Source of the DNA: Hydrogenophaga sp.
GTDB taxonomy: Bacteria > Pseudomonadota > Gammaproteobacteria > Burkholderiales > Burkholderiaceae_C
NCBI RefSeq assembly: GCF_026125785.1
Contig: NZ_JAHCKL010000001.1
Span: 376,949 to 440,948 of the forward strand
Direction of reading: 5' to 3'
Length of the DNA stretch: 64,000 nucleotides
Within the stretch, counting starts at the first letter, position 1. The number at the start of each line of letters is the position of its first letter. The notes beneath the pieces were generated by a model. It was not told the origin of the DNA. It did no database searches and saw only the letters and a program-made list of their open reading frames with translations. The translations under genes were made by a program, and so were the position numbers. Shown here one piece after another: positions 1 to 64,000 of this stretch.

Positions 1-222
1 CAGCATGAAATCAACGCCACCAGCCACGCACCCGTATCAGGACTCCCGATGATTTGGGTCTATGGGCTTGGCTACGTCACGAGCGTCGGCATTGGCGTGG
101 TATCGCTCAACAAGCTATGGCGAATCGTGAGTGGCCAGATTGCCGACAACGAACTGATTGCGGTGAGCGAGAGCGAAGAGGTTCCGCACACTGAGACCGA
201 AGCCCCCCGGAGCCAAGCATGA
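1..222 (+). CDS. TRAP transporter small permease DctQ, 3' end only
   Basis: The window opens inside a reading frame whose last 73 codons are visible and that stops at 220-222. The fragment has a hydrophobic stretch (about residues 17-37 of the visible part, LPMIWVYGLGYV...) followed by a charged cytoplasmic tail. Its TGA overlaps the ATG of the following DctM gene (ATGA), the usual DctQ-DctM coupling. DctQ is the four-helix small membrane subunit of tripartite ATP-independent periplasmic transporters and pairs with DctM to take up organic acids. The 5' part lies outside the window. The assignment rests mainly on context and the C-terminal pattern. Confidence 0.8.
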   Translation, partial: QHEINATSHAPVSGLPMIWVYGLGYVTSVGIGVVSLNKLWRIVSGQIADNELIAVSESEEVPHTETEAPRSQA

Positions 223-1496
223 CCGCTGCCGTTTTCGTTTTCTCGCTGCTGGGCGCCATGGCGCTGGGCATGCCTATCGCGTTCGCGCTGATCGTTTGCG
301 GCGTCTGCCTGATGCTGCTGGGCGGCCAGTTCGACACCACGATCCTTTCGCAGAAGATCATCGAAGGCGCTGACAGCTACCCGTTGCTTGCCATTCCGTT
401 CTTCATGCTCGCTGGTGAGTTGATGAACGCTGGCGGTATCTCTAAGCGCATTGTCAATTTCGCGCTTGCCTGGGTCGGCCATATCCGCGGCGGTCTCGGT
501 ATCGTGGCCATCGTCGCTGCGGTGATCTTGGCCGCGATCTCCGGCTCAGCAGCTGCAGACGCAGCAGCCCTTGCCGCGATGCTGATACCGATGATGCGTA
601 AGGCAGGCTACGACATTCCACGCGCGGCGGGGCTGATCTCGGCCGGCGGAGTTATTGCTCCGGTGTTGCCCCCGTCGATTGGGATGATCATGTTTGGCGT
701 CATCGCGAACGTCTCGATCGGCAAACTATTCATGGCTGCCATCGTGCCAGGCTTGTTGATGGGGGCGGCGTTACTCATCGCCTGGCTTGTCGTGGCTCGC
801 AAGGACAATGTAGCTGTCTTGCCGCGCATGCCCATCAAACAGCGCTTCAAGGTGCTTTTCGACAGCCTGCTTGCACTCGTCATGCCGATTGGCATCGTCG
901 GTGGCATGAAGTTCGGGATATTCACGCCCACTGAAGCCGCAGTCGCCGCAGCCGTCTACGCCTTTGTTGTCGGCAAGTTCATATATGGCGAGCTGCGTTG
1001 GAAGCAGATTTACCCGCTCCTCGTCAGTGCTGCAAAGACCACTGCGGTCGTGGTATTCCTGATCGCTACCGCGCTCGTCTCCGGCTGGCTCATTACCGCT
1101 TCTGAAATACCGGACCAGGTCAGCGCGATGCTGGCGCCTTTTGTCGACAGCCCAACTTTGCTGATGTTCATCATGATGGGCCTGGTGGTCGTGGTCGGCA
1201 CCGCGCTCGACTTCACTCCGACCCTTCTGATTCTGACCCCCGTGCTGATGCCGATAGTGAAAGAGGCCGGCATTGATCCAGTTTACTTTGGCGTGCTATT
1301 CGTCATGAATAACGCCATCGGTCTTATCACCCCACCGGTGGGCATCGTGTTGAACGTTATCTGTGGAACAGCCAAGCTGAAGATGAATGAGCTGATGAGA
1401 GGACTGTGGCCGTTCCTGTTCGCGGAATTGATCGTTCTTCTCTTGCTTGTGCTCTTCCCCGCTCTCGTGCTGGTGCCGCTCAAGTGGCTCACCTAG
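219..1496 (+). CDS. TRAP transporter large permease DctM
   Basis: A 425-residue, very hydrophobic protein of the usual DctM length, with about 11-12 predicted membrane segments spread over its whole length. It starts in the ATGA overlap with the DctQ frame. Typical large-subunit signatures are visible, including GSAAADAAALAAMLIPMM near residues 110-127 and ITPPVGIVLNVICGTAK near residues 368-384. In the family this subunit carries the sodium-coupled transport path and receives substrate from the DctP periplasmic protein. It lies directly before dctP and upstream of hydroxyacid/sugar-acid-type enzymes, so the substrate is probably an organic or sugar acid. Substrate specificity cannot be read from the sequence. 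Confidence 0.93.
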   Translation: MTAAVFVFSLLGAMALGMPIAFALIVCGVCLMLLGGQFDTTILSQKIIEGADSYPLLAIPFFMLAGELMNAGGISKRIVNFALAWVGHIRGGLGIVAIVAAVILAAISGSAAADAAALAAMLIPMMRKAGYDIPRAAGLISAGGVIAPVLPPSIGMIMFGVIANVSIGKLFMAAIVPGLLMGAALLIAWLVVARKDNVAVLPRMPIKQRFKVLFDSLLALVMPIGIVGGMKFGIFTPTEAAVAAAVYAFVVGKFIYGELRWKQIYPLLVSAAKTTAVVVFLIATALVSGWLITASEIPDQVSAMLAPFVDSPTLLMFIMMGLVVVVGTALDFTPTLLILTPVLMPIVKEAGIDPVYFGVLFVMNNAIGLITPPVGIVLNVICGTAKLKMNELMRGLWPFLFAELIVLLLLVLFPALVLVPLKWLT

Positions 1497-1543
1497 CAGT
1501 GGATTCCCAACCTGAAATCGACCAACCTTCAAAGGAGACATTT

Positions 1544-2572
1544 ATGAAACACCGTCAACACAGCATCCTGGGTGCTGCCGCCATTACCGCCGCCCTGAGC
1601 ATTTCCGTGGGTTTCAGCAGCGCCGCGCATGCGCAGTTTCAGGAACGCACCATTCGCATGTCCTCTGGCGTGAGCAAGGAGCACCCCAATGGCATGGCGA
1701 TGATCAAGATGTCGCAATGCCTGGCGGAAAAGTCGGGTGGAAAATTCAAGCAGCGCAACTATTTCGACGCTTCTCTTGGCGCCGAACTGGCTGCCTCGCA
1801 ACAGGTTCGTTCGGGTACGCTCGATGTCGCCATGCTCGCCCCGTCTCCCTTGGTGGGCTCCATTCCTGAGCTGGCCGTTTTCGACCTGCCTTTCCTGTTC
1901 AACAACAACCAGGAAATCGATGCGTTCTTCAGCGGAAAGGTCAACGACTATTTCCGCGAGAAGTACCGCGGCATCGGCTTGGAGTTCCTGACCTATTGGG
2001 AATATGGTTTTCGCCATGCCACCAATTCGAAGCGTCCCATCAATAAATGGGAAGATATGCAGGGCCTGAAATTCCGCGTGATGCAGAACAAGGTCTACAT
2101 CGATACCTTCAACACATTCGGTGCCAATCCCGTTCCTCTTACCTTTGCGGAGGTCTATTCGGCACTGGAAACCAAGGCGGTTGACGGCCAAGAGAATCCA
2201 ATCATGGCGATCGAGAACATGAAGTTCTACGAGGTTCAGAAATACCTCTCGCTGACCCGCCACTCCTACAGTCCGATTGCGGTCCTCTATTCGAAGAAGC
2301 TGTTCGATGGCCTGAGCAAGGACGAGCAGCAAGCAGTACGTGACTGTGCTGAAGCTGGCCGGCAGGTCGCATTGACAGCGGTGCGTGATCTGGAAACGAA
2401 AAGCCTCGAAGCGATGAAGAAATCGGGCCTCCAGGTCAACGAAGTTTCTTCAGCAGAACTCGACCGCATGCGCGAGCGCGTCAAGCCGGTGTGGGACGCG
2501 CAAGCCAAAGTCATTGGCGAGCCCACCATGAAGTTTGTGCAGGACGAACTGAATCGCATCCGGGGCAAGTGA
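1544..2572 (+). CDS. TRAP transporter periplasmic solute receptor DctP
   Basis: A 342-residue secreted binding protein. The start at 1544 is chosen because AAAGGAGA at 1531-1538 is well placed and because it gives a clean signal peptide (MKHRQHS..., hydrophobic AITAALSISVGF, cleavage after AHA-Q). The mature part has DctP features: FAEVYSALETKAVDGQENP near residues 205-223, where the conserved arginine region and the Gly-Gln/Asn motif contact carboxylates, and VMQNKVY in the hinge region. It would deliver its ligand to the DctQM permease encoded just upstream, completing one operon. The reading frame extends upstream to 1406, but that extension only overlaps the dctM tail and is not used. Confidence 0.93.
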   Translation: MKHRQHSILGAAAITAALSISVGFSSAAHAQFQERTIRMSSGVSKEHPNGMAMIKMSQCLAEKSGGKFKQRNYFDASLGAELAASQQVRSGTLDVAMLAPSPLVGSIPELAVFDLPFLFNNNQEIDAFFSGKVNDYFREKYRGIGLEFLTYWEYGFRHATNSKRPINKWEDMQGLKFRVMQNKVYIDTFNTFGANPVPLTFAEVYSALETKAVDGQENPIMAIENMKFYEVQKYLSLTRHSYSPIAVLYSKKLFDGLSKDEQQAVRDCAEAGRQVALTAVRDLETKSLEAMKKSGLQVNEVSSAELDRMRERVKPVWDAQAKVIGEPTMKFVQDELNRIRGK

Positions 2573-2738
2573 GCTGATGCAAGACGCGCCGCTATCAAGA
2601 AATTATGGTAGCGGCCACTCTGACGTGGGGTAGGCCGGAACCGGTATGGAAACGAATATCGATGGCCTTTGCACCGCACAAATATGCTGCATTTCTGTTA
2701 TCCGTGTTTAACAACCAATGATTGGTTAGGAGAGAGGT

Positions 2739-3932
2739 ATGAAAATCGAGCGTGCTGAGACATTGAGTTGCGATGCCGGCTGGCGGAACTACAACTTTCT
2801 CAAAATTACTGCCGATGATGGCACTGTGGGCTGGAGTGAGTTTGACGAGGCCTTCGGACCTCCGGGCTTGTCGGCGGTTATCGAGCGGTTGGCGCCTCGA
2901 TTGATCGGCTTGCCGGCGCGTGAGCACGAAAGTGTGTTCACTACGCTCATGTCGCCATTGCGTCCCACACCCTATGGGATGAGTACTGCCGCATTGGGTG
3001 CCTTCGAGAATGCTTTGCTGGATCTCAAGGCCAGATCGCTCGGGATTCCATGTCATGAACTTCTCGGTGGCAAGCAGCGTGATGACGTCCCTATTTATTG
3101 GTCTCATTGCGCAAGCTGGAGAATCAATCATCCTCACCTGTACTCGCCCGCTATCGACAGCCTTGAAGGGGTGAAGGCGGCAGGGGAGGAGGCTCGCGCG
3201 GCCGGATTTTCTGCAGTCAAGACCAATTTGTTCATCCATGGCGATGGGAAGCCGCGGCAATGGATGCCAGGCTTCGGCGCACCTCATCAGCCTGGACTCA
3301 CCTGTGACACCAAGCTGTTGAAGAGCTTCCGCGCGCATCTGGAAGCGCTACGCGATGGGGCCGGTCCCGACGTCGAAGTGCTGGTGGACCTCAATTTCAA
3401 CGGCCGCACGGACGGATTCCTGAAGTTGATCCGTGCCCTGGAGAAGGACTTTCCCTTCTTCTGGATCGAACTTGACAGCTACAACCCGGCTGCGCTCGCC
3501 TACATCCGCCAGCAGAGCAATTCCCCAATCGCTGCGCTGGAGACGCTATTTGGTCTGCGGCAGTACCTGCCATATTTCCAGGCCCAAGCAGTCGATATCG
3601 CCATCATCGACGCGGTGTGGAACGGCGTCTGGCAGTCGATGAAGATCGCCAACGCCGCGGACGCCTTCGACGTGAACGTCGCACCGCATAACTTCTACAG
3701 TCACCTGGCCACGATGATGAACGTGCATTTCGCAGCGGCGACTCCCAACCTGCGCGTCATGGAACACGATGTGGACCGACTCGCATGGGATGAAGAACTG
3801 TTCACCGTAGCGCCGCAGATCCGCAATGGTTCTATCGCCGTGCCGGATGCCCCGGGATGGGGCACCGAGCCCAAAGAAGATGCTCTCAAAGCGCATCCAG
3901 CGAAGGAGATCAAAGGTTATCTCGGCCTTTGA
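2739..3932 (+). CDS. Enolase-superfamily mandelate racemase/muconate lactonizing enzyme-like protein
   Basis: A 397-residue protein with an N-terminal capping domain and a C-terminal TIM barrel. Visible catalytic candidates are Lys161 (AVKTN), the metal ligands Asp217 (VDLNF), Glu244 (WIELD) and Glu268 (ALETL), and His317 (APHNF), in the order expected for a dehydratase or racemase acting on an alpha-hydroxy acid. It sits after the TRAP genes with its own RBS (AGGAGAGAGG before the ATG) and before two hydroxyacid oxidoreductases. The pathway therefore probably converts an imported sugar acid or hydroxyacid. The exact substrate is unknown; the family contains many sugar-acid dehydratases and the 317-His geometry resembles those more than mandelate racemase itself. 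Confidence 0.88.
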   Translation: MKIERAETLSCDAGWRNYNFLKITADDGTVGWSEFDEAFGPPGLSAVIERLAPRLIGLPAREHESVFTTLMSPLRPTPYGMSTAALGAFENALLDLKARSLGIPCHELLGGKQRDDVPIYWSHCASWRINHPHLYSPAIDSLEGVKAAGEEARAAGFSAVKTNLFIHGDGKPRQWMPGFGAPHQPGLTCDTKLLKSFRAHLEALRDGAGPDVEVLVDLNFNGRTDGFLKLIRALEKDFPFFWIELDSYNPAALAYIRQQSNSPIAALETLFGLRQYLPYFQAQAVDIAIIDAVWNGVWQSMKIANAADAFDVNVAPHNFYSHLATMMNVHFAAATPNLRVMEHDVDRLAWDEELFTVAPQIRNGSIAVPDAPGWGTEPKEDALKAHPAKEIKGYLGL

Positions 3933-3964
3933 GCCAAGCAAAGAAATAGATCTCATATCCACTG

Positions 3965-3997
3965 CTGCCAGATAGCGGCAGTTTTCCCTTTTTTTAT
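3965..3997 (+). terminator. Rho-independent terminator
   Basis: The 5-bp stem CTGCC/GGCAG (3965-3969 and 3977-3981) is extended by the flanking sequence and followed by TTTTCCCTTTTTTT. It lies 32 bp after the enolase-superfamily gene and just before the dehydrogenase gene, so it probably ends or attenuates the TRAP-enolase transcript. Confidence 0.65.
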
Positions 3998-4009
3998 CTA
4001 GGGGCAAAC

Positions 4010-4960
4010 GTGAAGCCAATAGTAGTTATAGCGGACTCAGCAGCGCAAGAGCAGACCATCGAGTATTCAATACTGGAGCCTGTCGCAAACGTTATTTCAG
4101 CTCCCAAGGGGGATGCGGAGAAACTCAAAGAGCTAGTAAAAGACGCTGATGCCTTGCTGACTTGCTATACGCAAATCACAGAGGATATGGTGCATGCAAT
4201 GCAGAGGTGCAAAATCATTGCGAGAACGGGAATTGGTGTTGATACCGTCCCCGTCAAGCTCGCCACTGAAAAAGGGATCAAAGTCACGAACGTGCCAGAT
4301 TATTGTTTCAATGAAGTGGCTGACCATACGTTGGCGCTCATGCTTTCGCTCTTGCGCGGTATCGATGCCTCAGCCACAGCAAGCAGGGAAGGATATTGGG
4401 ACCTTAAGCGCGCCGGCACGCTGCTACGTATAACAGGTCGCAAGCTTGGTCTGGTGGGATTTGGAAATATATCCAGATATGTCGCTCGCCGTGCCGAGGC
4501 CTTCGGACTCCAAGTGATGGTCTACGATCCCTTTGTTCAGCAATCCACGCTTGAGGAGTATTCTGCAAAGCGCTGCGAGCTGGAGGAGCTGATCGCTCAA
4601 TCGGATGTTCTGAGCCTGCATGTGCCGCTGAACGAGAAAACCAGGCACCTGATCAATGCAAAAAGCATTTCCCTTATGAAGCCTGAGGCGGTTCTGGTAA
4701 ACACCTCTCGGGGAGGGCTGGTGGATACAACTGCGCTTTGTGACGCGCTGCGAAAAGGCAAGATTGCTGGCGCTGGCTTGGATGTGCTGGAGCAAGAGCC
4801 CCCGGAAAATATCGCGGAGATTGCGCAAACTCCTAGGTTGATTTTGACATCACATGCGGCATTTTACTCTGAGGAATCTATGAAAGAGCTTCGGATGAAA
4901 TCTGCCAGCGAGATCGCGTTGGTGCTTGCGGGACAGCAGGCGAGATACCCTGTGAATTGA
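4010..4960 (+). CDS. NAD-dependent D-2-hydroxyacid dehydrogenase (phosphoglycerate dehydrogenase-like)
   Basis: A 316-residue protein starting with GTG, the standard length of this family. The Rossmann motif GLVGFGNISR lies at residues 147-156, with Asp173 at the end of beta-2 (VYDPF) indicating NAD preference. The catalytic triad Arg234 (NTSRGG), Glu263 (EQEP) and His282 (SHAAF) is complete. It would interconvert a 2-hydroxyacid and a 2-ketoacid in the cytoplasm. The gene follows a terminator-like hairpin but shares strand and theme with the preceding TRAP/enolase genes and with the FMN oxidase downstream. No ACT domain is present, so it is a catabolic relative and not serine-pathway SerA. 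GC content is lower than in the upstream genes. Confidence 0.9.
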   Translation: MKPIVVIADSAAQEQTIEYSILEPVANVISAPKGDAEKLKELVKDADALLTCYTQITEDMVHAMQRCKIIARTGIGVDTVPVKLATEKGIKVTNVPDYCFNEVADHTLALMLSLLRGIDASATASREGYWDLKRAGTLLRITGRKLGLVGFGNISRYVARRAEAFGLQVMVYDPFVQQSTLEEYSAKRCELEELIAQSDVLSLHVPLNEKTRHLINAKSISLMKPEAVLVNTSRGGLVDTTALCDALRKGKIAGAGLDVLEQEPPENIAEIAQTPRLILTSHAAFYSEESMKELRMKSASEIALVLAGQQARYPVN

Positions 4961-5071
4961 TCGGTAGTTAATTTAACGTGGGGGTGGTTGGGGAAACTTT
5001 GCCAAATAGGGCGGATTGATTGCGCACAGAAAAATAGCAATTCTCACTACACCAATTAGAGAAATTTATGT

Positions 5072-6235
5072 ATGAATGTAATCACCAACATTGAGGATCT
5101 TCGGGTTCTAGCGAGGCAGCGCGTGCCCCGAATATTCTATGACTATGTGGATGTCGGCTCATGGTCGGAAAGCACATACCGAGCAAACGAAAAGGACTTT
5201 CAATCGCTGCCATTGCGACAGCGGGTGGCGGTCAATCTGGAAGCGCGTAGCACAGCTTCAGACATGATCGGCCAGGCTGTAAGCATGCCGGTCGCTTTAG
5301 CGCCCACAGGTTTGGCCGGAATGTTGCATGCAGATGGTGAGATATTGGCGGCCCGTGCTGCCAGAAGCTTTGGCGTTCCCTTCACATTATCGACCGTGAG
5401 CATCTGCTCGATTGAGGATGTGGCTAAACATGCAGGCGAGGGTTTCTGGTTCCAAGTCTATGTCATGCGCGACCGCGATTTCATCGAGCGATTGATCGAA
5501 CGTGCGAAGGCTGCGCGCTGTTCAGCGTTGGTACTTACGTTGGATCTGCAAATTCAGGGACAACGGCACAAGGATCTGAAAAACGGCCTTACTGCGCCGC
5601 CGCGGCTCACTGTTCCAAATCTGATCGATATGCTGAAGAAGCCACGTTGGTGTTTTGGCATGGCAGGCACTAGGCGTCGGCAGTTCGGAAATATTGTCGG
5701 CCATGTCAAAGGGGTGGAGAATATGCGCTCCTTATCCGAATGGACTGCACAGCAATTCGATCCGTCGTTGAGTTGGGCTGACGTGACATGGATCAAGAAG
5801 CGCTGGGGTGGGAAGCTGATTCTCAAAGGAATTCAGGATGCCGAAGACGCCCGGCTAGCGGTTGAATCGGGAGCAGATGCCTTGATCGTCTCCAATCATG
5901 GGGGACGCCAGTTGGATGGTGCACTAAGCAGTATTGCTGCGCTTCCGGCAATTGTGAGCGAGGTCGGATCCGAGATAGAAGTGCATCTGGATGGCGGTAT
6001 TCGCAGTGGCCAGGATGTTCTCAAAGCCCTAGCCTTAGGGGCTCGTGGCACTTATATTGGACGTTCGTACCTCTACGGATTGGGTGCGATGGGCGAAGCC
6101 GGCGTTACTAAAGCCCTGGAGCTTATCCAAAAAGAACTCGACTTGACTATGGCTTTCTGCGGCAAGACCCGAGTTAATCAAGTTGATAGAAGTATCTTCG
6201 CCTTTCAGCCGTTCCAAAGCTATCTTGCACATTAA
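5072..6235 (+). CDS. FMN-dependent alpha-hydroxyacid dehydrogenase/oxidase (LldD-like)
   Basis: A 387-residue TIM-barrel flavoprotein. Family residues are present: Tyr24 (FYDYVD), the FMN lysine Lys252 (LILKGI), the catalytic His276 with Arg279 in SNHGGRQLDG (274-283), the phosphate-binding LDGGIRSG (307-314), and GRSYLYGL near 330-337. It oxidises an L-2-hydroxyacid (lactate, mandelate, glycolate or similar) to the 2-keto acid, passing electrons to the respiratory chain or oxygen. Paired with the D-specific dehydrogenase upstream, it could process both enantiomers of an imported hydroxyacid. The membrane-targeting segment of mandelate dehydrogenase cannot be judged with certainty, so the substrate stays open. 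Confidence 0.9.
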   Translation: MNVITNIEDLRVLARQRVPRIFYDYVDVGSWSESTYRANEKDFQSLPLRQRVAVNLEARSTASDMIGQAVSMPVALAPTGLAGMLHADGEILAARAARSFGVPFTLSTVSICSIEDVAKHAGEGFWFQVYVMRDRDFIERLIERAKAARCSALVLTLDLQIQGQRHKDLKNGLTAPPRLTVPNLIDMLKKPRWCFGMAGTRRRQFGNIVGHVKGVENMRSLSEWTAQQFDPSLSWADVTWIKKRWGGKLILKGIQDAEDARLAVESGADALIVSNHGGRQLDGALSSIAALPAIVSEVGSEIEVHLDGGIRSGQDVLKALALGARGTYIGRSYLYGLGAMGEAGVTKALELIQKELDLTMAFCGKTRVNQVDRSIFAFQPFQSYLAH

Positions 6236-6258
6236 TGGAGAATGGTCGAACGGGGCTT

Positions 6259-6638
6259 TTACCTTGAGTCGTCCATGGCTCCGAATACCGAACCTTTTAG
6301 GAACGCCATTGCCTCTTTAAGTCGCGAGAGGGGTGCGCGAGGTTGAGCCGAATATGCTGTGAGTCGTTTTCGACGAACATCTCTCCACTTGCCAGGATCA
6401 GGCCGGCTTGCTTCAGAAAGAAGCAGGTCAGGTTGAAGGAAGGCTCGAAGTACGTACTTGGGTCCACTCATGCTAGATAGGTGGCCTGCGGAATCTGGAA
6501 CCGGGCCTCGGGAAGCGCTGGGGACAGGTAGCGCTGCATGTACGTGAGGTTGCGGTCCAGATAGATCCGCAGGGCGTTCTCCTGAGCGAGAACATTGGTC
6601 CCCGAGCGCAATATCACCTGATTGAAATCAAACCTCAT
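6259..6638 (-). pseudogene. C-terminal remnant of a MalY/PatB-type aminotransferase
   Basis: Translated on the minus strand, 6638 to about 6475 reads a PLP-aminotransferase C-terminal region (SGTNVLAQENALRIYL, then NLTYMQRYLSPALPEARF and IPQATYLA). An in-frame TGA at 6473-6475 sits where the family has the Trp of TYLAW. The same frame continues with VDPSTYF...FFLKQAGLILASGEMF...IRLNLAHPS, and then a frameshift to SRLKEAMAFLKGS. There is no PLP-lysine domain. This is therefore only the last third of an aminotransferase, broken by one nonsense change and at least one indel. It could once have belonged to the neighbouring catabolic cluster. Confidence 0.75.
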
Positions 6639-6700
6639 GAATGTCTTTCTCGGGGTGACGAGGGCATCGGAGCCTGGCCTGCCGTTTCCGAGTCCCAAAC

Positions 6701-7381
6701 TCAGATCCGGCAGCCGTAGATGCCGCAGCTGGCGCCGTCTTCGGTGTTCGGCGATGCCGGTGCGTCAATCGCCGTCTGGCTCAGGGCTGCGACGAATGCC
6801 TCGAGGGGCTGGGCGCCGGAGATATAGGCCTTGTCGTTGAAGATAAACAGTGGCACGCCGTTGGCGACCGAACTTGCTCGCCTCTCATCCTGTTCAATGT
6901 CGCGCACGCGGTCGAAGTCGATTGCGGCGATTCGTTCCGGAGAAAGGCCCGCCTGCGCGGCAACGGCGCGCAGCACGTCGTGGTCGAAAATGTCCTGGCC
7001 GTTAGTGACGCTCGCCAGCGACAGCGCCTCGATCATCTTGTCGCGCTCGGCTTCGGTGTTCAAGCTTTTCACCAGCGAGTGGGCGGCGCGCGTGTCGCCG
7101 AAGCGCATGGTTTGGAAGTTATACGTCAGGCTTTCTATCCTGCCATGTGCGGAAACGGCGTCCATCATTTGCTTGGCTTGGCGCTCGCCGCCGAGTTTCA
7201 TCTTGAGGGCGCTGGCGTAATCCGTCGGCGCCATGCCCTTGGCCAGGCGATAGGCATGGTTGGTGATGCTCACCTGCACCTTGCCGGCAAGGCGCTCGGT
7301 AGCTTGATCCAGGCGGCGCTTGGCGATCCAGCACCAAGGACAGACGAAATCCGACCACAGGTCGACATGTACAGTTTTCAT
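6701..7381 (-). CDS. DsbA-family oxidoreductase, FrnE-like
   Basis: A 226-residue protein starting at 7381 (MKTVHVDLWSDF). The longer frame to 7462 runs into the intergenic space and is not used. The thioredoxin-fold active site CPWC is at residues 14-17, with the cis-Pro region near VPLFIFNDK and a helical insertion between, as in the FrnE/2-hydroxychromene isomerase-like DsbA subgroup. No signal peptide is visible, so a cytoplasmic thiol-disulfide role is likely. A second cysteine pair lies at the extreme C-terminus (SCGIYGC). The gene lies 38 bp downstream of a TetR-type regulator on the same strand and is probably co-transcribed with it, suggesting inducible expression under oxidative or chemical stress. 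Confidence 0.85.
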   Translation of the reverse strand: MKTVHVDLWSDFVCPWCWIAKRRLDQATERLAGKVQVSITNHAYRLAKGMAPTDYASALKMKLGGERQAKQMMDAVSAHGRIESLTYNFQTMRFGDTRAAHSLVKSLNTEAERDKMIEALSLASVTNGQDIFDHDVLRAVAAQAGLSPERIAAIDFDRVRDIEQDERRASSVANGVPLFIFNDKAYISGAQPLEAFVAALSQTAIDAPASPNTEDGASCGIYGCRI

Positions 7382-7419
7382 GGGAACAGTCCTGAGTAAA
7401 TTTATCAACTCGCACCCAT

Positions 7420-8016
7420 TCAGTGCAGAGCTCGGGGGGCAGGTGAAATACCTGCAAGGCAAAGCAGGGTGCGGGCATCGACCGTCTTACGATCGTCCAA
7501 TGCCCAATCAACAAAGCTGGATCCTTCCAACAAGCTCAGGATCTGGCGCGAGCAGACTTCAGTGTCTATATGGGCAGGAATCTCCTGAAGGGCTGCACCC
7601 TCATCAAGGACCTTCTGAAGCCACTGGAGCTGAATGCGGAAGAAATTCCGAGTCAACGCCTGCAGCCGCGGAGGCAAGACGGCCATCTCTGCGGCGAGGG
7701 CACCACATAGCGGTAATCGGCCTTCCTTTGCTCCAGCCATAAACCAGTCAGCGAAGGCTGCCAGGCGAACCTCAACCGACGAGTGTCGATGGCAAATATC
7801 GTCGTAGGACTGAACCATGCGTTCAACATACGCCTGTACTACTGCTAGTCCAAGGTCTTCCTTAGCGGGAAAGTGGTGGTGAATGCTGGCCTTGCGAATA
7901 CCGACGGCTTCAGCCAAGTCGGCATAACTAAAGGCGGCGTATCCCTTGGAACGCAGGAGGGATTCAGCCGTCCGCATTAGCGAATCGCGAGTGTCGGAGT
8001 GCGTAGGGCGGGCCAT
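7420..8016 (-). CDS. TetR/AcrR-family transcriptional regulator
   Basis: A 198-residue protein with the classical N-terminal TetR helix-turn-helix: DTRDSLMRTAESLLRSKGY, then FSYADLAEAVGIRKASIHHHF near residues 29-49, and a variable C-terminal ligand domain. It starts at 8016 and reads toward the FrnE-like gene. The palindrome CTACCGACTGGTAG at 8077-8090, in its own upstream region, is a plausible operator. The likely role is autoregulated repression of itself and the DsbA-like enzyme. The inducer is unknown. Confidence 0.9.
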   Translation of the reverse strand: MARPTHSDTRDSLMRTAESLLRSKGYAAFSYADLAEAVGIRKASIHHHFPAKEDLGLAVVQAYVERMVQSYDDICHRHSSVEVRLAAFADWFMAGAKEGRLPLCGALAAEMAVLPPRLQALTRNFFRIQLQWLQKVLDEGAALQEIPAHIDTEVCSRQILSLLEGSSFVDWALDDRKTVDARTLLCLAGISPAPRALH

Positions 8017-8076
8017 GGAATGAAGGACGTTAGCGCGGCTTATGCGGAGCTGATATACCGGAGATATTTGCGCAGT

Positions 8077-8090
8077 CTACCGACTGGTAG
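8077..8090. promoter_or_regulatory. Putative TetR operator
   Basis: CTACC-GACT-GGTAG is a perfect 5-bp-arm palindrome 61 bp upstream of the tetR-like start, followed by a further GTAG. Position and form fit a TetR-family autoregulatory operator. This is inference from sequence only. Confidence 0.5.
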
Positions 8091-8168
8091 GTAGCGAGTC
8101 AAGGTTGGGCCGTGTTGTATTGACCCAGTGAAAACCTGCTCAGGTGTTACCGTCGAGAAAAGGACACC

Positions 8169-8444
8169 ATGAGTACGTTGATGGACGAAGAGATCAAGCG
8201 CTGGACGGCCAAGCGCAAGACTGCGTTGGTGCTGGAGATCATCCAGGGCAAGACCAGCGTGGCCGAGGCCAGTCGGGCCTACGACCTGCAGCCCTCGGAG
8301 ATCGAGGTTTGGCTGGAAGATGGCAAGAAGGGCATGGAGAACGCCTTGAAGGCCAACCCGCAGGACGTGCGCGAGCAGTACGAGCGCCAGCTCAAGGATC
8401 TGCAAGAGGCCTACGGCGAGGTGTTGTTGCCGGCCGAAAACTGA
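8169..8444 (+). pseudogene. Truncated transposase OrfA-like protein (DUF1153 type)
   Basis: The first 85 or so residues (MDEEIKRWTAKRKTALVLEI onwards, with VAEASRAYDL as the helix-turn-helix) match the small first-frame protein of transposase pairs annotated as DUF1153/IS3-type OrfA. After LQEAYGEV the frame runs into another insertion sequence whose end begins at about 8422, and it stops at LLPAEN. No OrfB follows. It is a remnant of an older element cut by an IS21-type end. Confidence 0.65.
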
Positions 8445-8850
8445 CCAGCAAACCGGTGTAATTCCGGCCGAATATTGACCAGGGTGTTTAGCCTGCCTTG
8501 CCTGATTTTTGGGCAGGAGCAAAGAGGTGATCACCATGGAAATGATTGGAAAAGTTCGGCGAATGCGTTTGCGCGACAGGTTGTCGCTCAGCGAGATTGC
8601 GAGACGCACGGGGCTGTCGCGCAACACCGTCAAGAAGTGGCTCAAGGAGCCTGAGGCGGCGATGCCGAAATACCAGCGCCGCGACACTGCGGGCAAGCTG
8701 ACGGCCTTCGAGGCGCAACTGCAGGAGGCACTACAAGGCGATGCGCGTCGGCCCAAACGGGATCGGCGCACGTCCAGGGCGCTGTTTGCGCAACTCAAGG
8801 CGCAGGGCTACGCGGGCGGCCACACGCTGGTAGCCGCCCTCAATGGCAGC
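8422..8850 (+). mobile_element. Left end and 5' istA fragment of an IS21-family element
   Basis: The segment starts with TGTTGTTGCCGGCCGAAAAC and carries two related terminal repeats, CCGGCCGAAAACTGACCAG near 8430 and CCGGCCGAATATTGACCAGG near 8465, the multiple-repeat end typical of IS21. An istA frame begins at 8536 (MEMIGKVRRMRLRDRLSLSE), containing the HTH LSLSEIARRTGLSRNTVKKW. IstA homology is lost after GYAGGHTLVA near 8850, so the DDE domain and istB are absent. It differs from the complete IS21 element at 18919-22543. Confidence 0.7.
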
Positions 8851-9026
8851 TTTGTGGAGTTCGACGGAAGCGGCGCTCTCGGCCATAACGAGCCGCTCAT
8901 GACAGGCTGCGATTTGGTAGGCCGGTGCGGCGTAGTTCCAGGGGCACAAGGATTCAGCTCGACGAGTAGGGTAAGCTTTCCCGCAAAGCAACGAAGAAAA
9001 TTCCTAGATCAGAACGGGAGCAGGTT

Positions 9027-10319
9027 ATGACGCAGATAGTGTCGCCGAAAACCACTAGCTTCAAGCGCGAGCTCCGCATACCGGGTAAATGGGGCGCATC
9101 AATTGCAATTGCCGTGCTATTCGTTATGGTGTACGTTTTGCATCGGGAGCCCAATAAATCATTTCATCCGCTTGAGGATGCATGTGAAGCGATCGGCCTC
9201 AGTAGACTAGAAGCAGACGGTCAACCAGCTTTTCCCGATGTATGCGCTTCAATAGAGCGGCACGGCGAGGTTCAACTTGCATTTGTTGAGTTCGATGATC
9301 AAGGTGAATATTTCGATCAGAGACAGTCTTTCGCCGCGCTGCGCCTTATCCGTGAATCACTGCGCCCGCCAAATACCGCTGTAGAAGTGTTTGTCTTTGT
9401 GCATGGTTGGCAACACAGTGCCAATCCAGTGGATGAACACGTCTCTCAGTTCAAAACTTTTCTGCTCTCCCGGGCAGTGCAATGCAAATCAGAAGAAGGC
9501 TGCAAGGCCAGAAAGACACTCGGGATATACATCGGATGGCCGGGGAAGACTCTGAGGTTTCCACTCAATATCCTGACATTTTGGTCGCGCAAAGCCGCCG
9601 CCCATCGCGTGGCATCCGGCTCAATCCAGGAGTTTTTTGCAACACTGCAGCAGCTAAAGGACGACAACGAACGCTATCACTTACCGGGCTTGGTCAAAGG
9701 TGAAAATTTTAGGACCTATATTATTGGCCACAGCTTTGGAGGTTTGATTGCGTATCAAGCGAATTCGCAGTCACTTGCGTTGAGGTACGGGGGTGCTGTT
9801 CTAGATAGTAGAGGCTCTCCAACGTCAACCAAGGTTGGGGACCTGCTTATTTTGATTAACCCGGCTATAGAGGCGCTACGCTTCTCAGCGCTGCACTCAC
9901 TCTGGAGCGAATATTCAAACGATCCATTTTACTCGCCAAATACTGTCGTGGTGGGATCACGGACAGATTGGGCAACACGGATCTTGTTCCCTGCTGGGGT
10001 GGCAGTTGGGACGTTGGCTACAAATCAGATCCGCTCAGAGCAGTGGGATGATGCACTTACCACTGTAGGCAACTCAGACGCATATCTTACACATAATGCA
10101 TTTATGCAATCCGACGGCCGAGTACAGATTTGCGAACGGCCGCATGATTTCTCGATGCGAAAGGCGCCATTTTGGTTCATTTCGGCTAATCCAAATTTAA
10201 TCGACGGCCACGGTGATTTGAATGCTACGCGTTTGCTAAAGCTTTTCGCAAGCGTCGATGAACACGTTTCAGCTCAGACTGTTGGCGGCCTGCGGCGATG
10301 CAAGGATGATGAAGAGTGA
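9027..10319 (+). CDS. Membrane-anchored alpha/beta-hydrolase (lipase/esterase-like)
   Basis: A 430-residue protein. One N-terminal membrane helix (about residues 22-38, WGASIAIAVLFVMVYVL) precedes an alpha/beta-hydrolase domain with an oxyanion-hole motif VFVHGWQH (residues 123-130) and the nucleophile elbow GHSFGG near residues 234-239 (Ser at about 236). Asp and His partners are plausible near LINP and LTHNAF but cannot be fixed by eye. The protein is probably held in the inner membrane with its catalytic part in the periplasm. The GC content is clearly lower than that of the flanking IS elements, and it stands alone between transposon remnants, so it looks like acquired cargo. Substrate unknown. 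Confidence 0.75.
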   Translation: MTQIVSPKTTSFKRELRIPGKWGASIAIAVLFVMVYVLHREPNKSFHPLEDACEAIGLSRLEADGQPAFPDVCASIERHGEVQLAFVEFDDQGEYFDQRQSFAALRLIRESLRPPNTAVEVFVFVHGWQHSANPVDEHVSQFKTFLLSRAVQCKSEEGCKARKTLGIYIGWPGKTLRFPLNILTFWSRKAAAHRVASGSIQEFFATLQQLKDDNERYHLPGLVKGENFRTYIIGHSFGGLIAYQANSQSLALRYGGAVLDSRGSPTSTKVGDLLILINPAIEALRFSALHSLWSEYSNDPFYSPNTVVVGSRTDWATRILFPAGVAVGTLATNQIRSEQWDDALTTVGNSDAYLTHNAFMQSDGRVQICERPHDFSMRKAPFWFISANPNLIDGHGDLNATRLLKLFASVDEHVSAQTVGGLRRCKDDEE

Positions 10320-10693
10320 CGCAGTTGTCCTCGCCGCACAGGTTAGTCCGAGTCCGACCGCTTTTCGGCAGGCCGATTGACCCAATGGCCGGCAGCAATG
10401 GGTCGAGAGGACCCGTTCACACACGTTGGAAGCCGCCATTCCCGGAAGTCTCACAAGTCTCCTCCCGCCAAGTGACCGGTTCAAGTGGTAGACCGGTCTC
10501 TTGCGGTACTGACCGATGAAATCTCTGCTGTGGCACTTTGAACATGGCACGACGCCGAAGTCGAGCGGCAGCAACCAGCCTAAACCTATCCGATCGCGAC
10601 TCGTCCACTGGCACGCACTGTCACTCCTTTGCCACACGAACGAGCAACCCGTAGGAAACGGGTAGGGGCGCCGTTGCTCCCAGTTCTTGGACC
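10320..10693. other. Gene-free stretch between the hydrolase gene and IS66
   Basis: There is no convincing reading frame on either strand. It contains scattered degenerate motifs (for example ACCGGTTCAAGTGGTAGACC, and AACCCGTAGGAAACGGGT as a small hairpin) of the kind seen in decayed Burkholderiales intergenic DNA. It represents the target region into which IS66 inserted; no function is assigned. Confidence 0.5.
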
Positions 10694-10747
10694 GGCAACG
10701 AGTAAGCGTCGCCTCAACACCCTCTTGACGAGGATGACAGCGGATAG

Positions 10748-11269
10748 TCAAACGTCCAGGACGTGGCGCAGCAGGGCGAAGCCGACGCGCCAATGGGTGC
10801 CATCGCCGGGGTCGATGGTGGCGGTGCGGCTGTTGATGCGCACGATGATGCCCACCACGGTCTGCAGGTACTTGTCCTCAAAGGCCACCTTTTCGCCACA
10901 GCGGAAGTCGTTGCGTGTCGGTCGCGTTGGGGCGGGCGGCTCTGGCTCCACCGCTTGAGGAGGTGCCGCAGGATCGGGCGGAAGCGGTTCGATTGCGGCG
11001 TAGGGCAGCTTCCACTCCTTGCGCTCTCGCAAGTCCTGCAAGGTGACCTGGGCCTCGCGCATGGCCACGACCTTGCCTTCACGCAGGCTGCCATCGCGCC
11101 AGTCCACAAAGCGCACCGTCTGGCCCAGGTGCATGTCCTTGCGCACGGCAATGATGCGCCGCGGATCGGCCAGCAGCCGCTCGATCAGCGTGCTCAGCTG
11201 GAACAGCTCCAGGCTGCTGGCGCTCTGCAGGGCGTCCAGCACCCGAGGGTCGATGCCGGGTGCACTCAT
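10748..11269 (-). CDS. IS66-associated accessory protein (fourth ORF)
   Basis: A 173-residue protein starting at 11269 in an ATGA overlap with the tnpC stop codon, the reason for choosing this start over the longer frame. It is a soluble protein with two similar halves: a beta-rich segment around [24 protein letters not shown] and a second around [30 protein letters not shown], joined by a Pro-rich linker. Both look like small SH3/Tudor-like barrels with a Gly-x-x-V-x-F/A core, which is inference. Its location inside the inverted repeats and its coupling to tnpC show that it travels with the transposon. Its role in transposition is not known. Confidence 0.75.
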
Positions 11270-12837
11270 GCTGCCCGGCGCTGCTGTGTTGGGCTGACCC
11301 CTGTGTGCATCAGGTTCCAAGGCAACAGCTCATCGATGCGGTTGATGGGGTGCTCGGCAATGCGGCCGAGCACCTCACGCAGGTAGGCCTCGGGGTCCAG
11401 CCCATTGAGTTTGGCGGTCTGCACCAGGCTGTAGATTGCGGCCGCGCGCTCGCCGCCCGCGTCCGAGCCCATGAACAGGTAGTTGCCCCGCCCCAAGGCC
11501 ACCCCACGCAGCGCCCGCTCGGCGGCGTTGTTGTCCATCTCGATACGGCCGTCATCGCAATAGCGCGTCAGGGCCTGCCAGCGCGCAAGGCTGTAGCCGA
11601 TGGCCTGTGCCAATTCCGATTTGGCCGACACCCGCCCCAGCAGTTGGCTCAGCCAGGCGTGCATCTCCTGCAGCAGCGGGCCAGCCCGCGCCTGGCGTTG
11701 GGCCTGCCGAACATCGGGAGCTTGTCCCCGAATGTCGCGTTCGATCGCATACAGCTCGGCGATGCGTCCGAGCGCCTGTGCGGCGATGGAAGTCTCGTCT
11801 TTGCCGCTGCTGAGGTACAGATCCCACCAAGGTCGGCGCGCGTGCGCCCAGCAAGCGGCCTCGGTGATCTGGCCTGATCCGTAGAGCTTGCCCCAGCCGC
11901 CATAGGCGTCTGCCTGCAGGATGCCCCGGTATTGCCGCAGGTGCCGCTGTGGGTGTTCACCCTTGCGGTCCGGCGTGTACTGGTACCAGGCTGCAGGAGG
12001 CTCGCTGGAACCGATCGGGCGGTCGTCTCTGACGTACACCCACAAGCGTCCGGTCTTGGTCTTGCCCCGCCCGGGCTGCAGCACCGGGACGGGGGTGTCG
12101 TCGGCGTGGATCTTGGCCGCCGCCAAGGTGTAGCGCCCCAGCGCCGCCACCAGCGGGTCCAGCAACTGATCGGCCTGATCGACCCAGCCGGCCAGCGTGG
12201 AGCGGTCCAGCTCAACGCCGCTGCGGGCGTAGATGCCGCTTTGGCGGTACAAGGGCAAGTGGTCGCAATACTTGGAGACCAGCACATGGGCCAGCAGGCC
12301 GGCGCCGGCCACACCACGCGCAATCGGGCGGCCCGGTGCGCTGGCCTGGAAGATCGTCTGGCAGCCCACGCAAACCAGCTTGGGCCGCACATGCCGGATC
12401 ACCTTGAAGTGCGCCGGCACGTACTCCAGCTGCTCGGAGACGTCTTGCCCGATCTTGCGCAACCGGGCACCGCAGGCCGTGCAGCCGCAGGGTTGGCCCG
12501 TACCGTCGTGATGGCTGTTGCTGAGCTGGGGCAGGTGTTCCTGGACGTCGCGCGGCAGATGCGCCGGCAGACGGCGGTCGATCTGCGCGTCATTGGCGGG
12601 GGCCGGCACCGGGACACCCTTGGCACGCATGCTCAATGCGGCTTGGTCGCCATCGATCAAAGGCATCTGCGCAGTCAACTGCTCGCTGGATGTACCGAAT
12701 TCGGAACGAACCCGGCGCAGCAGTTGCAACTTGAGCTTGTCGACCATCAGCTTGAGCAGCGCCACCTCGCTATCGCGCGCCTCGATGATGCGCAACAATT
12801 CTTCGCGGCTCGGCTGTGATGGGGTGGGCGTCGACAC
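11266..12837 (-). CDS. tnpC: IS66-family transposase TnpC
   Basis: A 523-residue protein, the usual IS66 TnpC length. The N-terminal part has a leucine-rich helix ([20 protein letters not shown]) and a zinc-binding segment near residues 120-160 ([14 protein letters not shown]..., CVGC). The DDE transposase domain shows [24 protein letters not shown] and the C-terminal [13 protein letters not shown] motif. It catalyses strand transfer. Its start lies 60 bp after tnpB, and its stop overlaps the accessory gene. Confidence 0.96.
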
Positions 12838-12897
12838 GGCCTGGAGTGTGCCTCACCCCCAGTCCGGCTCCATCGGGAATGACCCGCAACGCCAGCT

Positions 12898-13245
12898 CTA
12901 CGCGGCCAGCTCCGGCCGATGCGTGCGCGCTGGCATGCGCCAATCGATGCCTTCGAGCAGCATCGACAACTGTGCCGGTGTCAGCGATACGCCACCGCCC
13001 GAGGCTTGGGGCCAGACGAAGCGCCCGCGTTCGAGTCGCTTGCTGAGCAACAGCAGGCCCTGGCCATCGAACCACAGCACCTTGAGGATGTCGCCGCGCC
13101 GGCAGCGGAAGACGAAGACGTGGCCACTGAACGGGTTCTCGCTCAGCGCGGTCTGCACCATCGCGGCCAGACCATCGAAGCCCTTGCGCATGTCGGTGTG
13201 TCCGGCCACGATCCACACCCTCGTGTTCGCTGGCAGGCCGATCAT
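12898..13245 (-). CDS. tnpB: IS66 Orf2 accessory protein TnpB
   Basis: A 115-residue protein starting at 13245 in an ATGA overlap with the tnpA stop. It has the hallmark IS66 Orf2 sequence: MIGLPANTRVWIVAGHTDMR, KGFDGLAAMVQ, VFVFRCRRGDILKVLWFDGQ and GLLLLSKRLERGRFVWP. In the family it is needed for transposition together with TnpA and TnpC. The frame continues upstream to 13542, but that part is only the shadow of tnpA. Confidence 0.95.
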   Translation of the reverse strand: MIGLPANTRVWIVAGHTDMRKGFDGLAAMVQTALSENPFSGHVFVFRCRRGDILKVLWFDGQGLLLLSKRLERGRFVWPQASGGGVSLTPAQLSMLLEGIDWRMPARTHRPELAA

Positions 13246-13637
13246 GCGCGCAGCGCGGCCAGCACCGTCGTCAGTTGCGCGGCATCGACCTGACCACTCA
13301 GGCGGATGACGGCGCCACACAGTTCGATCTCCACCGTCCCCGTGGACGGTTGGGCAAGGGTGGTCGCCACCACATCGGCACAGGGCTGCTGTGCGAGAAC
13401 AGTCACGGGTAACAGCGTCGGGGTGCCCGATTGCCAATGACCCAGCTTCATCCAGTGACGCAGCAGATTGGCATTGACGCCGTTGCGCAGCGCCAGACCC
13501 GCGACCGATGCGCCCGGTCTGCTGGCCTGTTCGACCAGCCAAGCCTTGAAGGTTGAGAAATAGATGTGCTTGCCGTTGCGAAGGGTGCGCTCAACCTTCG
13601 GGCCGCTCCACTCAGGGGTATGTCCACTGTCTTGCAT
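13242..13637 (-). CDS. tnpA: IS66 Orf1 accessory protein TnpA
   Basis: A 131-residue protein with an N-terminal helical DNA-binding region (FKAWLVEQASRPGASVAGLA then LRNGVNANLLRHWMKL, a helix-turn-helix) and a C-terminal basic/beta segment. It is the first gene of the IS66 operon and overlaps tnpB. The right inverted repeat lies 61 bp upstream and the promoter is expected in that gap. Confidence 0.9.
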   Translation of the reverse strand: MQDSGHTPEWSGPKVERTLRNGKHIYFSTFKAWLVEQASRPGASVAGLALRNGVNANLLRHWMKLGHWQSGTPTLLPVTVLAQQPCADVVATTLAQPSTGTVEIELCGAVIRLSGQVDAAQLTTVLAALRA

Positions 13638-13706
13638 ATGGACGCATGCTGACCTGCTCCCCTCGGCCCGGCAACAAGGGCCTTGAGGCCACGCTTACGG
13701 CAACGA

Positions 13707-14134
13707 AAGGGGAAATTTCTCACCAATTTCCTCCCAATGACCGAACAGAGAAAGCAAGCACTCACAAACAATGTGCATTCAACTGGTGGCTAGACCGCAT
13801 TGCGGAGCAATCAACGCGCGATTCGCGGCTCTAAGGGGTGGGGTAAAAATTTCTGAAAATTGCTTAAAAAGAAGGCTGAGAAGATAGGCGAAACGTCACC
13901 AGTAAGAAAATTCCCATTGAAAATCAAATAGTTACGCGATCTTTTCGCGCCCCAAAAGTACAAAACTCAATGAGAAAAATACAAAACTCGAGTGGAATCG
14001 ACACCAGAAATGCTAACCGGAGAACTCTCCCCGCCAATTGTGTAAGTTGTTGATTTTTAAAGAACTAATGAGTCGTTACGCACCTCGAACTTTTCGATGT
14101 GCTGAGTTAAGGCATTTATTCGTACGTCACGATA
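13707..14134. other. AT-rich gene-free stretch upstream of the recombinase module
   Basis: About 430 bp without a supported gene and visibly lower in GC than both sides. It contains two copies of TACAAAACTC (near 13958 and 13979) and several A-runs, features of a promoter or an element end. It probably holds the promoter of the gene at 14135 and possibly one boundary of the recombinase/helicase module, but no inverted terminal repeat could be seen. Confidence 0.45.
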
Positions 14135-14716
14135 ATGAAAGTTATGTTGACGCAGGAAGTCAATCGACGCCGAGATGTGGGGCAGGTGGCCCGGTACGAG
14201 TCGCACGCACTCGAACGTCTGCGTGCGCGCATCGCCAACGCGGGTAGCCGCCTGCCGAGTGCGTCGATGAAGTCCATCGGCTGGATGAGTGATGCGGGGC
14301 TATGGCGTGTGCAGCTGCCGGCCTTTGCCGAGGGCTTGGCCGCCAGGCAGACCTATTTTTCCCCGAGGGACTACGGTGGCATCGAAGCGGCGTTGATCGA
14401 AGCGCAGTATTTCCGGGATGAGGTTTTTGCCTCTCGGAAGAACAAGCCCGAGGCGCGAACCTACTTGACGCGCAAGCGGGCCGTTCGGGGTCTCGCGTTG
14501 CCGATCAGTTGTGTCTTTGACCTGCGACGGCAGACGCATCATGTGATCGGCTTCTGGATGGAGACCGTGGACGGTGTGCGCAAGCAGCGCAAGGTCAGTC
14601 GCAGTGTCGGCCGGCGCGGTTTCGAGGGCGCCTGGTACGAGGTTGCGGCCATCGTTTCGGCAAAAGTCGGTTTGCCGGTGGAGGCACCGCCGAAGGGGCT
14701 TCTATGCGCGCTGTGA
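14135..14716 (+). CDS. Hypothetical protein with possible AP2-like DNA-binding repeats
   Basis: A 193-residue basic protein not assigned to a named family. Two segments share a pattern of strand-strand-strand-helix: SIGWMSDAGLWRVQLPA...QTYFS followed by GGIEAALIEAQYFRDEV (about residues 47-95), and CVFDLRRQTHHVIGFWMETV...RKVSRSVGRRGFEGAWYEVA (about residues 128-172). This is the layout of AP2/integrase-type DNA-binding domains; the match is inference. The 3' end overlaps the start of the recombinase gene by 13 bp, so the two are translationally linked and probably act together in recombination or its control. Confidence 0.6.
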   Translation: MKVMLTQEVNRRRDVGQVARYESHALERLRARIANAGSRLPSASMKSIGWMSDAGLWRVQLPAFAEGLAARQTYFSPRDYGGIEAALIEAQYFRDEVFASRKNKPEARTYLTRKRAVRGLALPISCVFDLRRQTHHVIGFWMETVDGVRKQRKVSRSVGRRGFEGAWYEVAAIVSAKVGLPVEAPPKGLLCAL

Positions 14717-16644
14717 CGAATATGGCGGCCTTGAATGGGCACGCGCAGCGGGGGCGGCCACCAGGCCGTGAATTGGTAGCGCGCGTTCGCGGGTTGCGAC
14801 TGCATGATCTGGCGCTGCTGCGCGCCATCGTGCAGGGAATGCATCCGTCTGCAGCGGCTGGGCGTTATCTGCCTGAGCTGCATGCCGATGCCAGGGTGGT
14901 GCGCTCGTATCTGCTGGTGCTGGCGCGTGAGGCGCGCGCGCACCTGGAGGGCCTGGGGGAGGGCGGTCTCGCCGGGTTGCTGGTGCGCGCCCTGCGGCTC
15001 GATGCGGTCGTGACGTGCCGGCCAGCCAGCGCTCCTTCGCTGCAGGAGTTCACCGACCGCTTCGATGCCGATCTCTACGGCGAACGAGAGCTGTTGGCAC
15101 TCTACGAAGAGGAGTACGGTGCCTCGGCGCAACCCGGTTTGACGACGGCACTAACCGGCGATCTGAATCTGGCGCTGCGTGCCCTGAACATGCTTCAACT
15201 GCACAGCGCTCAGGTGCCCAAGGCCCATGATTCCGTATCGCTATGGCTGTCCGAGCGGCTGTGCCAGCAGTTACGGCCGTTTGGCGTACTGCAACTGTCC
15301 GACCTGGTGACTCTGGTGAACTGTCACGGCCGCACCTGGTGGCGTGCAGTGCCAGGCCTTGGCCGGGATCGGGCCGAGCGCCTGGTGCAATGGCTGAGCG
15401 ATCATGAGACGTGGCTGGAGCGACCCCTGTCGCCCAGGGTGAGAGGTGTAGGCACTGCCATGGCGGCTGTCGCGGAACCTGGATCGTGCAGGCCCGCAGT
15501 GCCAAGTGGTACCGATCTGCGGAGCGCAGGGTTCAATGCCTTGGGCGCGGTGTCGGATCAACAGGCCCTGCGGGTCTGGCTGGACACCCTGACCCTCAAA
15601 TCTCCGCATACCCTGGCCGCCTACCGGCGCGATGTGGAGCGGCTGCTGATGTGGGCCCATGAGCGTGGGCAAGGCCTGTCCACGCTGACCGTGGCCGACG
15701 CCATCGAGCACGCGCGCTTCCTGGTCAGTCCCCCGGCGCATTGGGTGAATGCCTTGCCGGCTATGCGCAAAGATGGCGACTGGCGTCCGATGCGCGGGCC
15801 GCTCTCGCGCAGCAGCGCCAGGCGCGCCCTGGCCGCCATCGGTCACCTGTATGGATTCCTGGTGGAGAGCGGCTACCTGACGGCTAATCCCTTTGCCCGC
15901 GTGCGCGCTGCCGCTGGTGCCGGCATGGCGAACGCCATGATGGACACGACGCGCTCGTTTGGACTGCGCCACCTGGGCGCCATGAAGGCGACGCTCGATG
16001 CCATGCCGGGCAGTGCCCACAAGCGTCGCCTGCTGGCCATCCTGATGTTGGGCGAGACTACCGGCATGCGCCGCCAGGAGATGAGTGCCCACACCTGGGG
16101 CGATCTGCGCAAGCATGGCGGTGACGTTGTTGGTGCCAGGTATGTGCTGACCGTGCGTGGCAAGGGCGGCCATGAGCGCAAGCTACCCGTCAAGGACTCC
16201 GTGATTGATGCCCTGGAGCGCCATCTCGGGGATCGCAGGGCGCTCGTGGCTGCCGGCGAGCTGCCTGATTTGGGCCTGGCCGATATTCCCTTGATCAGCA
16301 TCCTGGAACGCCCCCCCGTGGGCGCCATGCATGCGTCCTGCGGTGCCTTGTCGGAGGCCGGCCTGCATCGGGTGCTCAAGCGCTTCTTTGACAGCGTTGC
16401 CGAGCATCTGGAGGGGCTTGGAGAAGCTGAGACAGGGGATCTGCAGGAAGATTTCAGAAGGGCATCCTGCCATTGGCTGAGACACACCTTTGCGCACGAA
16501 ATCCTCAAGGCTTCGGGTGCCGACCTGCCGGTCACGCAGCAGTTGCTGGGGCATAAGAACATCAGCACCACCGGCATCTATCTCAAGGCCGACCTGGGGC
16601 AGCGCATTGAGGTCGTGGCGGCCTTGCCGGATCATTTTCGATAA
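14704..16644 (+). CDS. Large tyrosine recombinase (DUF3701-type integrase)
   Basis: A 646-residue protein. The N-terminal 80 residues (LVARVRGLRLHDLALLRAIV..., HPSAAAGRYLPELHADARVV) resemble the DUF3701 phage-integrase N-terminal domain. A helical region with a helix-hairpin-helix-like VPGLGRDRAERLVQWL (about 222-237) follows, then a core-binding SAM-like domain (ALRVWLDTLTLKSPHTLAAY) and the catalytic domain. Catalytic residues are in TGMRRQEM (first Arg), RGKGGHERKLPV (Lys), HWLRHTFAHE (His/Arg) and STTGIYLKAD (Tyr). It should catalyse site-specific recombination. It overlaps its upstream partner and is followed 14 bp later by a SNF2 helicase gene, an unusual pairing. Confidence 0.9.
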   Translation: MRAVTNMAALNGHAQRGRPPGRELVARVRGLRLHDLALLRAIVQGMHPSAAAGRYLPELHADARVVRSYLLVLAREARAHLEGLGEGGLAGLLVRALRLDAVVTCRPASAPSLQEFTDRFDADLYGERELLALYEEEYGASAQPGLTTALTGDLNLALRALNMLQLHSAQVPKAHDSVSLWLSERLCQQLRPFGVLQLSDLVTLVNCHGRTWWRAVPGLGRDRAERLVQWLSDHETWLERPLSPRVRGVGTAMAAVAEPGSCRPAVPSGTDLRSAGFNALGAVSDQQALRVWLDTLTLKSPHTLAAYRRDVERLLMWAHERGQGLSTLTVADAIEHARFLVSPPAHWVNALPAMRKDGDWRPMRGPLSRSSARRALAAIGHLYGFLVESGYLTANPFARVRAAAGAGMANAMMDTTRSFGLRHLGAMKATLDAMPGSAHKRRLLAILMLGETTGMRRQEMSAHTWGDLRKHGGDVVGARYVLTVRGKGGHERKLPVKDSVIDALERHLGDRRALVAAGELPDLGLADIPLISILERPPVGAMHASCGALSEAGLHRVLKRFFDSVAEHLEGLGEAETGDLQEDFRRASCHWLRHTFAHEILKASGADLPVTQQLLGHKNISTTGIYLKADLGQRIEVVAALPDHFR

Positions 16645-16658
16645 GTGGGAGAGCAGTG

Positions 16659-18593
16659 ATGCTGTCGCCTGTGACCTTGAGGCCGCCGCCGCTGCTTATC
16701 CATGCGGTGAGCGACGGTCGGCGTCTTGGCTTGCAGCTGCACAGCATTGCCGGCATGGGTCGGGCCCTGTCCAAGGCCGGGGCCTGGTGGGTGCCCGGCC
16801 GCCGGATGTGGGCCATCGAGCTGGTGAACGTCGCGCGCAGCCTGGAGTGGCTCAGAACGCTTTACGCCGGGCAGCATGTCGAGCTGGACGATGCGCAGCG
16901 CATTTTGCAGTCTGCCATCGCGGCGCCCGAGGGTGATTTCTTCACGCAGGTGCTGGACGTTCAGGTGTTTCCCTTGTCGCGGGGCGACCTGGCCCAGGGA
17001 GAGCATGCCGTCAGCTTTGCCTACGACCTGTTCTGTGTCCGTGCCATGCGGGCACTGCGAGGGAGTTTTCATAAGCCGGCCCTGGCCTGGCAGGTTGCAG
17101 GGGGCACTCAGCGCATTCTGGAGGTACTGCGCGAACTCGCTGGCGTCGCGCCCGAATTCGCCTTTGTGCATGAGCATTCCGTGGTGCTCGAAGAGCTGAT
17201 TGCGCCTGCACCCGATGTCTCACCCATTCAGGTTCCAGGAGCATCGCCAGTTCCTGGCGATGCAGGCAGCGACGAGCGGGTCGGCAGCGGTTTCCTCTCT
17301 GCTGAGCTGTCCAGCGAGGCCCTGGCAATCGACCAGGCCGCTTTGGCAGCGGAGGGCGTGCGTGCGGGCTTGCGTGATTACCAGCTCATCGGCGTGCGCC
17401 ATCTGCTGGGTCAAACCGGCGCCTGCCTGGGCGATGACATGGGGTTGGGCAAGAGTCGCCAAACCGTGGTGGCTGCACGTCTGGCCGCGGGCGAGGGCAG
17501 GGTGTTGATCGTGTGCCCGGCTTCGCTGCGCATCAACTGGGAGCGCGAAATCCGCATGGTCTATCCCGACGCCATCGTCGGCATGGCTGGTGAGGATCGC
17601 ATCTCTGCGCTGTATGGATGCCACTGGGTCATCGCCAACTACGAACGCCTTGGCGGGCTGGTGCGTGAGATCGATCTCGAATTCCAGGTGATGGCCGTGG
17701 ATGAGGCGCATTACCTGAAGGAACACCAGGCCGGACGCACACGCAATGCCTTTGTGATGGCCACGCGCATTCCACGCCGTTACGTCATTACCGGTACACC
17801 CTTGCTCAATCGGGAGATCGAGCTGCATACGCTGCTGCGGTTGACAGGCCATCCGATGGGGCAACTGCCAATGAAAGCGTTTCGCAAGGAATTTACGGGA
17901 ACCGGTGAGAAGCGTGCGGCTCTGGCGGCGGCTTTGCGTGGCTGGATGCTGCGTCGGCGCAAGGACGTGCTCAAGGATCTGGGTGACAAGACACGCCAAT
18001 TGCGTTGGGTTTCACTACCGGAAGGATTGGGTGGTTACAAGGAAATCCATGGCGATATGAGCCTGCAAACAATGCCCAAGATCACTCGTCTGCGGCAAAA
18101 GCTGGAAGCGCTCAAGACGCCATTTCTCATCGAAACAGTGGAAAGCCTTTCCGAGGGCGACAAGATCATTATTTTCTGCGAGTACATGGCGACTGTGGAG
18201 GCCATGCGGGATGCGTTTGCACAGGCCGGCATTGCCTGTGTCACGCTGGTGGGTGCAGACTCTGGCGCCAGGCGGCAAAAGGCGATTGACGCCTTTCAGA
18301 ATGATCCGGCCGTCACGGTATTTATTGGCACCACGTCAGCAGCTGGCGTGGGAATCACATTGACAGCGGCGAACCATGTGGCTTTCGCGTCCTTGCCCTG
18401 GACGCCGGCCTTGATGCGCCAGGCGGAAGATCGCGCCTATCGGCTGGGGCAACGACGCAATGTGCTGGTCATCGTGCCGCTGGTGGCCGGCTCGATTGAT
18501 GAAGGTATATGGAGCCTGCTGCAGTCCAAGCAGGCCACGGAGCAGGATGTCGTGGAGGCTGTGAAATCCCGGCTCCCCGACAGCAACCCATGA
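16659..18593 (+). CDS. SNF2/SWI2-family DNA translocase (helicase)
   Basis: A 644-residue protein with an N-terminal domain of about 230 residues (KAGAWWVPGRRMWAIEL..., HARP-like in pattern) and a superfamily-2 motor. Motif I is DDMGLGKSRQT, motif II VDEAHYLKE, motif III YVITGTPLLNR, and the C-terminal motor has motifs V and VI in GTTSAAGVGITLTAA and RQAEDRAYRLGQ. The start at 16659 is preferred over a GTG one codon earlier because GGGAGAG lies 7 bp before it. It would use ATP to translocate on double-stranded DNA and remodel DNA structures such as forks or recombination intermediates. It follows the recombinase by 14 bp, implying a joint operon. Confidence 0.92.
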   Translation: MLSPVTLRPPPLLIHAVSDGRRLGLQLHSIAGMGRALSKAGAWWVPGRRMWAIELVNVARSLEWLRTLYAGQHVELDDAQRILQSAIAAPEGDFFTQVLDVQVFPLSRGDLAQGEHAVSFAYDLFCVRAMRALRGSFHKPALAWQVAGGTQRILEVLRELAGVAPEFAFVHEHSVVLEELIAPAPDVSPIQVPGASPVPGDAGSDERVGSGFLSAELSSEALAIDQAALAAEGVRAGLRDYQLIGVRHLLGQTGACLGDDMGLGKSRQTVVAARLAAGEGRVLIVCPASLRINWEREIRMVYPDAIVGMAGEDRISALYGCHWVIANYERLGGLVREIDLEFQVMAVDEAHYLKEHQAGRTRNAFVMATRIPRRYVITGTPLLNREIELHTLLRLTGHPMGQLPMKAFRKEFTGTGEKRAALAAALRGWMLRRRKDVLKDLGDKTRQLRWVSLPEGLGGYKEIHGDMSLQTMPKITRLRQKLEALKTPFLIETVESLSEGDKIIIFCEYMATVEAMRDAFAQAGIACVTLVGADSGARRQKAIDAFQNDPAVTVFIGTTSAAGVGITLTAANHVAFASLPWTPALMRQAEDRAYRLGQRRNVLVIVPLVAGSIDEGIWSLLQSKQATEQDVVEAVKSRLPDSNP

Positions 18594-18619
18594 TGGCCGT
18601 CATTTTTTGGAGATAGACC

Positions 18620-18949
18620 ATGACCGAAAATGCTGAACGCACCAGTCAGGAATCAGACAACTATGTCACGAGTTTCGAGACTGGCATCATGGCACGCGAG
18701 GGTGAATGGGTTGGCGTCTGCATCAAGTTTGCAATGTATGACCACCGTACCAGGCTCACGCATTGGCCACGTCGTTCCTTTACCTTGCTGATGAGGTCTC
18801 TGGCTGGCTATTGCAAGCAGCTTGGCAGCAATGCCTTCATGCTGCGTGCCAAAGCCGATCCCTCGCTGGTGGAGAACCTTGCCGAGAGGCACCCCTATCA
18901 CACGCTGTTGACGGAAGTTGTTGATTCATCAGCACAACTGAGCCAGTGA
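18620..18949 (+). CDS. Small hypothetical protein, C-terminus replaced by an IS21 end
   Basis: A 109-residue protein of unknown family; acidic N-terminus, then a mixed alpha/beta body (GVCIKFAMYDHRTRLTHWP, RRSFTLLMRSLAGYC). It follows the SNF2 gene by 26 bp and looks like the last gene of that operon. The terminal inverted repeat of the IS21 element begins at 18919, so about the last ten codons (VVDSSAQLSQ) and the stop are supplied by the insertion sequence. The natural C-terminus was lost, and function may be altered. Confidence 0.55.
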   Translation: MTENAERTSQESDNYVTSFETGIMAREGEWVGVCIKFAMYDHRTRLTHWPRRSFTLLMRSLAGYCKQLGSNAFMLRAKADPSLVENLAERHPYHTLLTEVVDSSAQLSQ

Positions 18950-18986
18950 TCACGTCGAATATTGAGCCACTGGGTTGATAGATGTT

Positions 18987-20081
18987 GGCTCTTTTCGCGA
19001 AACGTATGGATAGGGTCTTTATTCCAGCCCGATAGCCCCCAGCTGTAGTGCATGGCGCACAAGCGTCTGCCAACGTACGGGAGCTGAACGTGAAGCAACC
19101 CAAACTCCATCGACTGATGCAGGCCATTGCCCAGTTGAGCTGGCGCCAGCGCAGGGTGCTGCAGGCCCAGCTGGCTGCGCTGCAAGCGCGAGAGGCCTCC
19201 ATTGAAGCCATCGAATCGCAAGCGCCTGGCCGCTGCCCCCATTGCAGCGGCACGCACTTCGTCAAGAACGGCTTTGCCCGAGGCCTGCAGCGCTTTCTGT
19301 GCCGTGGCTGCACACGCACCTTCAACGCCCTGACGGGCACGCCGCTGAGCAAGCTGCACCTGCGGAGCAAATGGCTGGCGTACGCACGGGCGCTCGACCA
19401 AGGCTTGAGCATTCCCCAGGTGGCCCGGCTGCTGGACGTGGCCTGGAGCACGGCGTTTCGCTGGCGCCACCGCTTCTTGCAGCTGCCCAGCCGGCGCCAG
19501 GCCTGCGCGCTGCACGGCATTGCCGAGGTCGACGAATCCTATTTCCTTGAGTCCTGCAAAGGCCAGCGGGCCCTGCTGCGCCAGGCGCGCCGGCGTGGCG
19601 GCAAGGCGAGCAAACGCGGTGTCAGCAAGGAACAAGTGCCCGTGCTCATGGCGCGCGACCGCGCGGGCGCCACGGCCAACATCATCGTGGCGCGCACCAG
19701 CGCCGCCGAGCTCAGCGCAGCGCTGGCGCCCCTGTTGCCCAAGGACACCGTGCTGTGCACTGACAGCAGCCCCTCGCTGGCGGCTGCGGCTCAGTTGCTG
19801 GGCGTGCAACACCACAGCATCAACGTCAGCGCCGGCATTCGCGTCGATGGGCCTTGGCATGTGCAAAACGTCAACGCCTACGTCAGCCGCTTGCGCGGCT
19901 GGATGCGCCGCTTGCGCGGCTGGATGCGCCGCTTCAAGGGCGTGGCCACCAAGTACCTGGCCTCTTACCTGGGCTGGTTTCGCATGCTTGACTGCGCCCC
20001 CGGGTCTGCCCCGCAGCCTGCATCGGTACTGGCTTTGGCTATCCATGGGTGAGTCCATCCATACGGTTCGCGAAAAGAGCC
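18987..20081 (+). mobile_element. IS1595-family element nested in IS21
   Basis: The inverted ends are GGCTCTTTTCGCGAAACG at 18987 and GGCTCTTTTCGCGAACCG on the minus strand from 20081, flanked by the exact 8-bp repeat TAGATGTT at 18979-18986 and 20082-20089. The element sits 12 bp beyond the istB stop codon, so it leaves the IS21 genes intact. One transposase gene fills it. Confidence 0.95.
19090..20052 (+). CDS. IS1595-family transposase
   Basis: A 320-residue protein; the GTG at 19090 gives the usual start (VKQPKLHRLMQA). An N-terminal zinc ribbon CPHCSGTHFVKNG...CRGCTRTFN (about residues 42-70) is followed by an HTH (LSIPQVARLLDVAWSTAFRW) and the ISXO2-like DDE-type catalytic domain, whose acidic residues are likely in IAEVDESYF, CTDSSPS and the His/Asn region near PWHVQNVN. 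A 21-bp tandem duplication at 19895-19936 repeats LRGWMRR once, in frame, in the C-terminal part. This could reduce activity or be a strain polymorphism. Confidence 0.9.
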   Translation: MKQPKLHRLMQAIAQLSWRQRRVLQAQLAALQAREASIEAIESQAPGRCPHCSGTHFVKNGFARGLQRFLCRGCTRTFNALTGTPLSKLHLRSKWLAYARALDQGLSIPQVARLLDVAWSTAFRWRHRFLQLPSRRQACALHGIAEVDESYFLESCKGQRALLRQARRRGGKASKRGVSKEQVPVLMARDRAGATANIIVARTSAAELSAALAPLLPKDTVLCTDSSPSLAAAAQLLGVQHHSINVSAGIRVDGPWHVQNVNAYVSRLRGWMRRLRGWMRRFKGVATKYLASYLGWFRMLDCAPGSAPQPASVLALAIHG

Positions 20082-20093
20082 TAGATGTTTTGG

Positions 20094-20909
20094 CTATTCG
20101 GTTGTGGATAAGTCTATCGGGTCTGCTGTTTTTCGATCTCCTTTCTGAGCTTTGCTGCGCGGCTTGGGTGGCGCCGCGCCAGCGGCACTGGAATGCTTGA
20201 ATCGCCAGCTTTCATTGCCTGTCTCCACGATGTGGCAGTGGTGCGTGAGGCGGTCGAGCAAAGCGGTGGTCATCTTGGCGTCGCCAAAGACACTGCTCCA
20301 TTCTGAGAAGGTGAGGTTGGTGGTGATCACCACGCTCGTTCGCTCGTAGAGTTTGGAGAGCAGGTGGAACAGCATCGCACCGCCCGACTGCGTGAACGGC
20401 AGGTAGCCCAATTCATCGAGGATCACCAGATCGACGTACATCAGCCGGTGCGCCATTTGCCCGGACTTGTTCTGCGCCTTCTCCATCTCCAGGGCGTTGA
20501 CCAGGTCCACCGTGGAGAAGAAGCGCACCCGTTTGCCATGCATGCGGATGGCCTCGATCCCCATGGCTGTGGCCAGATGGGTCTTGCCCGTGCCGGGGCC
20601 ACCGACCAGCACCACGTTGTGTGCCGAGTCCACGAAGCCCAGGGTGTGCAGATGGCGCACCAACGCCTCATCGATGGGCGTGTGGGCGAAGTCAAAGCCA
20701 GCGAGATCGCGGTGCGCCGGGAACCGCGCCACGCGCATCTGGTACGCCATGGAGCGCACCTCGCGCTGCGCAGTCTCGGCCTTGATGAGTTGGTGCAACA
20801 CGGCCTCGTGATCGAGCGACTTCATGCGGGCAGTGCCCAGCACTTCTGGCCAGGCACTGGCCATGCCGTGCAGGCCCAGCGCCTTCAAAGCATCCATGAC
20901 GTCATGCAT
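20094..20909 (-). CDS. istB: IS21 helper ATPase IstB
   Basis: A 271-residue DnaC-like AAA+ ATPase. Its Walker A motif is [16 protein letters not shown] and Walker B is [12 protein letters not shown], followed by sensor region [20 protein letters not shown]. The start at 20909 overlaps the end of istA by 8 bp, typical of IS21. It cooperates with IstA in target selection and transposition. The longer frame to 20933 is not needed. Confidence 0.95.
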
Positions 20910-22449
20910 GGCCGGACTCCTGTGACGCCTCAAGAGGCGGGGCGTTGCGCAGCGCGTCGTAGCGCTGCAGGTTGGCCAGTGGCGGCGTGCTGAGCGTGAG
21001 CATGGTGGCCACCGGTGGCTCGGGCATGCGCTGCTCCTGCAGGCGCGAGAGCAGGTTGAGCACGTGCTCGGCGCTCACTCGCCCCGACTGCAGTGCCAGC
21101 TCCACGGCCACCAGCACGGCTTCGAGCCCGTGCAGGCTCACGCCCATGAGCACCTGCGCCATCACCTTGTCGCCACCGCTGTGGCGCAGCAACTGGCGCT
21201 GCAGCTCCTGCAGGGGTTCGGGTATGGTCTTGAAGGGCGCGCCGTTGCGCAACGCGCCGGGCTTGCGCTCGATCAGCGCGATGTAGTGCATCCAGTCGTA
21301 GAGCGTCTGATCCCGCTCGAAGCTGCGCGCCAGGCGCACCTTTCGCCCGTCAGGCCCGACCACCAGCAGGCCATCCGCGTAGGCCCGCAGACTGACCACC
21401 GCATGGATCCACTCGCACGGCACGCTGTAGCGGTTGCGCTGGAAGTGAATCAGCGAGGTGGCAGAGACCCGCACCGGCTGCTCCACGTAGCCATCAAACG
21501 CCCGGGGGGTGGGCATGAGGCGAGCACGCTCGTCCTGCCAGACGTCGGCCACCGTGAGGTGTGCCCACTCAGGGTGAGCCATCTCGGCCCAGGCCTTCAC
21601 ACAGGCCTGCTGCAACCAGTCGTTGAGCTCGTCCAGCGATCCCCAGCGTCGCTCACTGGCCTCGCGCCAGATGTCCTTGCGCCGATCCTGGACGTTCTTC
21701 TCGACGACCCCCTTCTCCCAGCCGGCGGCCCGGTTGCAGAACTCCGGCTCGAACAGGTAGTGCCCGGTCATCGCCTCAAAGCGCGCATTGACGCTGCGTT
21801 GCTTGCCCTGGCCGACCTTGTCCACCGCCGTCTTCATGTTGTCGTAGATGCCCCGGCGGGGCACGCCACCGAAGAGGGCGAACGCCCGTGCGTGCGCATC
21901 GAACAGCATCTCGTGCGCCTGGCTGTAGTACGCCACCAGGCAGAAGGCGCGACTGGCCGCCAGCTTGGTGTGTGCCACCTCCAGGCGGCGACGCAGCCCG
22001 CCAATGAAGAGGTACTCGCAGCTCCAGTCGAACTGGAACGCCTCGCCCAGTTCGAAGCTCAGCGGCACGAACCCTGCACCACGCGCCGCGTTGCCCTGCT
22101 CTTGCTGCCAGCGCTGGGCAAATGTGTACACCGGCCCTCGGCTGCCACTGTAGCCCTGCACCCGCAGCGCTTCAAACATGGCCTTGATACCGCGCCGATC
22201 GCGTTTGCTGCGATGGCTATCGGCTTTGAGCCACTGGCTCAACTGCTCCTTGTACGGATCCAGGATGCTGGGGCCCGAGACCCGCTGCGGGTATCGGGGC
22301 TCGACCATCTGCTCGTCTTTGAGCCACTTGGTGGCTGTGTTGCGCGAGATGCCCAGCCGCCGGCTGGCCTCGCGCACCGACACGTCCTGCCTCAGCACGA
22401 GGCGGCGTAACTTGCTCAATGTGCTCACGTTAATCACTCCTGCTCCCAC
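20902..22449 (-). CDS. istA: IS21-family transposase IstA
   Basis: A 515-residue protein with an N-terminal HTH ([20 protein letters not shown]), an integrase-type DDE core ([11 protein letters not shown] as the first acidic position, [36 protein letters not shown]) and a C-terminal DNA-binding/IstB-interaction region. A GTG a few codons inside ([11 protein letters not shown]) is an alternative start. Complete and probably active. Confidence 0.93.
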
Positions 22450-22543
22450 GTGCTGAAAAATTCAGCACGATAGAGCCGCAACGTGGCTCAGATTTCAGCG
22501 TGAACGCGTCCCGAAATGGCCCAGTTTTGGAAATGAATCAACA

Positions 22544-22745
22544 CCGGGTGCATTGGTGTAGCTCTGCAGGCCCTTGGCCTGCAATCTACGGCATCGCAGG
22601 AGTCGGGCCGCCCGAGTTCGCGAAGCCATTCTGTCTAGCCTGCCTGATGTAGTTTGGAGGAAGGCGGCAATAGAGTTGCCACACACCAGGAAGCAAGTCA
22701 CACCTGCGCGGAGCACTTGCCGATGCAGCGAGGGGCGTCGCCTTC
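22544..22745. other. Short unassigned gap between IS21 and the MazF gene
   Basis: About 200 bp with no supported gene. The minus-strand frame here is continuous with, but unrelated to, the MazF frame and shows no family pattern. It is probably a relic of sequence broken by IS21. Confidence 0.4.
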
Positions 22746-23081
22746 TCATTCAAGGATCGTGGCCAGCTTTGCCAAAACATCATCCATGATGTAGCCAGGC
22801 ACGCTTTCCACCTTGCGGCCGCCGCGGGCGAGCACATCCAGCGCGCGTGGCTGGGCGCACACGACAACGCCCGTTGTTCGAGTGCCTGCGCCCATCAGGG
22901 AGACGGCGAAACCGGCCATGCGGGTGAAGGCGCCGCCGCTGGTGATCGGTAGCACCACGGGCGTCTTCGTCAGGCGGTTGAACGCGCCTGGCGAGACGAT
23001 GAGCACTGGGCGGGTGCCCTGCTGCTCATGGCCGGAGGTGGGATCGAGCGAGACGAAATAAATGTCCCCGCGCTCCATCAC
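22746..23081 (-). CDS. Type II toxin, MazF/PemK endoribonuclease family
   Basis: A 111-residue protein with the family signature: RGDIYFVSLDPTSGHEQQG (catalytic Arg/His region), RPVLIVSPGAFN, VVLPITSGG and VVVCAQPRALDV. MazF toxins cleave mRNA at short sequences. It overlaps the antitoxin stop by 4 bp (start 23081, with a second Met one codon later), so it is translated after the antitoxin. The overlapping pair looks complete and probably stabilises the ICE. Confidence 0.9.
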   Translation of the reverse strand: MMERGDIYFVSLDPTSGHEQQGTRPVLIVSPGAFNRLTKTPVVLPITSGGAFTRMAGFAVSLMGAGTRTTGVVVCAQPRALDVLARGGRKVESVPGYIMDDVLAKLATILE

Positions 23082-23335
23082 AGCAACTCACGGCCGATGG
23101 CGGGGGTATCCAGCCATTCTTTTTCCTCGACGCTCGGATCGCCCGAGGGGTCACACTGGGCCAGCAGTTCATCAAGCGTGTAGTGAGGCCGCGGCTTGGG
23201 TTCGATGACCAGGCGACCATGATCGATAGCCAAGCCAACCGTGGTGCCAGCCGCCAGGTGCAATTGATCGAGAAAGGCGGGCGGGACGGCCAGCATGACC
23301 GAGCCGCCGACTTTGCGTAGGTTCGTGGTGTGCAT
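23078..23335 (-). CDS. Type II antitoxin, MazE/AbrB-fold
   Basis: An 85-residue protein. The N-terminal swapped-hairpin AbrB domain is visible (NLRKVGGSVMLAVPPAFLDQ, AGTTVGLAIDHGRLVIEP), and the C-terminal part (YTLDELLAQCDP...EEKEWLDTP) is the acidic toxin-binding tail. It precedes and overlaps the MazF-like gene and should repress the operon through the palindrome at 23356-23373. Confidence 0.9.
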   Translation of the reverse strand: MHTTNLRKVGGSVMLAVPPAFLDQLHLAAGTTVGLAIDHGRLVIEPKPRPHYTLDELLAQCDPSGDPSVEEKEWLDTPAIGRELL

Positions 23336-23355
23336 TTGAGGCCCGCATTGGTTAA

Positions 23356-23373
23356 GTTATACGAAAATATAAC
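23356..23373. promoter_or_regulatory. Putative MazE operator
   Basis: GTTATA-CGAAAA-TATAAC is a perfect palindrome with 6-bp arms, 20 bp upstream of the antitoxin start in an AT-rich promoter stretch. Confidence 0.6.
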
Positions 23374-23420
23374 ATGACTCAATGAAACATGCCAACGGCT
23401 TCGACTCGTGCTGATGAGTG

Positions 23421-23852
23421 TCATGTTTTCTCGGGGAGAAATTCCCAGGGGTTGACCAGCTGAACCCCGGTGGCCTCGAAATGCTTGATGTTGCGCGTGA
23501 CCACGGCCGCACCATGGACGAGGCCCGTTGCGGCAATCAACGGATCACGGTAGTCCCTGGAATCAGCCCACTGCAATTTCGCCGCCTGTCGGGCGACGAC
23601 GTGATCGATGGGCAGGATGCGGCCGGCAAAAGCCGGCAGCACCATTTTCTCAAGCCAGTGATTGAAAACCCCCGCCTGCGCCGCGTCCCCGCGCTGCTCG
23701 GCCAGGCTGATGCCGCGCTGGATCTCCAGCACGGTGATGGCGGTGATGAATAGCTGGTCGGTGCTCTGGGCGGCCAACCAGGCTTGCACATTCGAGGCGC
23801 AGGTGCTCTTGCGAGCCTCGGAAACGACGTTGGTGTCCAGGATCAGCATCAC
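23421..23852 (-). CDS. VapC-like PIN-domain toxin
   Basis: A 143-residue PIN protein. Acidic active-site residues are visible in MLILDTNVVSEARK (Asp near 6), ITVLEIQRGI (Glu), ILPIDHVVARQAA (Asp) and DYRDPLIAATGLVHGAAVVT (Asp), a full set for a metal-dependent RNase. It follows an antitoxin gene by 30 bp on the same strand. In VapC toxins the usual target is tRNA or rRNA. Confidence 0.92.
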   Translation of the reverse strand: MMLILDTNVVSEARKSTCASNVQAWLAAQSTDQLFITAITVLEIQRGISLAEQRGDAAQAGVFNHWLEKMVLPAFAGRILPIDHVVARQAAKLQWADSRDYRDPLIAATGLVHGAAVVTRNIKHFEATGVQLVNPWEFLPEKT

Positions 23853-23882
23853 ATCACTTCTCCCTGCCGTTGCTGGTGGGCG

Positions 23883-24146
23883 TCATGCGTCCAAATCCTT
23901 GGCGTCGATGCGGATGGGTTCAACGTCGAAATCGTAGGCGTCGGCTTCGGGCATGCGCAGCAGCTCCACGAGGCTCTTGTCGGTCTTTGTGAGGCGGCGG
24001 TATTCGGCGATGGGGATGAGCGCGAGGGAAGGCTCGCCGCGGTCTGTGATGATCACGGTGTCCCCCTCGGATGCGGCGCGCTTAGCCGCGCTGACGTTAT
24101 GCACGAACTCTCGGCTCGTGACGGTTCGCACTTGTGCCTGTCCCAT
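23883..24146 (-). CDS. Phd/YefM-family antitoxin
   Basis: An 87-residue protein with the Phd N-terminal fold: VTSREFVHNVSAAKRAASEG then DTVIITDRGEPSLALIPIAE. The start at 24146 is chosen because AAAGGAAA lies 6-7 bp upstream; the longer frame to 24161 covers the RBS itself. The acidic C-terminus (ADAYDFDVEPIRID) would wrap the PIN toxin encoded downstream. Confidence 0.9.
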   Translation of the reverse strand: MGQAQVRTVTSREFVHNVSAAKRAASEGDTVIITDRGEPSLALIPIAEYRRLTKTDKSLVELLRMPEADAYDFDVEPIRIDAKDLDA

Positions 24147-24175
24147 GATCTTTCCTTTCAATCCACTTGATGATG

Positions 24176-24288
24176 TTAGTCACGTTGCCAACATTGGTCA
24201 AGAATGATCGTATCGCTGTAGGCTGCAATCTTCTTGTCATGCGTCAGCAGCCGCATGGGCTCCACCAGGGCCTGGGTCATCAGCGTCC
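24176..24288 (-). pseudogene. C-terminal fragment of a second PIN-domain toxin
   Basis: On the minus strand this reads RTLMTQALVEPMRLLTHDKK then IAAYSDTIIL and a stop at 24176-24178. This is the characteristic last segment of VapC-type toxins (LTHDKKIAAYSDTII). No N-terminal PIN part or start is present, so it is a fragment left by recombination at the edge of the TA cluster. Confidence 0.7.
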
Positions 24289-24387
24289 GATCACCTTAAA
24301 CCAGGGTCGCTATCGCTCCACGTTGTTGCGAATAACATCCTCCGTTTGCTGCGATCGTGCTCTGCAGAACGGTTAAAAAACACTTGC

Positions 24388-24439
24388 ATATCGTAGCGCT
24401 ATCATATATCGTATCTGTATTGTAATTAATGGATATGAT
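24388..24439. promoter_or_regulatory. Repeat-rich operator/promoter of the KfrA-like gene
   Basis: Two direct copies of ATATCGTA (24388-24395 and 24406-24413) are spaced 18 bp apart, and ATCATAT (24401) is inverted as ATATGAT (24433). KfrA proteins bind such repeats in their own promoter region, so autoregulation is likely. Confidence 0.5.
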
Positions 24440-25057
24440 ATGTCTCGCCCAGGAATTTCCGCCGCCCATGTCGCAGCAGCCGCCGAGGCGCTGCAGGCCG
24501 AGGGTCAGCAACCCACTATCCGCGCCGTGCGCGAGCGCCTGGGCGACACCGGTAGCCCGAACACCATCCAGCGGCACCTGGCCGCGTGGCGCAAATCGCG
24601 CCCGGCAGCTATACCAGGGCAGGAGCTACCGAAGGCGCTGGCCGCTGCCATCGCCGCCGAGCTGGCAGGCGCTGCAACCGCAGCGCGTGAAGCGGCTCAG
24701 GCCGAAATAGACCAGGCGCAGGCCGAGGCCGCCGAACTGGCAGTAGCCGGTGAGGCACTGGAAACCGCCCGCGACGACCTGTCAGTACTGGCGCAGGCGC
24801 TGCGCGGTGAGCGTGACACTCTTGCAGGCCGGGTGGATGCCCTGCAGGCCGAGAACGAGCGTCTGCGCGTTGCACTGGACGCAGGGCGGGAGCAGGCACA
24901 GACGGCGCAGCAGGCAGCTGCCGTGGCCCAGGCCCAAGTCCAGGCGGCGCTGGAGCGCGCAACGCGTGCGGAAACACTGGCAGCGCAGCAGGCCCAGGAG
25001 CTGACCAGGGCCCAGCAGGAAGCCGCGCACCTGCGGGGACGCATGGAGGCCACCTGA
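24440..25057 (+). CDS. KfrA-like DNA-binding coiled-coil protein
   Basis: A 205-residue protein. The N-terminal KfrA domain (ISAAHVAAAAEALQAEG, TIRAVRERLGDTGSPNTIQR) is a winged-helix-type DNA binder. It is followed by an uninterrupted Ala/Glu/Gln-rich coiled coil from about residue 65 to the end. KfrA proteins on plasmids and ICEs act as autorepressors and may help partition or nucleoid organisation. It stands between TA loci and has AT-rich repeats upstream. Confidence 0.88.
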   Translation: MSRPGISAAHVAAAAEALQAEGQQPTIRAVRERLGDTGSPNTIQRHLAAWRKSRPAAIPGQELPKALAAAIAAELAGAATAAREAAQAEIDQAQAEAAELAVAGEALETARDDLSVLAQALRGERDTLAGRVDALQAENERLRVALDAGREQAQTAQQAAAVAQAQVQAALERATRAETLAAQQAQELTRAQQEAAHLRGRMEAT

Positions 25058-25190
25058 CCGCTCAAGCCGTCGCATGTAACGTCCCGGATTCCCGACCCGG
25101 TGGCACACAAGGCAAGCGAGATTCAGCAGGCGCCGAAAGATGACATTGGGCGTCGGACAACATTGATCTGTCAGATGTGCGGCGCGGTAA

Positions 25191-25217
25191 GTACCAACAA
25201 TTAATATAAAATGGTAC
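25191..25217. promoter_or_regulatory. Putative ParD operator
   Basis: GTACCA (25191-25196) and TGGTAC (25212-25217) form an inverted repeat around the AT-rich sequence ACAATTAATATAAAA, which includes a plausible -10. It lies 19 bp before the antitoxin start. Confidence 0.5.
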
Positions 25218-25236
25218 GCAGCCAAGGAGAGCATCC

Positions 25237-25482
25237 ATGCGAAATACATCCGTATCCCTCGGGCAGCACTTCACCAGTTTCATTGATTCCCAAGTGCAGG
25301 GCGGACGCTATGGCTCCGCAAGCGATGTAGTCCGGGCAGGGCTGCGACTGCTGGAGGAGCATGAAACCAGGGTAAAGGCGCTGCAAGATGCGTTGAATGT
25401 CGGCCTTGCATCCGGTGAACCGCGTCCGTTCGACTTCGAGGCTTTTAAGGCCCGTAAGCGTGCAGGGTTTCCAGCGCCATGA
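25237..25482 (+). CDS. ParD-like ribbon-helix-helix antitoxin
   Basis: An 81-residue protein with a clear RHH/CopG-type N-terminus (TSVSLGQHFTSFIDSQVQGG, SASDVVRAGLRLLEEHE) and an acidic tail. The RBS AAGGAGAG precedes the ATG. Its stop overlaps the toxin start (ATGA). Confidence 0.93.
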   Translation: MRNTSVSLGQHFTSFIDSQVQGGRYGSASDVVRAGLRLLEEHETRVKALQDALNVGLASGEPRPFDFEAFKARKRAGFPAP

Positions 25483-25763
25483 AAGCCATTGCGTTTTCGC
25501 CAGCGGCGGAGGCGGACATTGGCGAGATTTGGGACTACAGCGCGGACAGGTGGGGGCCAGACCAGGCCGACAGCTACACCGACACAATTCGGGATGCCTG
25601 CTATGCGCTAGCCCGAGGAACAAAGCAAGGCCGCCCCTCCGTGCTGCCGAACCTGCAGAAATACCTATGCGGCTCGCATGTGGTCTATTTCCTCGATTTC
25701 CCAGACCACCTGAACGTGATCCGCGTGCTGCACCAACGGCAAGACGTTGAGCGGCACCTATAG
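25479..25763 (+). CDS. ParE-like toxin
   Basis: A 94-residue RelE/ParE-superfamily protein: FSPAAEADIGEIWDYSADRW, a central SVLPNLQKYLCGSHVVYFLDF and the C-terminal VIRVLHQRQDVERHL. ParE toxins poison DNA gyrase. It is coupled to the ParD antitoxin by an ATGA overlap and appears complete. Confidence 0.93.
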   Translation: MKAIAFSPAAEADIGEIWDYSADRWGPDQADSYTDTIRDACYALARGTKQGRPSVLPNLQKYLCGSHVVYFLDFPDHLNVIRVLHQRQDVERHL

Positions 25764-25847
25764 GTCAAAGAAACTCTCTGCTGCCTTGAGTGCGGCGCGA
25801 CAGCCGGCTTCGGTGTCACTGTTGATGGGGTGCAGGGTGCGGTTCAT
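25758..25847 (-). CDS. Possible tiny or truncated ORF
   Basis: A 29-codon minus-strand frame (MNRTLHPINSDTEAG...ESFFDL) overlaps the ParE stop by 6 bp. It could be the 5' or 3' scrap of an ICE gene cut by the TA insertion. There is no clear RBS, and function is unknown. Confidence 0.2.
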   Translation of the reverse strand: MNRTLHPINSDTEAGCRAALKAAESFFDL

Positions 25848-26000
25848 AGTGTGGCTTCCACGGTGTGGGCGTCGATGACGACTATTGACATCGCTCCCCG
25901 AACCATATAGCTTTCGTCCTGTGACATGCCGCAAGGCACCACGCAGCGCCTCAACTCTTGAAAGGCGCACGCACTGACTCCCAAGGTCGGTGCCAGAGTA

Positions 26001-26100
26001 TTTTCGTTGCAACCCGGACAGGGATTTTGCGTATCCCTGTCCTCGGCCTCACGGTCGGTGTCGGGCTGCGTGATCTCCTAAGTCCATTCTTTTGGAGATC
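26001..26100 (+). ncRNA. Structured 5' leader of the DUF3577 gene
   Basis: TTTTCGTTGCAACCC is followed by a perfect 10-bp hairpin (GGACAGGGAT at 26016-26025, ATCCCTGTCC at 26033-26042), then a further stem-rich segment and the RBS. The same box-plus-hairpin arrangement precedes the genes at 27517, 28644, 29314, 29819 and 30573. Confidence 0.55.
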
Positions 26101-26820
26101 ATGATGACTGCTTCCGCACAAACCAACCATTTCAACCTGCATGTCAATGGCGTCGGATACGTGAACCGTGTCCGCTGGGTTGAACCTCGTCGCAACGCCG
26201 GCCGCCGTGCCGAACCCTTCCTTGCCTGTTCCGTGTCTGCCATTCGTGGCAATGCGGAGAGTCCTGACTACACCTACTTCGACCTGCGGGTCAGTGGCAG
26301 CGAGGCCATCGAGATGGTCGAGCGCCTGAAGGTGGATGTTGAGAACAAGCGCAAGGTGTTCATCGCATTCCGCATTGGGGACATTTATCCCCACATGTAC
26401 GAACGCGATGTACGGCGCGATGGTAGTAAGACTGGCGAGAAGGAGATGGCAGCACTCATCAAGGGTCGCCTGCTCCTGATCAACAGTATCACCATCGACG
26501 GTGAAAACGTGTACCGGCGTGATCCCGAAGCCGACCAGCCCGTTGACGACCTGCAACCCGCTCCCCAGGAGTTGGAGCAGGGTTCGCCAGCGGCGCAACC
26601 GGTCGAACAGGGTGAAGAGCTGCAACGCGATACTGCGCCGCAGGTGGCCGAGGGTGAACCTCGACGCCAGCGTCCCGAGCGCATCCAGGAACGTGTCCAG
26701 CCGGCTGCTCGTCCGCCGCAAGCACGTCCTGCCAGCCAGCGTCCCGCCTACAACGGTGGATACGCTGCCGGTCGTACCGTCCGTCAGGGCGCCGACTATG
26801 TTGCTCGTGCCGTAGCCTGA
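26101..26820 (+). CDS. DUF3577 / STY4534-family ICE protein
   Basis: A 239-residue protein. The N-terminal 140 residues (NHFNLHVNGVGYVNRVRWVE, YTYFDLRVSGSEAIEMVERL, VFIAFRIGDIYPHMY, LINSITIDGENVYRR) match the family annotated as ICE replication/STY4534 protein; the beta-rich pattern suggests an OB-like single-strand-binding fold (inference). The rest is a Pro/Gln/Arg-rich disordered tail. GGAG at 26094-26097 supports the start at 26101 or 26104. It marks the ICE accessory/replication block. A terminator-like hairpin follows. Confidence 0.85.
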   Translation: MMTASAQTNHFNLHVNGVGYVNRVRWVEPRRNAGRRAEPFLACSVSAIRGNAESPDYTYFDLRVSGSEAIEMVERLKVDVENKRKVFIAFRIGDIYPHMYERDVRRDGSKTGEKEMAALIKGRLLLINSITIDGENVYRRDPEADQPVDDLQPAPQELEQGSPAAQPVEQGEELQRDTAPQVAEGEPRRQRPERIQERVQPAARPPQARPASQRPAYNGGYAAGRTVRQGADYVARAVA

Positions 26821-26839
26821 AACTCAGCGCCACGACCAG

Positions 26840-26886
26840 ACCCCTCGCATTCGCCTTCGTGGCGGATCGAGGGGTTTGCTTTTTGA
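26840..26886 (+). terminator. Terminator-like hairpin after the DUF3577 gene
   Basis: ACCCCTCG (26840-26847) pairs with CGAGGGGT (26868-26875) around an inner CGCC-TTCGT-GGCG stem. It is followed by TTGCTTTTTG. It may also act as the leader of the small gene at 26904. Confidence 0.6.
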
Positions 26887-26903
26887 AGCGAACGGAGTAC
26901 CAG

Positions 26904-27131
26904 ATGACAGAGTTACAACACCCACAGACCCCTGCGCATGGCCTTTTGGCCCGGCGGTATTGCGACAAGTGCCTGCCACTGCAGGTGCTGCGGTCGCGGG
27001 CGGGCTACTACCTTGGCACTTGCGATCAGGATGGGCCAGTGTCCCGCGAGTCGGTGGAGTATTTCCTGACCGCTGACCAGGCGCATGCAGCGCATCGCAG
27101 CCGCGCATGGACGCAACGCATGGAACCCTAG
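26904..27131 (+). CDS. Small hypothetical ICE protein with a CxxC motif
   Basis: A 75-residue protein (start MTELQHPQTPAHG at 26904; the upstream frame crosses the terminator hairpin). It has RRYCDKCLPLQVLRSRAG, a single CxxC, and GTCDQDGPVSRES, which could complete a small zinc knuckle. It lies between DUF3577 and DUF3275 genes. Function unknown. Confidence 0.55.
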   Translation: MTELQHPQTPAHGLLARRYCDKCLPLQVLRSRAGYYLGTCDQDGPVSRESVEYFLTADQAHAAHRSRAWTQRMEP

Positions 27132-27516
27132 CGTTACCGTGCGTGCAGCCAGTCAGTCTTGATTTTCTGATGCCCAGCGCATATCCTTAGAGTGCTTTGC
27201 GAGTGTTTACTGGTGTCACTTGAATAACCAGGGCCAGCACTGCTGGCGTATGAGGCCCATCAACCCCTGAAGTGGGCACGCGCGCAAGCGTCGGGGTACC
27301 CTCGGCACGCTTCCTCGAACTGCACACACACTCGCTGTTGCGTCGCCAGAACTGCCAGGTCGCAAGCCTGTCAGTAACTTCAAGCCTCGGAGAGCCCAGG
27401 CCGCGCAAGCGGTCTGGGTATCTTCTAATTTTTTTCAACCTCACGGGACAACCCTCATGTCCCGCGAGGGGCGTGGGTGGAGTGCTTCCGTGTTTTTTCA
27501 CCAGGAGCACACCACC
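27132..27516 (+). ncRNA. Gene-free leader of the DUF3275 gene with structured elements
   Basis: There is no gene in these 385 bp. The distal part repeats the leader pattern: TTTTTTTCAACCTCA and then the hairpin CGGGACA (27444-27450) / TGTCCCG (27458-27464), ending in the RBS AGGAG. The proximal part contains several short GC stems (for example CCCAGGCCGCGCAAGCGGTCTGGG near 27397). Confidence 0.5.
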
Positions 27517-28116
27517 ATGATCACCGTCAAAAATGCCACCCTGCGCGTCAAGCGCATCAACGGCCGCAATGGCCCGTTTTGTATTGCTGACCTGTCCACC
27601 GATTTCGGTGAGTTCAAGGTCAAGGAATCACTGCTCGACCAGTTCGACGAGGGCACCTACGAGGCGACCGTGTGGATCGACGAGATCTACATGGGCCAGT
27701 ATGTCGCCTACGGGAAGGCCGTCACGGAGATTCGGGCACGCCTGCGCGATGTGCAGGTGCTGACCGAAGATCAACGCCCGGTGTCCGAGGAAATCGTTGA
27801 ACCCGATCCCCTGGAAGAGCAGCCGCAGCCGGCACCCGCCATCCAGAAGCCACCCGTCCAGGAAGAGCCCCGCGACAAGCGCTGGGACAAGTTCAAGAAG
27901 TCCAAGGAGGAAGCCGCACCCGTACAGGACGCGGATGAATCTGAACCTGCAAACGATCTGTTCGATGAAGAAACCTGGTCGGCCATGGAGCGGGCCATGC
28001 CCGTCAAGCTCGATGCCTCCGTGGATCGGGCCTTGTTGAGACAGCAGGCAGGAATGCTTAGGCAGCGTGGCTATCGCTTCGATGCCAAGCAGCAGATCTG
28101 GCTCTTTACCAGTTGA
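27517..28116 (+). CDS. DUF3275-family ICE protein
   Basis: A 199-residue protein. The N-terminal beta-rich domain (MITVKNATLRVKRINGRNG, FCIADLSTDFGEFKVKE, YEATVWIDEIYMGQYVAYGK) defines the family. A Pro/Glu-rich linker leads to a conserved C-terminal piece (RALLRQQAGMLRQRGYRFDA, QQIWLF). The start at 27517 follows AGGAG; the longer frame begins inside the leader hairpin region. DUF3275 proteins are restricted to ICEs of this type and lie with DUF3577 and RadC. Biochemical role unknown. Confidence 0.87.
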   Translation: MITVKNATLRVKRINGRNGPFCIADLSTDFGEFKVKESLLDQFDEGTYEATVWIDEIYMGQYVAYGKAVTEIRARLRDVQVLTEDQRPVSEEIVEPDPLEEQPQPAPAIQKPPVQEEPRDKRWDKFKKSKEEAAPVQDADESEPANDLFDEETWSAMERAMPVKLDASVDRALLRQQAGMLRQRGYRFDAKQQIWLFTS

Positions 28117-28643
28117 CAGGAAGGGGAGCCCGCAAGGGTTCCGCCTCCAGCCCGCCTGACGGTGGGTTGACCTCTACATCACGCATTGGGTGTAGAGGCC
28201 AGCCTCCCGGCATGCCGCGGGAAGATGTCCTAGCAGGGTGGCGGCGACCTCATGCGTCCGCAGCTTTGCGAATGGGCGGTGTGCGGTGAAAGCCAAGCCG
28301 CACCGTTGACCCTCGCGCCTTTTATTGGTCACCTCGACCCCCGCTTTCGGTGATCCACCTGCCGCCCCAGCTCTTCGGAGCGATGGCGGGCCGCAGTGAG
28401 GGGGTGCAGTTCAAGCAATCGTATCTAGCCCGGAACCCGATGGGTTCCCCGAGTGCCCGCAGCGTGGCGGACACTGGGGGAAACCATCTGACCCGAACCG
28501 ATGATGGTCTCAAGGCGTGTTCAACCCTGAAAACACGCAGGCCGGCGCAAGCCTACCGGGTACAACTGTGATTTCCATCAAGCCTTGCGGGCGCCTGTCC
28601 GCAAGAGCCAGGCCCTGCATTTTTCGATGCAAGGAGTAGACTG
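28117..28643 (+). ncRNA. Long structured non-coding region, including a three-hairpin module
   Basis: No gene fits in these 527 bp. Hairpins visible: CCTCTAC/GTAGAGG near 28170-28197; then a module starting at 28431 with GGAACCC-GAT-GGGTTCC, AACCATC...GATGGT (28490-28507) and CGTGTT...AACACG (28516-28537); and finally CTTGCGG (28584-28590)/CCGCAAG (28599-28605) preceded by TTTCCATCAAGCC. The three-hairpin module recurs at 30351-30475 with changed bases but retained stems. Confidence 0.6.
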
Positions 28644-28940
28644 ATGAGCGTGTCTCATTCGACTGTTTACGGTTCGTTGTCGCGAGCGGGCATCCCCTCC
28701 GATAACGCCAACGAGGTGGAGCAAGCCATGAAACAGATGGTCGATAACGGCGTCGAAGGCGTGCGCGGCGATGTTCGGGATTTGCGAGAGCAAGTTCTGA
28801 GCAAAGCGGACGGGCAAGTGCTTCGGGCCGAAATCGTGACCGAGCTTCACAAGACCATCAGCGACCTCACGATCAAGATGTTCGGTGCAATGCTGGCTTC
28901 GACCGGCATCATCATCGCTGTGGTGATCAAGCTGGCGTGA
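28644..28940 (+). CDS. Small coiled-coil protein with C-terminal membrane anchor
   Basis: A 98-residue protein (MSVSHSTVYGSLSRAGIPSD). Residues about 24-72 form an amphipathic coiled coil with repeated DLREQVLSKADGQVLRAEI, and residues 78-97 form one membrane helix (MFGAMLASTGIIIAVVIKLA). This is the DUF1640/CCDC90-like layout. RBS AAGGAGTAG precedes it. It is followed 1 bp later by the next small gene and likely anchors a complex at the inner membrane. Confidence 0.65.
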   Translation: MSVSHSTVYGSLSRAGIPSDNANEVEQAMKQMVDNGVEGVRGDVRDLREQVLSKADGQVLRAEIVTELHKTISDLTIKMFGAMLASTGIIIAVVIKLA

Positions 28941-28941
28941 C

Positions 28942-29211
28942 ATGGCTGGCGATTTCTACAAAACCCTGGTGGCAGCCGGCAAGCCCCACGATGCAGCCTA
29001 CAAGGTGGACAGGGCACTTCATGAAGTGCTCGACTATCTGAGGCCCGTCATGCTCAGGCGCGAGATGCCCTGGCCTGAGCTGCACATCTTCGAGGCGTTT
29101 ACCGAGTTGGGCACACCACCCGACATGGCCAACAAGCTCGAAGGCGAGTTTCAGAAACTGCTCTGGGACTTGCGTGAAGAAGGCTGGGAACACCGACTGC
29201 GTTCCCGCTGA
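28942..29211 (+). CDS. Small hypothetical protein
   Basis: An 89-residue alpha-helical protein. Its first half (FYKTLVAAGKPHDAAYKVDR) and the second (IFEAFTELGTPPDMANKLEG) look like an internal duplication, and the same phrase occurs in the preceding protein (YGSLSRAGIPSDNANEVEQA). These neighbours therefore share a repeated helical motif. Co-transcribed with the gene at 28644. Function unknown. Confidence 0.6.
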   Translation: MAGDFYKTLVAAGKPHDAAYKVDRALHEVLDYLRPVMLRREMPWPELHIFEAFTELGTPPDMANKLEGEFQKLLWDLREEGWEHRLRSR

Positions 29212-29240
29212 GTTCGTCCGGCACTGCAGCCGGAATGCAT

Positions 29241-29313
29241 TTTCATCAACCCCCTGGGGACAGCCGATCCCCGCGCGGGGTAGGTCGTCCCCGTTTTTCT
29301 CATGGAGACGTCG
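29241..29313 (+). ncRNA. Structured leader of the gene at 29314
   Basis: TTTTCATCAACCCCC is followed by nested stems GGGGAC...GTCCCC (29257-29292 region) enclosing CCCC-GCGC-GGGG, then TTTTTCTC and GGAG. This is the same order of parts as the other leaders in 26001-30572. Confidence 0.55.
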
Positions 29314-29595
29314 ATGACCTTCAACAACCTTTCTGTTACCAACGACGACCAGGAGCGCAGGCTGTTTCACAGCATCTTCAATGAATGGGTGATGGCCCAT
29401 GCCAGCGAAGACGACTGGCTGCAACTGGAGCAGGCGCGCGAGCACTTTGCTCCCAACGAAGTGTGCTCAGCCGTCAGGCTGGTGCGCCGCTGTCTGGCTC
29501 GCCAGGAACTGGTGCAGGAGCTTCCACTGTCCCTGCGTCAACTACTGCAAGAACGGAATTGGCCGCAGGTTTGCGACGGCGCGATAGCGCCCTGA
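29314..29595 (+). CDS. Small hypothetical ICE protein
   Basis: A 93-residue protein (start MTFNNLSVTNDD after GGAG; an ATG at 29302 overlaps the RBS). Helical, with NEWVMAHASEDDWLQLEQAR and SAVRLVRRCLARQELVQELP. It has its own structured leader. Family not recognised. Confidence 0.6.
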   Translation: MTFNNLSVTNDDQERRLFHSIFNEWVMAHASEDDWLQLEQAREHFAPNEVCSAVRLVRRCLARQELVQELPLSLRQLLQERNWPQVCDGAIAP

Positions 29596-29750
29596 GCCTG
29601 GGCAGCGCCTGCCTCAAGTCCATGTCCTCCAGCAGTTCGGTCAGATCGACCTGCTGGGCGGCATTGCCACCCTGGATGGAAATCAGTTTCGTGCGATCGG
29701 CCATGGCCGTTAGTGTGCCATCGCACGGGCTGATTCCCGTATCACTCATT

Positions 29751-29818
29751 TCAACAACCCGGATGGGGCGACGCTCCTACCGGGGGTGTTCTCCGTCCAT
29801 TTTTGACTGGAGAGCACC
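29751..29818 (+). ncRNA. Structured leader of radC (candidate radC-motif RNA)
   Basis: TTTCAACAACCCGG followed by the stem CCCGG (29758-29762)/CCGGG (29780-29784), then GTCCATTTTTGACTGGAGAG and the start. A conserved radC RNA motif is known from 5' UTRs of radC and other mobile-element genes; the position fits that class, but the covariance model was not run. Confidence 0.5.
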
Positions 29819-30340
29819 ATGTTCATCAATCCGATTGACTCTCGCGCACGCGAAGAAAACTCGCCACTGCTGGTGGCCGAGGCCGGTGGCTGCTACAGGC
29901 CGGCATCGGACGTTGAGATCCTGAACGCCGCTGAGCTGCGGTTGCTGGCCAGGGTGCATCACGGCCCGGCCCTGCAGACGCCGACGGCGGTCAAGGAATA
30001 CCTGCGGATTCGCATGGGCACCTTGCCACATGAGGAATTCGCGGTGTTGTACCTGGATAGCCACCACCGACTGCTGCATGCTGAAACGCTGTTTCGCGGC
30101 ACCTTGGGACAGACCTCTGTGTATCCGCGCGAGCTTGCCATCGGGGCGCTACGCCACGAAGCAGCGGCCGTCATGGTGGCTCACAACCACCCCAGTGGCG
30201 ATCCAACTCCGTCACGCGCCGATGAGGTGCTGACGCAGACCCTCAAAACTGCCCTGGCGATGCTGGACATCCGGCTGCTCGATCACTTCATCGTCACGCC
30301 GATGCAGGTATTGAGCCTGGCCGAGCAAGGCTTGGTCTAA
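29819..30340 (+). CDS. radC: RadC-family JAB/MPN+ domain protein
   Basis: A 173-residue protein lacking the N-terminal HhH domain of chromosomal RadC, the short form common on ICEs. The JAMM-type metal motif is intact: an upstream Glu ([12 protein letters not shown]) and [14 protein letters not shown] near residues 121-134, with a C-terminal [18 protein letters not shown] precedes the ATG. The molecular function of mobile-element RadC is unsettled (metal-dependent hydrolase fold). Confidence 0.95.
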
Positions 30341-30348
30341 GCCTCAAC

Positions 30349-30572
30349 CCGGAACCCACCCACGGATGGGTTCCCACAGCGTCAGGCCTGCACATAGGCA
30401 GAGCAGGGCGCTGTGGGAAACCATCCCTCCAACCGAAAGATGGTTTTGCGCTGTGTTCAGCCTTGTAAACACAGCCGGTCGCCATGGCGATCGAGGCATT
30501 CGTCATTTCATCAACCCGGACGGGCTGGCCCCTGCGGGTCTCCTGTCCACCACCTGTTCAAGGAGGTGTTTT
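30349..30572 (+). ncRNA. Second copy of the three-hairpin RNA module plus leader
   Basis: GGAACCC/GGGTTCC (30351-30373), CCACAGCG/CGCTGTGG (about 30374-30416), AACCATC/GATGGTT (about 30419-30444) and CTGTGTT/AACACAG (30451-30474) repeat the architecture at 28431-28560. Then TTTCATCAACCCGGACGGGC with a CCCG/CGGG stem and AAGGAGGTG lead into the gene at 30573. Confidence 0.6.
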
Positions 30573-30821
30573 ATGGCACTTGCACTGTGCATGCCGGCCT
30601 ATACTGGCCCCATGCAAAAGCCCTATCTCATTCACGCCGAATGGGACGACGAGGCGGGCGTTTGGGTGGCAACCTCGGACGATGTTCCGGGTCTTGCCAC
30701 CGAAAGCGCCTCACTCGAAGCCCTGGCAGAGAAGCTCCAGCACCTGGTGCCTGAGCTGCTCGAAGCCAATGGCGTAGCGATGGATGATGCGGTTACTTCC
30801 CGACCGACGGGGAGACCTTGA
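30573..30821 (+). CDS. DUF1902-family (HicB-like) small protein
   Basis: An 82-residue protein starting at 30573 behind a strong AAGGAGGTG. The DUF1902 core is visible: QKPYLIHAEWDDEAGVWVAT and SDDVPGLATESASLEALAEK, a partial RNase-H-like HicB fold. A second Met (30612) is a possible alternative start. There is no HicA toxin next to it, so it is an orphan. Its TGA overlaps the TTG start of the methyltransferase gene. Confidence 0.75.
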   Translation: MALALCMPAYTGPMQKPYLIHAEWDDEAGVWVATSDDVPGLATESASLEALAEKLQHLVPELLEANGVAMDDAVTSRPTGRP

Positions 30822-31855
30822 GCCGCATCCTCCCCATGCTCATTCCCGATCTGTCGGGTGGTGTGCCATGTGAGGGGCGGACGATCCGCATGCTCGATCC
30901 CTGTTGCGGCGAGGGCGCTGCCCTGGCTGACCTGTGTCAGGGCCTGTGCAACAGCTGGCCCAACGGGCCATTCATCGAAACCTACGGTGTCGAGTTTGAC
31001 CAGGAACGTGCCTGGCACGCGAAAACCATCGTGCAGAGCGTGATCCATTCGGACATCCATGACGTGGTGATCAAGCCGAGAACGGTGGGCCTGCTGTTCC
31101 TGAATCCGCCCTATGGGTTTGGATTGAAGGACAACGCCACTGGAGCCGTGGCTTCGGACACCAACGAGCGGGCCGAACGGCTGGAGCGCACTTTCCTGAA
31201 GAAAACCGCACCGCTGTTGATGATCGGCGGGGTGTTGGTGTACATCATTCCGCACTATGCCCTGGACGATGAAATCCGCACCTACCTGGCGCGCAATTTC
31301 ACCGACCTGCGGTTTTTCATGGCGCCCGAGCAGCAATTCAAGCAATGCGTCATCGTGGGAACCAAGTGCAAGCCTGGGCACCCCCGAAAGGACGTGCTGG
31401 ACATGCTGACACGCGCCCAGGCCGGCGAGCTGAACGACCAGGAGCTGCCCAGGCAGTGGACGCAGGAGCGCTATGTGGTTCCATCGGTGGCCTATGGCTC
31501 GGAGTTCGACTTCCGTGCCATCCGTCTCGATGGGCCGCAGCTCGCGCAAGAGCTCGACCGGTGGCAAAACAGCCTCTTGTGGACGGGGTTCGACACCACG
31601 TTCAGCCAGGCCAAATCGGAGCACCGCAGGCCCCTGCGCGATATGACCAAGTGGCACCTGGCCCTGGCGCTTGCCGCCGGACAGGTCACTGGCCGCATCG
31701 AGAGCAAGGACGGCCGTGTGTTTCTGATCAAGGGCGACACCTTCAAAAAGAAGGAGCGCACGGTGGCCACCCAGGTCGATGACAACGGCAACGTGACGGA
31801 GACCCGGGCCTCCGTGATGCGCGGTGGTTGGGACACGGCGAGGGTTTCGCTGTAG
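30818..31855 (+). CDS. SAM-dependent DNA methyltransferase-like protein
   Basis: A 345-residue protein starting with TTG in a 4-bp overlap with the DUF1902 gene and preceded by GGAGA. Motif I is RMLDPCCGEGAALADL and motif IV is LLFLNPPYGFGLKDN, the NPPY form of adenine-N6 methyltransferases. In this ICE type such a protein (annotated DUF6094) usually precedes a large helicase gene. Here that gene is missing: the frame ends in GGWDTARVSL where an inverted ICE fragment begins, so the C-terminus may be altered. Confidence 0.82.
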   Translation: MSRILPMLIPDLSGGVPCEGRTIRMLDPCCGEGAALADLCQGLCNSWPNGPFIETYGVEFDQERAWHAKTIVQSVIHSDIHDVVIKPRTVGLLFLNPPYGFGLKDNATGAVASDTNERAERLERTFLKKTAPLLMIGGVLVYIIPHYALDDEIRTYLARNFTDLRFFMAPEQQFKQCVIVGTKCKPGHPRKDVLDMLTRAQAGELNDQELPRQWTQERYVVPSVAYGSEFDFRAIRLDGPQLAQELDRWQNSLLWTGFDTTFSQAKSEHRRPLRDMTKWHLALALAAGQVTGRIESKDGRVFLIKGDTFKKKERTVATQVDDNGNVTETRASVMRGGWDTARVSL

Positions 31856-32070
31856 TCCCCATTGCCGCGGGTTCCAAAGCGGAAGGCCAGGATGCCGTTC
31901 TCGCGCGTGTGACAGGTCGCGCAACTCGCCAGGCCGTGCTCGTTCTGGCGCTTCTCGGTGATGATGCGCAGCACCTGGTTGTTGCCCATCTCGATCAGGG
32001 ACAGGCCCGTCCAGCCATAGGCGGTGCGGTAGTAGGACGTTTGAACTTGTTGAACCGGTTGAACTTGCAT
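31856..32070 (-). pseudogene. 5' part of an inverted ICE gene
   Basis: A minus-strand gene begins at 32070 behind a good RBS (AAGGAGAG) and reads MQVQPVQQVQTSYYRTAYGW, TGLSLIEMGNNQVLRIITEK, with a CATCHTREN segment. Its frame stays open into the convergent methyltransferase tail, but real homology probably ends near 31840-31860. It is not recognised as a family. It is truncated at its 3' end by a rearrangement. Confidence 0.5.
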
Positions 32071-32098
32071 GGTGACTCTCCTTGGATTGCAGGCGAAG

Positions 32099-32270
32099 TC
32101 AACTGATCTTCACGATCTGCCCGAGCCGGTCGCCCGGCGTGAAGTCGATCGCGTTGATCACAGGCACAAACCTGTCGAGCATGGTGATGGTCAGCGTCCA
32201 CAAGGCGCTGCCGCAATGGCTGCACTTGAGACGCCGGTCGCCTAGCGTGGCCTGCGCAAACTCGGACGAC
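32099..32270 (-). pseudogene. 3' end of the ICE gene preceding the inverted fragment
   Basis: The last 50 or so codons of a minus-strand gene are visible (LGDRRLKCSHCGSALWTLTI, TMLDRFVPVINAIDFTPGDR), stopping at 32099, 28 bp before the next minus-strand start. A zinc-ribbon-like CSHC is present. Upstream it is cut where the recombinase module begins (about 32270-32300). Confidence 0.5.
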
Positions 32271-32300
32271 ACGGGCAAAGCTTCTGAAAGACATGGGTCT

Positions 32301-32849
32301 ATGAGGCTTGTCTTGGCCACGGCTGATCTCATGGTTGAAGGCCGATCGTTTGAGGGCTTCCCATTGCTGCTGGCCGATGACGGCTGGCCTTTGGAACCAG
32401 CACAATCGTTCCTGTGGCACGCCTTGGTCACCCAAGGAAGCATTGAAAGCAAGCTCACATGGGAAGCATATGGCCGCAGGCTTTATGACTACTTTGCGTT
32501 CTTGTCTGCCAACGGCCTGGCCTGGGATGAAGACCCAAAGCCGCACGGACTCAGCGTTGTGGCAAGGTATCGCGACTGGTCGCTCGGAGAGCTGGGCTTG
32601 AATCCCAACACTGTGAACAAGCGGTTGAATCTGGTGGTCCGGTTTTACGATTGGTGCAAACGCCAGGGGCACATCACTTACCTACCGTTTGGCGTGCGCG
32701 ATGTTCGCACGCCATCGCATCAGGGCTTTCTTGCCCATGTGGATCGCGCGGGCGGCGTCGTTTCAAAACCGACGGTGATGGCGCGCGAGCGCAAGGCAAC
32801 GATCAAATTCCTGACCAAAGAGCAGGTTAGGCAATGCCTTGGCGCGAGG
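32301..32849 (+). pseudogene. Tyrosine recombinase of a Tn554/trio-type module, N-terminal part
   Basis: The frame from 32301 (MRLVLATADLMVEGRSFEGF) contains a core-binding SAM-like domain: LTWEAYGRRLYDYFAFLSAN, WSLGELGLNPNTVNKRLNLV and RFYDWCKRQGHI. It continues to [11 protein letters not shown] and is then interrupted by an inverted piece of IS256 at about 32850. The middle part of the recombinase, with its first catalytic arginine, is missing. The rest resumes at 33589. Confidence 0.75.
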
Positions 32850-32852
32850 CTT

Positions 32853-33518
32853 GACCACCTGTAGCCAGAACTTGGCACCCTCGGTCTGGGCCAGCCACAG
32901 GCCCAGCACCTCCTTGTCGCCCGTCATGGTGATGCCGATGGCCAGGTACACCGCCTTGACCCGCACCGCGCCCTCGCGCACCTTCACATGGATGCAGTCC
33001 AGGTAGACGATGGGGTAAATCGGCTCCAGCGGTCTGGCCTGCCAGGCCTTGACCTCGTCGGCCACGGCGTCCGTCACCGAGGAAATCAGACTGGGCGAAA
33101 CTTCGGTGCCGTACATCTCTTCGAGGTGAGCCTGTATCTCGCGCACCGTCATGCCACGGGCGTACAGCGAGATGATTTTGTCGTCGAAGCCGGCCCAGCG
33201 GGTCTGGTGCTTGGGGATGAGCTGGGGCTCGAAGCTGCCATGGCGGTCGCGGGGCACCTCAATGGGCAACTCGCCGAAATCGCCCTTGAGGGTCTTCTTG
33301 CTCTTGCCGTTGCGGGTGTTCCCGCTGGGGTTGGCCACTGCCTCGTTGCGTTCATGGCCCAGGTGCTCAGTCAGCTCAGCGTCCAAAGCTCGCTCGACCA
33401 GCAGCTTGGTCAACTGCTTGAGCAGTCCGTTCTCGCCAATCAGGTCTTCGGGCTTCTTGTAGCTGGCCAGCAGGCCAGACAGCAGTTCTTCGGGTACGTC
33501 GTGTTTCTTGGTACTCAT
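32853..33518 (-). pseudogene. Truncated IS256-family transposase
   Basis: The first 222 residues of a mutator/IS256 transposase are present: [60 protein letters not shown], and the first catalytic Asp in [15 protein letters not shown]. It ends at KFWLQVV, where the junction with the recombinase gene lies. The second Asp is probably kept but the Glu-containing C-terminus is lost. Non-functional. Confidence 0.9.
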
Positions 33519-33588
33519 GGTGCTTACGGACAGGCCGACTTGCGTCGGCGTTGGATTGTCCGTTTACACAAAATTCTGCACACCCTCG
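32853..33588 (-). mobile_element. Partial IS256-family element
   Basis: The right end lies near 33588 (ACAAAATTCTGCACACCCTC on the plus strand). The element runs inward through the transposase start at 33518 and is cut at about 32853 in the middle of the transposase. The left end and the last 40 percent of the gene are missing, so an IS-associated deletion took both this part and a piece of the recombinase. Confidence 0.8.
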
Positions 33589-34573
33589 CATGCGTTCGGG
33601 CATCAACACCACTCCGCTCCTTGAAATGAAGCGGGATTGCTTGGGTCCACACCCCTTTATGCCCAACTTGATGCTGGTCAGAACTTTCAAGCGCAGAGGA
33701 AAAGGTGCGCAATTAACGTCACTGCGGCAAACTCATATCCACGACCTTGCAGCGTCGATCCCCATGGATGGCGTCGCGGTGCTAAAAATGGTGCTGGGAA
33801 TGACGCAGAACCTCGTCGCCGAGGCACCAGACGGCATCAAAGATCGTGTTTGGCTCTACCGCTCATCACAACGCGGTGACCTCAAGGGGCAAACACTTTG
33901 TCTGAATATGGGCCGCGTTCACGAAAATACCAAAGCAATAGTTCACCGCCACGGGTTGTTCGCCGATGACGGCTCAGTGTTGCGAGTCACACTTGGACGC
34001 CTACGAAAGACCATGGAAAACCGTCTATGGAAGCTCAGCGATGGCGACCTGCTTGCCGTGTCCGCAGTGATGGGCCATTCCCCCCAGGTCGCAGACAACC
34101 ACTACTTGCACCTTGATGAGCGCACCAAGGCCGAGGGTGCCAAATTCATTGGCGAGGCGTTGCCAGGCAAACTCAGGGGGCACGACCTCGTGCCCACCCC
34201 CACGGGTAGTTGCAAGGACAGCTTGCAAGGCGCGCTCGCTCCGAAGGACGGCTCAACACATTGCGCGGAGTTCACGCATTGCCTAGGGTGTCCGAGCTAT
34301 GCCATTGTGGGGACGGTCAAGGATCTGCACCGGCTCTTCAGTTTTCAGCGCTTCCTGATGTCGGAGGTAGGCTACTACGCCACGGACGAGTGGAGTGAGT
34401 GGCGCCTTCACCATCAGGACCTCATTGCAAGAATCGACCAAATTGCATACGACAACTTCATCCCGGAAATGGTGGCGCAAGCCAAGGCGCTTGCCGAGAA
34501 AAATCCCCATCCCTTCTGGGCGATACGCATGCGCCAGTCGCAACTGAGTCGAGAGGCACGCTATGGCCGGTAA
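33589..34573 (+). pseudogene. Tyrosine recombinase of the trio module, C-terminal part
   Basis: From 33589 the frame reads RSGINTTPLLEMKRDCLGPH, typical of the post-arginine segment of these recombinases. It goes on to KRRGKGAQLTSLRQ and VTLGRLRKTMENRLWKLSDG (HxxR region), then VSAVMGHSPQVADNHYLHLD with the presumed nucleophile Tyr. A Cys-rich stretch (CAEFTHCLGCPSY) near the C-terminus resembles TnpA/TnpB-type trio recombinases. It overlaps the next recombinase gene by 11 bp. The N-terminal half is at 32301-32849. Confidence 0.8.
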
Positions 34574-36419
34574 CGCGATTGCATTGCAGCCGCCAAAGGC
34601 CTACGACCTCTTGGCTGCCCAGCCCGCTTCATCCAAAGGGCTGTCGGAATCCGAGAAATCCAATATCGTGGTCAGTGCGGTGGCTGACATGGACGGCAGC
34701 AACCACGTTCTGTCCCGATTTGGTGATCCGGTGTGGGACTTCAGGCCCTACTTTGAGCAATCCAATGTGGCCGATGGTCAGAAATACATTCCCTGGCCTG
34801 AGGACTGCTCGCAAGAGTTGGTCGACGACTGCAAGGTTGTTCTGTATGTATGGTTCAAGCGAGGCCTGCCAGGCTCCAAGCCTCCGGTGGCAATGGGCAT
34901 CTGCCAGACTGCCATCGCATCCGCGATTCCGATGATGCGTTGGCTGACTGCGTTGAACATCAAGAGATTCGACCAGGTCAGACCCATACACGTCGCGAAC
35001 TACGTCCATCACACCAAAGCCCGCCTGACCCGCAATGCGCATAGCGTCTACGACAGCTTGCGCATCCTGGACTTCTTATGGGTGTTTCGCAACGAGACTT
35101 CATCTCCGCTTGCTGCATGTCCATGGGGCGAGAGCTCACTGTGGCGGGTCAGCGGATTGGCAAAGCAACCCGGAAACCAATTTGGGCGAACTGAAACCGG
35201 GAAAACGCCCATCATTCCTGCTGATGTTCAGGCCAAGGTGTTCAACTATTGTGAAGAGGTTCTTGCAGCGGCACCGGAAATTCTGAACGAGCGCGATGCC
35301 GGGAGGTTGGGGTTTAGAAATCCTGCGTTGATCCGCATTCGGGATGCTGCACTTTACGTCCTGTCGATAACCAGTGGCATGCGCAATGAGGAGGCGATTG
35401 GGGTCGAGTCTGGGTCATGGCGAAGCGAAGTGCGAGACGGCGTTCAATTCCACTGGGTCGCTACCACCGAGCATAAGACAGGAAAAGGCAAGGTCGAATT
35501 CTTGATCCCCGAACTCACAGTCAAAGTCTTGGATCTGATGAACCGCTATGCAAAGCCGCTTCAAGAAAAGATGGCTCTTGAAGTTGCGGAACTGGAGTGC
35601 AATCCACCACCTCAGGATTTGACGAATCGGATGCTGCGATTGGCAAAGGCAAAGCGAGACGTCAGAAAGCTTTTTCTATGCACCAGCATGTCTGGCCAGA
35701 GTGAATCGGCTGGATACCACGTTGATGCGCTATCCAATGGTGGATCAAAGGTCTCATTCCGACGATTGGCCATGGCTGCCGGAACGGACTGGCAGTTGGC
35801 ACCGCACCAATGCCGTAGAACTTACGCGCGCAACATTGTGGAGTCGCGCATGGGGCGCTCCTCGCTTGTATTCCTCAAATGGCAGTTCAAACATTCCAGC
35901 ATGAGCATGACCCAGTTGTATGCGTCCAACCCAATGCAGGATGCATCGCTGTTCGATGAAGTTCTGGAGGAGATGACCAACTTCAAGGTGGACTTGATTG
36001 AGTCTTGGCTTGGGGATCAGCCTTTGAGCGGCGGAGCCGGGCACGAAATCAAAAAGGTGCGCGCGATTGCCTTGAAAAGTCGCACGGCATTGTTGGCGGA
36101 GACGGCGCCTCAAGTTCACATCCGTGCTACCGGCCACGGGTGGTGCTTGGCCCAGGAAAAAGGATGCGGAGGCGCGGGATTGTATGAAACAACCCGATGT
36201 GTGGGATGTAAGAACGGTGTGATTGATCAGTCGTTTGCGGACGTCTGGAGAGGTATCTATGACCAACAAAACGAATTGCTGGCCATTGACGATGCGGGAC
36301 CAGCGGTCAAGCAACGGGCTGAGCGTGACGTTCAATGGGCGCGCCAGGTTATGGTGGATCTCGGGGTGCTCCCACAAGCGTCGTGTGCGTCAAATTTGAG
36401 CGGAGCTTCAAATGAATGA
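34563..36419 (+). CDS. Large tyrosine recombinase, second of the trio (TnpB-like)
   Basis: A 618-residue protein overlapping the previous recombinase and the following small gene. Catalytic signatures: SITSGMRNEEAIGVESG (Arg), EHKTGKGKVEFLIPEL (Lys strand), LAPHQCRRTYARNIVESRMG (HxxR with Cys) and MSMTQLYASNPMQ (Tyr). The C-terminal CLAQEKGCGGAGLYETTRC has a zinc-like Cys cluster. Length, order and overlap match TnpB of Tn554-type elements and related recombinase trios. It should act together with the first recombinase, which is broken here, so the module is probably immobile unless complemented. Confidence 0.85.
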   Translation: MAGNAIALQPPKAYDLLAAQPASSKGLSESEKSNIVVSAVADMDGSNHVLSRFGDPVWDFRPYFEQSNVADGQKYIPWPEDCSQELVDDCKVVLYVWFKRGLPGSKPPVAMGICQTAIASAIPMMRWLTALNIKRFDQVRPIHVANYVHHTKARLTRNAHSVYDSLRILDFLWVFRNETSSPLAACPWGESSLWRVSGLAKQPGNQFGRTETGKTPIIPADVQAKVFNYCEEVLAAAPEILNERDAGRLGFRNPALIRIRDAALYVLSITSGMRNEEAIGVESGSWRSEVRDGVQFHWVATTEHKTGKGKVEFLIPELTVKVLDLMNRYAKPLQEKMALEVAELECNPPPQDLTNRMLRLAKAKRDVRKLFLCTSMSGQSESAGYHVDALSNGGSKVSFRRLAMAAGTDWQLAPHQCRRTYARNIVESRMGRSSLVFLKWQFKHSSMSMTQLYASNPMQDASLFDEVLEEMTNFKVDLIESWLGDQPLSGGAGHEIKKVRAIALKSRTALLAETAPQVHIRATGHGWCLAQEKGCGGAGLYETTRCVGCKNGVIDQSFADVWRGIYDQQNELLAIDDAGPAVKQRAERDVQWARQVMVDLGVLPQASCASNLSGASNE

Positions 36420-36813
36420 TCCCAAGGCTCGTAGTCGAAAGAAAACTGTTGATGAAATTCAACGGGCCATTGTGCAATTGCAGGCTGACCAAGGCAAGCT
36501 GTCCATCTCTGCGGTTGCCAAGTTGGCTGAAGTCACCCCTGGACTGATTCACAACACATACCCTGACCTCGCCGAGAAAATTCGAGGCCTGGTGGGCAAG
36601 GCGACGCGCGCCCAGCGCGACGCCAAGCATGACGCACTGGTTCATGAGCGCGAGGTAAACCGCGCTCTAAGGCAGGAACTCGCTGAGACGCGTGCGGACT
36701 TGTCAAAGCTTGCGTCGATCAATCAAGTGCTTGTCCATGAAGTGGCCTTGCTCAAGGGCATGGCCACGGGGAAGGTGGTCTCGATTCTTCAACCCAAAGG
36801 CACAGGCATTTAG
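36412..36813 (+). CDS. Small HTH/coiled-coil protein, third member of the trio (TnpC-like)
   Basis: A 133-residue protein overlapping the second recombinase by 8 bp. Its N-terminal half is an HTH (KLSISAVAKLAEVTPGLIHN, TYPDLAEKIRGLVGK) and its C-terminal half is a coiled coil (REVNRALRQELAETRADLSK). This agrees with TnpC/DUF6262-type proteins, which influence orientation and efficiency of Tn554-like integration. It stops 2 bp before the umuC-like start codon at 36816. Confidence 0.78.
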   Translation: MNDPKARSRKKTVDEIQRAIVQLQADQGKLSISAVAKLAEVTPGLIHNTYPDLAEKIRGLVGKATRAQRDAKHDALVHEREVNRALRQELAETRADLSKLASINQVLVHEVALLKGMATGKVVSILQPKGTGI

Positions 36814-36815
36814 TC

Positions 36816-36857
36816 ATGTTCGCTCTGGTTGGTGGCAATAATTTTTACGTTAGTTGG
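36816..36857 (+). pseudogene. umuC: 5' end of a umuC-like gene (first 14 codons)
   Basis: ATG at 36816 reads MFALVGGNNFYVSW and then S-stop. MFALVDGNNFYVSCE is the canonical N-terminus of UmuC/Y-family polymerases. The rest of a umuC gene, from NNDGCAIARSDEAKALG on, is found at 47433-48626 in the same orientation. About 20 codons of the gene are missing between the two pieces. Confidence 0.8.
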
Positions 36858-36990
36858 TCTTGACCTATGAGATGGGAGACTGCACTCGGCCAGGAGCCGT
36901 CACTGGCCACCCCATTCGGATAGCGGTCATCCGGGCGACGCGGTATGCTAGCTGCCTATAACTTCATGAACATGTTAGAGGGCAGGTTCT
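36858..36990. other. Left border of the umuC insertion and promoter region
   Basis: There is no gene. The sequence after the umuC fragment begins GTTAGTTGGTCTTGACC; a related GTTAGTCTTGATT lies at the right border (47369). An imperfect inverted repeat CTGCCTATAAC...GTTAGAGGGCAG (36952-36985) precedes the next gene. Confidence 0.45.
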
Positions 36991-37878
36991 TTGGCAACAC
37001 TAGAAATCCGCCATGAGGTCGACCGCTTCGTCCTCTACTTCGATACCCCGCGCAGAGAGATCAGCGCTTATGCCCTTGCGACAGCCCTTGTGGGGTTGGC
37101 TGACGCGGTCCGGGAAGCGAACGCGATAGTCAATCCTGGCTATGTCGTTGAAGTTGTAGTGGAGGCGCTGTCAGACGGCAGCTTCAAAGCCACGGTCCGG
37201 ACGATCTTCACCAAAGCCAAGAATCTCTTCTCGCACCAGGCCGTACAAGCTGTGATTTGGGGCATCGTCGCGACCCACATCTACGAGAAGGCCATAAAGA
37301 CCGAAGTTCCTCCAAATATCACGGTGACGGACACCCTCGTCACAATCGAGATTGGAAACGAGAAGATCATTGTTCCAAAGGACGTCTACGAGGCAAAGAA
37401 GCAAGTCGAACGCTCTGAACGCTTCAACAATGCATTGGGAAAGGTGTTCGATGCGGCAGCATCTGACCCGAATGTCGAAGGCATTGCCATAGTCGACGAT
37501 ACCGGACCGCAGCGTCCTCCACTAATCGTTCCAAGAGAGAAGTTCGCGCTGTTTCAGACCGAACAGCCCGTGGACGAATCCACCCGTGAAATCGTGGAGA
37601 TCACACACGTTGAGATCTCCCGTGCAATTCTTGAACGTGGCAAGCGACGTTGGGAATTTTTCTGGCGAGGGGTAAGAATTGCCGCGCCCGTGCTCGATCA
37701 AAAGTTTTTTGACAGATTCTTCGCACACGAGATCATGATCGCGCCCGGGGACTCGCTTGAAGTCGCTCTTCGCATCGTCCAAGAAAAAAAGCCAGACTCG
37801 GGGATCTACGTAAACGTCAGGTACGAGATTGTTGAGGTCTTTCAGCACCTACCCCGTTTGACGCAGCATGCCCTCTAG
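36991..37878 (+). CDS. Hypothetical protein with one hydrophobic segment
   Basis: A 295-residue protein of no recognised family. The start at 36991 (possibly a nearby upstream alternative start) gives MATLEIRHEVDRFVLYFDTP. A beta-rich N-terminal domain of about 75 residues is followed by a hydrophobic segment (QAVQAVIWGIVATHIYEKAI, about residues 82-101), then an alpha/beta region and a C-terminal beta-rich domain (AAPVLDQKFFDRFFAHEIMI, ALRIVQEKKPDSGIYVNVRY). Moderate GC and isolated position suggest cargo of the island at umuC. Confidence 0.6.
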   Translation: MATLEIRHEVDRFVLYFDTPRREISAYALATALVGLADAVREANAIVNPGYVVEVVVEALSDGSFKATVRTIFTKAKNLFSHQAVQAVIWGIVATHIYEKAIKTEVPPNITVTDTLVTIEIGNEKIIVPKDVYEAKKQVERSERFNNALGKVFDAAASDPNVEGIAIVDDTGPQRPPLIVPREKFALFQTEQPVDESTREIVEITHVEISRAILERGKRRWEFFWRGVRIAAPVLDQKFFDRFFAHEIMIAPGDSLEVALRIVQEKKPDSGIYVNVRYEIVEVFQHLPRLTQHAL

Positions 37879-37948
37879 CAGGTCGTTGAAGGGCTACTTA
37901 CCGGGTAGCTGCAATATCGCAACCATCAGGATATAAAGAGTCATCTCA

Positions 37949-38623
37949 ATGTTTATTCAGCTTGGAACCCCGGAGAGGTTAAGCTCGATAGGTCAAGAAA
38001 CCATTGACCTGAAGGAAGCAAAATCAAAAATAGAAATTGCCGTCCTAGACGACAAACCATTCGCTCCAAAAGATTCGCTAGTTTCGCATGGTTTCAGAAT
38101 TAGGGAGCTCGGTCCAGATATCAGATCAACCGACATGATATCCTCATATCCGATTGTTATTTGTGATGTGCGTGGTGTTGGCAAAGCATTTGGAAGTTCT
38201 TTAGAAGGCGCTCACCTCGTCTCCGAGATTCGCAAAGACTATCCTGATAAATATATTGTCTCGTATACGGGCGAGACCTATAGCCTACCGTTAACCAATG
38301 CTCTAGCAGCCGCAGACAAGAGGTTGGCGAAAGACGACAGCATTGATGTGTGGATAAAAACACTTGAGTCAGGCTTAAATGAAGTATCCAATCCAAGGAA
38401 CAGATGGATTCGGTTGCGCACTGCCTTGCTATCAAGGGGGGTCGAGTTACATCACGTATTCAATCTGGAGCAGGCGTTAATTAAAGCCGTTCACGCAGGA
38501 AAACCAGAAATACTAAATAACAAAGCCACAAGTGCCGAGATTAGCGCCGAGGCAAAAGACCTGGTCATTAAATTCTCAGCAACCGCACTGGCCACACTTA
38601 TTGGTAGTGCACTGGGAATATAA
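37949..38623 (+). CDS. Receiver-like protein with C-terminal hydrophobic tail
   Basis: A 224-residue protein of low GC. Residues 27-135 follow a response-regulator receiver pattern: IEIAVLDDKP with the acidic pair Asp34-Asp35, SYPIVICDVRGVG with a candidate phospho-acceptor Asp73, SYTGET at 105-110 in place of the conserved Thr/Ser, and KRLAKDD near 124-130 in place of the Lys loop. There is no DNA-binding domain; a hydrophobic helix (FSATALATLIGSALGI) ends the protein. It abuts the HATPase gene with no gap and is certainly its partner. It looks like half of an unusual membrane-tethered two-component-type system. Confidence 0.6.
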   Translation: MFIQLGTPERLSSIGQETIDLKEAKSKIEIAVLDDKPFAPKDSLVSHGFRIRELGPDIRSTDMISSYPIVICDVRGVGKAFGSSLEGAHLVSEIRKDYPDKYIVSYTGETYSLPLTNALAAADKRLAKDDSIDVWIKTLESGLNEVSNPRNRWIRLRTALLSRGVELHHVFNLEQALIKAVHAGKPEILNNKATSAEISAEAKDLVIKFSATALATLIGSALGI

Positions 38624-39400
38624 ATGAGATACGACAAACAAAACAAGAGAATCGAAAACCTTAGCCAGCAGGTAACCGATTTAATTAGACAAAACGCAGT
38701 TCTGAAAAATGAGGTCGACTCAACACGGGAAATTTTGAACAACACCCTACACGAAATAAGAAGGTTTAGTGCTCAACTATCGAAGTTCTGCGAGCGCATT
38801 AGCCGAGATACACAGAGCGATCCCGGCCTGAACCAAGCCGCACTTTCGGCATTTTATACAGCAGGCATGATTTCATCTCGGCTTGCGTATACGGACATCG
38901 AGCTCAACCCCAAGGCGATTGAAAGCCAGACGCCTTTACGGTCCGGTATCTTTAAGAAGTTTGACAAAACAAAGAGGATTCTTGCGGAAGAGGCCAAAAA
39001 CCGCAATGTCACCATAAGCCTAATCGGGGAGTCGCGCACCGAAATTGATGCTTTGCCCGTATTTGAATTGCTACCCTTCGTGATTTTAGAGAATGCGGTA
39101 AAGTATTCTCCGCAGAATCAAACAATCGAAATCATATTCGAGAGTTTTTCTGGAAGACAACAGGTTACTGTCAAATCGTACGGTCCAGATGTAGAAGATG
39201 ACGAGTTGCCAAGACTTTTTGAAAAGGGGTTTCGTGGAGCTTTAACCAAGACAATGCCTGGCGAAGGCTTAGGCTTATTTCTTGCTAAACGGGTCTGCGA
39301 TTTTCATGGAATATCCATTTTTGCTGAAGTTCGTAACAGAAAAAAATTCATTTTTAATGGTATTGGCTACTCTGAATTTTTAATTCAAGTGCGATTCTAA
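38624..39400 (+). CDS. Soluble histidine-kinase-like ATPase
   Basis: A 258-residue protein of low GC starting directly after the stop of the receiver-like gene. N-terminal coiled coil (residues 8-50) with HEIRRFSAQL, where His43 could be the phospho-acceptor. The HATPase_c domain follows: N box ENAVKYSP (156-163), G1-like SYGPDVEDDEL (185-195), F box LFEKGFRG (198-205) and G2 GEGLGLFLAK (213-222). No sensor or membrane domain is present. The pair is followed after 28 bp by an attC-like structure, so both may have been carried as one gene cassette. Sensory input and output are unknown. Confidence 0.75.
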   Translation: MRYDKQNKRIENLSQQVTDLIRQNAVLKNEVDSTREILNNTLHEIRRFSAQLSKFCERISRDTQSDPGLNQAALSAFYTAGMISSRLAYTDIELNPKAIESQTPLRSGIFKKFDKTKRILAEEAKNRNVTISLIGESRTEIDALPVFELLPFVILENAVKYSPQNQTIEIIFESFSGRQQVTVKSYGPDVEDDELPRLFEKGFRGALTKTMPGEGLGLFLAKRVCDFHGISIFAEVRNRKKFIFNGIGYSEFLIQVRF

Positions 39401-39428
39401 GCGTAAAACGCTTGCGCAATAACATGAC

Positions 39429-39494
39429 GCTCAACACCGGCGCCCTACAGCAAGCCTCGCTTGCTGTAGGGCGCCGGTTAGCTCTACGTTGAGC
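39429..39494 (+). repeat. attC-like recombination site (integron cassette end)
   Basis: GCTCAAC at 39429-39435 (fits RYYYAAC) and GTTGAGC at 39488-39494 (fits GTTRRRY) bracket a perfect 20-bp stem (39436-39455 with 39459-39478, loop CTC). Orientation is right for a cassette whose genes lie upstream. The spacing between stem and the two core boxes is uneven, and no bulged bases are seen, so a plain hairpin remains possible. There is no T-run, which argues against a terminator. Confidence 0.5.
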
Positions 39495-40061
39495 GGCAGC
39501 TTTCCTCAAAAATCTACGGCGGCATTGGGTCGGCTGCACTCGATGGCGTCCGGCAGCTTTCGGGATGCGAAACTTGAGCGGCCGGTTTCCGGCGCCGAAC
39601 TAAGAAGGTTGCTCGCCGCGTCCCGACCCGTAGCAGTCGGTGGGCATCGCGGGCCTGCTCTCGCGGAGCGGTCTGTAGGCGCTTCAAGCCCTGGGCCCAC
39701 CTCGGCATCGTCGAGCGCCGGCCATCCAACGGCCAAGCAGGCCGCGCCCTGCCTAGACCTGGCTGCGGGCCGCCACGCTGGCCTCGCCCTCGCTGGCCGG
39801 CCTGGGCGGTGTCTGGTCGAAAAGTGGGAAGGCTTGGCCATCAACCCGCGCATGGCGCTGGTCGGGACGGAAAACGACTACTCGGTGCATCAGGACGTAG
39901 GACGCGTGCAGCTGGCAGCGCGACGTGCCCTTCAAGCCGCTGTCTGCCGACGGTGTCAGCCGCATCCGCTGTGACATCGACACATTCACCAACTGCCTGA
40001 GTTCGCATCAGCTCACAGAGCCCTACACTCCGACTGCTTTTAATTGCGTCACACTCTCTCA
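39495..40061. other. Gene-free GC-rich stretch after the attC-like site
   Basis: About 570 bp. Frames on both strands are open but show no family pattern, start signal or plausible codon bias. GC jumps up sharply from the AT-richer cassette before it. It is probably decayed sequence. Confidence 0.45.
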
Positions 40062-40607
40062 ATGAGCATCAATTGGCAGCAGTATCCGGTGGTCGCGTTC
40101 ATCGACTCAAACGTCGCCCTTGAGTGTTCCGCACTCGGCGGGCTCCCATGGAAAGAGATCAGTGCAACCGGCCCCATCCTAGTTCTGGTGGTACCGACGG
40201 TAATGCAAGAGGTGGACTCCAAGAAGAACCACGCGCGGCTTGCGGATCACGCCCGACGCTTCAATCGGACGTTGCGGCCCTTGCTTGAAGGCCAGTCCAC
40301 CGTCCTAGTCCGAGAGTCGCCGGCACCTCGGGTAGAGATCGCGCTGGCCGACTGCACCCGCGTTGATTGGGAGGAGTACGCGGATGAATTCTGCATTGAC
40401 GCCGTCGTCACGGCGGCGAACCTGTACGGCGAAGCCAAGACATCTATCGTGGTGCCGAGAAACGTCAAAGACAGCTCGGTCGCAGACTTGATCGACATGG
40501 GCACGATGCGCTTCAAACAACCGCCTGACGTAGACGGCCATCTTAAAAAGGCAATCAGTGCAAGTGACTTCTCGGCCTTTGAATTCGATGGATCCCGGGA
40601 CGATTGA
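40062..40607 (+). CDS. PIN-domain-like protein
   Basis: A 181-residue protein (MSINWQQYPVVAFIDSNVAL). It follows the PIN layout: an early Asp in VAFIDSNVALE, Glu in VPTVMQEVDSKK, and a late acidic cluster in EFCIDAVVTAANLYG. This is PIN_5/large-PIN style and not VapC. No antitoxin-like gene is adjacent. It could be an orphan nuclease or defence-related cargo. Confidence 0.65.
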   Translation: MSINWQQYPVVAFIDSNVALECSALGGLPWKEISATGPILVLVVPTVMQEVDSKKNHARLADHARRFNRTLRPLLEGQSTVLVRESPAPRVEIALADCTRVDWEEYADEFCIDAVVTAANLYGEAKTSIVVPRNVKDSSVADLIDMGTMRFKQPPDVDGHLKKAISASDFSAFEFDGSRDD

Positions 40608-40873
40608 GCGAAGGTGCTCACAAAGCTGACAGAACGTGCCCAGGGGCTAGACCGGAACGCCTTCAGCACCTTCAGCTGTGGTTTGCTCCGTTGCTCTCTG
40701 CACAGCACGCTAATTGAACTGCCGGTCGTCAAACGCCGAACACGCACGTGAGCGCGTTCTCCGTCGGTGTCCATCGAAGAAGACAGTCCGTTTTCCTAAA
40801 AGCGGACGTTTGGCGTCAACCGCTGCTGGGCGGTTGAACTGCTGACTGTCGGCTTCCTGGTGCAGCTAAGAAT
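40608..40873. other. Gene-free stretch between the PIN gene and a minus-strand ORF
   Basis: No supported gene. Degenerate motifs with GCGGACGTTTGGCGTC and CTGGGCGGTTGA resemble the worn intergenic repeats seen also at 10320-10693. Confidence 0.4.
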
Positions 40874-41311
40874 TCATCCTCCCGGCCAAGAGCGACCAAC
40901 TGATGTGAGAACCCGAGCGGCAGTTTGAGGCTGATTGCCGCCCGTCAGGTTTGACCATCGAACGGCAGGTTCCGGCGTCACCTGCCATTCGCCATCCACG
41001 CGGGCGTCGGGCATCACCGTTCCGCTATATCGGACGTGAAACACGAGCGCAGTCAGGACTAACTCGCGGTTCTTGTCACCGCTGCTGTGAAGGACGTACC
41101 GGACGCCGCTCTCGTGCGGCCATGTCTCGGCACGCTTAAAGTTTCCGTGCGCCTTGGCAACAGCGTCGATGCCGGTGAGGACGGTCAAGGTCTCGGTGCC
41201 GCGATTGAAAACGAAGATCGCCGTCGTGCCATCGCACGAGCTGATTCCACTTCCCAGGTTCCTCTCGAACGCCGAGCTTTGGTCGATGGCGTCGGAGCTT
41301 GACCTGGGCAA
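40874..41311 (-). CDS. Doubtful hypothetical protein
   Basis: A 145-codon minus-strand frame with protein-like composition in its middle (SGVRYVLHSSGDKNRELVLT, ALVFHVRYSGTVMPDARVDG). It contains GISSCDGTTAIFVF, part of a 23-bp near-repeat shared with 29715-29737. No family or RBS is recognised, and it may be a decayed gene. Confidence 0.35.
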   Translation of the reverse strand: MPRSSSDAIDQSSAFERNLGSGISSCDGTTAIFVFNRGTETLTVLTGIDAVAKAHGNFKRAETWPHESGVRYVLHSSGDKNRELVLTALVFHVRYSGTVMPDARVDGEWQVTPEPAVRWSNLTGGNQPQTAARVLTSVGRSWPGG

Positions 41312-41328
41312 CTCAGAGGGCGCAACGC

Positions 41329-42489
41329 CTAAAGCGTGGCCTGCGTGCCGAGGATGACCGTGCTTTGGGCCGAAAGCGTGCCGCCATTGCCGTGCGCGAT
41401 GGCGGTGTTACACCCCGCCACCTGCCGACGACCGGCCTCACCGCGGAGTTGGCGCACGGCCTCGATCAGCACGAAGATGCCGAACATGCCTGGATGGCAA
41501 TAAGACAGACCGCCGCCGCTGGTGTTGACGGGAAGCTGCCCCCCTGGGGCGATGGCACCGTCCGCGACGAAGCGGCCGCCCTCGCCCTTGGGGCAGAAGC
41601 CCAGATCTTCCAGGAACAGCAGCGTCGTGATGGTGAAGGCGTCGTAGACCTGTACCACGTCGATGTCTGCGGGCTTCAATCCTGCCATCGCATACGCGGC
41701 TGCTCCGGAGCGCACGGCGCCGGTCACGGTGAGGTCCGGCATGTTGCTGATGCTGTAGTGGCCGAGATCCTCGCCGACCCCCAGCACGTAGGCCGGACGC
41801 TTCCTGAGCGTCTTCGCCCGCTCCGCCGAGGTGATGATGATCGCCCCGCCGCCGTCCGTCACCAGGCAGCAGTCGCGCACCGTCAGCGGCGTGCTGACCA
41901 TGCGCGAGCCCAGCACGTCCGCCACGGTCAGCGGCTCCTTCTCCCACGCCTGCGGGTTGAGCAGCGCCCATTCGCGCGCGGCCACCGCCACCTGCGCGAG
42001 CTGCTCGCGCGTGGTGCCGTACTCGTGCATGTGGCGCGACGCCGCGAGCGCGTACGAGCTCGCTGTGTACAGGGGCCGGTAAGGCGACTCGTAGGGATTG
42101 ACATCGGGCGCCGCGACGTTGGCCCGGCCCAGGCTGCGCTGCGTACTGGCATAGGCGATCAGCGCGACCTCGCACAGCCCCGCCTGGATGGCCGCCTGTG
42201 CGTGCGCCACCATCGACATGAAGCTGCAGCCCCCGATGTTGGTGCCGTCGTGGTAGCGCGGCCGGATCCCGAGGTACTCGGCCAGCGCCAAGGTCGGCAT
42301 GCGGCTCTGCGAGGTGGTGGCGAACAGGCCATCGACGTCGCGCAGCGACAGGCCCGCATCGGCCAGGGCGCGCTGCGCCGCCTGCCCCATGAGGTCCAGG
42401 GGCGACAGGCCGGCAGCCACTTCCCCCAGGTCGGATTCGGCGACGCCTGCAATAGCGCAGGCGCCGCGTTTCAGGCCATGCTGTGTCAT
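41329..42489 (-). CDS. Thiolase-superfamily protein, Ltp/SCP-x-like (possible acyl-CoA aldolase)
   Basis: A 386-residue protein starting at 42489 in an ATGA overlap with the DUF35 gene; the longer frame upstream is the shadow of that gene. Thiolase-fold motifs are visible (NIGGCSFMSMVAHAQAAIQA, VTDGGGAIIITSAERAK, VQVYDAFTITTLLFLEDLGF, NTSGGGLSYCHPGMFGIF), but the usual catalytic thiolase Cys motifs are changed as in lipid-transfer-protein (Ltp) thiolases. With the DUF35 partner and two MaoC hydratases nearby, it resembles hydratase/retro-aldolase sets that remove short acyl-CoA side chains. That role is inference; a degradative thiolase is the alternative. Confidence 0.88.
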   Translation of the reverse strand: MTQHGLKRGACAIAGVAESDLGEVAAGLSPLDLMGQAAQRALADAGLSLRDVDGLFATTSQSRMPTLALAEYLGIRPRYHDGTNIGGCSFMSMVAHAQAAIQAGLCEVALIAYASTQRSLGRANVAAPDVNPYESPYRPLYTASSYALAASRHMHEYGTTREQLAQVAVAAREWALLNPQAWEKEPLTVADVLGSRMVSTPLTVRDCCLVTDGGGAIIITSAERAKTLRKRPAYVLGVGEDLGHYSISNMPDLTVTGAVRSGAAAYAMAGLKPADIDVVQVYDAFTITTLLFLEDLGFCPKGEGGRFVADGAIAPGGQLPVNTSGGGLSYCHPGMFGIFVLIEAVRQLRGEAGRRQVAGCNTAIAHGNGGTLSAQSTVILGTQATL

Positions 42490-42887
42490 GCGGCCTCCGG
42501 CACGAAGACGACGTAAGGCGCGGCGCCGTCGCCGTCGCCGTCGCCGGGGGTGTGGACGCGCGAGCGCACGCGCATGCCGATGCGCACCGCATCGGCGGGC
42601 ACCTCCTCGACGCGGCTCATGAGGCGGAAGCCCTCGTCCATGTCCACCAGCACCACGTTGTACGGCGGCTCGCCGCGCGGGCTGATCACCGTCGCGGCGT
42701 GAACGGCGCCCTTGCCCCCGCTCACGCGCCATTCAACGGCGTTGCCTGTGCCGGGAGCGATCACCCGTGGAAAGAACACCGGCTGGCCGGAGGCGGCGTC
42801 GAACTGGTACGCCAGTTCCCCGCGCTGAAGGTAGTCGCGGAAGAGCGCGAGCGGCGAAGCGCCCGCGGCAATCGTGTTGAGGCTCAT
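42486..42887 (-). CDS. DUF35 OB-fold acyl-CoA-associated protein
   Basis: A 133-residue protein: LFRDYLQRGELAYQFDAASG, VFFPRVIAPGTGNAVEWRVS, GAVHAATVISPRGEPPYNVV, and the OB-fold EVPADAVRIGMRVRSRVHTP. The N-terminal zinc-ribbon Cys residues of many DUF35 proteins are absent here (no CxxC). DUF35 proteins bind thiolase-like Ltp partners and are needed for their activity. Overlap with the thiolase-like gene supports a complex. Confidence 0.88.
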   Translation of the reverse strand: MSLNTIAAGASPLALFRDYLQRGELAYQFDAASGQPVFFPRVIAPGTGNAVEWRVSGGKGAVHAATVISPRGEPPYNVVLVDMDEGFRLMSRVEEVPADAVRIGMRVRSRVHTPGDGDGDGAAPYVVFVPEAA

Positions 42888-42892
42888 GGGAT

Positions 42893-44146
42893 TCAGATAA
42901 TGCGGTTGGCGCGATGGCGCGCGATTTCTTCACTGCTCAGCCCGAGCAGGCTGCCTAGGACGTCCTCTGTCGCGTCGCCCAGCGTCGGCGGCGCGCGGTC
43001 GTACACCGGCGGTGTGCCTTGCAGACGCAGCGGACTGGCAATCGTGGACACTATGCTGCCGTCCGGGCGCTGCAGGTCCACCCGCAGCTTGCGGTGCTGC
43101 ACCTGCGCGTCCTCGAAGACCTGCCGGTAGTTGTTGATGGGACCGCAGGGCACGCCACGGGACTCCAGCCGCTCCAGCCACTCGGCGCGTGTGCGAGTGA
43201 GCATAGTGCGGGCTAGTTCGGGCACAAGTTCATCCCGACCGGTGATGCGGCCGGTGACCTTGGTCCAGCGCGGGTCGGCGCCCAGGTCCGACCGCTCGAT
43301 GGCCGCGCAGTACTGCTGCCACTGGCCGTCGTTGCCGACTGCCACGACGATCTCGCCGTCGGCCACTACGAACACCTGGTAGGGCACGAGGCTCGCGTGT
43401 GCGTTGCCGAACCGGCCCGGGACCTTGTCACTTGCGAAGTAACCCGTCACTTGGTTGCCGCCGAGGGCCACGATGCAGTCGAGCAGCGCCATGTCGATGT
43501 ACTGGCCGCGGCCCGACACCGAGCGATGCTCCAGCGCCGAGAGGATCGCGATCGTCGCGTACATCCCGGTCATAACGTCGGCGATCGCGATGCCTGCCTT
43601 CTGCGGCCCGCCGCCCGGCAGGTCGTCGCGCTCGCCGGTGATGCTCATGAGCCCGCCCATGGCCTGGAAGACGAAGTCGTACCCGGGCTTGTGCGCGCTC
43701 GGTCCTTCTTGGCCATAGCCGGTGATCGAGCAGTAGACCAGACGCGGGTTCAGGGCCGACAGCGCGGCGTAGTCAAGACCGTAGCGCTTGAGGTCCCCGA
43801 CCTTGTAGTTCTCGATCACGACGTCGCTGACCGCGGCCAACTTGCGGATCATCTCTTGCCCTTCGGGGCGCGAGATGTCCATGGTGATCGACTTCTTGCC
43901 GCGGTTGGCCGCAGCGTAGTACGTCGAGTCCGCGCCGGCCCCCGCCTGCGCGCCCTCGACCCAAGGCGGGCCCCAGCCGCGTGTGTCGTCGCCGGCGCCG
44001 GGGCGTTCCACCTTGATCACGTCCGCGCCCATGTCGGCGAGGTTCTGGCTGCACCACGGGCCCGCCAGCACCCGGGACAGGTCCAGCACGCGCAGGTGCG
44101 AAAGGGCGCCCGGTCCGCCGGGCCGCTCCATCGTCGTGTCAGGCAT
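42893..44146 (-). CDS. CaiB/BaiF-family (class III) CoA-transferase
   Basis: A 417-residue protein of normal length. Typical N-terminal sequence LRVLDLSRVLAGPWCSQNLA, DMGADVIKVERPGAGDDTRG, NRGKKSITMDISRPEGQEMI, and the catalytic Asp likely in IAIADVMTGMYATI. It transfers CoA between acids and would activate the substrate of the pathway. It lies between DUF35 and the Bug receptor in one minus-strand operon (gaps of 5 and 9 bp). Confidence 0.94.
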   Translation of the reverse strand: MPDTTMERPGGPGALSHLRVLDLSRVLAGPWCSQNLADMGADVIKVERPGAGDDTRGWGPPWVEGAQAGAGADSTYYAAANRGKKSITMDISRPEGQEMIRKLAAVSDVVIENYKVGDLKRYGLDYAALSALNPRLVYCSITGYGQEGPSAHKPGYDFVFQAMGGLMSITGERDDLPGGGPQKAGIAIADVMTGMYATIAILSALEHRSVSGRGQYIDMALLDCIVALGGNQVTGYFASDKVPGRFGNAHASLVPYQVFVVADGEIVVAVGNDGQWQQYCAAIERSDLGADPRWTKVTGRITGRDELVPELARTMLTRTRAEWLERLESRGVPCGPINNYRQVFEDAQVQHRKLRVDLQRPDGSIVSTIASPLRLQGTPPVYDRAPPTLGDATEDVLGSLLGLSSEEIARHRANRII

Positions 44147-44155
44147 GTAGCGCTC

Positions 44156-45145
44156 CTAGTCGATCTTGACGTTGGCGTCGCTGATCACCTTGACCCACTT
44201 GGTCAGCTCGGCGTCGACGAACGAAGTGAACTGGGCTTGCGTCATGGAGCCCGGCTCGGCGCCGAGGGCGGCGAACTGCGAGCGGATGTTGGCGCTTTGC
44301 AGCACCTGCCGCACGTCGCCTGCAAGCTTCTCGCGCAGCTTGGGGTCCATGCGTCCGGGGGCGTAGAGGCCGAACCAGGCGGTGGCCTCGAAGCCCTTCA
44401 GACCGGCCTCATCGATGGTCGGAACGTTCGGCAGCGCAGGTGAGCGCTTGAGCGACGTCACGCCCAGGGCCAGCAGCTTGCCCGACTGGATGTGCTGCAG
44501 CACGCCCGGCACCGAGTCGAACATCATCGGTATCTGGCCGCCCAGCAGGTCGGTTAGCGCGGTCGCGGCGCCCTTATAAGGCACGTGGACCATTTCCACG
44601 CCCGCCATCAACTTGAACAGCTCGCCGGAGAGATGGTTAGCTCCGCCCGTCCCGGAAGAGCCGAAGTTCACCTTGCCCGGATTTGCCTTGGCGTAAGCCA
44701 CCAGTTGCTGCACCGTCTTAGGTGGGAAAGACGGGTGCACCACCAGCACGTTGGGCACGGCCGCGACCTGCGCGAGCGGCGTGAAGTCGGTGCGCGTGTC
44801 GTACTTGAGGTTCTTGTACAGGCCTGGATTTATCACGTGGTGCGTGGCGGTGAGCATGAGCGTGTGGCCGTCCGGCGGCATGCGCGCCAGTTGCTCTGAG
44901 AAAATGGTGCCGCTGGCACCCGCCTTGTTGTCAACGATGACGGGCTTGCCCCAGCGCTCCCCCAGCTCCTTGGCCAGCTGTCGCGCAAGGATGTCGGTGG
45001 TGCCGCCGGCCGGGAACGGCACGACGATCTTCACGGGGTGCGTGGGAAAATCCTGTGCGTGCGCCGCGAGCGGCGCTGCCGCTGCGCACAGGATGCCAAG
45101 CGCCGCTGCGGTCAGCCGCGCCTTGTAGTTCTTAAGGATCTGCAT
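44156..45145 (-). CDS. Bug-family tripartite tricarboxylate transporter receptor (TctC-like)
   Basis: A 329-residue periplasmic protein. A signal peptide ends after AHAQ (about residues 1-31). Bug motifs are clear: FPTHPVKIVVPFPAGGTTDI, ILARQLAKELGERWGKPVIV, DNKAGASGTIFSEQLARM, and the C-terminal QFTSFVDAELTKWVKVISDA. Bug proteins bind carboxylates and are greatly expanded in Burkholderiales. No TctAB permease is next to it, so it may be an orphan receptor using a distant permease or acting in sensing. Confidence 0.95.
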   Translation of the reverse strand: MQILKNYKARLTAAALGILCAAAAPLAAHAQDFPTHPVKIVVPFPAGGTTDILARQLAKELGERWGKPVIVDNKAGASGTIFSEQLARMPPDGHTLMLTATHHVINPGLYKNLKYDTRTDFTPLAQVAAVPNVLVVHPSFPPKTVQQLVAYAKANPGKVNFGSSGTGGANHLSGELFKLMAGVEMVHVPYKGAATALTDLLGGQIPMMFDSVPGVLQHIQSGKLLALGVTSLKRSPALPNVPTIDEAGLKGFEATAWFGLYAPGRMDPKLREKLAGDVRQVLQSANIRSQFAALGAEPGSMTQAQFTSFVDAELTKWVKVISDANVKID

Positions 45146-45193
45146 GGATGTCTCCTGGGTTTCTGGGGCGGGGCTGCCGGCGGCAGCGGGGCG

Positions 45194-45631
45194 TCAGCTA
45201 GCGAGCGGGATTTCGACCATCGCTTCGCCGACGGCCACGACTTCGCCGCGCTGGTTCTGCACCTGCACGTCCAGCATGAACCAGCGGCCGGTCTGCGTGT
45301 CCTTACCCGCCTTGACCACCGCGCTCGGGGTGATGGTGTCGCCCGGCTTCACGGGCATCTTCCAGCGGGTCTCGAGGCGCCGCTGCACGCCGCCGTGGGC
45401 GTAGATCCAGTCGGTCAGCATCTTGGTGATGACACCGAAGTTGTTCATGCCGTGCATGATGATGCCGCCGAAGTTCGTCTTGCCGAAGTCACCCTTCATG
45501 TACTCGTCGTCGAGGTGCAGCGGGTTGAAGTCAAGCGAGGCTTCGCAGAAAGCACGGATCGTTTCCCGCGTGGGCGAGAAGGGGGTGCCGGTGATCTTGT
45601 GGCCGGCTTCGAATTGGGTAGTGGTCGTCAT
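45194..45631 (-). CDS. MaoC-like enoyl-CoA hydratase
   Basis: A 145-residue hot-dog-fold protein: TIRAFCEASLDFNPLHLDDE contains the hydratase D-x(4)-H catalytic pattern (DFNPLH), with GIIMHGMNNFGVITKM and PVKPGDTITPSAVVKAGKDT. It follows the second MaoC-type gene by 14 bp and may form a heterodimer with it. Confidence 0.9.
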   Translation of the reverse strand: MTTTTQFEAGHKITGTPFSPTRETIRAFCEASLDFNPLHLDDEYMKGDFGKTNFGGIIMHGMNNFGVITKMLTDWIYAHGGVQRRLETRWKMPVKPGDTITPSAVVKAGKDTQTGRWFMLDVQVQNQRGEVVAVGEAMVEIPLAS

Positions 45632-45645
45632 GTCGTGGATCCTTC

Positions 45646-46119
45646 TTAGGCCGGGCGGATGGTCTGGCCTCGGCCGGAGCAGATAACCTGGTTGTGCTGG
45701 TTGAAGAAGACGTTGTCGTGGACGACGAACAGCCGGTCTTTCTTGATGAACTTGTCCAGTGCGCGCGCTTCCAGGCGGATGGTGTCGCCGGGGCGCGCGG
45801 GGATGTTGTAGCTCCAGGACTGGCCCGCGTTGACGGTGCCGGGGCTGCGCATCCAGTCGTCCGCCGGGGTGCAGGCGAACATCAACAGGATGTGGATGGT
45901 GGGAGGAGCGATGAGGCCCTTATACGGCGTGGTCTTGGCGTATTCCTCGTCGAAGTACAGCGGATGGGTGTCGCCCACCACGCGGCAGTACTTCTGGATC
46001 GCTTCGAGCGTCAGCGTGTACGGGATTGTCTTGCGCGGTTCACCGGGAACGATCTGTTCCCAGGTCTTGCGCAGCTCGTTGTCCTTCCAGAAATCGGTTT
46101 CGAAGGTTTGTGCGGTCAT
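45646..46119 (-). CDS. MaoC/FAS1-like dehydratase-domain protein
   Basis: A 157-residue hot-dog protein of the N-terminal MaoC-like (FAS1_DH-region) type: TIPYTLTLEAIQKYCRVVGD, THPLYFDEEYAKTTPYKGLI and IRLEARALDKFIKKDRLFVV. In paired hydratases such a protein forms a complex with a catalytic MaoC subunit. First gene of the minus-strand operon, divergent from the IclR regulator. Confidence 0.88.
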   Translation of the reverse strand: MTAQTFETDFWKDNELRKTWEQIVPGEPRKTIPYTLTLEAIQKYCRVVGDTHPLYFDEEYAKTTPYKGLIAPPTIHILLMFACTPADDWMRSPGTVNAGQSWSYNIPARPGDTIRLEARALDKFIKKDRLFVVHDNVFFNQHNQVICSGRGQTIRPA

Positions 46120-46171
46120 GGCTTACAAGTTGAGGTTGAAAAATTCGGCGAATCGTCTACAATATCCGCCT

Positions 46172-46191
46172 GGCGGTCATTGGTAACCGCC
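46172..46191. promoter_or_regulatory. Putative IclR operator in the divergent promoter
   Basis: GGCGGT-CATTGGTA-ACCGCC has perfect 6-bp arms, midway between the MaoC-type start (46119) and the iclR-like start (46241). A second palindrome AGCCG-GTAAG-CGGCT lies at 46206-46220. Confidence 0.55.
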
Positions 46192-46240
46192 TAGAGATCA
46201 TTATTAGCCGGTAAGCGGCTGTTGTCAACTTGAAGAACTT

Positions 46241-47005
46241 ATGGCCACCCCTGAAAGCGAATCCTTCGTCCGCACGTTTGCGCGCGGACTAAAAGTCATT
46301 GAGGTACTGGGCCTACGTCCCGGCGGGCTTACCCTGGCCGAGGTGGCGGACGGTGTAGCACTGCCGCGCACGGCAGTGCGCAGGTTCCTGCTAACGCTGG
46401 TTGATCTGGCATTCGTTCGAACCGACGGCAAGCGCTATTGGCTCACACCACGCGTTTTGCGCCTTGGTCTTTCCTACCTCTCCACGCTTCCTTACTGGCG
46501 CGATGCGCAGCCTGCGCTGGAGGAGCTGTGCGCGCGGGTGCAGCAGTCCTGCGCACTGTCCGTGCTGGACGGCGAAGAACTCGTCTATGTGCAGCGGCAG
46601 CACGCCAAGCGCATCCTCCCCATGAGCCCTACCGTCGGCAGCCGGCTGCCCGCGCATGCGGTGTCGATGGGCCGCGTGCTGCTCGCAGGGCTTACAGACG
46701 AGGAACTGGAGCAATATCTCGAATCCGCCGAGCTCGTCGCACTGACGCCCGCAACGCTGACGGATCGCGATCAGATGCACAAAGCCATCCTCGCAATCCG
46801 GCAGCGTGGCTGGGCTTGGGTGGATGGCGAGCTAGACGAATCGATCTGTGGTCTCGCGGTGCCAGTCAGGGATCGCAGAGGCGCCACGATCGCCGCGCTG
46901 AATGTCAGCTTGCCGTCTGGAGAGTTCACGCAAGAACAGGCCGTGGAGCGGTTCCTGGGCGAACTGCGAGTCGCAGCGTCGCGGCTGCGCGCGAGCGATC
47001 GATAG
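46241..47005 (+). CDS. IclR-family transcriptional regulator
   Basis: A 254-residue protein with an N-terminal winged HTH (GLTLAEVADGVALPRTAVRR) and the IclR effector domain (SCALSVLDGEELVYVQRQHA, GSRLPAHAVSMGRVLLAGL, DGELDESICGLAVPVRDRRG, AALNVSLPSGEFT). It is divergent from the catabolic operon and should control it in response to a pathway intermediate, probably also itself. Confidence 0.95.
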   Translation: MATPESESFVRTFARGLKVIEVLGLRPGGLTLAEVADGVALPRTAVRRFLLTLVDLAFVRTDGKRYWLTPRVLRLGLSYLSTLPYWRDAQPALEELCARVQQSCALSVLDGEELVYVQRQHAKRILPMSPTVGSRLPAHAVSMGRVLLAGLTDEELEQYLESAELVALTPATLTDRDQMHKAILAIRQRGWAWVDGELDESICGLAVPVRDRRGATIAALNVSLPSGEFTQEQAVERFLGELRVAASRLRASDR

Positions 47006-47011
47006 CCTATC

Positions 47012-47150
47012 GCCACACTCGATGCGCAGGCCAAGGCGACGCTGATCTACAGGCGGACCAAAAACCTACGTGCCTTGCAACTGCTTCTGGGGCACTTCAA
47101 GCTTGAGTCGACCGTGAGAGCGGGACCGCTGCGCCCCTGCTGGCAGCCTA
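47012..47150 (+). pseudogene. C-terminal remnant of a phage-type integrase
   Basis: From 47030 the frame reads QAKATLIYRRTKNLRALQLL and LGHFKLESTV, the well-known C-terminal segment of tyrosine integrases. Upstream, CACTCGATGCGCAGG encodes the HSMRR of the active-site box if one base is restored, so there is a 1-bp deletion. The final Tyr is missing. It is a relic just after the IclR gene, near the right border of the umuC insertion. Confidence 0.7.
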
Positions 47151-47432
47151 AAGACATCGATTGACGCGCGTGGCGATGGCCGCTATGCGGTAGGTAGCGT
47201 GAGTTCGGATATACCAATCGAACGGCAGCAAACGCTGCACTGCCGGCGCTTGACCAGAAATTCTGAGCGGCTCTTGAGGGTCGTCCTGCGTCGATCAGGG
47301 TGGCGCTGGGCCTCCTACTTCAACGACTCAGAGCGTGCTCGAATTGAGCCTTATTACGTACAAAACTGTTAGTCTTGATTCTTGTTGAAGAATCAACGAC
47401 TAAATACCTACTAACAGTTAGGGTCATTCAGA
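47151..47432. other. Right border of the umuC insertion with large palindrome
   Basis: No gene. At 47369-47402 TTAGTC-TTGATTCTT-GTTG-AAGAATCAA-C-GACTAA forms a near-perfect 15-bp-arm palindrome; CTGTTAGT (47367) is inverted as ACTAACAG (47410-47417). The umuC coding sequence resumes 15 bp later. Confidence 0.55.
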
Positions 47433-48626
47433 AACAACGATGGCTGTGCCATTGCGCGCAGCGACGAGGCAAAGGCGCTGGGCGTGAAGATGGGTCAACC
47501 CATCCACCAGGTGCCGGCCGCCATTCGCCGTCAACTCGTCATCCGATCGGCCAATTTCACGCTGTATGGCGATCTCTCGGCACGCATCAACACCATCCTG
47601 CGAGCGGCCGTGCCACGTGTCGAGAGTTACAGCATCGACGAATGTTTCCTCGATCTGGACGGCATCCGCGACCGCGAGGCGCTCGTATGGGAGCTGCGCG
47701 CGCGTGTGGAGCGTTGGACGGGAATTCCCAACGGCATAGGCATAGGCAGCACCAAGACCCTGGCCAAGCTGGCCAATCATGTCGCCAAGAGTGCGCAGCG
47801 CAAACCCGGTAGCTACCCCGATGCCTATGCCGGTGTGGCGGATCTCGCGAGTCTTTCGCCGGCAGTCCTGGTGGATGTGCTGGCTGCCACCCCGGTAGGC
47901 GAAGTTTGGGGCGTTGGCCGGCGCTGGTCAGACAAGCTGCAGGCCCAGGGCATTCATACCGCCCTGCAGCTTCGAGATGCGCCCAGGGGTCAGGTTTTGC
48001 AGGACTTTGGCGTGACGCTGGCCCGCACCCAGCGTGAGCTGGCCGGTTTGGCCTGCATGGGGTTGGAGGATGTGGAGCCGGATCGGCAGCAAATCATGGT
48101 CAGCCGCAGTTTTGGCGCAAGGGTGTATGACCATGATGCGGTGCGCGAAGCCCTTGTCAGTTTCGCCGTCCGCGCCTGCGAAAAGCTGCGCCAGCGCAAT
48201 CTCGTGGCGTCGGCCGTCGGCATTTTTGCGAGTACCGACGCGTTCGATCGGGAGGCCATCCAACACCATCCACAGCGCGCAGCGAACCTGCCGGGAGCCA
48301 CTAGTGATTCACGCCTGGTGGCAGCGACCGTGGCACAACTGAGCAGGCGTTTTCTGAAGCAGGGCCTGGCGTACAAGAAGGCAGGGGTGTGGCTCATGGA
48401 CTTGGCGCGCCCTGTGGATCTGCAGCCAGAACTGTTCGGCCCGGCCACCGCCGGCAACGAACGATTGATGGAAGTCGTCGATGCCATCAACCGCCGCCAT
48501 GGGCGTGGTGCGATCGGACTGGGAGCCACGGGTTGGCAATCAACGCCTCATTGGGGAATGCGGCAGGAACACCTCTCGCCGCGGTTCACCACCGCCTTCA
48601 GTGACCTGCCAGTCGCATATTGCTGA
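47433..48626 (+). pseudogene. umuC: umuC-like Y-family DNA polymerase, 5'-truncated
   Basis: From NNDGCAIARSDEAKALGVKM at 47433 to the natural C-terminus (QEHLSPRFTTAFSDLPVAYC). The catalytic ESYSIDECFLDLDG with the Asp-Glu pair, the thumb GIPNGIGIGSTKTLAKLANH and the HhH-like WGVGRRWSDKLQAQGI are intact. The N-terminal palm strand with the first metal-binding Asp is missing. An internal ATG at 47490 (or GTG upstream) could start a shorter protein, but without the first Asp it would not polymerise. The missing N-terminal codons are at 36816-36857. Confidence 0.88.
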
Positions 48627-48634
48627 CGCTCCTG

Positions 48635-49171
48635 TTAACAGCCATAGCGCTTTGATCCGTCTGGCAGCAATTGATACCGGCCGCCCTTGGGGCCGGTGAC
48701 GCAATCCGTGGCATCAGCCGACTTGAGGCGGTTGCTTTGCCGAAACTCCCATGGAGCCATAGGGGGCGCTGCGGTTCCCTGCGTGCTCCACAGCCCGACA
48801 CGCGCCACGCGTGCTGCCTGCTCGGCCTCGGGAAATGCCGCATCTATCTGGTACCTGGTGTAGGCCCAGGCCAAGCCTGCCTTGACTTGTTCCAGATTGG
48901 CATCCTTACCGCGGCATTCGACCCTGGCCACCGTGCGGCCATAGCGATCCGTGGCTGTCGGCCTGATCGTCGCATCCGCCTTGAAGCATAGATCGGACAG
49001 GTGGCGCTTGCTGCGCTGGCCGAAGGCCTGGCGGCTCTCTGGCGCATCGATCTCGGCGAGGCGCACGCGTACTTGCTGATAGGGATGGGCTGGATCAGCT
49101 GCGGGGCAGCGGGTCGTCAGGGTATCGCCGTCGGATATTCCGACGATCAGGCAAAGCAGGGCGGCAAGCAT
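48635..49171 (-). CDS. Secreted thermonuclease (staphylococcal nuclease-like)
   Basis: A 178-residue protein with a short N-terminal hydrophobic segment (MLAALLCLIVG). SNase motifs: ISDGDTLT, VRVRLAEIDAPESRQAFGQR with the catalytic Arg/Asp/Glu set, DRYGRTVARVECRGKDANLE, and QVKAGLAWAYTRY. A C-terminal extension (CVTGPKGGRYQLLPDGSKRY) is common in proteobacterial homologues. ICE-borne nucleases of this type are frequent. It converges with umuC. Confidence 0.92.
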   Translation of the reverse strand: MLAALLCLIVGISDGDTLTTRCPAADPAHPYQQVRVRLAEIDAPESRQAFGQRSKRHLSDLCFKADATIRPTATDRYGRTVARVECRGKDANLEQVKAGLAWAYTRYQIDAAFPEAEQAARVARVGLWSTQGTAAPPMAPWEFRQSNRLKSADATDCVTGPKGGRYQLLPDGSKRYGC

Positions 49172-49272
49172 GCGCGATTGACTTCAATAAGGGACGCTGA
49201 GGATACTGGCATGCCGGAAACCTCCATGGGTTCTTGGGCCTTCCAACAACGTTGAACAACGAGGTGGGGCCA

Positions 49273-50325
49273 ATGATCCAGCAACGCTGCTCAGCATCGG
49301 CATGGATGGACGCGTTCCTTGATGAGCGCATGCATCTGCATGGCCTGACGTTTTCGTCAATCCACACCATGCGGATCGAACTCAATGGCTGGTTGCGCTG
49401 GCTCAACGCCAGGGGTATTGCGTGGGATGGGGTCACACCCTCGGACATCCGGCTATGGCTAGGGCACTATCGAGAGTACGCCGATTCGACGATGCAGAAA
49501 AAGACCGCAATTCTGCGCAGCCTGTACCGATGGGCGCGGGCGCACGAGCTCGTCGAATCCGACCCCTGGCAGCCTATCGTTCGTGTATGCAACAACAGAC
49601 CATGGCGCCCACGTTTCACGCCCTCTATCCGCGCCGTTGATCTGCTGCTTTCCCAACCCGACGTTACCACCATGATCGGCGTGCGCGACCGCGCCATCCT
49701 GGAGCTGTTGTATGCGACGGGTCTGCGCGCGGCCGAGTTGCTTGGCCTGGCCTGCCATCAGGTCGCCAGCGGAGACTCCGACCGGATCATTGCGGTGATG
49801 GGAAAGGGTCAGAAGGAACGCATCGTGATCTACGGGCGAACCGCACAGACATGGCTGCGCTACTACCTCCGTGTGGCCAGGCCGCAACTGCTCGCCAGAG
49901 CCGAAATCCCCGCTGGTCGGGTAACTCAGTTCTTTGTTCATCCCGGGTACATGGGGAGCCTGTCCTATCAGAACTTTCGGCGCATGGTTCGGGATTACGC
50001 GGATGCTGCCGGGCTACCCCTGTTGACCGCCCATTCGCTGCGCCACGCATTTGCCACCCACCTCTATCAGGGCGGCGCCAACCTGAGGGTCATCCAGGAA
50101 CTGCTCGGCCATAGTCATCTGGCAACGACCTGCATCTATGCCCGGCCAGCGCCAGAGTTGATGCTGGCATTCATTGAGCGCTTTCATCCGCGCGGTATCC
50201 ACTACGATCGATCTCAACGCTGCCAACCCCGGGACACGTTGATCCGCCCCGTCACATCGTTGCGACCCGTGCAGAAAGATCACCTCGCTTTGTTTGATCG
50301 CTGGCTTGTCAAAACAGCGACATGA
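49273..50325 (+). CDS. XerC/XerD-like tyrosine recombinase
   Basis: A 350-residue protein (start MIQQRCSASAWMDAFLDERM at 49273; a further upstream start at 49234 is possible). Core-binding domain, then the catalytic domain with LLYATGLRAAELLGLACH (Arg), VMGKGQKERIVIYG (Lys), LTAHSLRHAFATHLYQGGAN (His/Arg) and LGHSHLATTCIYARPAPELM (Tyr). All catalytic residues are present. The last codons (RWLVKTAT) lie in the 27-bp repeat found again at 51862-51888, so the gene end doubles as a candidate recombination site. Confidence 0.92.
   Translation: MIQQRCSASAWMDAFLDERMHLHGLTFSSIHTMRIELNGWLRWLNARGIAWDGVTPSDIRLWLGHYREYADSTMQKKTAILRSLYRWARAHELVESDPWQPIVRVCNNRPWRPRFTPSIRAVDLLLSQPDVTTMIGVRDRAILELLYATGLRAAELLGLACHQVASGDSDRIIAVMGKGQKERIVIYGRTAQTWLRYYLRVARPQLLARAEIPAGRVTQFFVHPGYMGSLSYQNFRRMVRDYADAAGLPLLTAHSLRHAFATHLYQGGANLRVIQELLGHSHLATTCIYARPAPELMLAFIERFHPRGIHYDRSQRCQPRDTLIRPVTSLRPVQKDHLALFDRWLVKTAT
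50299..50325 (+). repeat. 27-bp direct repeat, copy 1 (candidate att site)
   Basis: Begins CGCTGGCTTGTCAAAACAGC and ends in GACATGA. It is identical to 51862-51888. Contains the inverted arms CGCTG and CAGCG around an 11-bp centre, the form of a tyrosine-recombinase core site. This copy forms the last codons and stop of the XerD-like gene. Confidence 0.85.
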
Positions 50326-50386
50326 ACGCCAGTGTGGCCGGGGTATTCTCCATTCTCCGGGCTATGAACGGCGAGATTCGAGAAGG

Positions 50387-50788
50387 TCAAGCGGTCTTGA
50401 CCTCGTTGAGAAGGTCGGGGTGACGATCCAGCAGCTTGAACAGCTTGACCAAGGCCAGGGGCGGCTTGGTCTTGCCGTTCTCGTAGCGCGAGAAGGCATT
50501 GATACCGCCACCGAAGATTTCGGCGGCCTCGCGTTGGCCGAGGTCGAGCTTCTTGCGCACGTTGACGATGAAGGCGGGGTCAACGATGGCCGCATTCACC
50601 TGCTTGTTGAACGCCTGCATCTCACGCATGACGCGCTCGGTCTCAAGCATATCGGTGATGGACTCATCGCACGCCGGGCAAAAGTCAGCCGTCACCGCAG
50701 GAATCACCGTGGTTTCGCCCTTGTAGGTATAGGGCAGGTCGCGGGTGTCGTGGATCAGTTCCGCCGCGCCGCAAACAGGACATTTCAT
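50387..50788 (-). CDS. mqsA: MqsA-family antitoxin
   Basis: A 133-residue protein (start MKCPVCGAAEL at 50788, 8 bp after AAGGAG; an ATG at 50794 overlaps the toxin stop). The N-terminal zinc domain has CPVC and CPAC, the C-terminal half is an XRE-type HTH (LGQREAAEIFGGGINAFSRY). MqsA neutralises MqsR and represses the operon. Intact here, while the toxin is truncated. Confidence 0.93.
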   Translation of the reverse strand: MKCPVCGAAELIHDTRDLPYTYKGETTVIPAVTADFCPACDESITDMLETERVMREMQAFNKQVNAAIVDPAFIVNVRKKLDLGQREAAEIFGGGINAFSRYENGKTKPPLALVKLFKLLDRHPDLLNEVKTA

Positions 50789-50790
50789 GG

Positions 50791-50907
50791 TCATAGCTCC
50801 TTGTAAGACACGATCAGCACGTCATCAATGACCGTCAACTTCAGGTACAGGTCGCCCGCCGGCGTGCTTGTGCGGTACACGTCCTGCCATACCTTGTACT
50901 GAATTTG
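50791..50907 (-). pseudogene. mqsR: C-terminal fragment of MqsR toxin
   Basis: Only the last 34-38 residues remain (KVWQDVYRTSTPAGDLYLKL, TVIDDVLIVSYKEL), a clear MqsR C-terminus. It is overlapped by the antitoxin frame. Upstream of about 50907 the sequence switches to a piece of another TA locus on the opposite strand. About 60 N-terminal residues are missing, so the RNase toxin is dead. Confidence 0.85.
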
Positions 50908-50913
50908 CTGACA

Positions 50914-51107
50914 CCCGGCGACCTGCCGCCGAAGTTCCGTGCCAAGGTGCTCGCTGAGGCGCAACCGGTATGAGCGCGAACCACCGACGGCCGGATTACC
51001 TTGACCACATCCAGCAGGCCGCGACCGATGCATGCAGCTTCGTGGAAGGGCTGACCGAGGACGACTTCCAGGCCGACAAGCGCACCCAACCCAGCAGGCC
51101 GTCATGA
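50914..51107 (+). pseudogene. Fragments of an MNT antitoxin end and HepT (HEPN) toxin start
   Basis: The plus strand reads PGDLPPKFRAKVLAEAQPV-stop (C-terminus of an MNT-type nucleotidyltransferase) overlapping an ATG at 50970 (ATGA) that starts MSANHRRPDYLDHIQQAATD, ACSFVEGLTEDDFQADKRTQ. This is the N-terminal part of a DUF86/HepT toxin. A 5-bp insertion shifts the frame before QAVVMSL, and the remainder is lost. It is a broken MNT/HEPN pair. Confidence 0.7.
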
Positions 51108-51128
51108 GCCTCCACTTTACCGCTGGCG

Positions 51129-51410
51129 TCAACCGAAAAGCTCGCTGTGTGAGCCACGCCGCGCCAACCGCAGGGTGTCGGCACCGGATTTGCGGTAGAT
51201 CAGCAGCAGGTCTGGCTTGACATGGCATTCACGGTAACCCGCCCAATTGCCGGACAGGTCGTGGTCTCGGTGACGCGCATCGAGGGGCTGGTCGGTCGCC
51301 AGCGCGACCAGTATCGGTTTGAGCTCGTCATCGAGTGTGGCACGGTGCTGGCCCTTGGCTTCGCGCTTGTAGTCGCGCTTGAACGCTGAGGATCGATCAA
51401 TCGTCCGCAC
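51129..51410 (-). CDS. RelE/YafQ-family toxin
   Basis: A 93-residue RelE-superfamily RNase: SSAFKRDYKREAKGQHRATL, PLDARHRDHDLSGNWAGYRE, CHVKPDLLLIYRKSGADTLR, and LARRGSHSELF. The His residues and the C-terminal GSHSELF fit YafQ. It overlaps the antitoxin by 14 bp and is complete. Confidence 0.93.
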   Translation of the reverse strand: MRTIDRSSAFKRDYKREAKGQHRATLDDELKPILVALATDQPLDARHRDHDLSGNWAGYRECHVKPDLLLIYRKSGADTLRLARRGSHSELFG

Positions 51411-51666
51411 GCAGATCCACCATCAGATCGTCCACGGTGGCGAACTTTTTGCCCTTGCCGGCTTCTAGCTCAGCGATGGCCTTCTTCGTGGTGGCGTTGG
51501 GCACCTTCACCTCGAAGGGCAGGCGGTGCTCGTCGGCTATGCGCAGCATCAGCAGGCGGATGGCGTCGGAAATCGACAGGCCCATTGCTTCGAGAGCAGT
51601 GGCTGCGCGCTCCTTGGTGTCGGAGTCAATACGGGCGCGGACATAGGTGTCGGCGGTTGTGCTCAT
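51397..51666 (-). CDS. RelB/DinJ-family antitoxin
   Basis: An 89-residue ribbon-helix-helix protein: DTYVRARIDSDTKERAATAL, EAMGLSISDAIRLLMLRIAD. The palindrome TTGTAGTC...GACTACAA at 51700-51722 lies just upstream and is its likely operator. Overlaps the YafQ-like toxin. Confidence 0.93.
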   Translation of the reverse strand: MSTTADTYVRARIDSDTKERAATALEAMGLSISDAIRLLMLRIADEHRLPFEVKVPNATTKKAIAELEAGKGKKFATVDDLMVDLRADD

Positions 51667-51699
51667 GGCAGTTATCCGGGAACGGTTCAGACATGCACA

Positions 51700-51722
51700 T
51701 TGTAGTCACAACAAGACTACAA
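51700..51722. promoter_or_regulatory. Putative RelB/DinJ operator
   Basis: TTGTAGTC-ACAACAA-GACTACAA has perfect 8-bp arms and lies 33 bp upstream of the antitoxin start. Confidence 0.65.
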
Positions 51723-51861
51723 ATCGCCAACTCATTGATGCCACAAGACGTGACGGGTGCGATGCTTCGTTGCCCCTGCAGAGCGCACCGCACTACGCCA
51801 GGGCACCATGACCCGCCGTATCACGTGGCTGCAGCTGCCAGCACAGTCCCCCCTGGTGGAA

Positions 51862-51888
51862 CGCTGGCTTGTCAAAACAGCGACATGA
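51862..51888 (+). repeat. 27-bp direct repeat, copy 2 (candidate att site)
   Basis: Identical to 50299-50325. This copy overlaps the last codons and stop (51872-51874) of the first conjugation gene, read on the minus strand. The two copies bound the TA segment 50326-51861. Confidence 0.85.
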
Positions 51889-52783
51889 CCACGAACACCA
51901 TGCAGACCACGATCAACCCCCGCTTCATGTACAGCAGCAGATCGGCCGTGGCGATCACGCCCCTGGCGTAGCGCTGCCAGACACCCAGCATCGCGCTGCC
52001 GACCACAAGCAGAGTGACCACCACCAGCAGCATCTGGTTGATGGAGCGCAGCTTTGCCATGCTGATGCCAGAGCCCGACTGGAAGCCCGCCGCTATGGCC
52101 GCGTTCATGCTCATGCATCCGCCGCTGCCGTCGCGCACGCAACTCGACGGCGTCCAGGACGGGTTGTAGCTTGTCCCGGTTCCCGCTATGGGGGGTGAAC
52201 CCGGACTGGGCGCCGGGCCAGAGCTACCGCCCGTCATCTTGTCGGCCATGGTGCAGATCGTCGTGCCGTTGATGTCGGCAAAGCCCGTGCATTTGCCCGA
52301 GTTGATCATCGTTTGGCAGTTGCCGACACCGAGCTGAACGCACGACAGCACCAGGTTGCCATCGACCGTGCGGCCGTCAAACTTGCCCAGGGCGACCAGC
52401 GACGCGGGCGGCTTAGTGGCCAGCATCTGCGTGGTCAGCTTCGACCACGCATCGACCTGTTGCTGCAGGCTCCAGGTCTGGAATACCGCTGGCTCAACCT
52501 TGGCGAACTCCTTGACGTTCTGCGTGTTCAATTGCAGTACGCCAAAACAGCATGAGCCGTTGTAGATCCCCAGCCGGCCGCCGCTCTCGAACATGGCCAG
52601 GTTGCCCACGGCGTCCGCGTTGGCGCGCAGCCATGGGCTGGCATGGGGCGAGTTGCGCACGGCGTTCGCCACATCCGCCGCCGTAACCCGATCCTGGGCA
52701 TGTGACTGCCTGGCCAGCATGAGTGTCGCCACGGCCAGCAGGGCGATGATCAGCCAGCGAAGGGTGGAGGGCAGGGCCGTCAT
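51872..52783 (-). CDS. Exported ICE conjugation protein, lytic-transglycosylase-like, with C-terminal membrane helices
   Basis: A 303-residue protein; the start at 52783 gives a signal peptide (LRWLIIALLAVATLMLARQS, cleavage after SHAQ). Residues 60-90 read LAMFESGGRLGIYNGSCCFG and VLQL, the Glu-Ser-Gly-Gly...G-x-x-Q pattern of transglycosylases (Glu66 candidate). The middle is Gly/Pro/Ser-rich and Cys-containing. Two membrane helices end the protein (MLLVVVTLLVVGSAMLGVW and LIVVCMVFVVMSLF). It could open peptidoglycan for the transfer channel. The 27-bp repeat covers its 3' end. Confidence 0.75.
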   Translation of the reverse strand: MTALPSTLRWLIIALLAVATLMLARQSHAQDRVTAADVANAVRNSPHASPWLRANADAVGNLAMFESGGRLGIYNGSCCFGVLQLNTQNVKEFAKVEPAVFQTWSLQQQVDAWSKLTTQMLATKPPASLVALGKFDGRTVDGNLVLSCVQLGVGNCQTMINSGKCTGFADINGTTICTMADKMTGGSSGPAPSPGSPPIAGTGTSYNPSWTPSSCVRDGSGGCMSMNAAIAAGFQSGSGISMAKLRSINQMLLVVVTLLVVGSAMLGVWQRYARGVIATADLLLYMKRGLIVVCMVFVVMSLF

Positions 52784-52803
52784 GAGGTCGCCTCGGCTGC
52801 GGC

Positions 52804-53412
52804 TCAGGGCAGCTTGATTGCCCGGTTGCATTCCGGCGCCGGCTTGCCGTACTGCACCACGCGGACATAGGCCATCCTGTTCTTCGCATCAAACGCGACC
52901 TGCTCGTAGTTGCGCGACTTGGGCTGAAACTGGTCGTTCGAGGTGATGTTGCAGTAGCGCGGAAAGTCCTGCTGCGTGGCCTGTCCACCCGATAGGCTTT
53001 GGATCACCACGCGCATCGGGCATATGGCATAGATGGGGGTGTTGATGGCGCTGCTGTTGGGCGGGTCTTCACACTGCGGATAGACCAGCGATGCGGCGCT
53101 CAGGATGGTGAAGATGTACCGATTGCCACCTGACTCGAATGCAGCAATGTTCACGAATGCGGGGTATTTGCCTCCGCTTTCATGCGGCGGAAGACCCTCC
53201 AGTGTCGGCGCCCAGATCGCGGCGGCGAGCTTTCTGGATTCAGGTGTGCCCTCATAGCCGGGGAAGTTGAAATCGAAGGCCAGCATATCCATGGTTTGCC
53301 ACTGCAGGCCCTTCGGGAACTCCACCTTCTTGCCCTGGGCCTGGGCGCCCACGGCCAGTGACAGGCCCAGGGCCAGGACGGAAACCGTCTTGCGAAACTG
53401 CATATTCATCAC
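52804..53412 (-). CDS. Exported ICE conjugation-region protein
   Basis: A 202-residue protein with a signal peptide (MQFRKTVSVLALGLSLAVGA, cleavage after QAQ); the start is 53412 or the third Met at 53403. Several Cys residues (CEDPP, ICPM, RYCNIT, PECNR) suggest disulfides made by the DsbC-like protein encoded next. Family not named here. It belongs to the minus-strand transfer operon. Confidence 0.7.
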   Translation of the reverse strand: MMNMQFRKTVSVLALGLSLAVGAQAQGKKVEFPKGLQWQTMDMLAFDFNFPGYEGTPESRKLAAAIWAPTLEGLPPHESGGKYPAFVNIAAFESGGNRYIFTILSAASLVYPQCEDPPNSSAINTPIYAICPMRVVIQSLSGGQATQQDFPRYCNITSNDQFQPKSRNYEQVAFDAKNRMAYVRVVQYGKPAPECNRAIKLP

Positions 53413-53436
53413 TCCTGCTGCGTCTTTACTGGGCCG

Positions 53437-54162
53437 CTATTGCGCCTTGCCGCTGGCATCGAGCTCGGCCACGAACTGCTCAGGCGGGGTGGCTCCCACC
53501 AGGCGCTTGCCATTGCCGAGGAATACCGTGGGCGTGTTCTGGATGCGGTGTTTTTCACCGAACTTGAGGATTTCCACCAGGCCCGACACGTCGCAGTCCT
53601 GGTTGCCGGTCGGGCGCCGGCCCGCCATGATGGCCTTCCAGGTGCCGGCCCGGTCAGGAGAGCACCAGGCCGTGCGCGCCAGCGCCTGCGAGCTCGGGTC
53701 AATGACCGGTAACATGAAGCGGTACACGGTCACGTCATCGAGCTGATCGACGAACTTGGTGAACACCCTGCAGATGGGGCAGTTGGGATCTTCAAAGAGG
53801 GCGACCTTGCGGCTGCCGTTGCCATGCACCTCCTTGATCGCATGCTTGAGCGGCAGGCTGGAGAACGGCACCGAGGTCAGCCGGTTCATGGTGTCCGCCG
53901 TCAGATCCTGCCGGGTCTGCATGTCGAGCATCGTGCCGCCGATGATGCCGAAGCGCCCGCTGGCGTCGGTGTAGAACACCTCGCCGTCAGAAATCACCTG
54001 GTAGATGCCAGGGGCAGGCGTCGCCTGAATCTGATCGACCTTGACCTTGCCGCCTGTCAGGCGCTCGATGTTTGCCTTGATGGTGGCGGGCGATTGGGCC
54101 AGGGCGCTGCCGCTGGCAAACAGTGCCGCCAGCGTGATGGCGAGGATGTGCCTGGGTATCAT
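53437..54162 (-). CDS. DsbC-like disulfide isomerase of the ICE
   Basis: A 241-residue periplasmic protein. Signal peptide (MIPRHILAITLAALFASGSA), N-terminal DsbC dimerisation domain (VDQIQATPAPGIYQVISDGE) and thioredoxin domain with CPIC (DPNCPICRVF, about residues 128-134) and cis-Pro in NTPTVFLGNGKR. It presumably folds the Cys-rich TraU/TraH-like and other transfer proteins. The longer frame to 54252 overlaps the next gene and is not used. Confidence 0.92.
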   Translation of the reverse strand: MIPRHILAITLAALFASGSALAQSPATIKANIERLTGGKVKVDQIQATPAPGIYQVISDGEVFYTDASGRFGIIGGTMLDMQTRQDLTADTMNRLTSVPFSSLPLKHAIKEVHGNGSRKVALFEDPNCPICRVFTKFVDQLDDVTVYRFMLPVIDPSSQALARTAWCSPDRAGTWKAIMAGRRPTGNQDCDVSGLVEILKFGEKHRIQNTPTVFLGNGKRLVGATPPEQFVAELDASGKAQ

Positions 54163-54178
54163 GCAACGGGACTCCCTG

Positions 54179-54682
54179 TCAGTAGTCGAAGGCCCGCACG
54201 CCCTTGGCAGCGCGGCAGGTTTCGATGGTGTTGCGAATGAGCTGTGACACATCCATCGCGTTCGGGATGGCGTTGATCAGCAGCGTGGGGCACGAGGCAT
54301 CTGTCGTGTGCAGAGTGATCCGGTCGCGGCCAAAGATGGTCTGCATCAGCGTGCTGCCGATGGACATGTCCTTGACCCGGTAGAGCTCCAGGGACTCCAC
54401 CCGTTTGACGATGATCCCGGACTCCACCAGCAGCCGCTGGTCGGTCAGTGTGTAGCGGTGATTCGCCGTGGCCAGGTAGCGGTACAAGGCCCAGGCCACG
54501 GGAAACAGCAGCCAGAAGCAGAACAGGGCAAACACAAACACCGCGGCGTTCACCACCTGTCCCTCCGAGGCCGACCACAGCACATGCACTTCGGGCGTCG
54601 CGTTGATACCGGAGTGAACCGGCATCGCCGCTGACTCCAGGGCCGTCCTGCTCGCTGGTGCTGCTGAAGTAGGGTCTGTGTG
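54179..54682 (-). CDS. Membrane protein with PH (DUF304/YdbT-like) domain
   Basis: A 167-residue protein. Two close hydrophobic segments (VVNAAVFVFALFCFWLLFPV, then WALYRYL) are followed by a bacterial PH domain: RYTLTDQRLLVESGIIVKRV, ESLELYRVKDMSIGSTLMQT, FGRDRITLHT. The start MHTDPTSAAPAS at 54682 is preferred. It sits in the transfer operon between DsbC and TraG-type genes. Role unknown. Confidence 0.8.
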   Translation of the reverse strand, partial: HTDPTSAAPASRTALESAAMPVHSGINATPEVHVLWSASEGQVVNAAVFVFALFCFWLLFPVAWALYRYLATANHRYTLTDQRLLVESGIIVKRVESLELYRVKDMSIGSTLMQTIFGRDRITLHTTDASCPTLLINAIPNAMDVSQLIRNTIETCRAAKGVRAFDY

Positions 54683-54778
54683 CATGGGATCAGAATAGAT
54701 GGGCGGTTGAAGGCTGTCAGCACGCAAGCCTGGGTTACGTGACGGAGGGTAAGCGCTTGACGCTATCTGAAAAACATG

Positions 54779-55021
54779 CTATTCATGGCGCGCGTCATCC
54801 TTGTAGTTTTCGGCCTCTCGCTGGAGCGCTATGCGTAGCGCTTCGTCCTCGATCGTAGCCTCGACCCGCATGTAGTCGTCGCTCATCCAGGTGTAGGCCG
54901 CACCTTCTTCGACAGATTGCACCGTGCCATCGGGCCACACCCGGTAGCTGACCGTGGCATCTGGGTCGCCCACGCACGGGGCAGGCTGCGGGCCGATCGA
55001 TGTTGTTGCTGATCGGCTCAT
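54779..55021 (-). CDS. Small hypothetical protein
   Basis: An 80-residue acidic protein (MSRSATTSIGPQPAPCVGDP; VSYRVWPDGTVQSVEEGAAY, TWMSDDYMRVEATIEDEALR). No family recognised. It is divergent from the plus-strand gene at 55090. Confidence 0.5.
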   Translation of the reverse strand: MSRSATTSIGPQPAPCVGDPDATVSYRVWPDGTVQSVEEGAAYTWMSDDYMRVEATIEDEALRIALQREAENYKDDARHE

Positions 55022-55089
55022 GGCGATTGACGGACAGGAGCTGTCCCATTCATCATGGGACGCAGGGGAACGAACCACAGGAGTAAAAA

Positions 55090-55344
55090 ATGAACCATGT
55101 TGACTACCTCAAGCGGCTGGGCCTGCAAGGCGGCAGGCTGGTGTGGCGCGTGCTCATGATCCTGGGGCCGGTGGTTGGATATTCGATTTGGCAAAGCATG
55201 AGATCCATGTTCACAGCTGCGGATCAGCTGCATAACAGCAGCAAAGAGGAATATGGCGAGTTTCCCGATGGAACGCCATGGGTTGAGAATATCGAGCATG
55301 AGGCATGGGAATCTGTGTACGGAAAGGACGCGCGACGAATTTGA
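55090..55344 (+). CDS. Small plus-strand hypothetical membrane protein inside the transfer operon
   Basis: An 84-residue protein behind AGGAG. One hydrophobic segment (RVLMILGPVVGYSIW) precedes an acidic helical tail (NIEHEAWESVYGKDARRI). It is the only plus-strand gene in the minus-strand conjugation block and stops immediately before the TraG stop codon (convergent, no gap). GC is lower than that of its neighbours, so it may be a later insertion. Function unknown. Confidence 0.6.
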   Translation: MNHVDYLKRLGLQGGRLVWRVLMILGPVVGYSIWQSMRSMFTAADQLHNSSKEEYGEFPDGTPWVENIEHEAWESVYGKDARRI

Positions 55345-56982
55345 TTAGCGTTTGCCGCGAGTCACAAACGACGTTGAAGTCTTTGCGGATGATTGCGCTG
55401 TTGACTCAGCGCTACCCATTAGCTTTCCTAGTCCACCACCGATATTCACTCCGATCCATGTCATCATCGCTGTCCAAATAACTGGCAGTCCGATGAATAA
55501 GGTCAGCAGCAATATGTTCAGGATCATCCGCTTGTATCCCTGCGGCGTTGACCCACTGGCGAGGTGCGTCAGTTCCTGAATCAACATATTGCCCTGGCCC
55601 CCGGGGTACATGGCGCTGATCAGGCGCGCGTCTATCCACTGAGCAATGAACCACATCGCGGCCCAGAGCTTCACCGTAAAAATGGCCACAGCGCCGTAAA
55701 ACATCGCGCGCAGATCGAATCCGCTCAGAAATACCACCAGCGGCAGGAACATATAGATGCCCATGAGCACCAGCGCCTGCATCATCGGCAACGCCGTGAT
55801 GAGGGGCGTGAAGGCCACACCCGCAACCGCTGCGGCCGAGCCAACACCAATGGTGCTCAGGGCGCCCCCGGCGATGCGCCCAATGCTGGTCGCCACGTCA
55901 TAGTCCGACCCGGAAATCCGATCCTGATCGACAAAGCTGGGATTGGCCTTGGCCTGTGCCAGCCTGGCAAAGGAGTCCTTACGCTGGTCATTGCTGCCCC
56001 AGGTCATGGCGCTGGCACCGACGTTCAGTAGCTGCTGCCACGTTGATGAGTGAGAAATCATCTGCTCGCGCACGCCCTGCGTGGAATCCTCCCACCACTC
56101 CTTGCAGGTGGGGCGCCCCCAGGCGGGATTGATCACGCCGGGATTGGGCGGCGGCAGGCCGCTGCTGGGGTTGTAGTAGTCCGTGTCCCGCGTGAAATCC
56201 ACCACGAACCCAGGCACCGGGTTGTAGCTGCGCATATGGGCGTAGAACCCCGGTTCGGTGCGGAACAGCTGGCTGCCCATCCAATCCACGTCGGTCGGGC
56301 CATAGGCCTTGTTGGTGGGGTCAAGGACGGTCTGGCCTGCCGGAGAAATATCCCCCGCGGTCAGCGTCAGGTAGCGGCTGCGGGCTGGAACAAAGCATTC
56401 GCTGTAGAAGCGCTGAACGGAGTTGAGCACTTTCGGATCTTCGATGGTGGCGGTGCGCGCCAGGTCTTCGACCATGCGGATCGAACTGCCGGAATTGTTC
56501 AGGCCGTTGCGCACGGCGTTGTTCACGCCCGAACTGATGGCCATTACCGAATACCACCAGGCCGGCACATAGGACAGATTGCCGGTACCGCTCATCGAAC
56601 CATCGACACTGTCATGCATGGCGCTGTCGAAGCCCGAGCCCGTGCCGCCATCGCGCGAGCCCTGCACCGGGCTGGGAGCCAGCGGCGTGGCCGGCGGCAT
56701 GTAGGCGAGATTGGTGTGGTGCAGCGACGTGATCAGCGTGGTCGCAAAACATACCGACATCACGAACAGCGCAATGATCAGGCGCGTCATCGCGCGCTCC
56801 AGCAGGGCCAGCACGCCCGAACTCTCCAGACCCTGCTCCTTGGCCTCGCGCCAGCTCTGGAAGATGATGATGGCGAACGGAATGATCACCAGGCCAGTGC
56901 CGGTGATGACTTCGCTAATGATGTTGGCGAAGGCCCAGCCGTACATGGTCGTGAAAATCTCCAGGTAGCTGTCGAGCTGCAT
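55345..56982 (-). CDS. TraG N-terminal-domain conjugation protein
   Basis: A 545-residue membrane protein. N-terminal helices (AFANIISEVITGTGLVIIPF, LIIALFVMSVCFATTLITSL) are followed by a large periplasmic part with the TraG-N pattern (YVPAWWYSVMAISSGVNNAV) and C-terminal helices (LPMMQALVLMGIYMFLPLVV, FYGAVAIFTVKLWAAMWFIA). It is shorter than F TraG, containing the N-terminal mating-pair module. Adjacent to TIGR03755/03756 genes as in other GI-type ICEs. Confidence 0.9.
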   Translation of the reverse strand: MQLDSYLEIFTTMYGWAFANIISEVITGTGLVIIPFAIIIFQSWREAKEQGLESSGVLALLERAMTRLIIALFVMSVCFATTLITSLHHTNLAYMPPATPLAPSPVQGSRDGGTGSGFDSAMHDSVDGSMSGTGNLSYVPAWWYSVMAISSGVNNAVRNGLNNSGSSIRMVEDLARTATIEDPKVLNSVQRFYSECFVPARSRYLTLTAGDISPAGQTVLDPTNKAYGPTDVDWMGSQLFRTEPGFYAHMRSYNPVPGFVVDFTRDTDYYNPSSGLPPPNPGVINPAWGRPTCKEWWEDSTQGVREQMISHSSTWQQLLNVGASAMTWGSNDQRKDSFARLAQAKANPSFVDQDRISGSDYDVATSIGRIAGGALSTIGVGSAAAVAGVAFTPLITALPMMQALVLMGIYMFLPLVVFLSGFDLRAMFYGAVAIFTVKLWAAMWFIAQWIDARLISAMYPGGQGNMLIQELTHLASGSTPQGYKRMILNILLLTLFIGLPVIWTAMMTWIGVNIGGGLGKLMGSAESTAQSSAKTSTSFVTRGKR

Positions 56983-57023
56983 GATCGTTGCCTTTCTTCA
57001 TTCACGGGCGGTGCCTGCCGGCC

Positions 57024-57497
57024 TCACCCTCCCAAGCCCAGGTAGCGCCACAGGGTCGTCGGCCCTATGGGCACCAGCAGCAGGTAGGCCACGCCCAGCG
57101 CCAGCACGGCCGGGCGCAGGCGCAGCACGCGGGCCAGCTCGTGGGTCTTGACGATGTTGCGGGCATGGCCCCAGGCCACGATGCGCTGCCACCAGATGCC
57201 TATGGCCGCCAGGGCCAGGCATTGCGCGAACAGGCCCCAGCGCTTGATGCTGGCCGCCAGCTGCAGCCAGTCCTGCAGGGTCTGCTGGCTGACCTGGGAG
57301 CGTGCGGCCAGCGAGGCCAGTAATGCCGCGACCAGCACACAGATCAGAACGAGCAGCGCCAGGCGCAGCACCAGCCGTCCGATGCCGCGCGCCTGCTGTG
57401 CGCGAGACTTCGTGCTGTCGGCCTGGAGCGGTGTCCGCTCGCTCTTGGGCGACTCGGGAGGTGGCGTGTGCTGCGTCATGTTCCGCTCCAGGCTCAT
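57024..57497 (-). CDS. Small integral membrane protein of the transfer operon
   Basis: A 157-residue protein with a charged, disordered N-terminus and about three membrane helices (VLRLALLVLICVLVAALLAS, WGLFAQCLALAAIGIWW, AVLALGVAYLLLVPIGPTTL). Overlaps the end of the TIGR03755 gene by 4 bp. ICE-specific; family name not recognised. Confidence 0.7.
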   Translation of the reverse strand: MSLERNMTQHTPPPESPKSERTPLQADSTKSRAQQARGIGRLVLRLALLVLICVLVAALLASLAARSQVSQQTLQDWLQLAASIKRWGLFAQCLALAAIGIWWQRIVAWGHARNIVKTHELARVLRLRPAVLALGVAYLLLVPIGPTTLWRYLGLGG

Positions 57498-58888
57498 GGC
57501 TTGACGCGACCGTTGTCCAGCGGCGCGGGGTCGGGCCTGCGGCCATCCGGTACGCGCATCGCCTGGGTATCGGCCTGCAGCTGGCCGCCCATGATGGCCA
57601 GCGCCGTCTCGGCCGTCAGCTCCTTGCGGATGCGTGACTCGTACATCAGGTCGTCGATGTAGCGCGTCAGGCGGTTGATGGTTTCCTGGGTGTCGCGGAT
57701 GGCGTCGCCGGCCCCGGCCACCTCGGGCAGGCTGATGCCGGTCAGCAGGGCCGCGCGCGCCACCAGCGCCTTGTCGATCACGCGGTGCATGGCCAGCTCC
57801 TGGGACAGGCGATTCACTGCGATGCTGCGCGTCTCCACCGGCAGGCGGCGCAGCGCATCGAGCAGCTGCGGGCTCACGGCCATGCCGGGCGCGGCGATGG
57901 TCTGAAGCTCCGCATAGGTGGCAGGTGTTCCCGCCCCCGTGCCGGAACTGGCGAGGACATTCAGCTTTGGCGCCACCAGGTTGTACTCGTCCTCGTACTT
58001 AGGGCCCAGGCCCGTGGCCGTGGTCACGGTGGTCGGGGTGGGACAGCCGGATGTACCTTCCGTGCAGGTGTAGATGCGCTTGTCGCCCAGCACCTCGGTG
58101 GTGAACTTGGCCAGGTCGTTGGGCGTGGGGAAGGCCCGCACCAGGCGGGCATCCTTTTCCAGGGCACTTGCGGAATAGTTGGTGGTCGGCGATGCCGTGG
58201 CCGGCTTGTTCAACGTGACGTTGTAGCCCGCGATCGAGATGTCATGGATGGGAGAGATGGGCCTCGAAGAGGCGCCGCCGGCGAGCCCGCCGAACCAGGG
58301 TATGCCGCGGATATGGGCCTGGTCGTTTTTGGTCAGGTCGAGCTTGGCCTGTACCACGTCCCCCCCGGCCGTGGCCTTGATCTTCCACAGGTCGCCCTGG
58401 GCCATCTTCACCCAATCCTCATACGGATTCTGACCCTGGCGGATGACGGCCTCCATCTCCTCGCAGGTCTTGAGCGCGGCGCCGATCATGGTGTCGGCCT
58501 TGAGCGAGTAGTTCTGGAAAAGCTGGTAGAGGCCCGGCTGGGCACGTTGCAGCACATACAGCGGCAGCGAGGCGATGCCGGCCTTCACCGCATTGCTGAC
58601 CTGCGTGCCCAGGCTGCTGAACCCGTTCATCAGGTTCGACCAGGACAGGCCGATGTCGAACTTGCCGCAGGAGTAATTCAACCGCAAGTTGCCCTGTATG
58701 CCCAGAGTGTTGGCCAGCTGCCCGCGGTAGGCCGCCGCGCCACCCGGCGAGCCGCCGCCCATGCGGTAATAGAGCGATGAGTTGTTCACCGGCTGAGCCT
58801 GCGCCGGGGCATGGCACAGCAGGACGCCCATGACGGCCGCCGACAGCAGGCGCAAGGCTGGGGGATAGGTGTGTGACAAAGCAGGCAT
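57494..58888 (-). CDS. TIGR03755 (PFL_4711) ICE protein, TraH-like
   Basis: A 464-residue exported protein. Signal peptide (LRLLSAAVMGVLLCHAPAQA), then LRLNYSCGKFDIGLSWSNLM, a hallmark of the family, a long helical region, and a C-terminal helix (RLTRYIDDLMYESRIRKELT). Functions in mating-pair formation at the outer face in the family. Lies between TraG-N and TIGR03756 genes. Confidence 0.9.
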   Translation of the reverse strand: MPALSHTYPPALRLLSAAVMGVLLCHAPAQAQPVNNSSLYYRMGGGSPGGAAAYRGQLANTLGIQGNLRLNYSCGKFDIGLSWSNLMNGFSSLGTQVSNAVKAGIASLPLYVLQRAQPGLYQLFQNYSLKADTMIGAALKTCEEMEAVIRQGQNPYEDWVKMAQGDLWKIKATAGGDVVQAKLDLTKNDQAHIRGIPWFGGLAGGASSRPISPIHDISIAGYNVTLNKPATASPTTNYSASALEKDARLVRAFPTPNDLAKFTTEVLGDKRIYTCTEGTSGCPTPTTVTTATGLGPKYEDEYNLVAPKLNVLASSGTGAGTPATYAELQTIAAPGMAVSPQLLDALRRLPVETRSIAVNRLSQELAMHRVIDKALVARAALLTGISLPEVAGAGDAIRDTQETINRLTRYIDDLMYESRIRKELTAETALAIMGGQLQADTQAMRVPDGRRPDPAPLDNGRVKP

Positions 58889-58903
58889 TGCCTTACTCCG
58901 TGG

Positions 58904-60262
58904 TCAGGGAACCGAGAAAAGGTAGATGCCACGGCGCTGGCAGCAGTCGTAGTTGTGCCAGAGGTTCCAGACATAGCCGTCCGTGGAGCTGGTCTTGAAG
59001 TCGCCGAATGAGGCCAGTGACAACGAGTCGTTGTCACCGAACTCGATGCAGGAGGTGCTGGAGGGCGACAGCATCTGCCAGCGCCTGCCACTGAACTGCG
59101 AGAAATACTTGAAACCACCGCCAGGCGACAGCGGCGCGTAGATATGCGGCTGGGCGCTTCTGGTGATGATGGATGCCACCCGTTCGGCATACACCGCCGA
59201 GGCCTTGACCGGGTGCGACTGCACCAGTTTTCCGGTGCGCGGATAGCGTCCGCCCCAGGTGCTGAGTGCAGGCGACTTGCTGACCTCTTGCATCGTGGGA
59301 ATCCAGCTTGCCGGGTAGAGCATTTCTACGGGAATCAGCTCACGCCAGAACAGCGAATCCAGATCCGACTGGAAATGCAGCGTGAAGGCCGATGCCGAGC
59401 CGGGACAGAACAGTGAACCGAGCGGGTAGCCGCCGCCACTGGCGACCTGGGCGATCTGCATGACGCTCTGCAGCGGCCCCAGATCCACCCCCGTCAGCTT
59501 GGAAACCGTGATGCCCAGATCGCCTAGCTTCATGCCCGCGTTCATGAGGCTGCCGACATTGCCGACGGCCGACTGCAGCTTGCCCAGATAGCCGGGAACG
59601 GCGCCAATCTTGCCCAGGATGTCGGCAGGCGCCTTGGCCAGGCTGGCGGCGCCGGCCAGGACGTTGTTGGTGAGCGTCCCCGGCACGGACAGCCATTGCT
59701 GCTGGATGCTGGGCAGCTCCTGATAGGGGAATTTCATCAGCTCGCCGACCCCTGGCACGCCAAAGGCACTGGGCAGATCGGGCAGGGTGCCGCTGGCGAG
59801 CGTGGCCAGGATCATGCCTGCAGGGTTGCCGATGGCGTCCACGCTCTTGAACGTGGCCATTTCCCGGTGCTCGCGCGCCGAGCTGGACGAGGCATCGACC
59901 GGCATGCCCATCATCGCCGCGCCGACGGCACTCATGGTCGCCGCCAGTGGCTTGCCGATGTCCAGCCAGGGGTGGGTCAGAGGCTCGTGGTAGCTGCTGA
60001 CGATCGCATCGGGCACATAGTGGCTGATGCGTATCGACGTGCGAATGGTGCAGCCCTTGAGGGTGCAGTACAGGAAGAAGCAAATGCCCTTGACCCGGTA
60101 GCTGAGGCAGCTGGGCATGGCGGCGATGGTCTTGGTGAGGATCATCGGCGTGGTGATGGTGTCTGCCCGCGCAGGCAACGCCATGGAACAGGCCAGGGCC
60201 AACACCAATGGGGCCAGCAGGCAGCGACGGGCCAGCTGCTGCAGGGCCGTGCGGATGGTCAT
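58904..60262 (-). CDS. TIGR03756 (PFL_4710) ICE protein, TraU-like
   Basis: A 452-residue exported Cys-rich protein. The start at 60262 overlaps the upstream TIGR03757 stop (ATGA) and gives a signal peptide (LLAPLVLALACSMALPARAD). TraU-like features: ITTPMILTKTIAAMPSCLSY, CFFLYCTLKGC, TLHFQSDLDSLFWRELIPVE, and NLWHNYDCCQRRGIYLFSVP at the end. Its many Cys fit dependence on the DsbC of the operon. The longer frame to 60703 is an artefact. Confidence 0.92.
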   Translation of the reverse strand: MTIRTALQQLARRCLLAPLVLALACSMALPARADTITTPMILTKTIAAMPSCLSYRVKGICFFLYCTLKGCTIRTSIRISHYVPDAIVSSYHEPLTHPWLDIGKPLAATMSAVGAAMMGMPVDASSSSAREHREMATFKSVDAIGNPAGMILATLASGTLPDLPSAFGVPGVGELMKFPYQELPSIQQQWLSVPGTLTNNVLAGAASLAKAPADILGKIGAVPGYLGKLQSAVGNVGSLMNAGMKLGDLGITVSKLTGVDLGPLQSVMQIAQVASGGGYPLGSLFCPGSASAFTLHFQSDLDSLFWRELIPVEMLYPASWIPTMQEVSKSPALSTWGGRYPRTGKLVQSHPVKASAVYAERVASIITRSAQPHIYAPLSPGGGFKYFSQFSGRRWQMLSPSSTSCIEFGDNDSLSLASFGDFKTSSTDGYVWNLWHNYDCCQRRGIYLFSVP

Positions 60263-60708
60263 GGCTTGCCTCCCGGCTGGCGGCGCGCCAGCTCCAGGGC
60301 CTGGTGCACGTCCGTGATGCCATAGACCACGGTCTTGCGGTTGATGACGATGGCCGGAATGCGGCTGAGCCGGTAGTTGGCGGCCAGCGTGAGGCCCTGG
60401 GCGGCCGATTCCACCTGCGGCTGCACCTGGCGGCGGATGCGCGCCTCGTTGGCCGCTATCCACTGCTGCGCCTCGGCCTCGGTCTGGGGCAGGTTCTGGT
60501 TGATCGCGGCCTCGATGTTGCGCATGGCATCGAGCCGGTACACCTTGAGCTGGTAGGGCAGGGCGGGCGATGGCTCGGGCGTGACCAGCATCGCCGAGTT
60601 GGCGAACACCTCCACCGTCATGACCCCTGCCGCACCACCCTGGGCATGAGCGGCGCCGGCCAGCAGCAGGGCGGCAAGCGTGCATGCGAGCCGGTGGTGG
60701 CATGTCAT
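60259..60708 (-). CDS. TIGR03757 (PFL_4709) ICE protein
   Basis: A 149-residue exported protein with a thioredoxin-like layout but no CxxC. Signal peptide (ACTLAALLLAGAAHAQ), VMTVEVFANSAMLVTPEPSP, YRLSRIPAIVINRKTVVYGI and TDVHQALELARR, like TrbC-type proteins. It overlaps the ATPase stop (start 60708) and the TIGR03756 start, so the three are translationally coupled. Confidence 0.92.
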   Translation of the reverse strand: MTCHHRLACTLAALLLAGAAHAQGGAAGVMTVEVFANSAMLVTPEPSPALPYQLKVYRLDAMRNIEAAINQNLPQTEAEAQQWIAANEARIRRQVQPQVESAAQGLTLAANYRLSRIPAIVINRKTVVYGITDVHQALELARRQPGGKP

Positions 60709-63700
60709 GAGCGTGTCCTCGCCAGTTCGCGCGCCACCATCATGGCGGCCTCCATCTCGGTGCAGCCATGCTGCTCCATGAGACGCCTGCGCTGGGCTTT
60801 TTCGTGACCCTCGGTCATCGCCAGTGCAATCGGCAGGGCCGGTGGCACGTTCCTGAACAGGAACTGGCCGGTCGCGGAAATCATCACCCCTTCGGTGTAC
60901 TTGGGCGGCTCCTTGCGCGCCGATTCCATCAGCTTGCGCTGCTCGGGCGTCAGAGTTCGGAAGCGCGTGACCTCCTCGATCTCCGACTTGTCCATGGTCA
61001 GCAGCATCCAGTATTCGCACATGGACAGCACGCGATCCATGCTGCCGGGGAAGTCCTTCAGGTTCTGCGTCGCCAGCCAGAACCAGATGTTCAGCTTGCG
61101 CCACATCTTCGTGCCCTTGGCAATCTTCGGGCCGAGCAGGTCGTTGGTCGTGATCAGGTGGCCCTCGTCGGTGAGGAAGATGATGGGCCTGTCCTCGGCC
61201 ACGAAGCGCTCACCACGCGACTGCACCGAATCGAGCAGGCTGGTGTAGGCCACGGCCAGGGCGTCGCCATAGCCGTCCTGGGTCAGCGTGCCCATTTCCA
61301 CCAGGGTCACGTCTGCATCCGGCCAGTCCTGGCCTTCGCGGTTGAACAGCTTGCCGCGCAGGCCCTGGGTGAAGCTCATCATGGACTGGCCCATTTCCTC
61401 GGCACGGATCTGGCGCGGCCCGGACAGGGTGGCGTCCTTGTGCATGCCCATGAGCTCAATCGCCACGTCATGCGCGAGCGGGTGCCGCCGACCTTCCTCG
61501 CGTGCGCGCGTCGCCGCGCGGATGATGGCGCGCGAGATCAGGTAGCGGTCGGCACGGCCCATGCGCGCGGTTTCGCCGCTCTCGCCACCCGTGATCATCA
61601 TGATGGCGGCGATCAGCATCTCGCCGAGCAGGTCGCGCTTGTCCGTGGCGGCCTGGTCGTCCTCGCCCTCGGATTGCTCCGGGTCTGAGTTCATTGCCGC
61701 ACCGGGCTGCGCCGCATCGCTGTCGCCCAGCAGCGCGTCCATGACCGGTGCGTCGGGCAGGCCGGCGTTGATGCGCGCCTGGCGCTCGGCCGCATCGAAG
61801 GAGGTCATGATGTCCGCGTCATCGAGCAGGCGATTGGCATGCACGAAGGGCGGCAGCGACACGTCGGCCTCGCTGCTGAGCGTCACCGAATGGGTGGACA
61901 GGCCCATGGTGCGGAAATAGTCCAGCAGCAGGCCGAACGAGCGCCCGGCATCGACGATCACCAGGCGCGGCCGGTGGATGGCCATCATCATCATCGCCAG
62001 GTAGTTCAGCGTGGCCGATTTGCCTGCGCCGGTAGGCCCGAGCACCAGCATATGGGCGTTCTTCTTGCGGTCATGCTTGTTCAGCGGGTCGATCCAGATG
62101 GGCTCGCCGCCCCGGTTCCAGAACCAGAAGCCCGGATGGTTCGTGCCGCGTGCCCGCCCATAGACGGGCAGCAGCGCCGCGATCTGTGAGGCAAAGGTCA
62201 GGCGCGAGCGGCGCAGGGCGCGGTTGTCGAAGGCCGGGTCGAAGTTGAACGGCAGGCCGCGCATGAAGCCGTCCAGCGGCACCAGATCCTGGCGTGGATG
62301 GACGAAGCGCAGGCCGGTGGGCACCAGCAGGGCATTTGTCTGGGATACCGCCGTCTCCAGGGCTTCGCGGTTCGGCCCGGTCACATACAGCGTGACCATC
62401 ATCGGAAACAGCTTGTCGCCCTCGACCATGCGGTGCAACACCAGCTCGCATTCGCGGTGTGTCTCCATGGCCAGGGCATTGCGCGCACGCGAGGAGTCGC
62501 GGATGCGCTCAATATGGCGCTCCAGCTTGTACTGCGGCTCCACCGTGATCGAGATCGACAGCATGGAGCCGGCCGGCAGGCGGTCAAAGCGCGCGAAGGC
62601 CTCGTTGCCGCTTTGCAGCTCCGCTGAGAAATGCCCGATCTGCGGCGATGAACGCATGGACTGCAGTACCAGGGCCTTCACCGGCACGCCATCGAACTCG
62701 AACAGGCCATCCTGTACGTCCGAATAGGGCTCCGACAGGGTGAGCAGCTCGGCCATGTCCCAGCCAAAGATGGGGGCCGCAGCGGCGCCGGCCATGCTGC
62801 CGGTCTGCCCGGCCTGCTGGGGATCGTCGCCGGGGTAGGGCGCCAGGCGCATCAGGCCCGCATCGCTCTGCGCCCAGGGCACATCGCGGTTGAAGAAGGG
62901 CAGCAGCCATTCATAGAGGTCACGCCCGTTGCAACGGCGTGTTTTCACCCCGGCCTCGCTGAGCGTGGCGGTCAAGGTCACGGCGACGGCCTCGATCTGC
63001 GTGGTGGCGGGCGAGGGGTCTTCGGCCAGCGAGGCAAAGCGCTTGTAGAGACAGCAGCGCACGCGCCGCTGCTGGCCGCGCCAGACCTGGCCCGTCACCT
63101 GGGTATCGGTGAACAGGCCCTGCGGGCGCGATGCCAGATCGATATGTTCTGCCACCTCGGACAGCACCGAGCGCGTGAACGGGGACTGCAGGACGTTGCT
63201 GGCCCGCTCAGGGTAGCGGCCGTGCTGAGCGGCGATGTAGTCGCGCAGCGCGCCATTGAGGCCGTCGATGTTGCGGTCATCGTTGAGGAAGAACTGCACG
63301 ATCCAGGGCGAGGCATCGGACTCGGGCAGGGCCTGCAACGCTTCCTGCACCTTGTTGGCGCGATCAACCAGGAAGTCCAGTGCCTGGGCCTCGGTGGGTA
63401 CGGCGGTCAGCTCGAAGAATACGCCCAGGGTGGAGCCATCCTTGAGCACAAAAACCTGCTCGTCGCCGTCATAGGAGACATAGGGCAGCATGTCCGTGAA
63501 CGATGGCGGGCGCATTGCCATGCGGCGGCGTTGCCCCACGGTTTCGCCACGCCCCGGCTTGGCGCTGCGCTGCTGGCTGTCGCTGCTGTCCCGCTCCTGC
63601 CGGGCCTCGCGGCCGCGCGCCCTGGCGTCGCCCTGCGCACCGCTGCCCGTGGATGCGCGCCGCGCACCCAGGCCGAACAGTCCCAGGCCGAGTTTCTGTA

Positions 63701-63710
63701 TCAGTTCCAT
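60705..63710 (-). CDS. Conjugative transfer ATPase TIGR03744 (PFL_4706; TraC/VirB4-like)
   Basis: A 1001-residue cytoplasmic ATPase. An N-terminal TraC-F-like region (PSFTDMLPYVSYDGDEQVFV, LKDGSTLGVFFELTAVPTEA) is followed by the motor: Walker A in VLGPTGAGKSATLNYLAMMM (about residue 560), Walker B in DRPIIFLTDEGHLI (about residue 845) and an arginine-finger region near FWLATQNLKDFPGSMDRVLS. A Ser/Arg-rich disordered stretch lies at residues 20-50, and an acidic insert (NSDPEQSEGEDDQAATDKRD) near residue 680. It energises T4SS assembly and pilus function. Confidence 0.96.
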   Translation of the reverse strand: MELIQKLGLGLFGLGARRASTGSGAQGDARARGREARQERDSSDSQQRSAKPGRGETVGQRRRMAMRPPSFTDMLPYVSYDGDEQVFVLKDGSTLGVFFELTAVPTEAQALDFLVDRANKVQEALQALPESDASPWIVQFFLNDDRNIDGLNGALRDYIAAQHGRYPERASNVLQSPFTRSVLSEVAEHIDLASRPQGLFTDTQVTGQVWRGQQRRVRCCLYKRFASLAEDPSPATTQIEAVAVTLTATLSEAGVKTRRCNGRDLYEWLLPFFNRDVPWAQSDAGLMRLAPYPGDDPQQAGQTGSMAGAAAAPIFGWDMAELLTLSEPYSDVQDGLFEFDGVPVKALVLQSMRSSPQIGHFSAELQSGNEAFARFDRLPAGSMLSISITVEPQYKLERHIERIRDSSRARNALAMETHRECELVLHRMVEGDKLFPMMVTLYVTGPNREALETAVSQTNALLVPTGLRFVHPRQDLVPLDGFMRGLPFNFDPAFDNRALRRSRLTFASQIAALLPVYGRARGTNHPGFWFWNRGGEPIWIDPLNKHDRKKNAHMLVLGPTGAGKSATLNYLAMMMMAIHRPRLVIVDAGRSFGLLLDYFRTMGLSTHSVTLSSEADVSLPPFVHANRLLDDADIMTSFDAAERQARINAGLPDAPVMDALLGDSDAAQPGAAMNSDPEQSEGEDDQAATDKRDLLGEMLIAAIMMITGGESGETARMGRADRYLISRAIIRAATRAREEGRRHPLAHDVAIELMGMHKDATLSGPRQIRAEEMGQSMMSFTQGLRGKLFNREGQDWPDADVTLVEMGTLTQDGYGDALAVAYTSLLDSVQSRGERFVAEDRPIIFLTDEGHLITTNDLLGPKIAKGTKMWRKLNIWFWLATQNLKDFPGSMDRVLSMCEYWMLLTMDKSEIEEVTRFRTLTPEQRKLMESARKEPPKYTEGVMISATGQFLFRNVPPALPIALAMTEGHEKAQRRRLMEQHGCTEMEAAMMVARELARTRS

Positions 63711-63745
63711 GCAAGTCTCCCTGTCTGTAGCTGTAGCAGCCCGGC

Positions 63746-64000
63746 TCAGGGCTGGCGCGGCGCCTTGGCGCTGGTGTTCTTGGCCGCAGTCTCGGAACCC
63801 TGGTAGCGGGCATGTCCGGCGATCAAGTCCTCGGCCACCTCACCGGGCAGCGCATACTGGGTCTGCTCGTACATCGGGAACACGGTCACATAGCCGGGCA
63901 CCGGGTACTTGCCCTTGGCCAGATGGGGATAGACCACCATCACCAGGTCGGGGTTGGGCACACGGGCAAAGCGCTGTTGCAGCGGCTCCAGGGCCGACCA
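63746..64000 (-). CDS. TIGR03751 ICE lipoprotein, C-terminal part (runs off window)
   Basis: The visible 84 codons (WSALEPLQQRFARVPNPDLV, MVVYPHLAKGKYPVPGYVTV, FPMYEQTQYALPGEVAEDLI) match the C-terminus of the conserved ICE lipoprotein family that precedes the TIGR03744 ATPase gene. The N-terminus with its lipobox lies beyond 64000. A GTG at 63961 is internal and not the real start. Confidence 0.85.
   Translation of the reverse strand, partial: WSALEPLQQRFARVPNPDLVMVVYPHLAKGKYPVPGYVTVFPMYEQTQYALPGEVAEDLIAGHARYQGSETAAKNTSAKAPRQP

Follow-up and report, generated by a model that had tools for sequence, protein, structure and literature searches.

A putative hotspot for accessory genes at the end of an ICE-borne Xer-family recombinase gene

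Results

Genes at the locus

The DNA analysed here, referred to as the window, is a stretch of 64,000 nucleotides from Hydrogenophaga sp. (contig NZ_JAHCKL010000001.1, positions 376,949 to 440,948). It carries a gene for a Xer-family tyrosine recombinase (49273..50325, forward strand), 350 aa from its ATG and with the frame open from a TTG at 49234. The product matches PF00589 with 107.5 bits and reaches 203.4 bits against the XerD model and 182.8 bits against the XerC model, both below the respective cut-offs of 329.6 and 335.2; its nearest solved structure by sequence is 1a0p, XerD. Against the integron integrase model TIGR02249 it scores 74.2 bits where the cut-off is 265, and by this measure it is not an integron-type integrase. 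Residues R152, K178, H254, R257, H280 and Y289, which we take to be the expected catalytic positions of the family, are invariant in both alignments. Recombinases from ICEs of this type or from their plasmid relative, fourteen in all, form a single clade (100/100) set against 17 other Xer rows, these being the rows with an open frame from 20 loci picked among the best 80 genome-contig matches; the row of one clade member, G612, is long and cut at the contig start. Among the matches listed in genome contigs, distant Xer genes at 32-40% identity dominate. Four distant loci at 26-34% identity were also seen in viral contigs and were left out of the comparisons. Two relatives whose assemblies are single contigs encode a further tyrosine recombinase (380 or 366 aa) at a distance of about 42 and 45 kb, and we infer that this is the ICE integrase.

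A gene for an SNase-like nuclease (48635..49171, reverse strand; PF00565) precedes the recombinase gene, as it also does in the syntenic relatives G497 and G283. On the other side lies a transfer cluster, all of it on the reverse strand, beginning with tra319 (51872..52831; 319 aa), which matches DUF3262 at 25.7 bits, just below the cut-off of 27. It is followed by genes for a 202-aa protein and a DsbC-like protein (52804..54252, from open reading frames and family search), for a TraG N-terminal protein (55345..56982; PF07916, 170.7 bits) and for further ICE transfer proteins (57494..63710), including a TIGR03755 protein and the transfer ATPase traC_PFL_4706 (380.9 and 1204 bits, above the cut-offs), a combination that we take to mark a cluster of the 'GI' or MPF_G class. 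Relatives of tra319 occur in 11 of 399 family genomes and were not found in viral contigs. The clade recombinase is present in the inspected stretch of nine of these genomes and on another contig in G630, and none was found in the 16 kb inspected of G342.

A 27-bp direct repeat at two gene ends

The recombinase gene and tra319 converge, and each ends in one copy of an identical, same-strand 27-bp repeat. Copy 1 (50299..50325, forward strand) comprises the recombinase gene's stop codon and the eight codons before it. Copy 2 (51862..51888, forward strand) has 17 bp inside tra319, namely its stop codon (51872-51874), its last four codons and two further bases, and 10 bp beyond that stop. The original prediction had placed an exact repeat at these positions, with one copy at the 3' end of the recombinase gene and the other at the 3' end of a conjugation gene on the opposite strand; exact matching and the ends of the open reading frames bear this out, save that copy 2 runs the 10 bp past tra319. 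The repeat thus corresponds to the region where the 3' ends of a Xer-family recombinase gene and a convergent conjugation-cluster gene overlap. Because 17 of the 27 bp are common to two overlapping genes, selection for both whole genes also predicts a duplication at any insertion here.

A chance origin was rejected, as 100 shuffles gave no repeat with up to 3 mismatches; the only other exact same-strand repeat of at least 24 bp in the window is a short tandem array at 19.9 kb. No third copy, with up to 3 mismatches, occurs in the 4.17-Mb assembly (93.8% complete), and the 27-mer was found in none of the viral contigs. The inverted arms CGCTG/CAGCG, which had been likened to those of a tyrosine-recombinase core site, are indeed present but are ordinary: arms of at least 5 bp occur in 544 of 4000 27-mers drawn at random from the window, so that the arms are no evidence of a recombination site and were rejected as a recombinase core.

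The DNA between the copies

Three genes in the interval exceed their Pfam cut-offs, all on the reverse strand: those for the antitoxin MqsA (50387..50794; PF15731, 214.7 bits), the toxin YafQ (51129..51410; PF15738, 107 bits), which has relatives on many plasmids, and the antitoxin RelB (51397..51666; PF04221, 77 bits). Next to mqsA is the 3' part of a truncated mqsR (50791..50897, reverse strand), its homology to the intact mqsR of G497 ending at 50897, and a possible HepT-like scrap (50970..51104, forward strand) scores a weak 12.8 bits, below the cut-off of 23.5. The expectation that the interval would hold toxin-antitoxin (TA) genes and scraps of them therefore stands for MqsA, YafQ, RelB and the mqsR end and weakly for HepT, but none of the searches confirmed the MNT scrap that had also been named. 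An open frame that precedes copy 2 shows no significant similarity to the tail of the recombinase, and the idea that it is a diverged tail is unsupported, with 2544 of 5000 shuffles as good. The yafQ/relB pair has an 88.1% identical DNA relative adjoining two recombinase genes and a Tn3-family transposase gene on a P. aeruginosa plasmid, and no significant plasmid match was found for 51712-51861. At four plasmid TA loci inspected no tyrosine recombinase is annotated beside the TA module; one of these loci has a 'phage integrase family protein' about 3 kb off and another has Tn3-type genes.

Empty and filled sites in close relatives

Matches to the recombinase at E <= 1e-60 occur in 6 of 399 family genomes, the window's own included, and identities to the window recombinase are 97% in G497, 89% in G283, 54% in G630, 49% in G599 and 42% in G647. 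The close relatives come from two other genomes, in searches that total 1,975 genomes with repeats: no match besides the window's own was found among 67 genomes of the genus (E <= 1e-60) or in a sample of 399 genomes of the order (E <= 1e-52), and a class-wide DNA search of 274 genomes gave no close recombinase. Twenty-two plasmid records have a relative, all below 60%, and a Comamonas plasmid (NZ_CP104280) is the one compared in detail.

G283 has an empty site. The window aligns to it as far as 50325 and resumes at 51859, so that the cargo is absent, a single 27-bp copy remains, and the convergent recombinase and transfer genes overlap by 17 bp. G497 is 97-98% identical to the window around the site and has the same left copy and left junction, and its cargo is an intact mqsRA pair. 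Its right copy is degenerate: the last 17 bp have one base difference and the first 10 bp match at 6. Directly before this right copy lies a 54-bp piece that is 87% identical to the middle of the G283 recombinase gene, from which it follows that mqsRA and the transfer gene were once separated by another stretch of recombinase gene. With up to 3 mismatches allowed, three of the 399 family genomes contain the 27-mer, in no more than two copies, and all three also carry this recombinase gene.

These comparisons bear directly on the original prediction, in which a recombinase with its own att site collects TA cassettes. An empty site with one copy and related ICEs with variable content had been proposed as things to look for, and both were found: G283 provides the former, and the window, G497 and G283 all differ at the site, the two ICEs with cargo plus repeat carrying different cargo. 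Tandem cassettes with three or more copies had been proposed as well and are not present at any of the loci examined. Since the content differs, an empty site exists and the repeat occurs, among the 399 family genomes, only with the recombinase, none of the outcomes named as fatal to the prediction (the same content between both copies in all related ICEs, or a repeat apart from any recombinase gene and from variable cargo) was encountered. Att-like direct repeats together with a one-copy empty site, as expected of a site-specific island, are seen in the window and G283, with the right copy of G497 only degenerate. The window has no integrase gene within the bounded unit, its recombinase lying outside the repeat pair, and remnants of a recombinase gene lie inside in G497 and G419.

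Cargo at fourteen recombinase loci

The clade recombinase occupies two places in the transfer cluster. In the window, G497, G283, G599, G1129, G1133 and G612 (with 4.6 kb between the genes in the last) it converges with the transfer gene, and in G524, G647, G657, G1127, G419 and the Comamonas plasmid it diverges from dsbC. What lies 3' of the gene varies greatly. Beyond the mqsA, scraps and yafQ/relB of the window, the mqsRA of G497 and the empty site of G283, G630 has a FitA-like antitoxin and PIN toxin pair (fitAB, above the cut-offs), and G419 has a yafQ/relB pair 84-85% identical to that of the window, PD-Lambda-5 genes B and A (PADLOC), a recombinase remnant and TcmP. A VapD-like gene (50.5 bits, below the cut-off of 100) and an unknown 138-aa gene are found in G1133, TcmP in G524, and open reading frames of no searched family in G612, followed 1.8 kb on by a gene for an NYN/cold-shock protein. 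G599 and G1129 have open reading frames of 78 and 82 aa, G657 and G1127 two different ones and G647 one of 111 aa, those of the last three with no family above cut-off; the Comamonas plasmid has metabolic genes and later a Tn3/mer element. TA genes, recognised by family cut-off or close identity, adjoin the recombinase in 4 of the 14 loci, or in 7 if the VapD-like, TcmP and NYN genes are counted under a looser label. The claim that the spot collects TA cassettes is thereby narrowed: the cargo is variable and often TA, but it also includes defence, metabolic and unknown genes. In three comparison groups variable DNA lies between conserved ICE genes, as in an ICE accessory hotspot.

The borders of the variable DNA were compared in near-identical ICEs with different cargo, these being G657 and G1127, G1133 and the pair G599/G1129, and window/G497 and G283. 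G657 and G1127 are 95-100% identical in most alignment intervals that precede the recombinase gene or cover its start and fall to 60-67% in its 3' part; their cargo has nothing in common, and identity recovers over about 200 bp beyond it. G1133 departs from G599 and G1129 between a point shortly after the conserved HPRG codons and the transfer-gene stop. The recombinase-side border is thus gradual in both comparisons, and the right border lies at, or no more than 10 bp from, the transfer-gene stop in the window, G497 and G1133. Tails after the HPRG codons range from 6 to 139 codons over 12 loci. The divergence gradient in G657/G1127 suggests homologous exchange, and these patterns fit a swap in which cargo moves along with a portion of the recombinase gene, as homologous recombination can bring about.

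A recombinase piece on the far side of the cargo is found at two of the 14 loci only, G497 and G419. In G419 the 3' part of the recombinase gene recurs 4.4 kb on as two segments, one of 320 bp (98.8% identity) and one of 139 bp (96.4%), the yafQ/relB and PD-Lambda-5 genes lie between the duplicated parts, and the duplicated stretch starts within the last twelve codons of yafQ. Far-side pieces of this kind would need something more, such as a unit arriving with recombinase DNA.

Tests of a shared att site

The 27-mer is absent from 10 other recombinase ends, the best matches being at chance save for a marginal one in G524 (17 of 27 positions, with 4 of 200 shuffles as good, in one of 10 tests). 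Nor did any k-mer exceed chance as a motif common to the DNA 3' of the recombinase gene at 12 loci: a 7-mer shared by five of them was equalled by 37 of 300 shuffles, and the 9-mer TCGCTGGCT, present in three loci of which two are of one lineage, by 47 of 300, and both were rejected as att motifs. By eye the 27-mer resembles the G419 breakpoint within the yafQ tail, a likeness that we set aside because that stretch is coding-constrained and the best G419 match lies elsewhere, at chance (43 of 200). Nor does the repeat seem to resemble the consensus of a dif site.

Discussion

The locus is, in our view, best explained as a hotspot for accessory genes where the gene of an ICE-borne Xer-family recombinase ends within the transfer cluster, with the repeat as the surviving end of a duplicated junction, a reading to which we give an even chance. 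A hotspot linked to the recombinase is supported by cargo that varies over the 14 loci and by the duplicated recombinase parts of G419. The cargo-free state is that seen in G283, in which the recombinase and transfer genes converge with 27 bp common to both. A segment with mqsRA would have settled at this junction before the window and G497 diverged, bordered on the side away from the recombinase gene by another stretch of that gene; the presence of that stretch is indicated by the G497 remnant, and it may have arrived jointly with the segment. The second stretch would then have decayed, with further TA DNA entering in the window lineage, and the right 27-bp copy would be a remainder of the duplicated recombinase/transfer-gene overlap, its last 17 bp probably kept by selection because they end the transfer gene. 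Later, cargo and part of the recombinase gene may have been swapped between ICEs by homologous recombination, as the divergence gradient suggests. Several points weigh against this explanation: the window itself shows no second stretch of recombinase gene, the ICE pairs outside the G497 and G419 cases need no recombinase duplication, and two insertions with a common short repeat can arise in other ways.

Another account, possible although we hold it to be on the unlikely side, is a plain hotspot like those of the SXT/R391 ICEs, in which insertions are tolerated where both genes stay whole, the repeat is a by-product kept by selection and the recombinase is a bystander. The right borders of the window, G497 and G1133, none farther than 10 bp from the transfer-gene stop, agree with this, as does the mixed cargo of which TA genes are only a part, and SXT hotspots (PMC2791158) have sharp borders, one directly after a stop codon, and TA genes inside. 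What a bystander recombinase does not predict is that the variable DNA should follow the recombinase 3' end in both cluster places, after tra319 and beside dsbC, and the duplicated recombinase pieces at two loci would need a further cause.

Rather unlikely, to our mind, is the integron-like platform originally proposed, in which the recombinase uses the 27 bp of its own 3' end as an att site and circles of TA genes, perhaps bearing their own recombinase gene, integrate to leave one copy on each side. Recombination between the window copies would yield the G283 junction, point differences aside; among 399 genomes the repeat turns up in 3, always alongside this recombinase, whose presumed catalytic residues are invariant; and recombinase pieces on both sides of the cargo at two independent loci, G497 and G419, fit the integration of units with a recombinase gene at one end. 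The proposal was right about the recombinase-linked spot, its variable cargo and its empty site. Against it stand the lack of a third copy in the assembly and the 399 family genomes, the degenerate right copy of G497, the chance-level matches at 10 other recombinase ends (G524 marginal) with no common k-mer, the ordinary inverted arms and the G657/G1127 gradient, which points to homologous exchange.

A bolder possibility, which we regard as doubtful, is that an ICE-borne Xer lineage, seated within the conjugation cluster and distinct from the likely ICE integrase, uses site-specific recombination at its own gene's 3' end to capture TA and defence modules, with crossovers replacing or duplicating that end so that site and enzyme tail change together, lineage by lineage. 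If this were true, such capture would constitute a cassette-capture system apart from integrons and dif modules; in the literature covered, at the level of titles and abstracts and with most subscription journals outside, no description turned up of an ICE-borne Xer gene that captures TA genes at its 3' end.

That the TA DNA is debris of Tn3-family transposons inserted here is very improbable, as Tn3 insertion duplicates only about 5 bp, 51712-51861 lacks a significant plasmid match, no transposase- or resolvase-like gene was recognised among the interval frames searched by family, and the idea would explain one module and leave the hotspot over, for all that the 88.1% relative of yafQ/relB lies near two recombinase genes and a Tn3-family transposase gene and that Tn3 elements carry TA pairs (PMC7157771) that mostly adjoin the resolvase.

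Conjugative elements gather TA and defence genes at fixed spots. The spot described here is tied to a recombinase gene, with one empty and two filled sites at hand, and the recombinase clade offers a marker for locating such cargo (TA genes at 4 of 14 loci, or 7 under the loose labels).

Among known systems, Tn3 transposons resemble the locus in having a TA pair adjoin a recombinase gene and are a possible source of yafQ/relB; they differ in that no transposase is recognised in the interval and the recombinase belongs to an ICE clade. Integrons likewise have a tyrosine recombinase gene adjoining a place with varied small genes, but the recombinase here falls short of the integrase model (74.2 against 265 bits), and no array of cassettes with an attC each was recognised, the repeat having at most two copies in the genome and in any of the 399 family genomes. 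The plasmid dif (pdif) modules use many sites per plasmid and the host XerC/XerD, in contrast to the two copies and the element-borne recombinase found here, any action of which on the repeat is hypothetical. They share with the locus a Xer-type enzyme and small modules between short repeats, and in Acinetobacter plasmids such modules often carry TA genes (PMC13141974). The SXT/R391 ICEs, with hotspots HS1-HS5 and the mosAT toxin-antitoxin pair in HS2, likewise have variable DNA between conserved transfer genes and TA cargo. Their borders are sharp (one after a stop codon), as is the right border in the window, G497 and G1133, but the recombinase-side border is gradual in G657/G1127 and G1133. 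For how the SXT hotspots are chosen and loaded, the authors leave the choice between a recombination mechanism and selection (PMC2791158). Unlike those hotspots, the spot described here adjoins the 3' end of a gene for a Xer-family recombinase; one ICE has a short exact repeat there, and two others have pieces of the recombinase gene in duplicate.

Cargo at the 3' side of the recombinase gene, and the transfer gene of G630

In genome G419, which carries yafQ/relB and PD-Lambda-5, the defence genes PD-Lambda-5 A and B were identified with PADLOC (L140:2905-5238), flanked by the intact recombinase gene and its remnant. Two near-identical ICEs (G657 and G1127) encode different proteins at the same spot, L139:11251-11790 versus L158:7156-7749, neither of which matches a family above the cut-off. 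Small ORFs lie in the interval between the recombinase and transfer genes of G1129 (82 aa, L156:8144-8392) and G599 (78 aa, L133:7011-7247); the family libraries searched gave no match for either one. In G630 the transfer gene (L134:7213-8214) is located at a contig end and contains one in-frame TGA.

Left flank of the SNase-recombinase pair

Homology with the window begins at 48364 for G283, the genome with an empty site, and at 48757 for G497, which carries mqsRA, and the left flank of the SNase-recombinase pair is thus also variable. A 205-aa gene at window 24440-25057 shares 83% DNA identity with a G283 gene (noted stretch 24375-25050); the G283 counterpart directly adjoins the SNase gene, whereas in the window ~23 kb of other DNA intervenes. 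The ~23 kb segment marks a second site of large insertion or rearrangement.

To the left of the SNase gene, the accessory part of the window contains two further ORFs with PF00589 (tyrosine recombinase) signals, one of 646 aa (14704-16644) and one of 618 aa (34563-36419). G497 has a related frame of 679 aa ~51 kb left of its recombinase gene.
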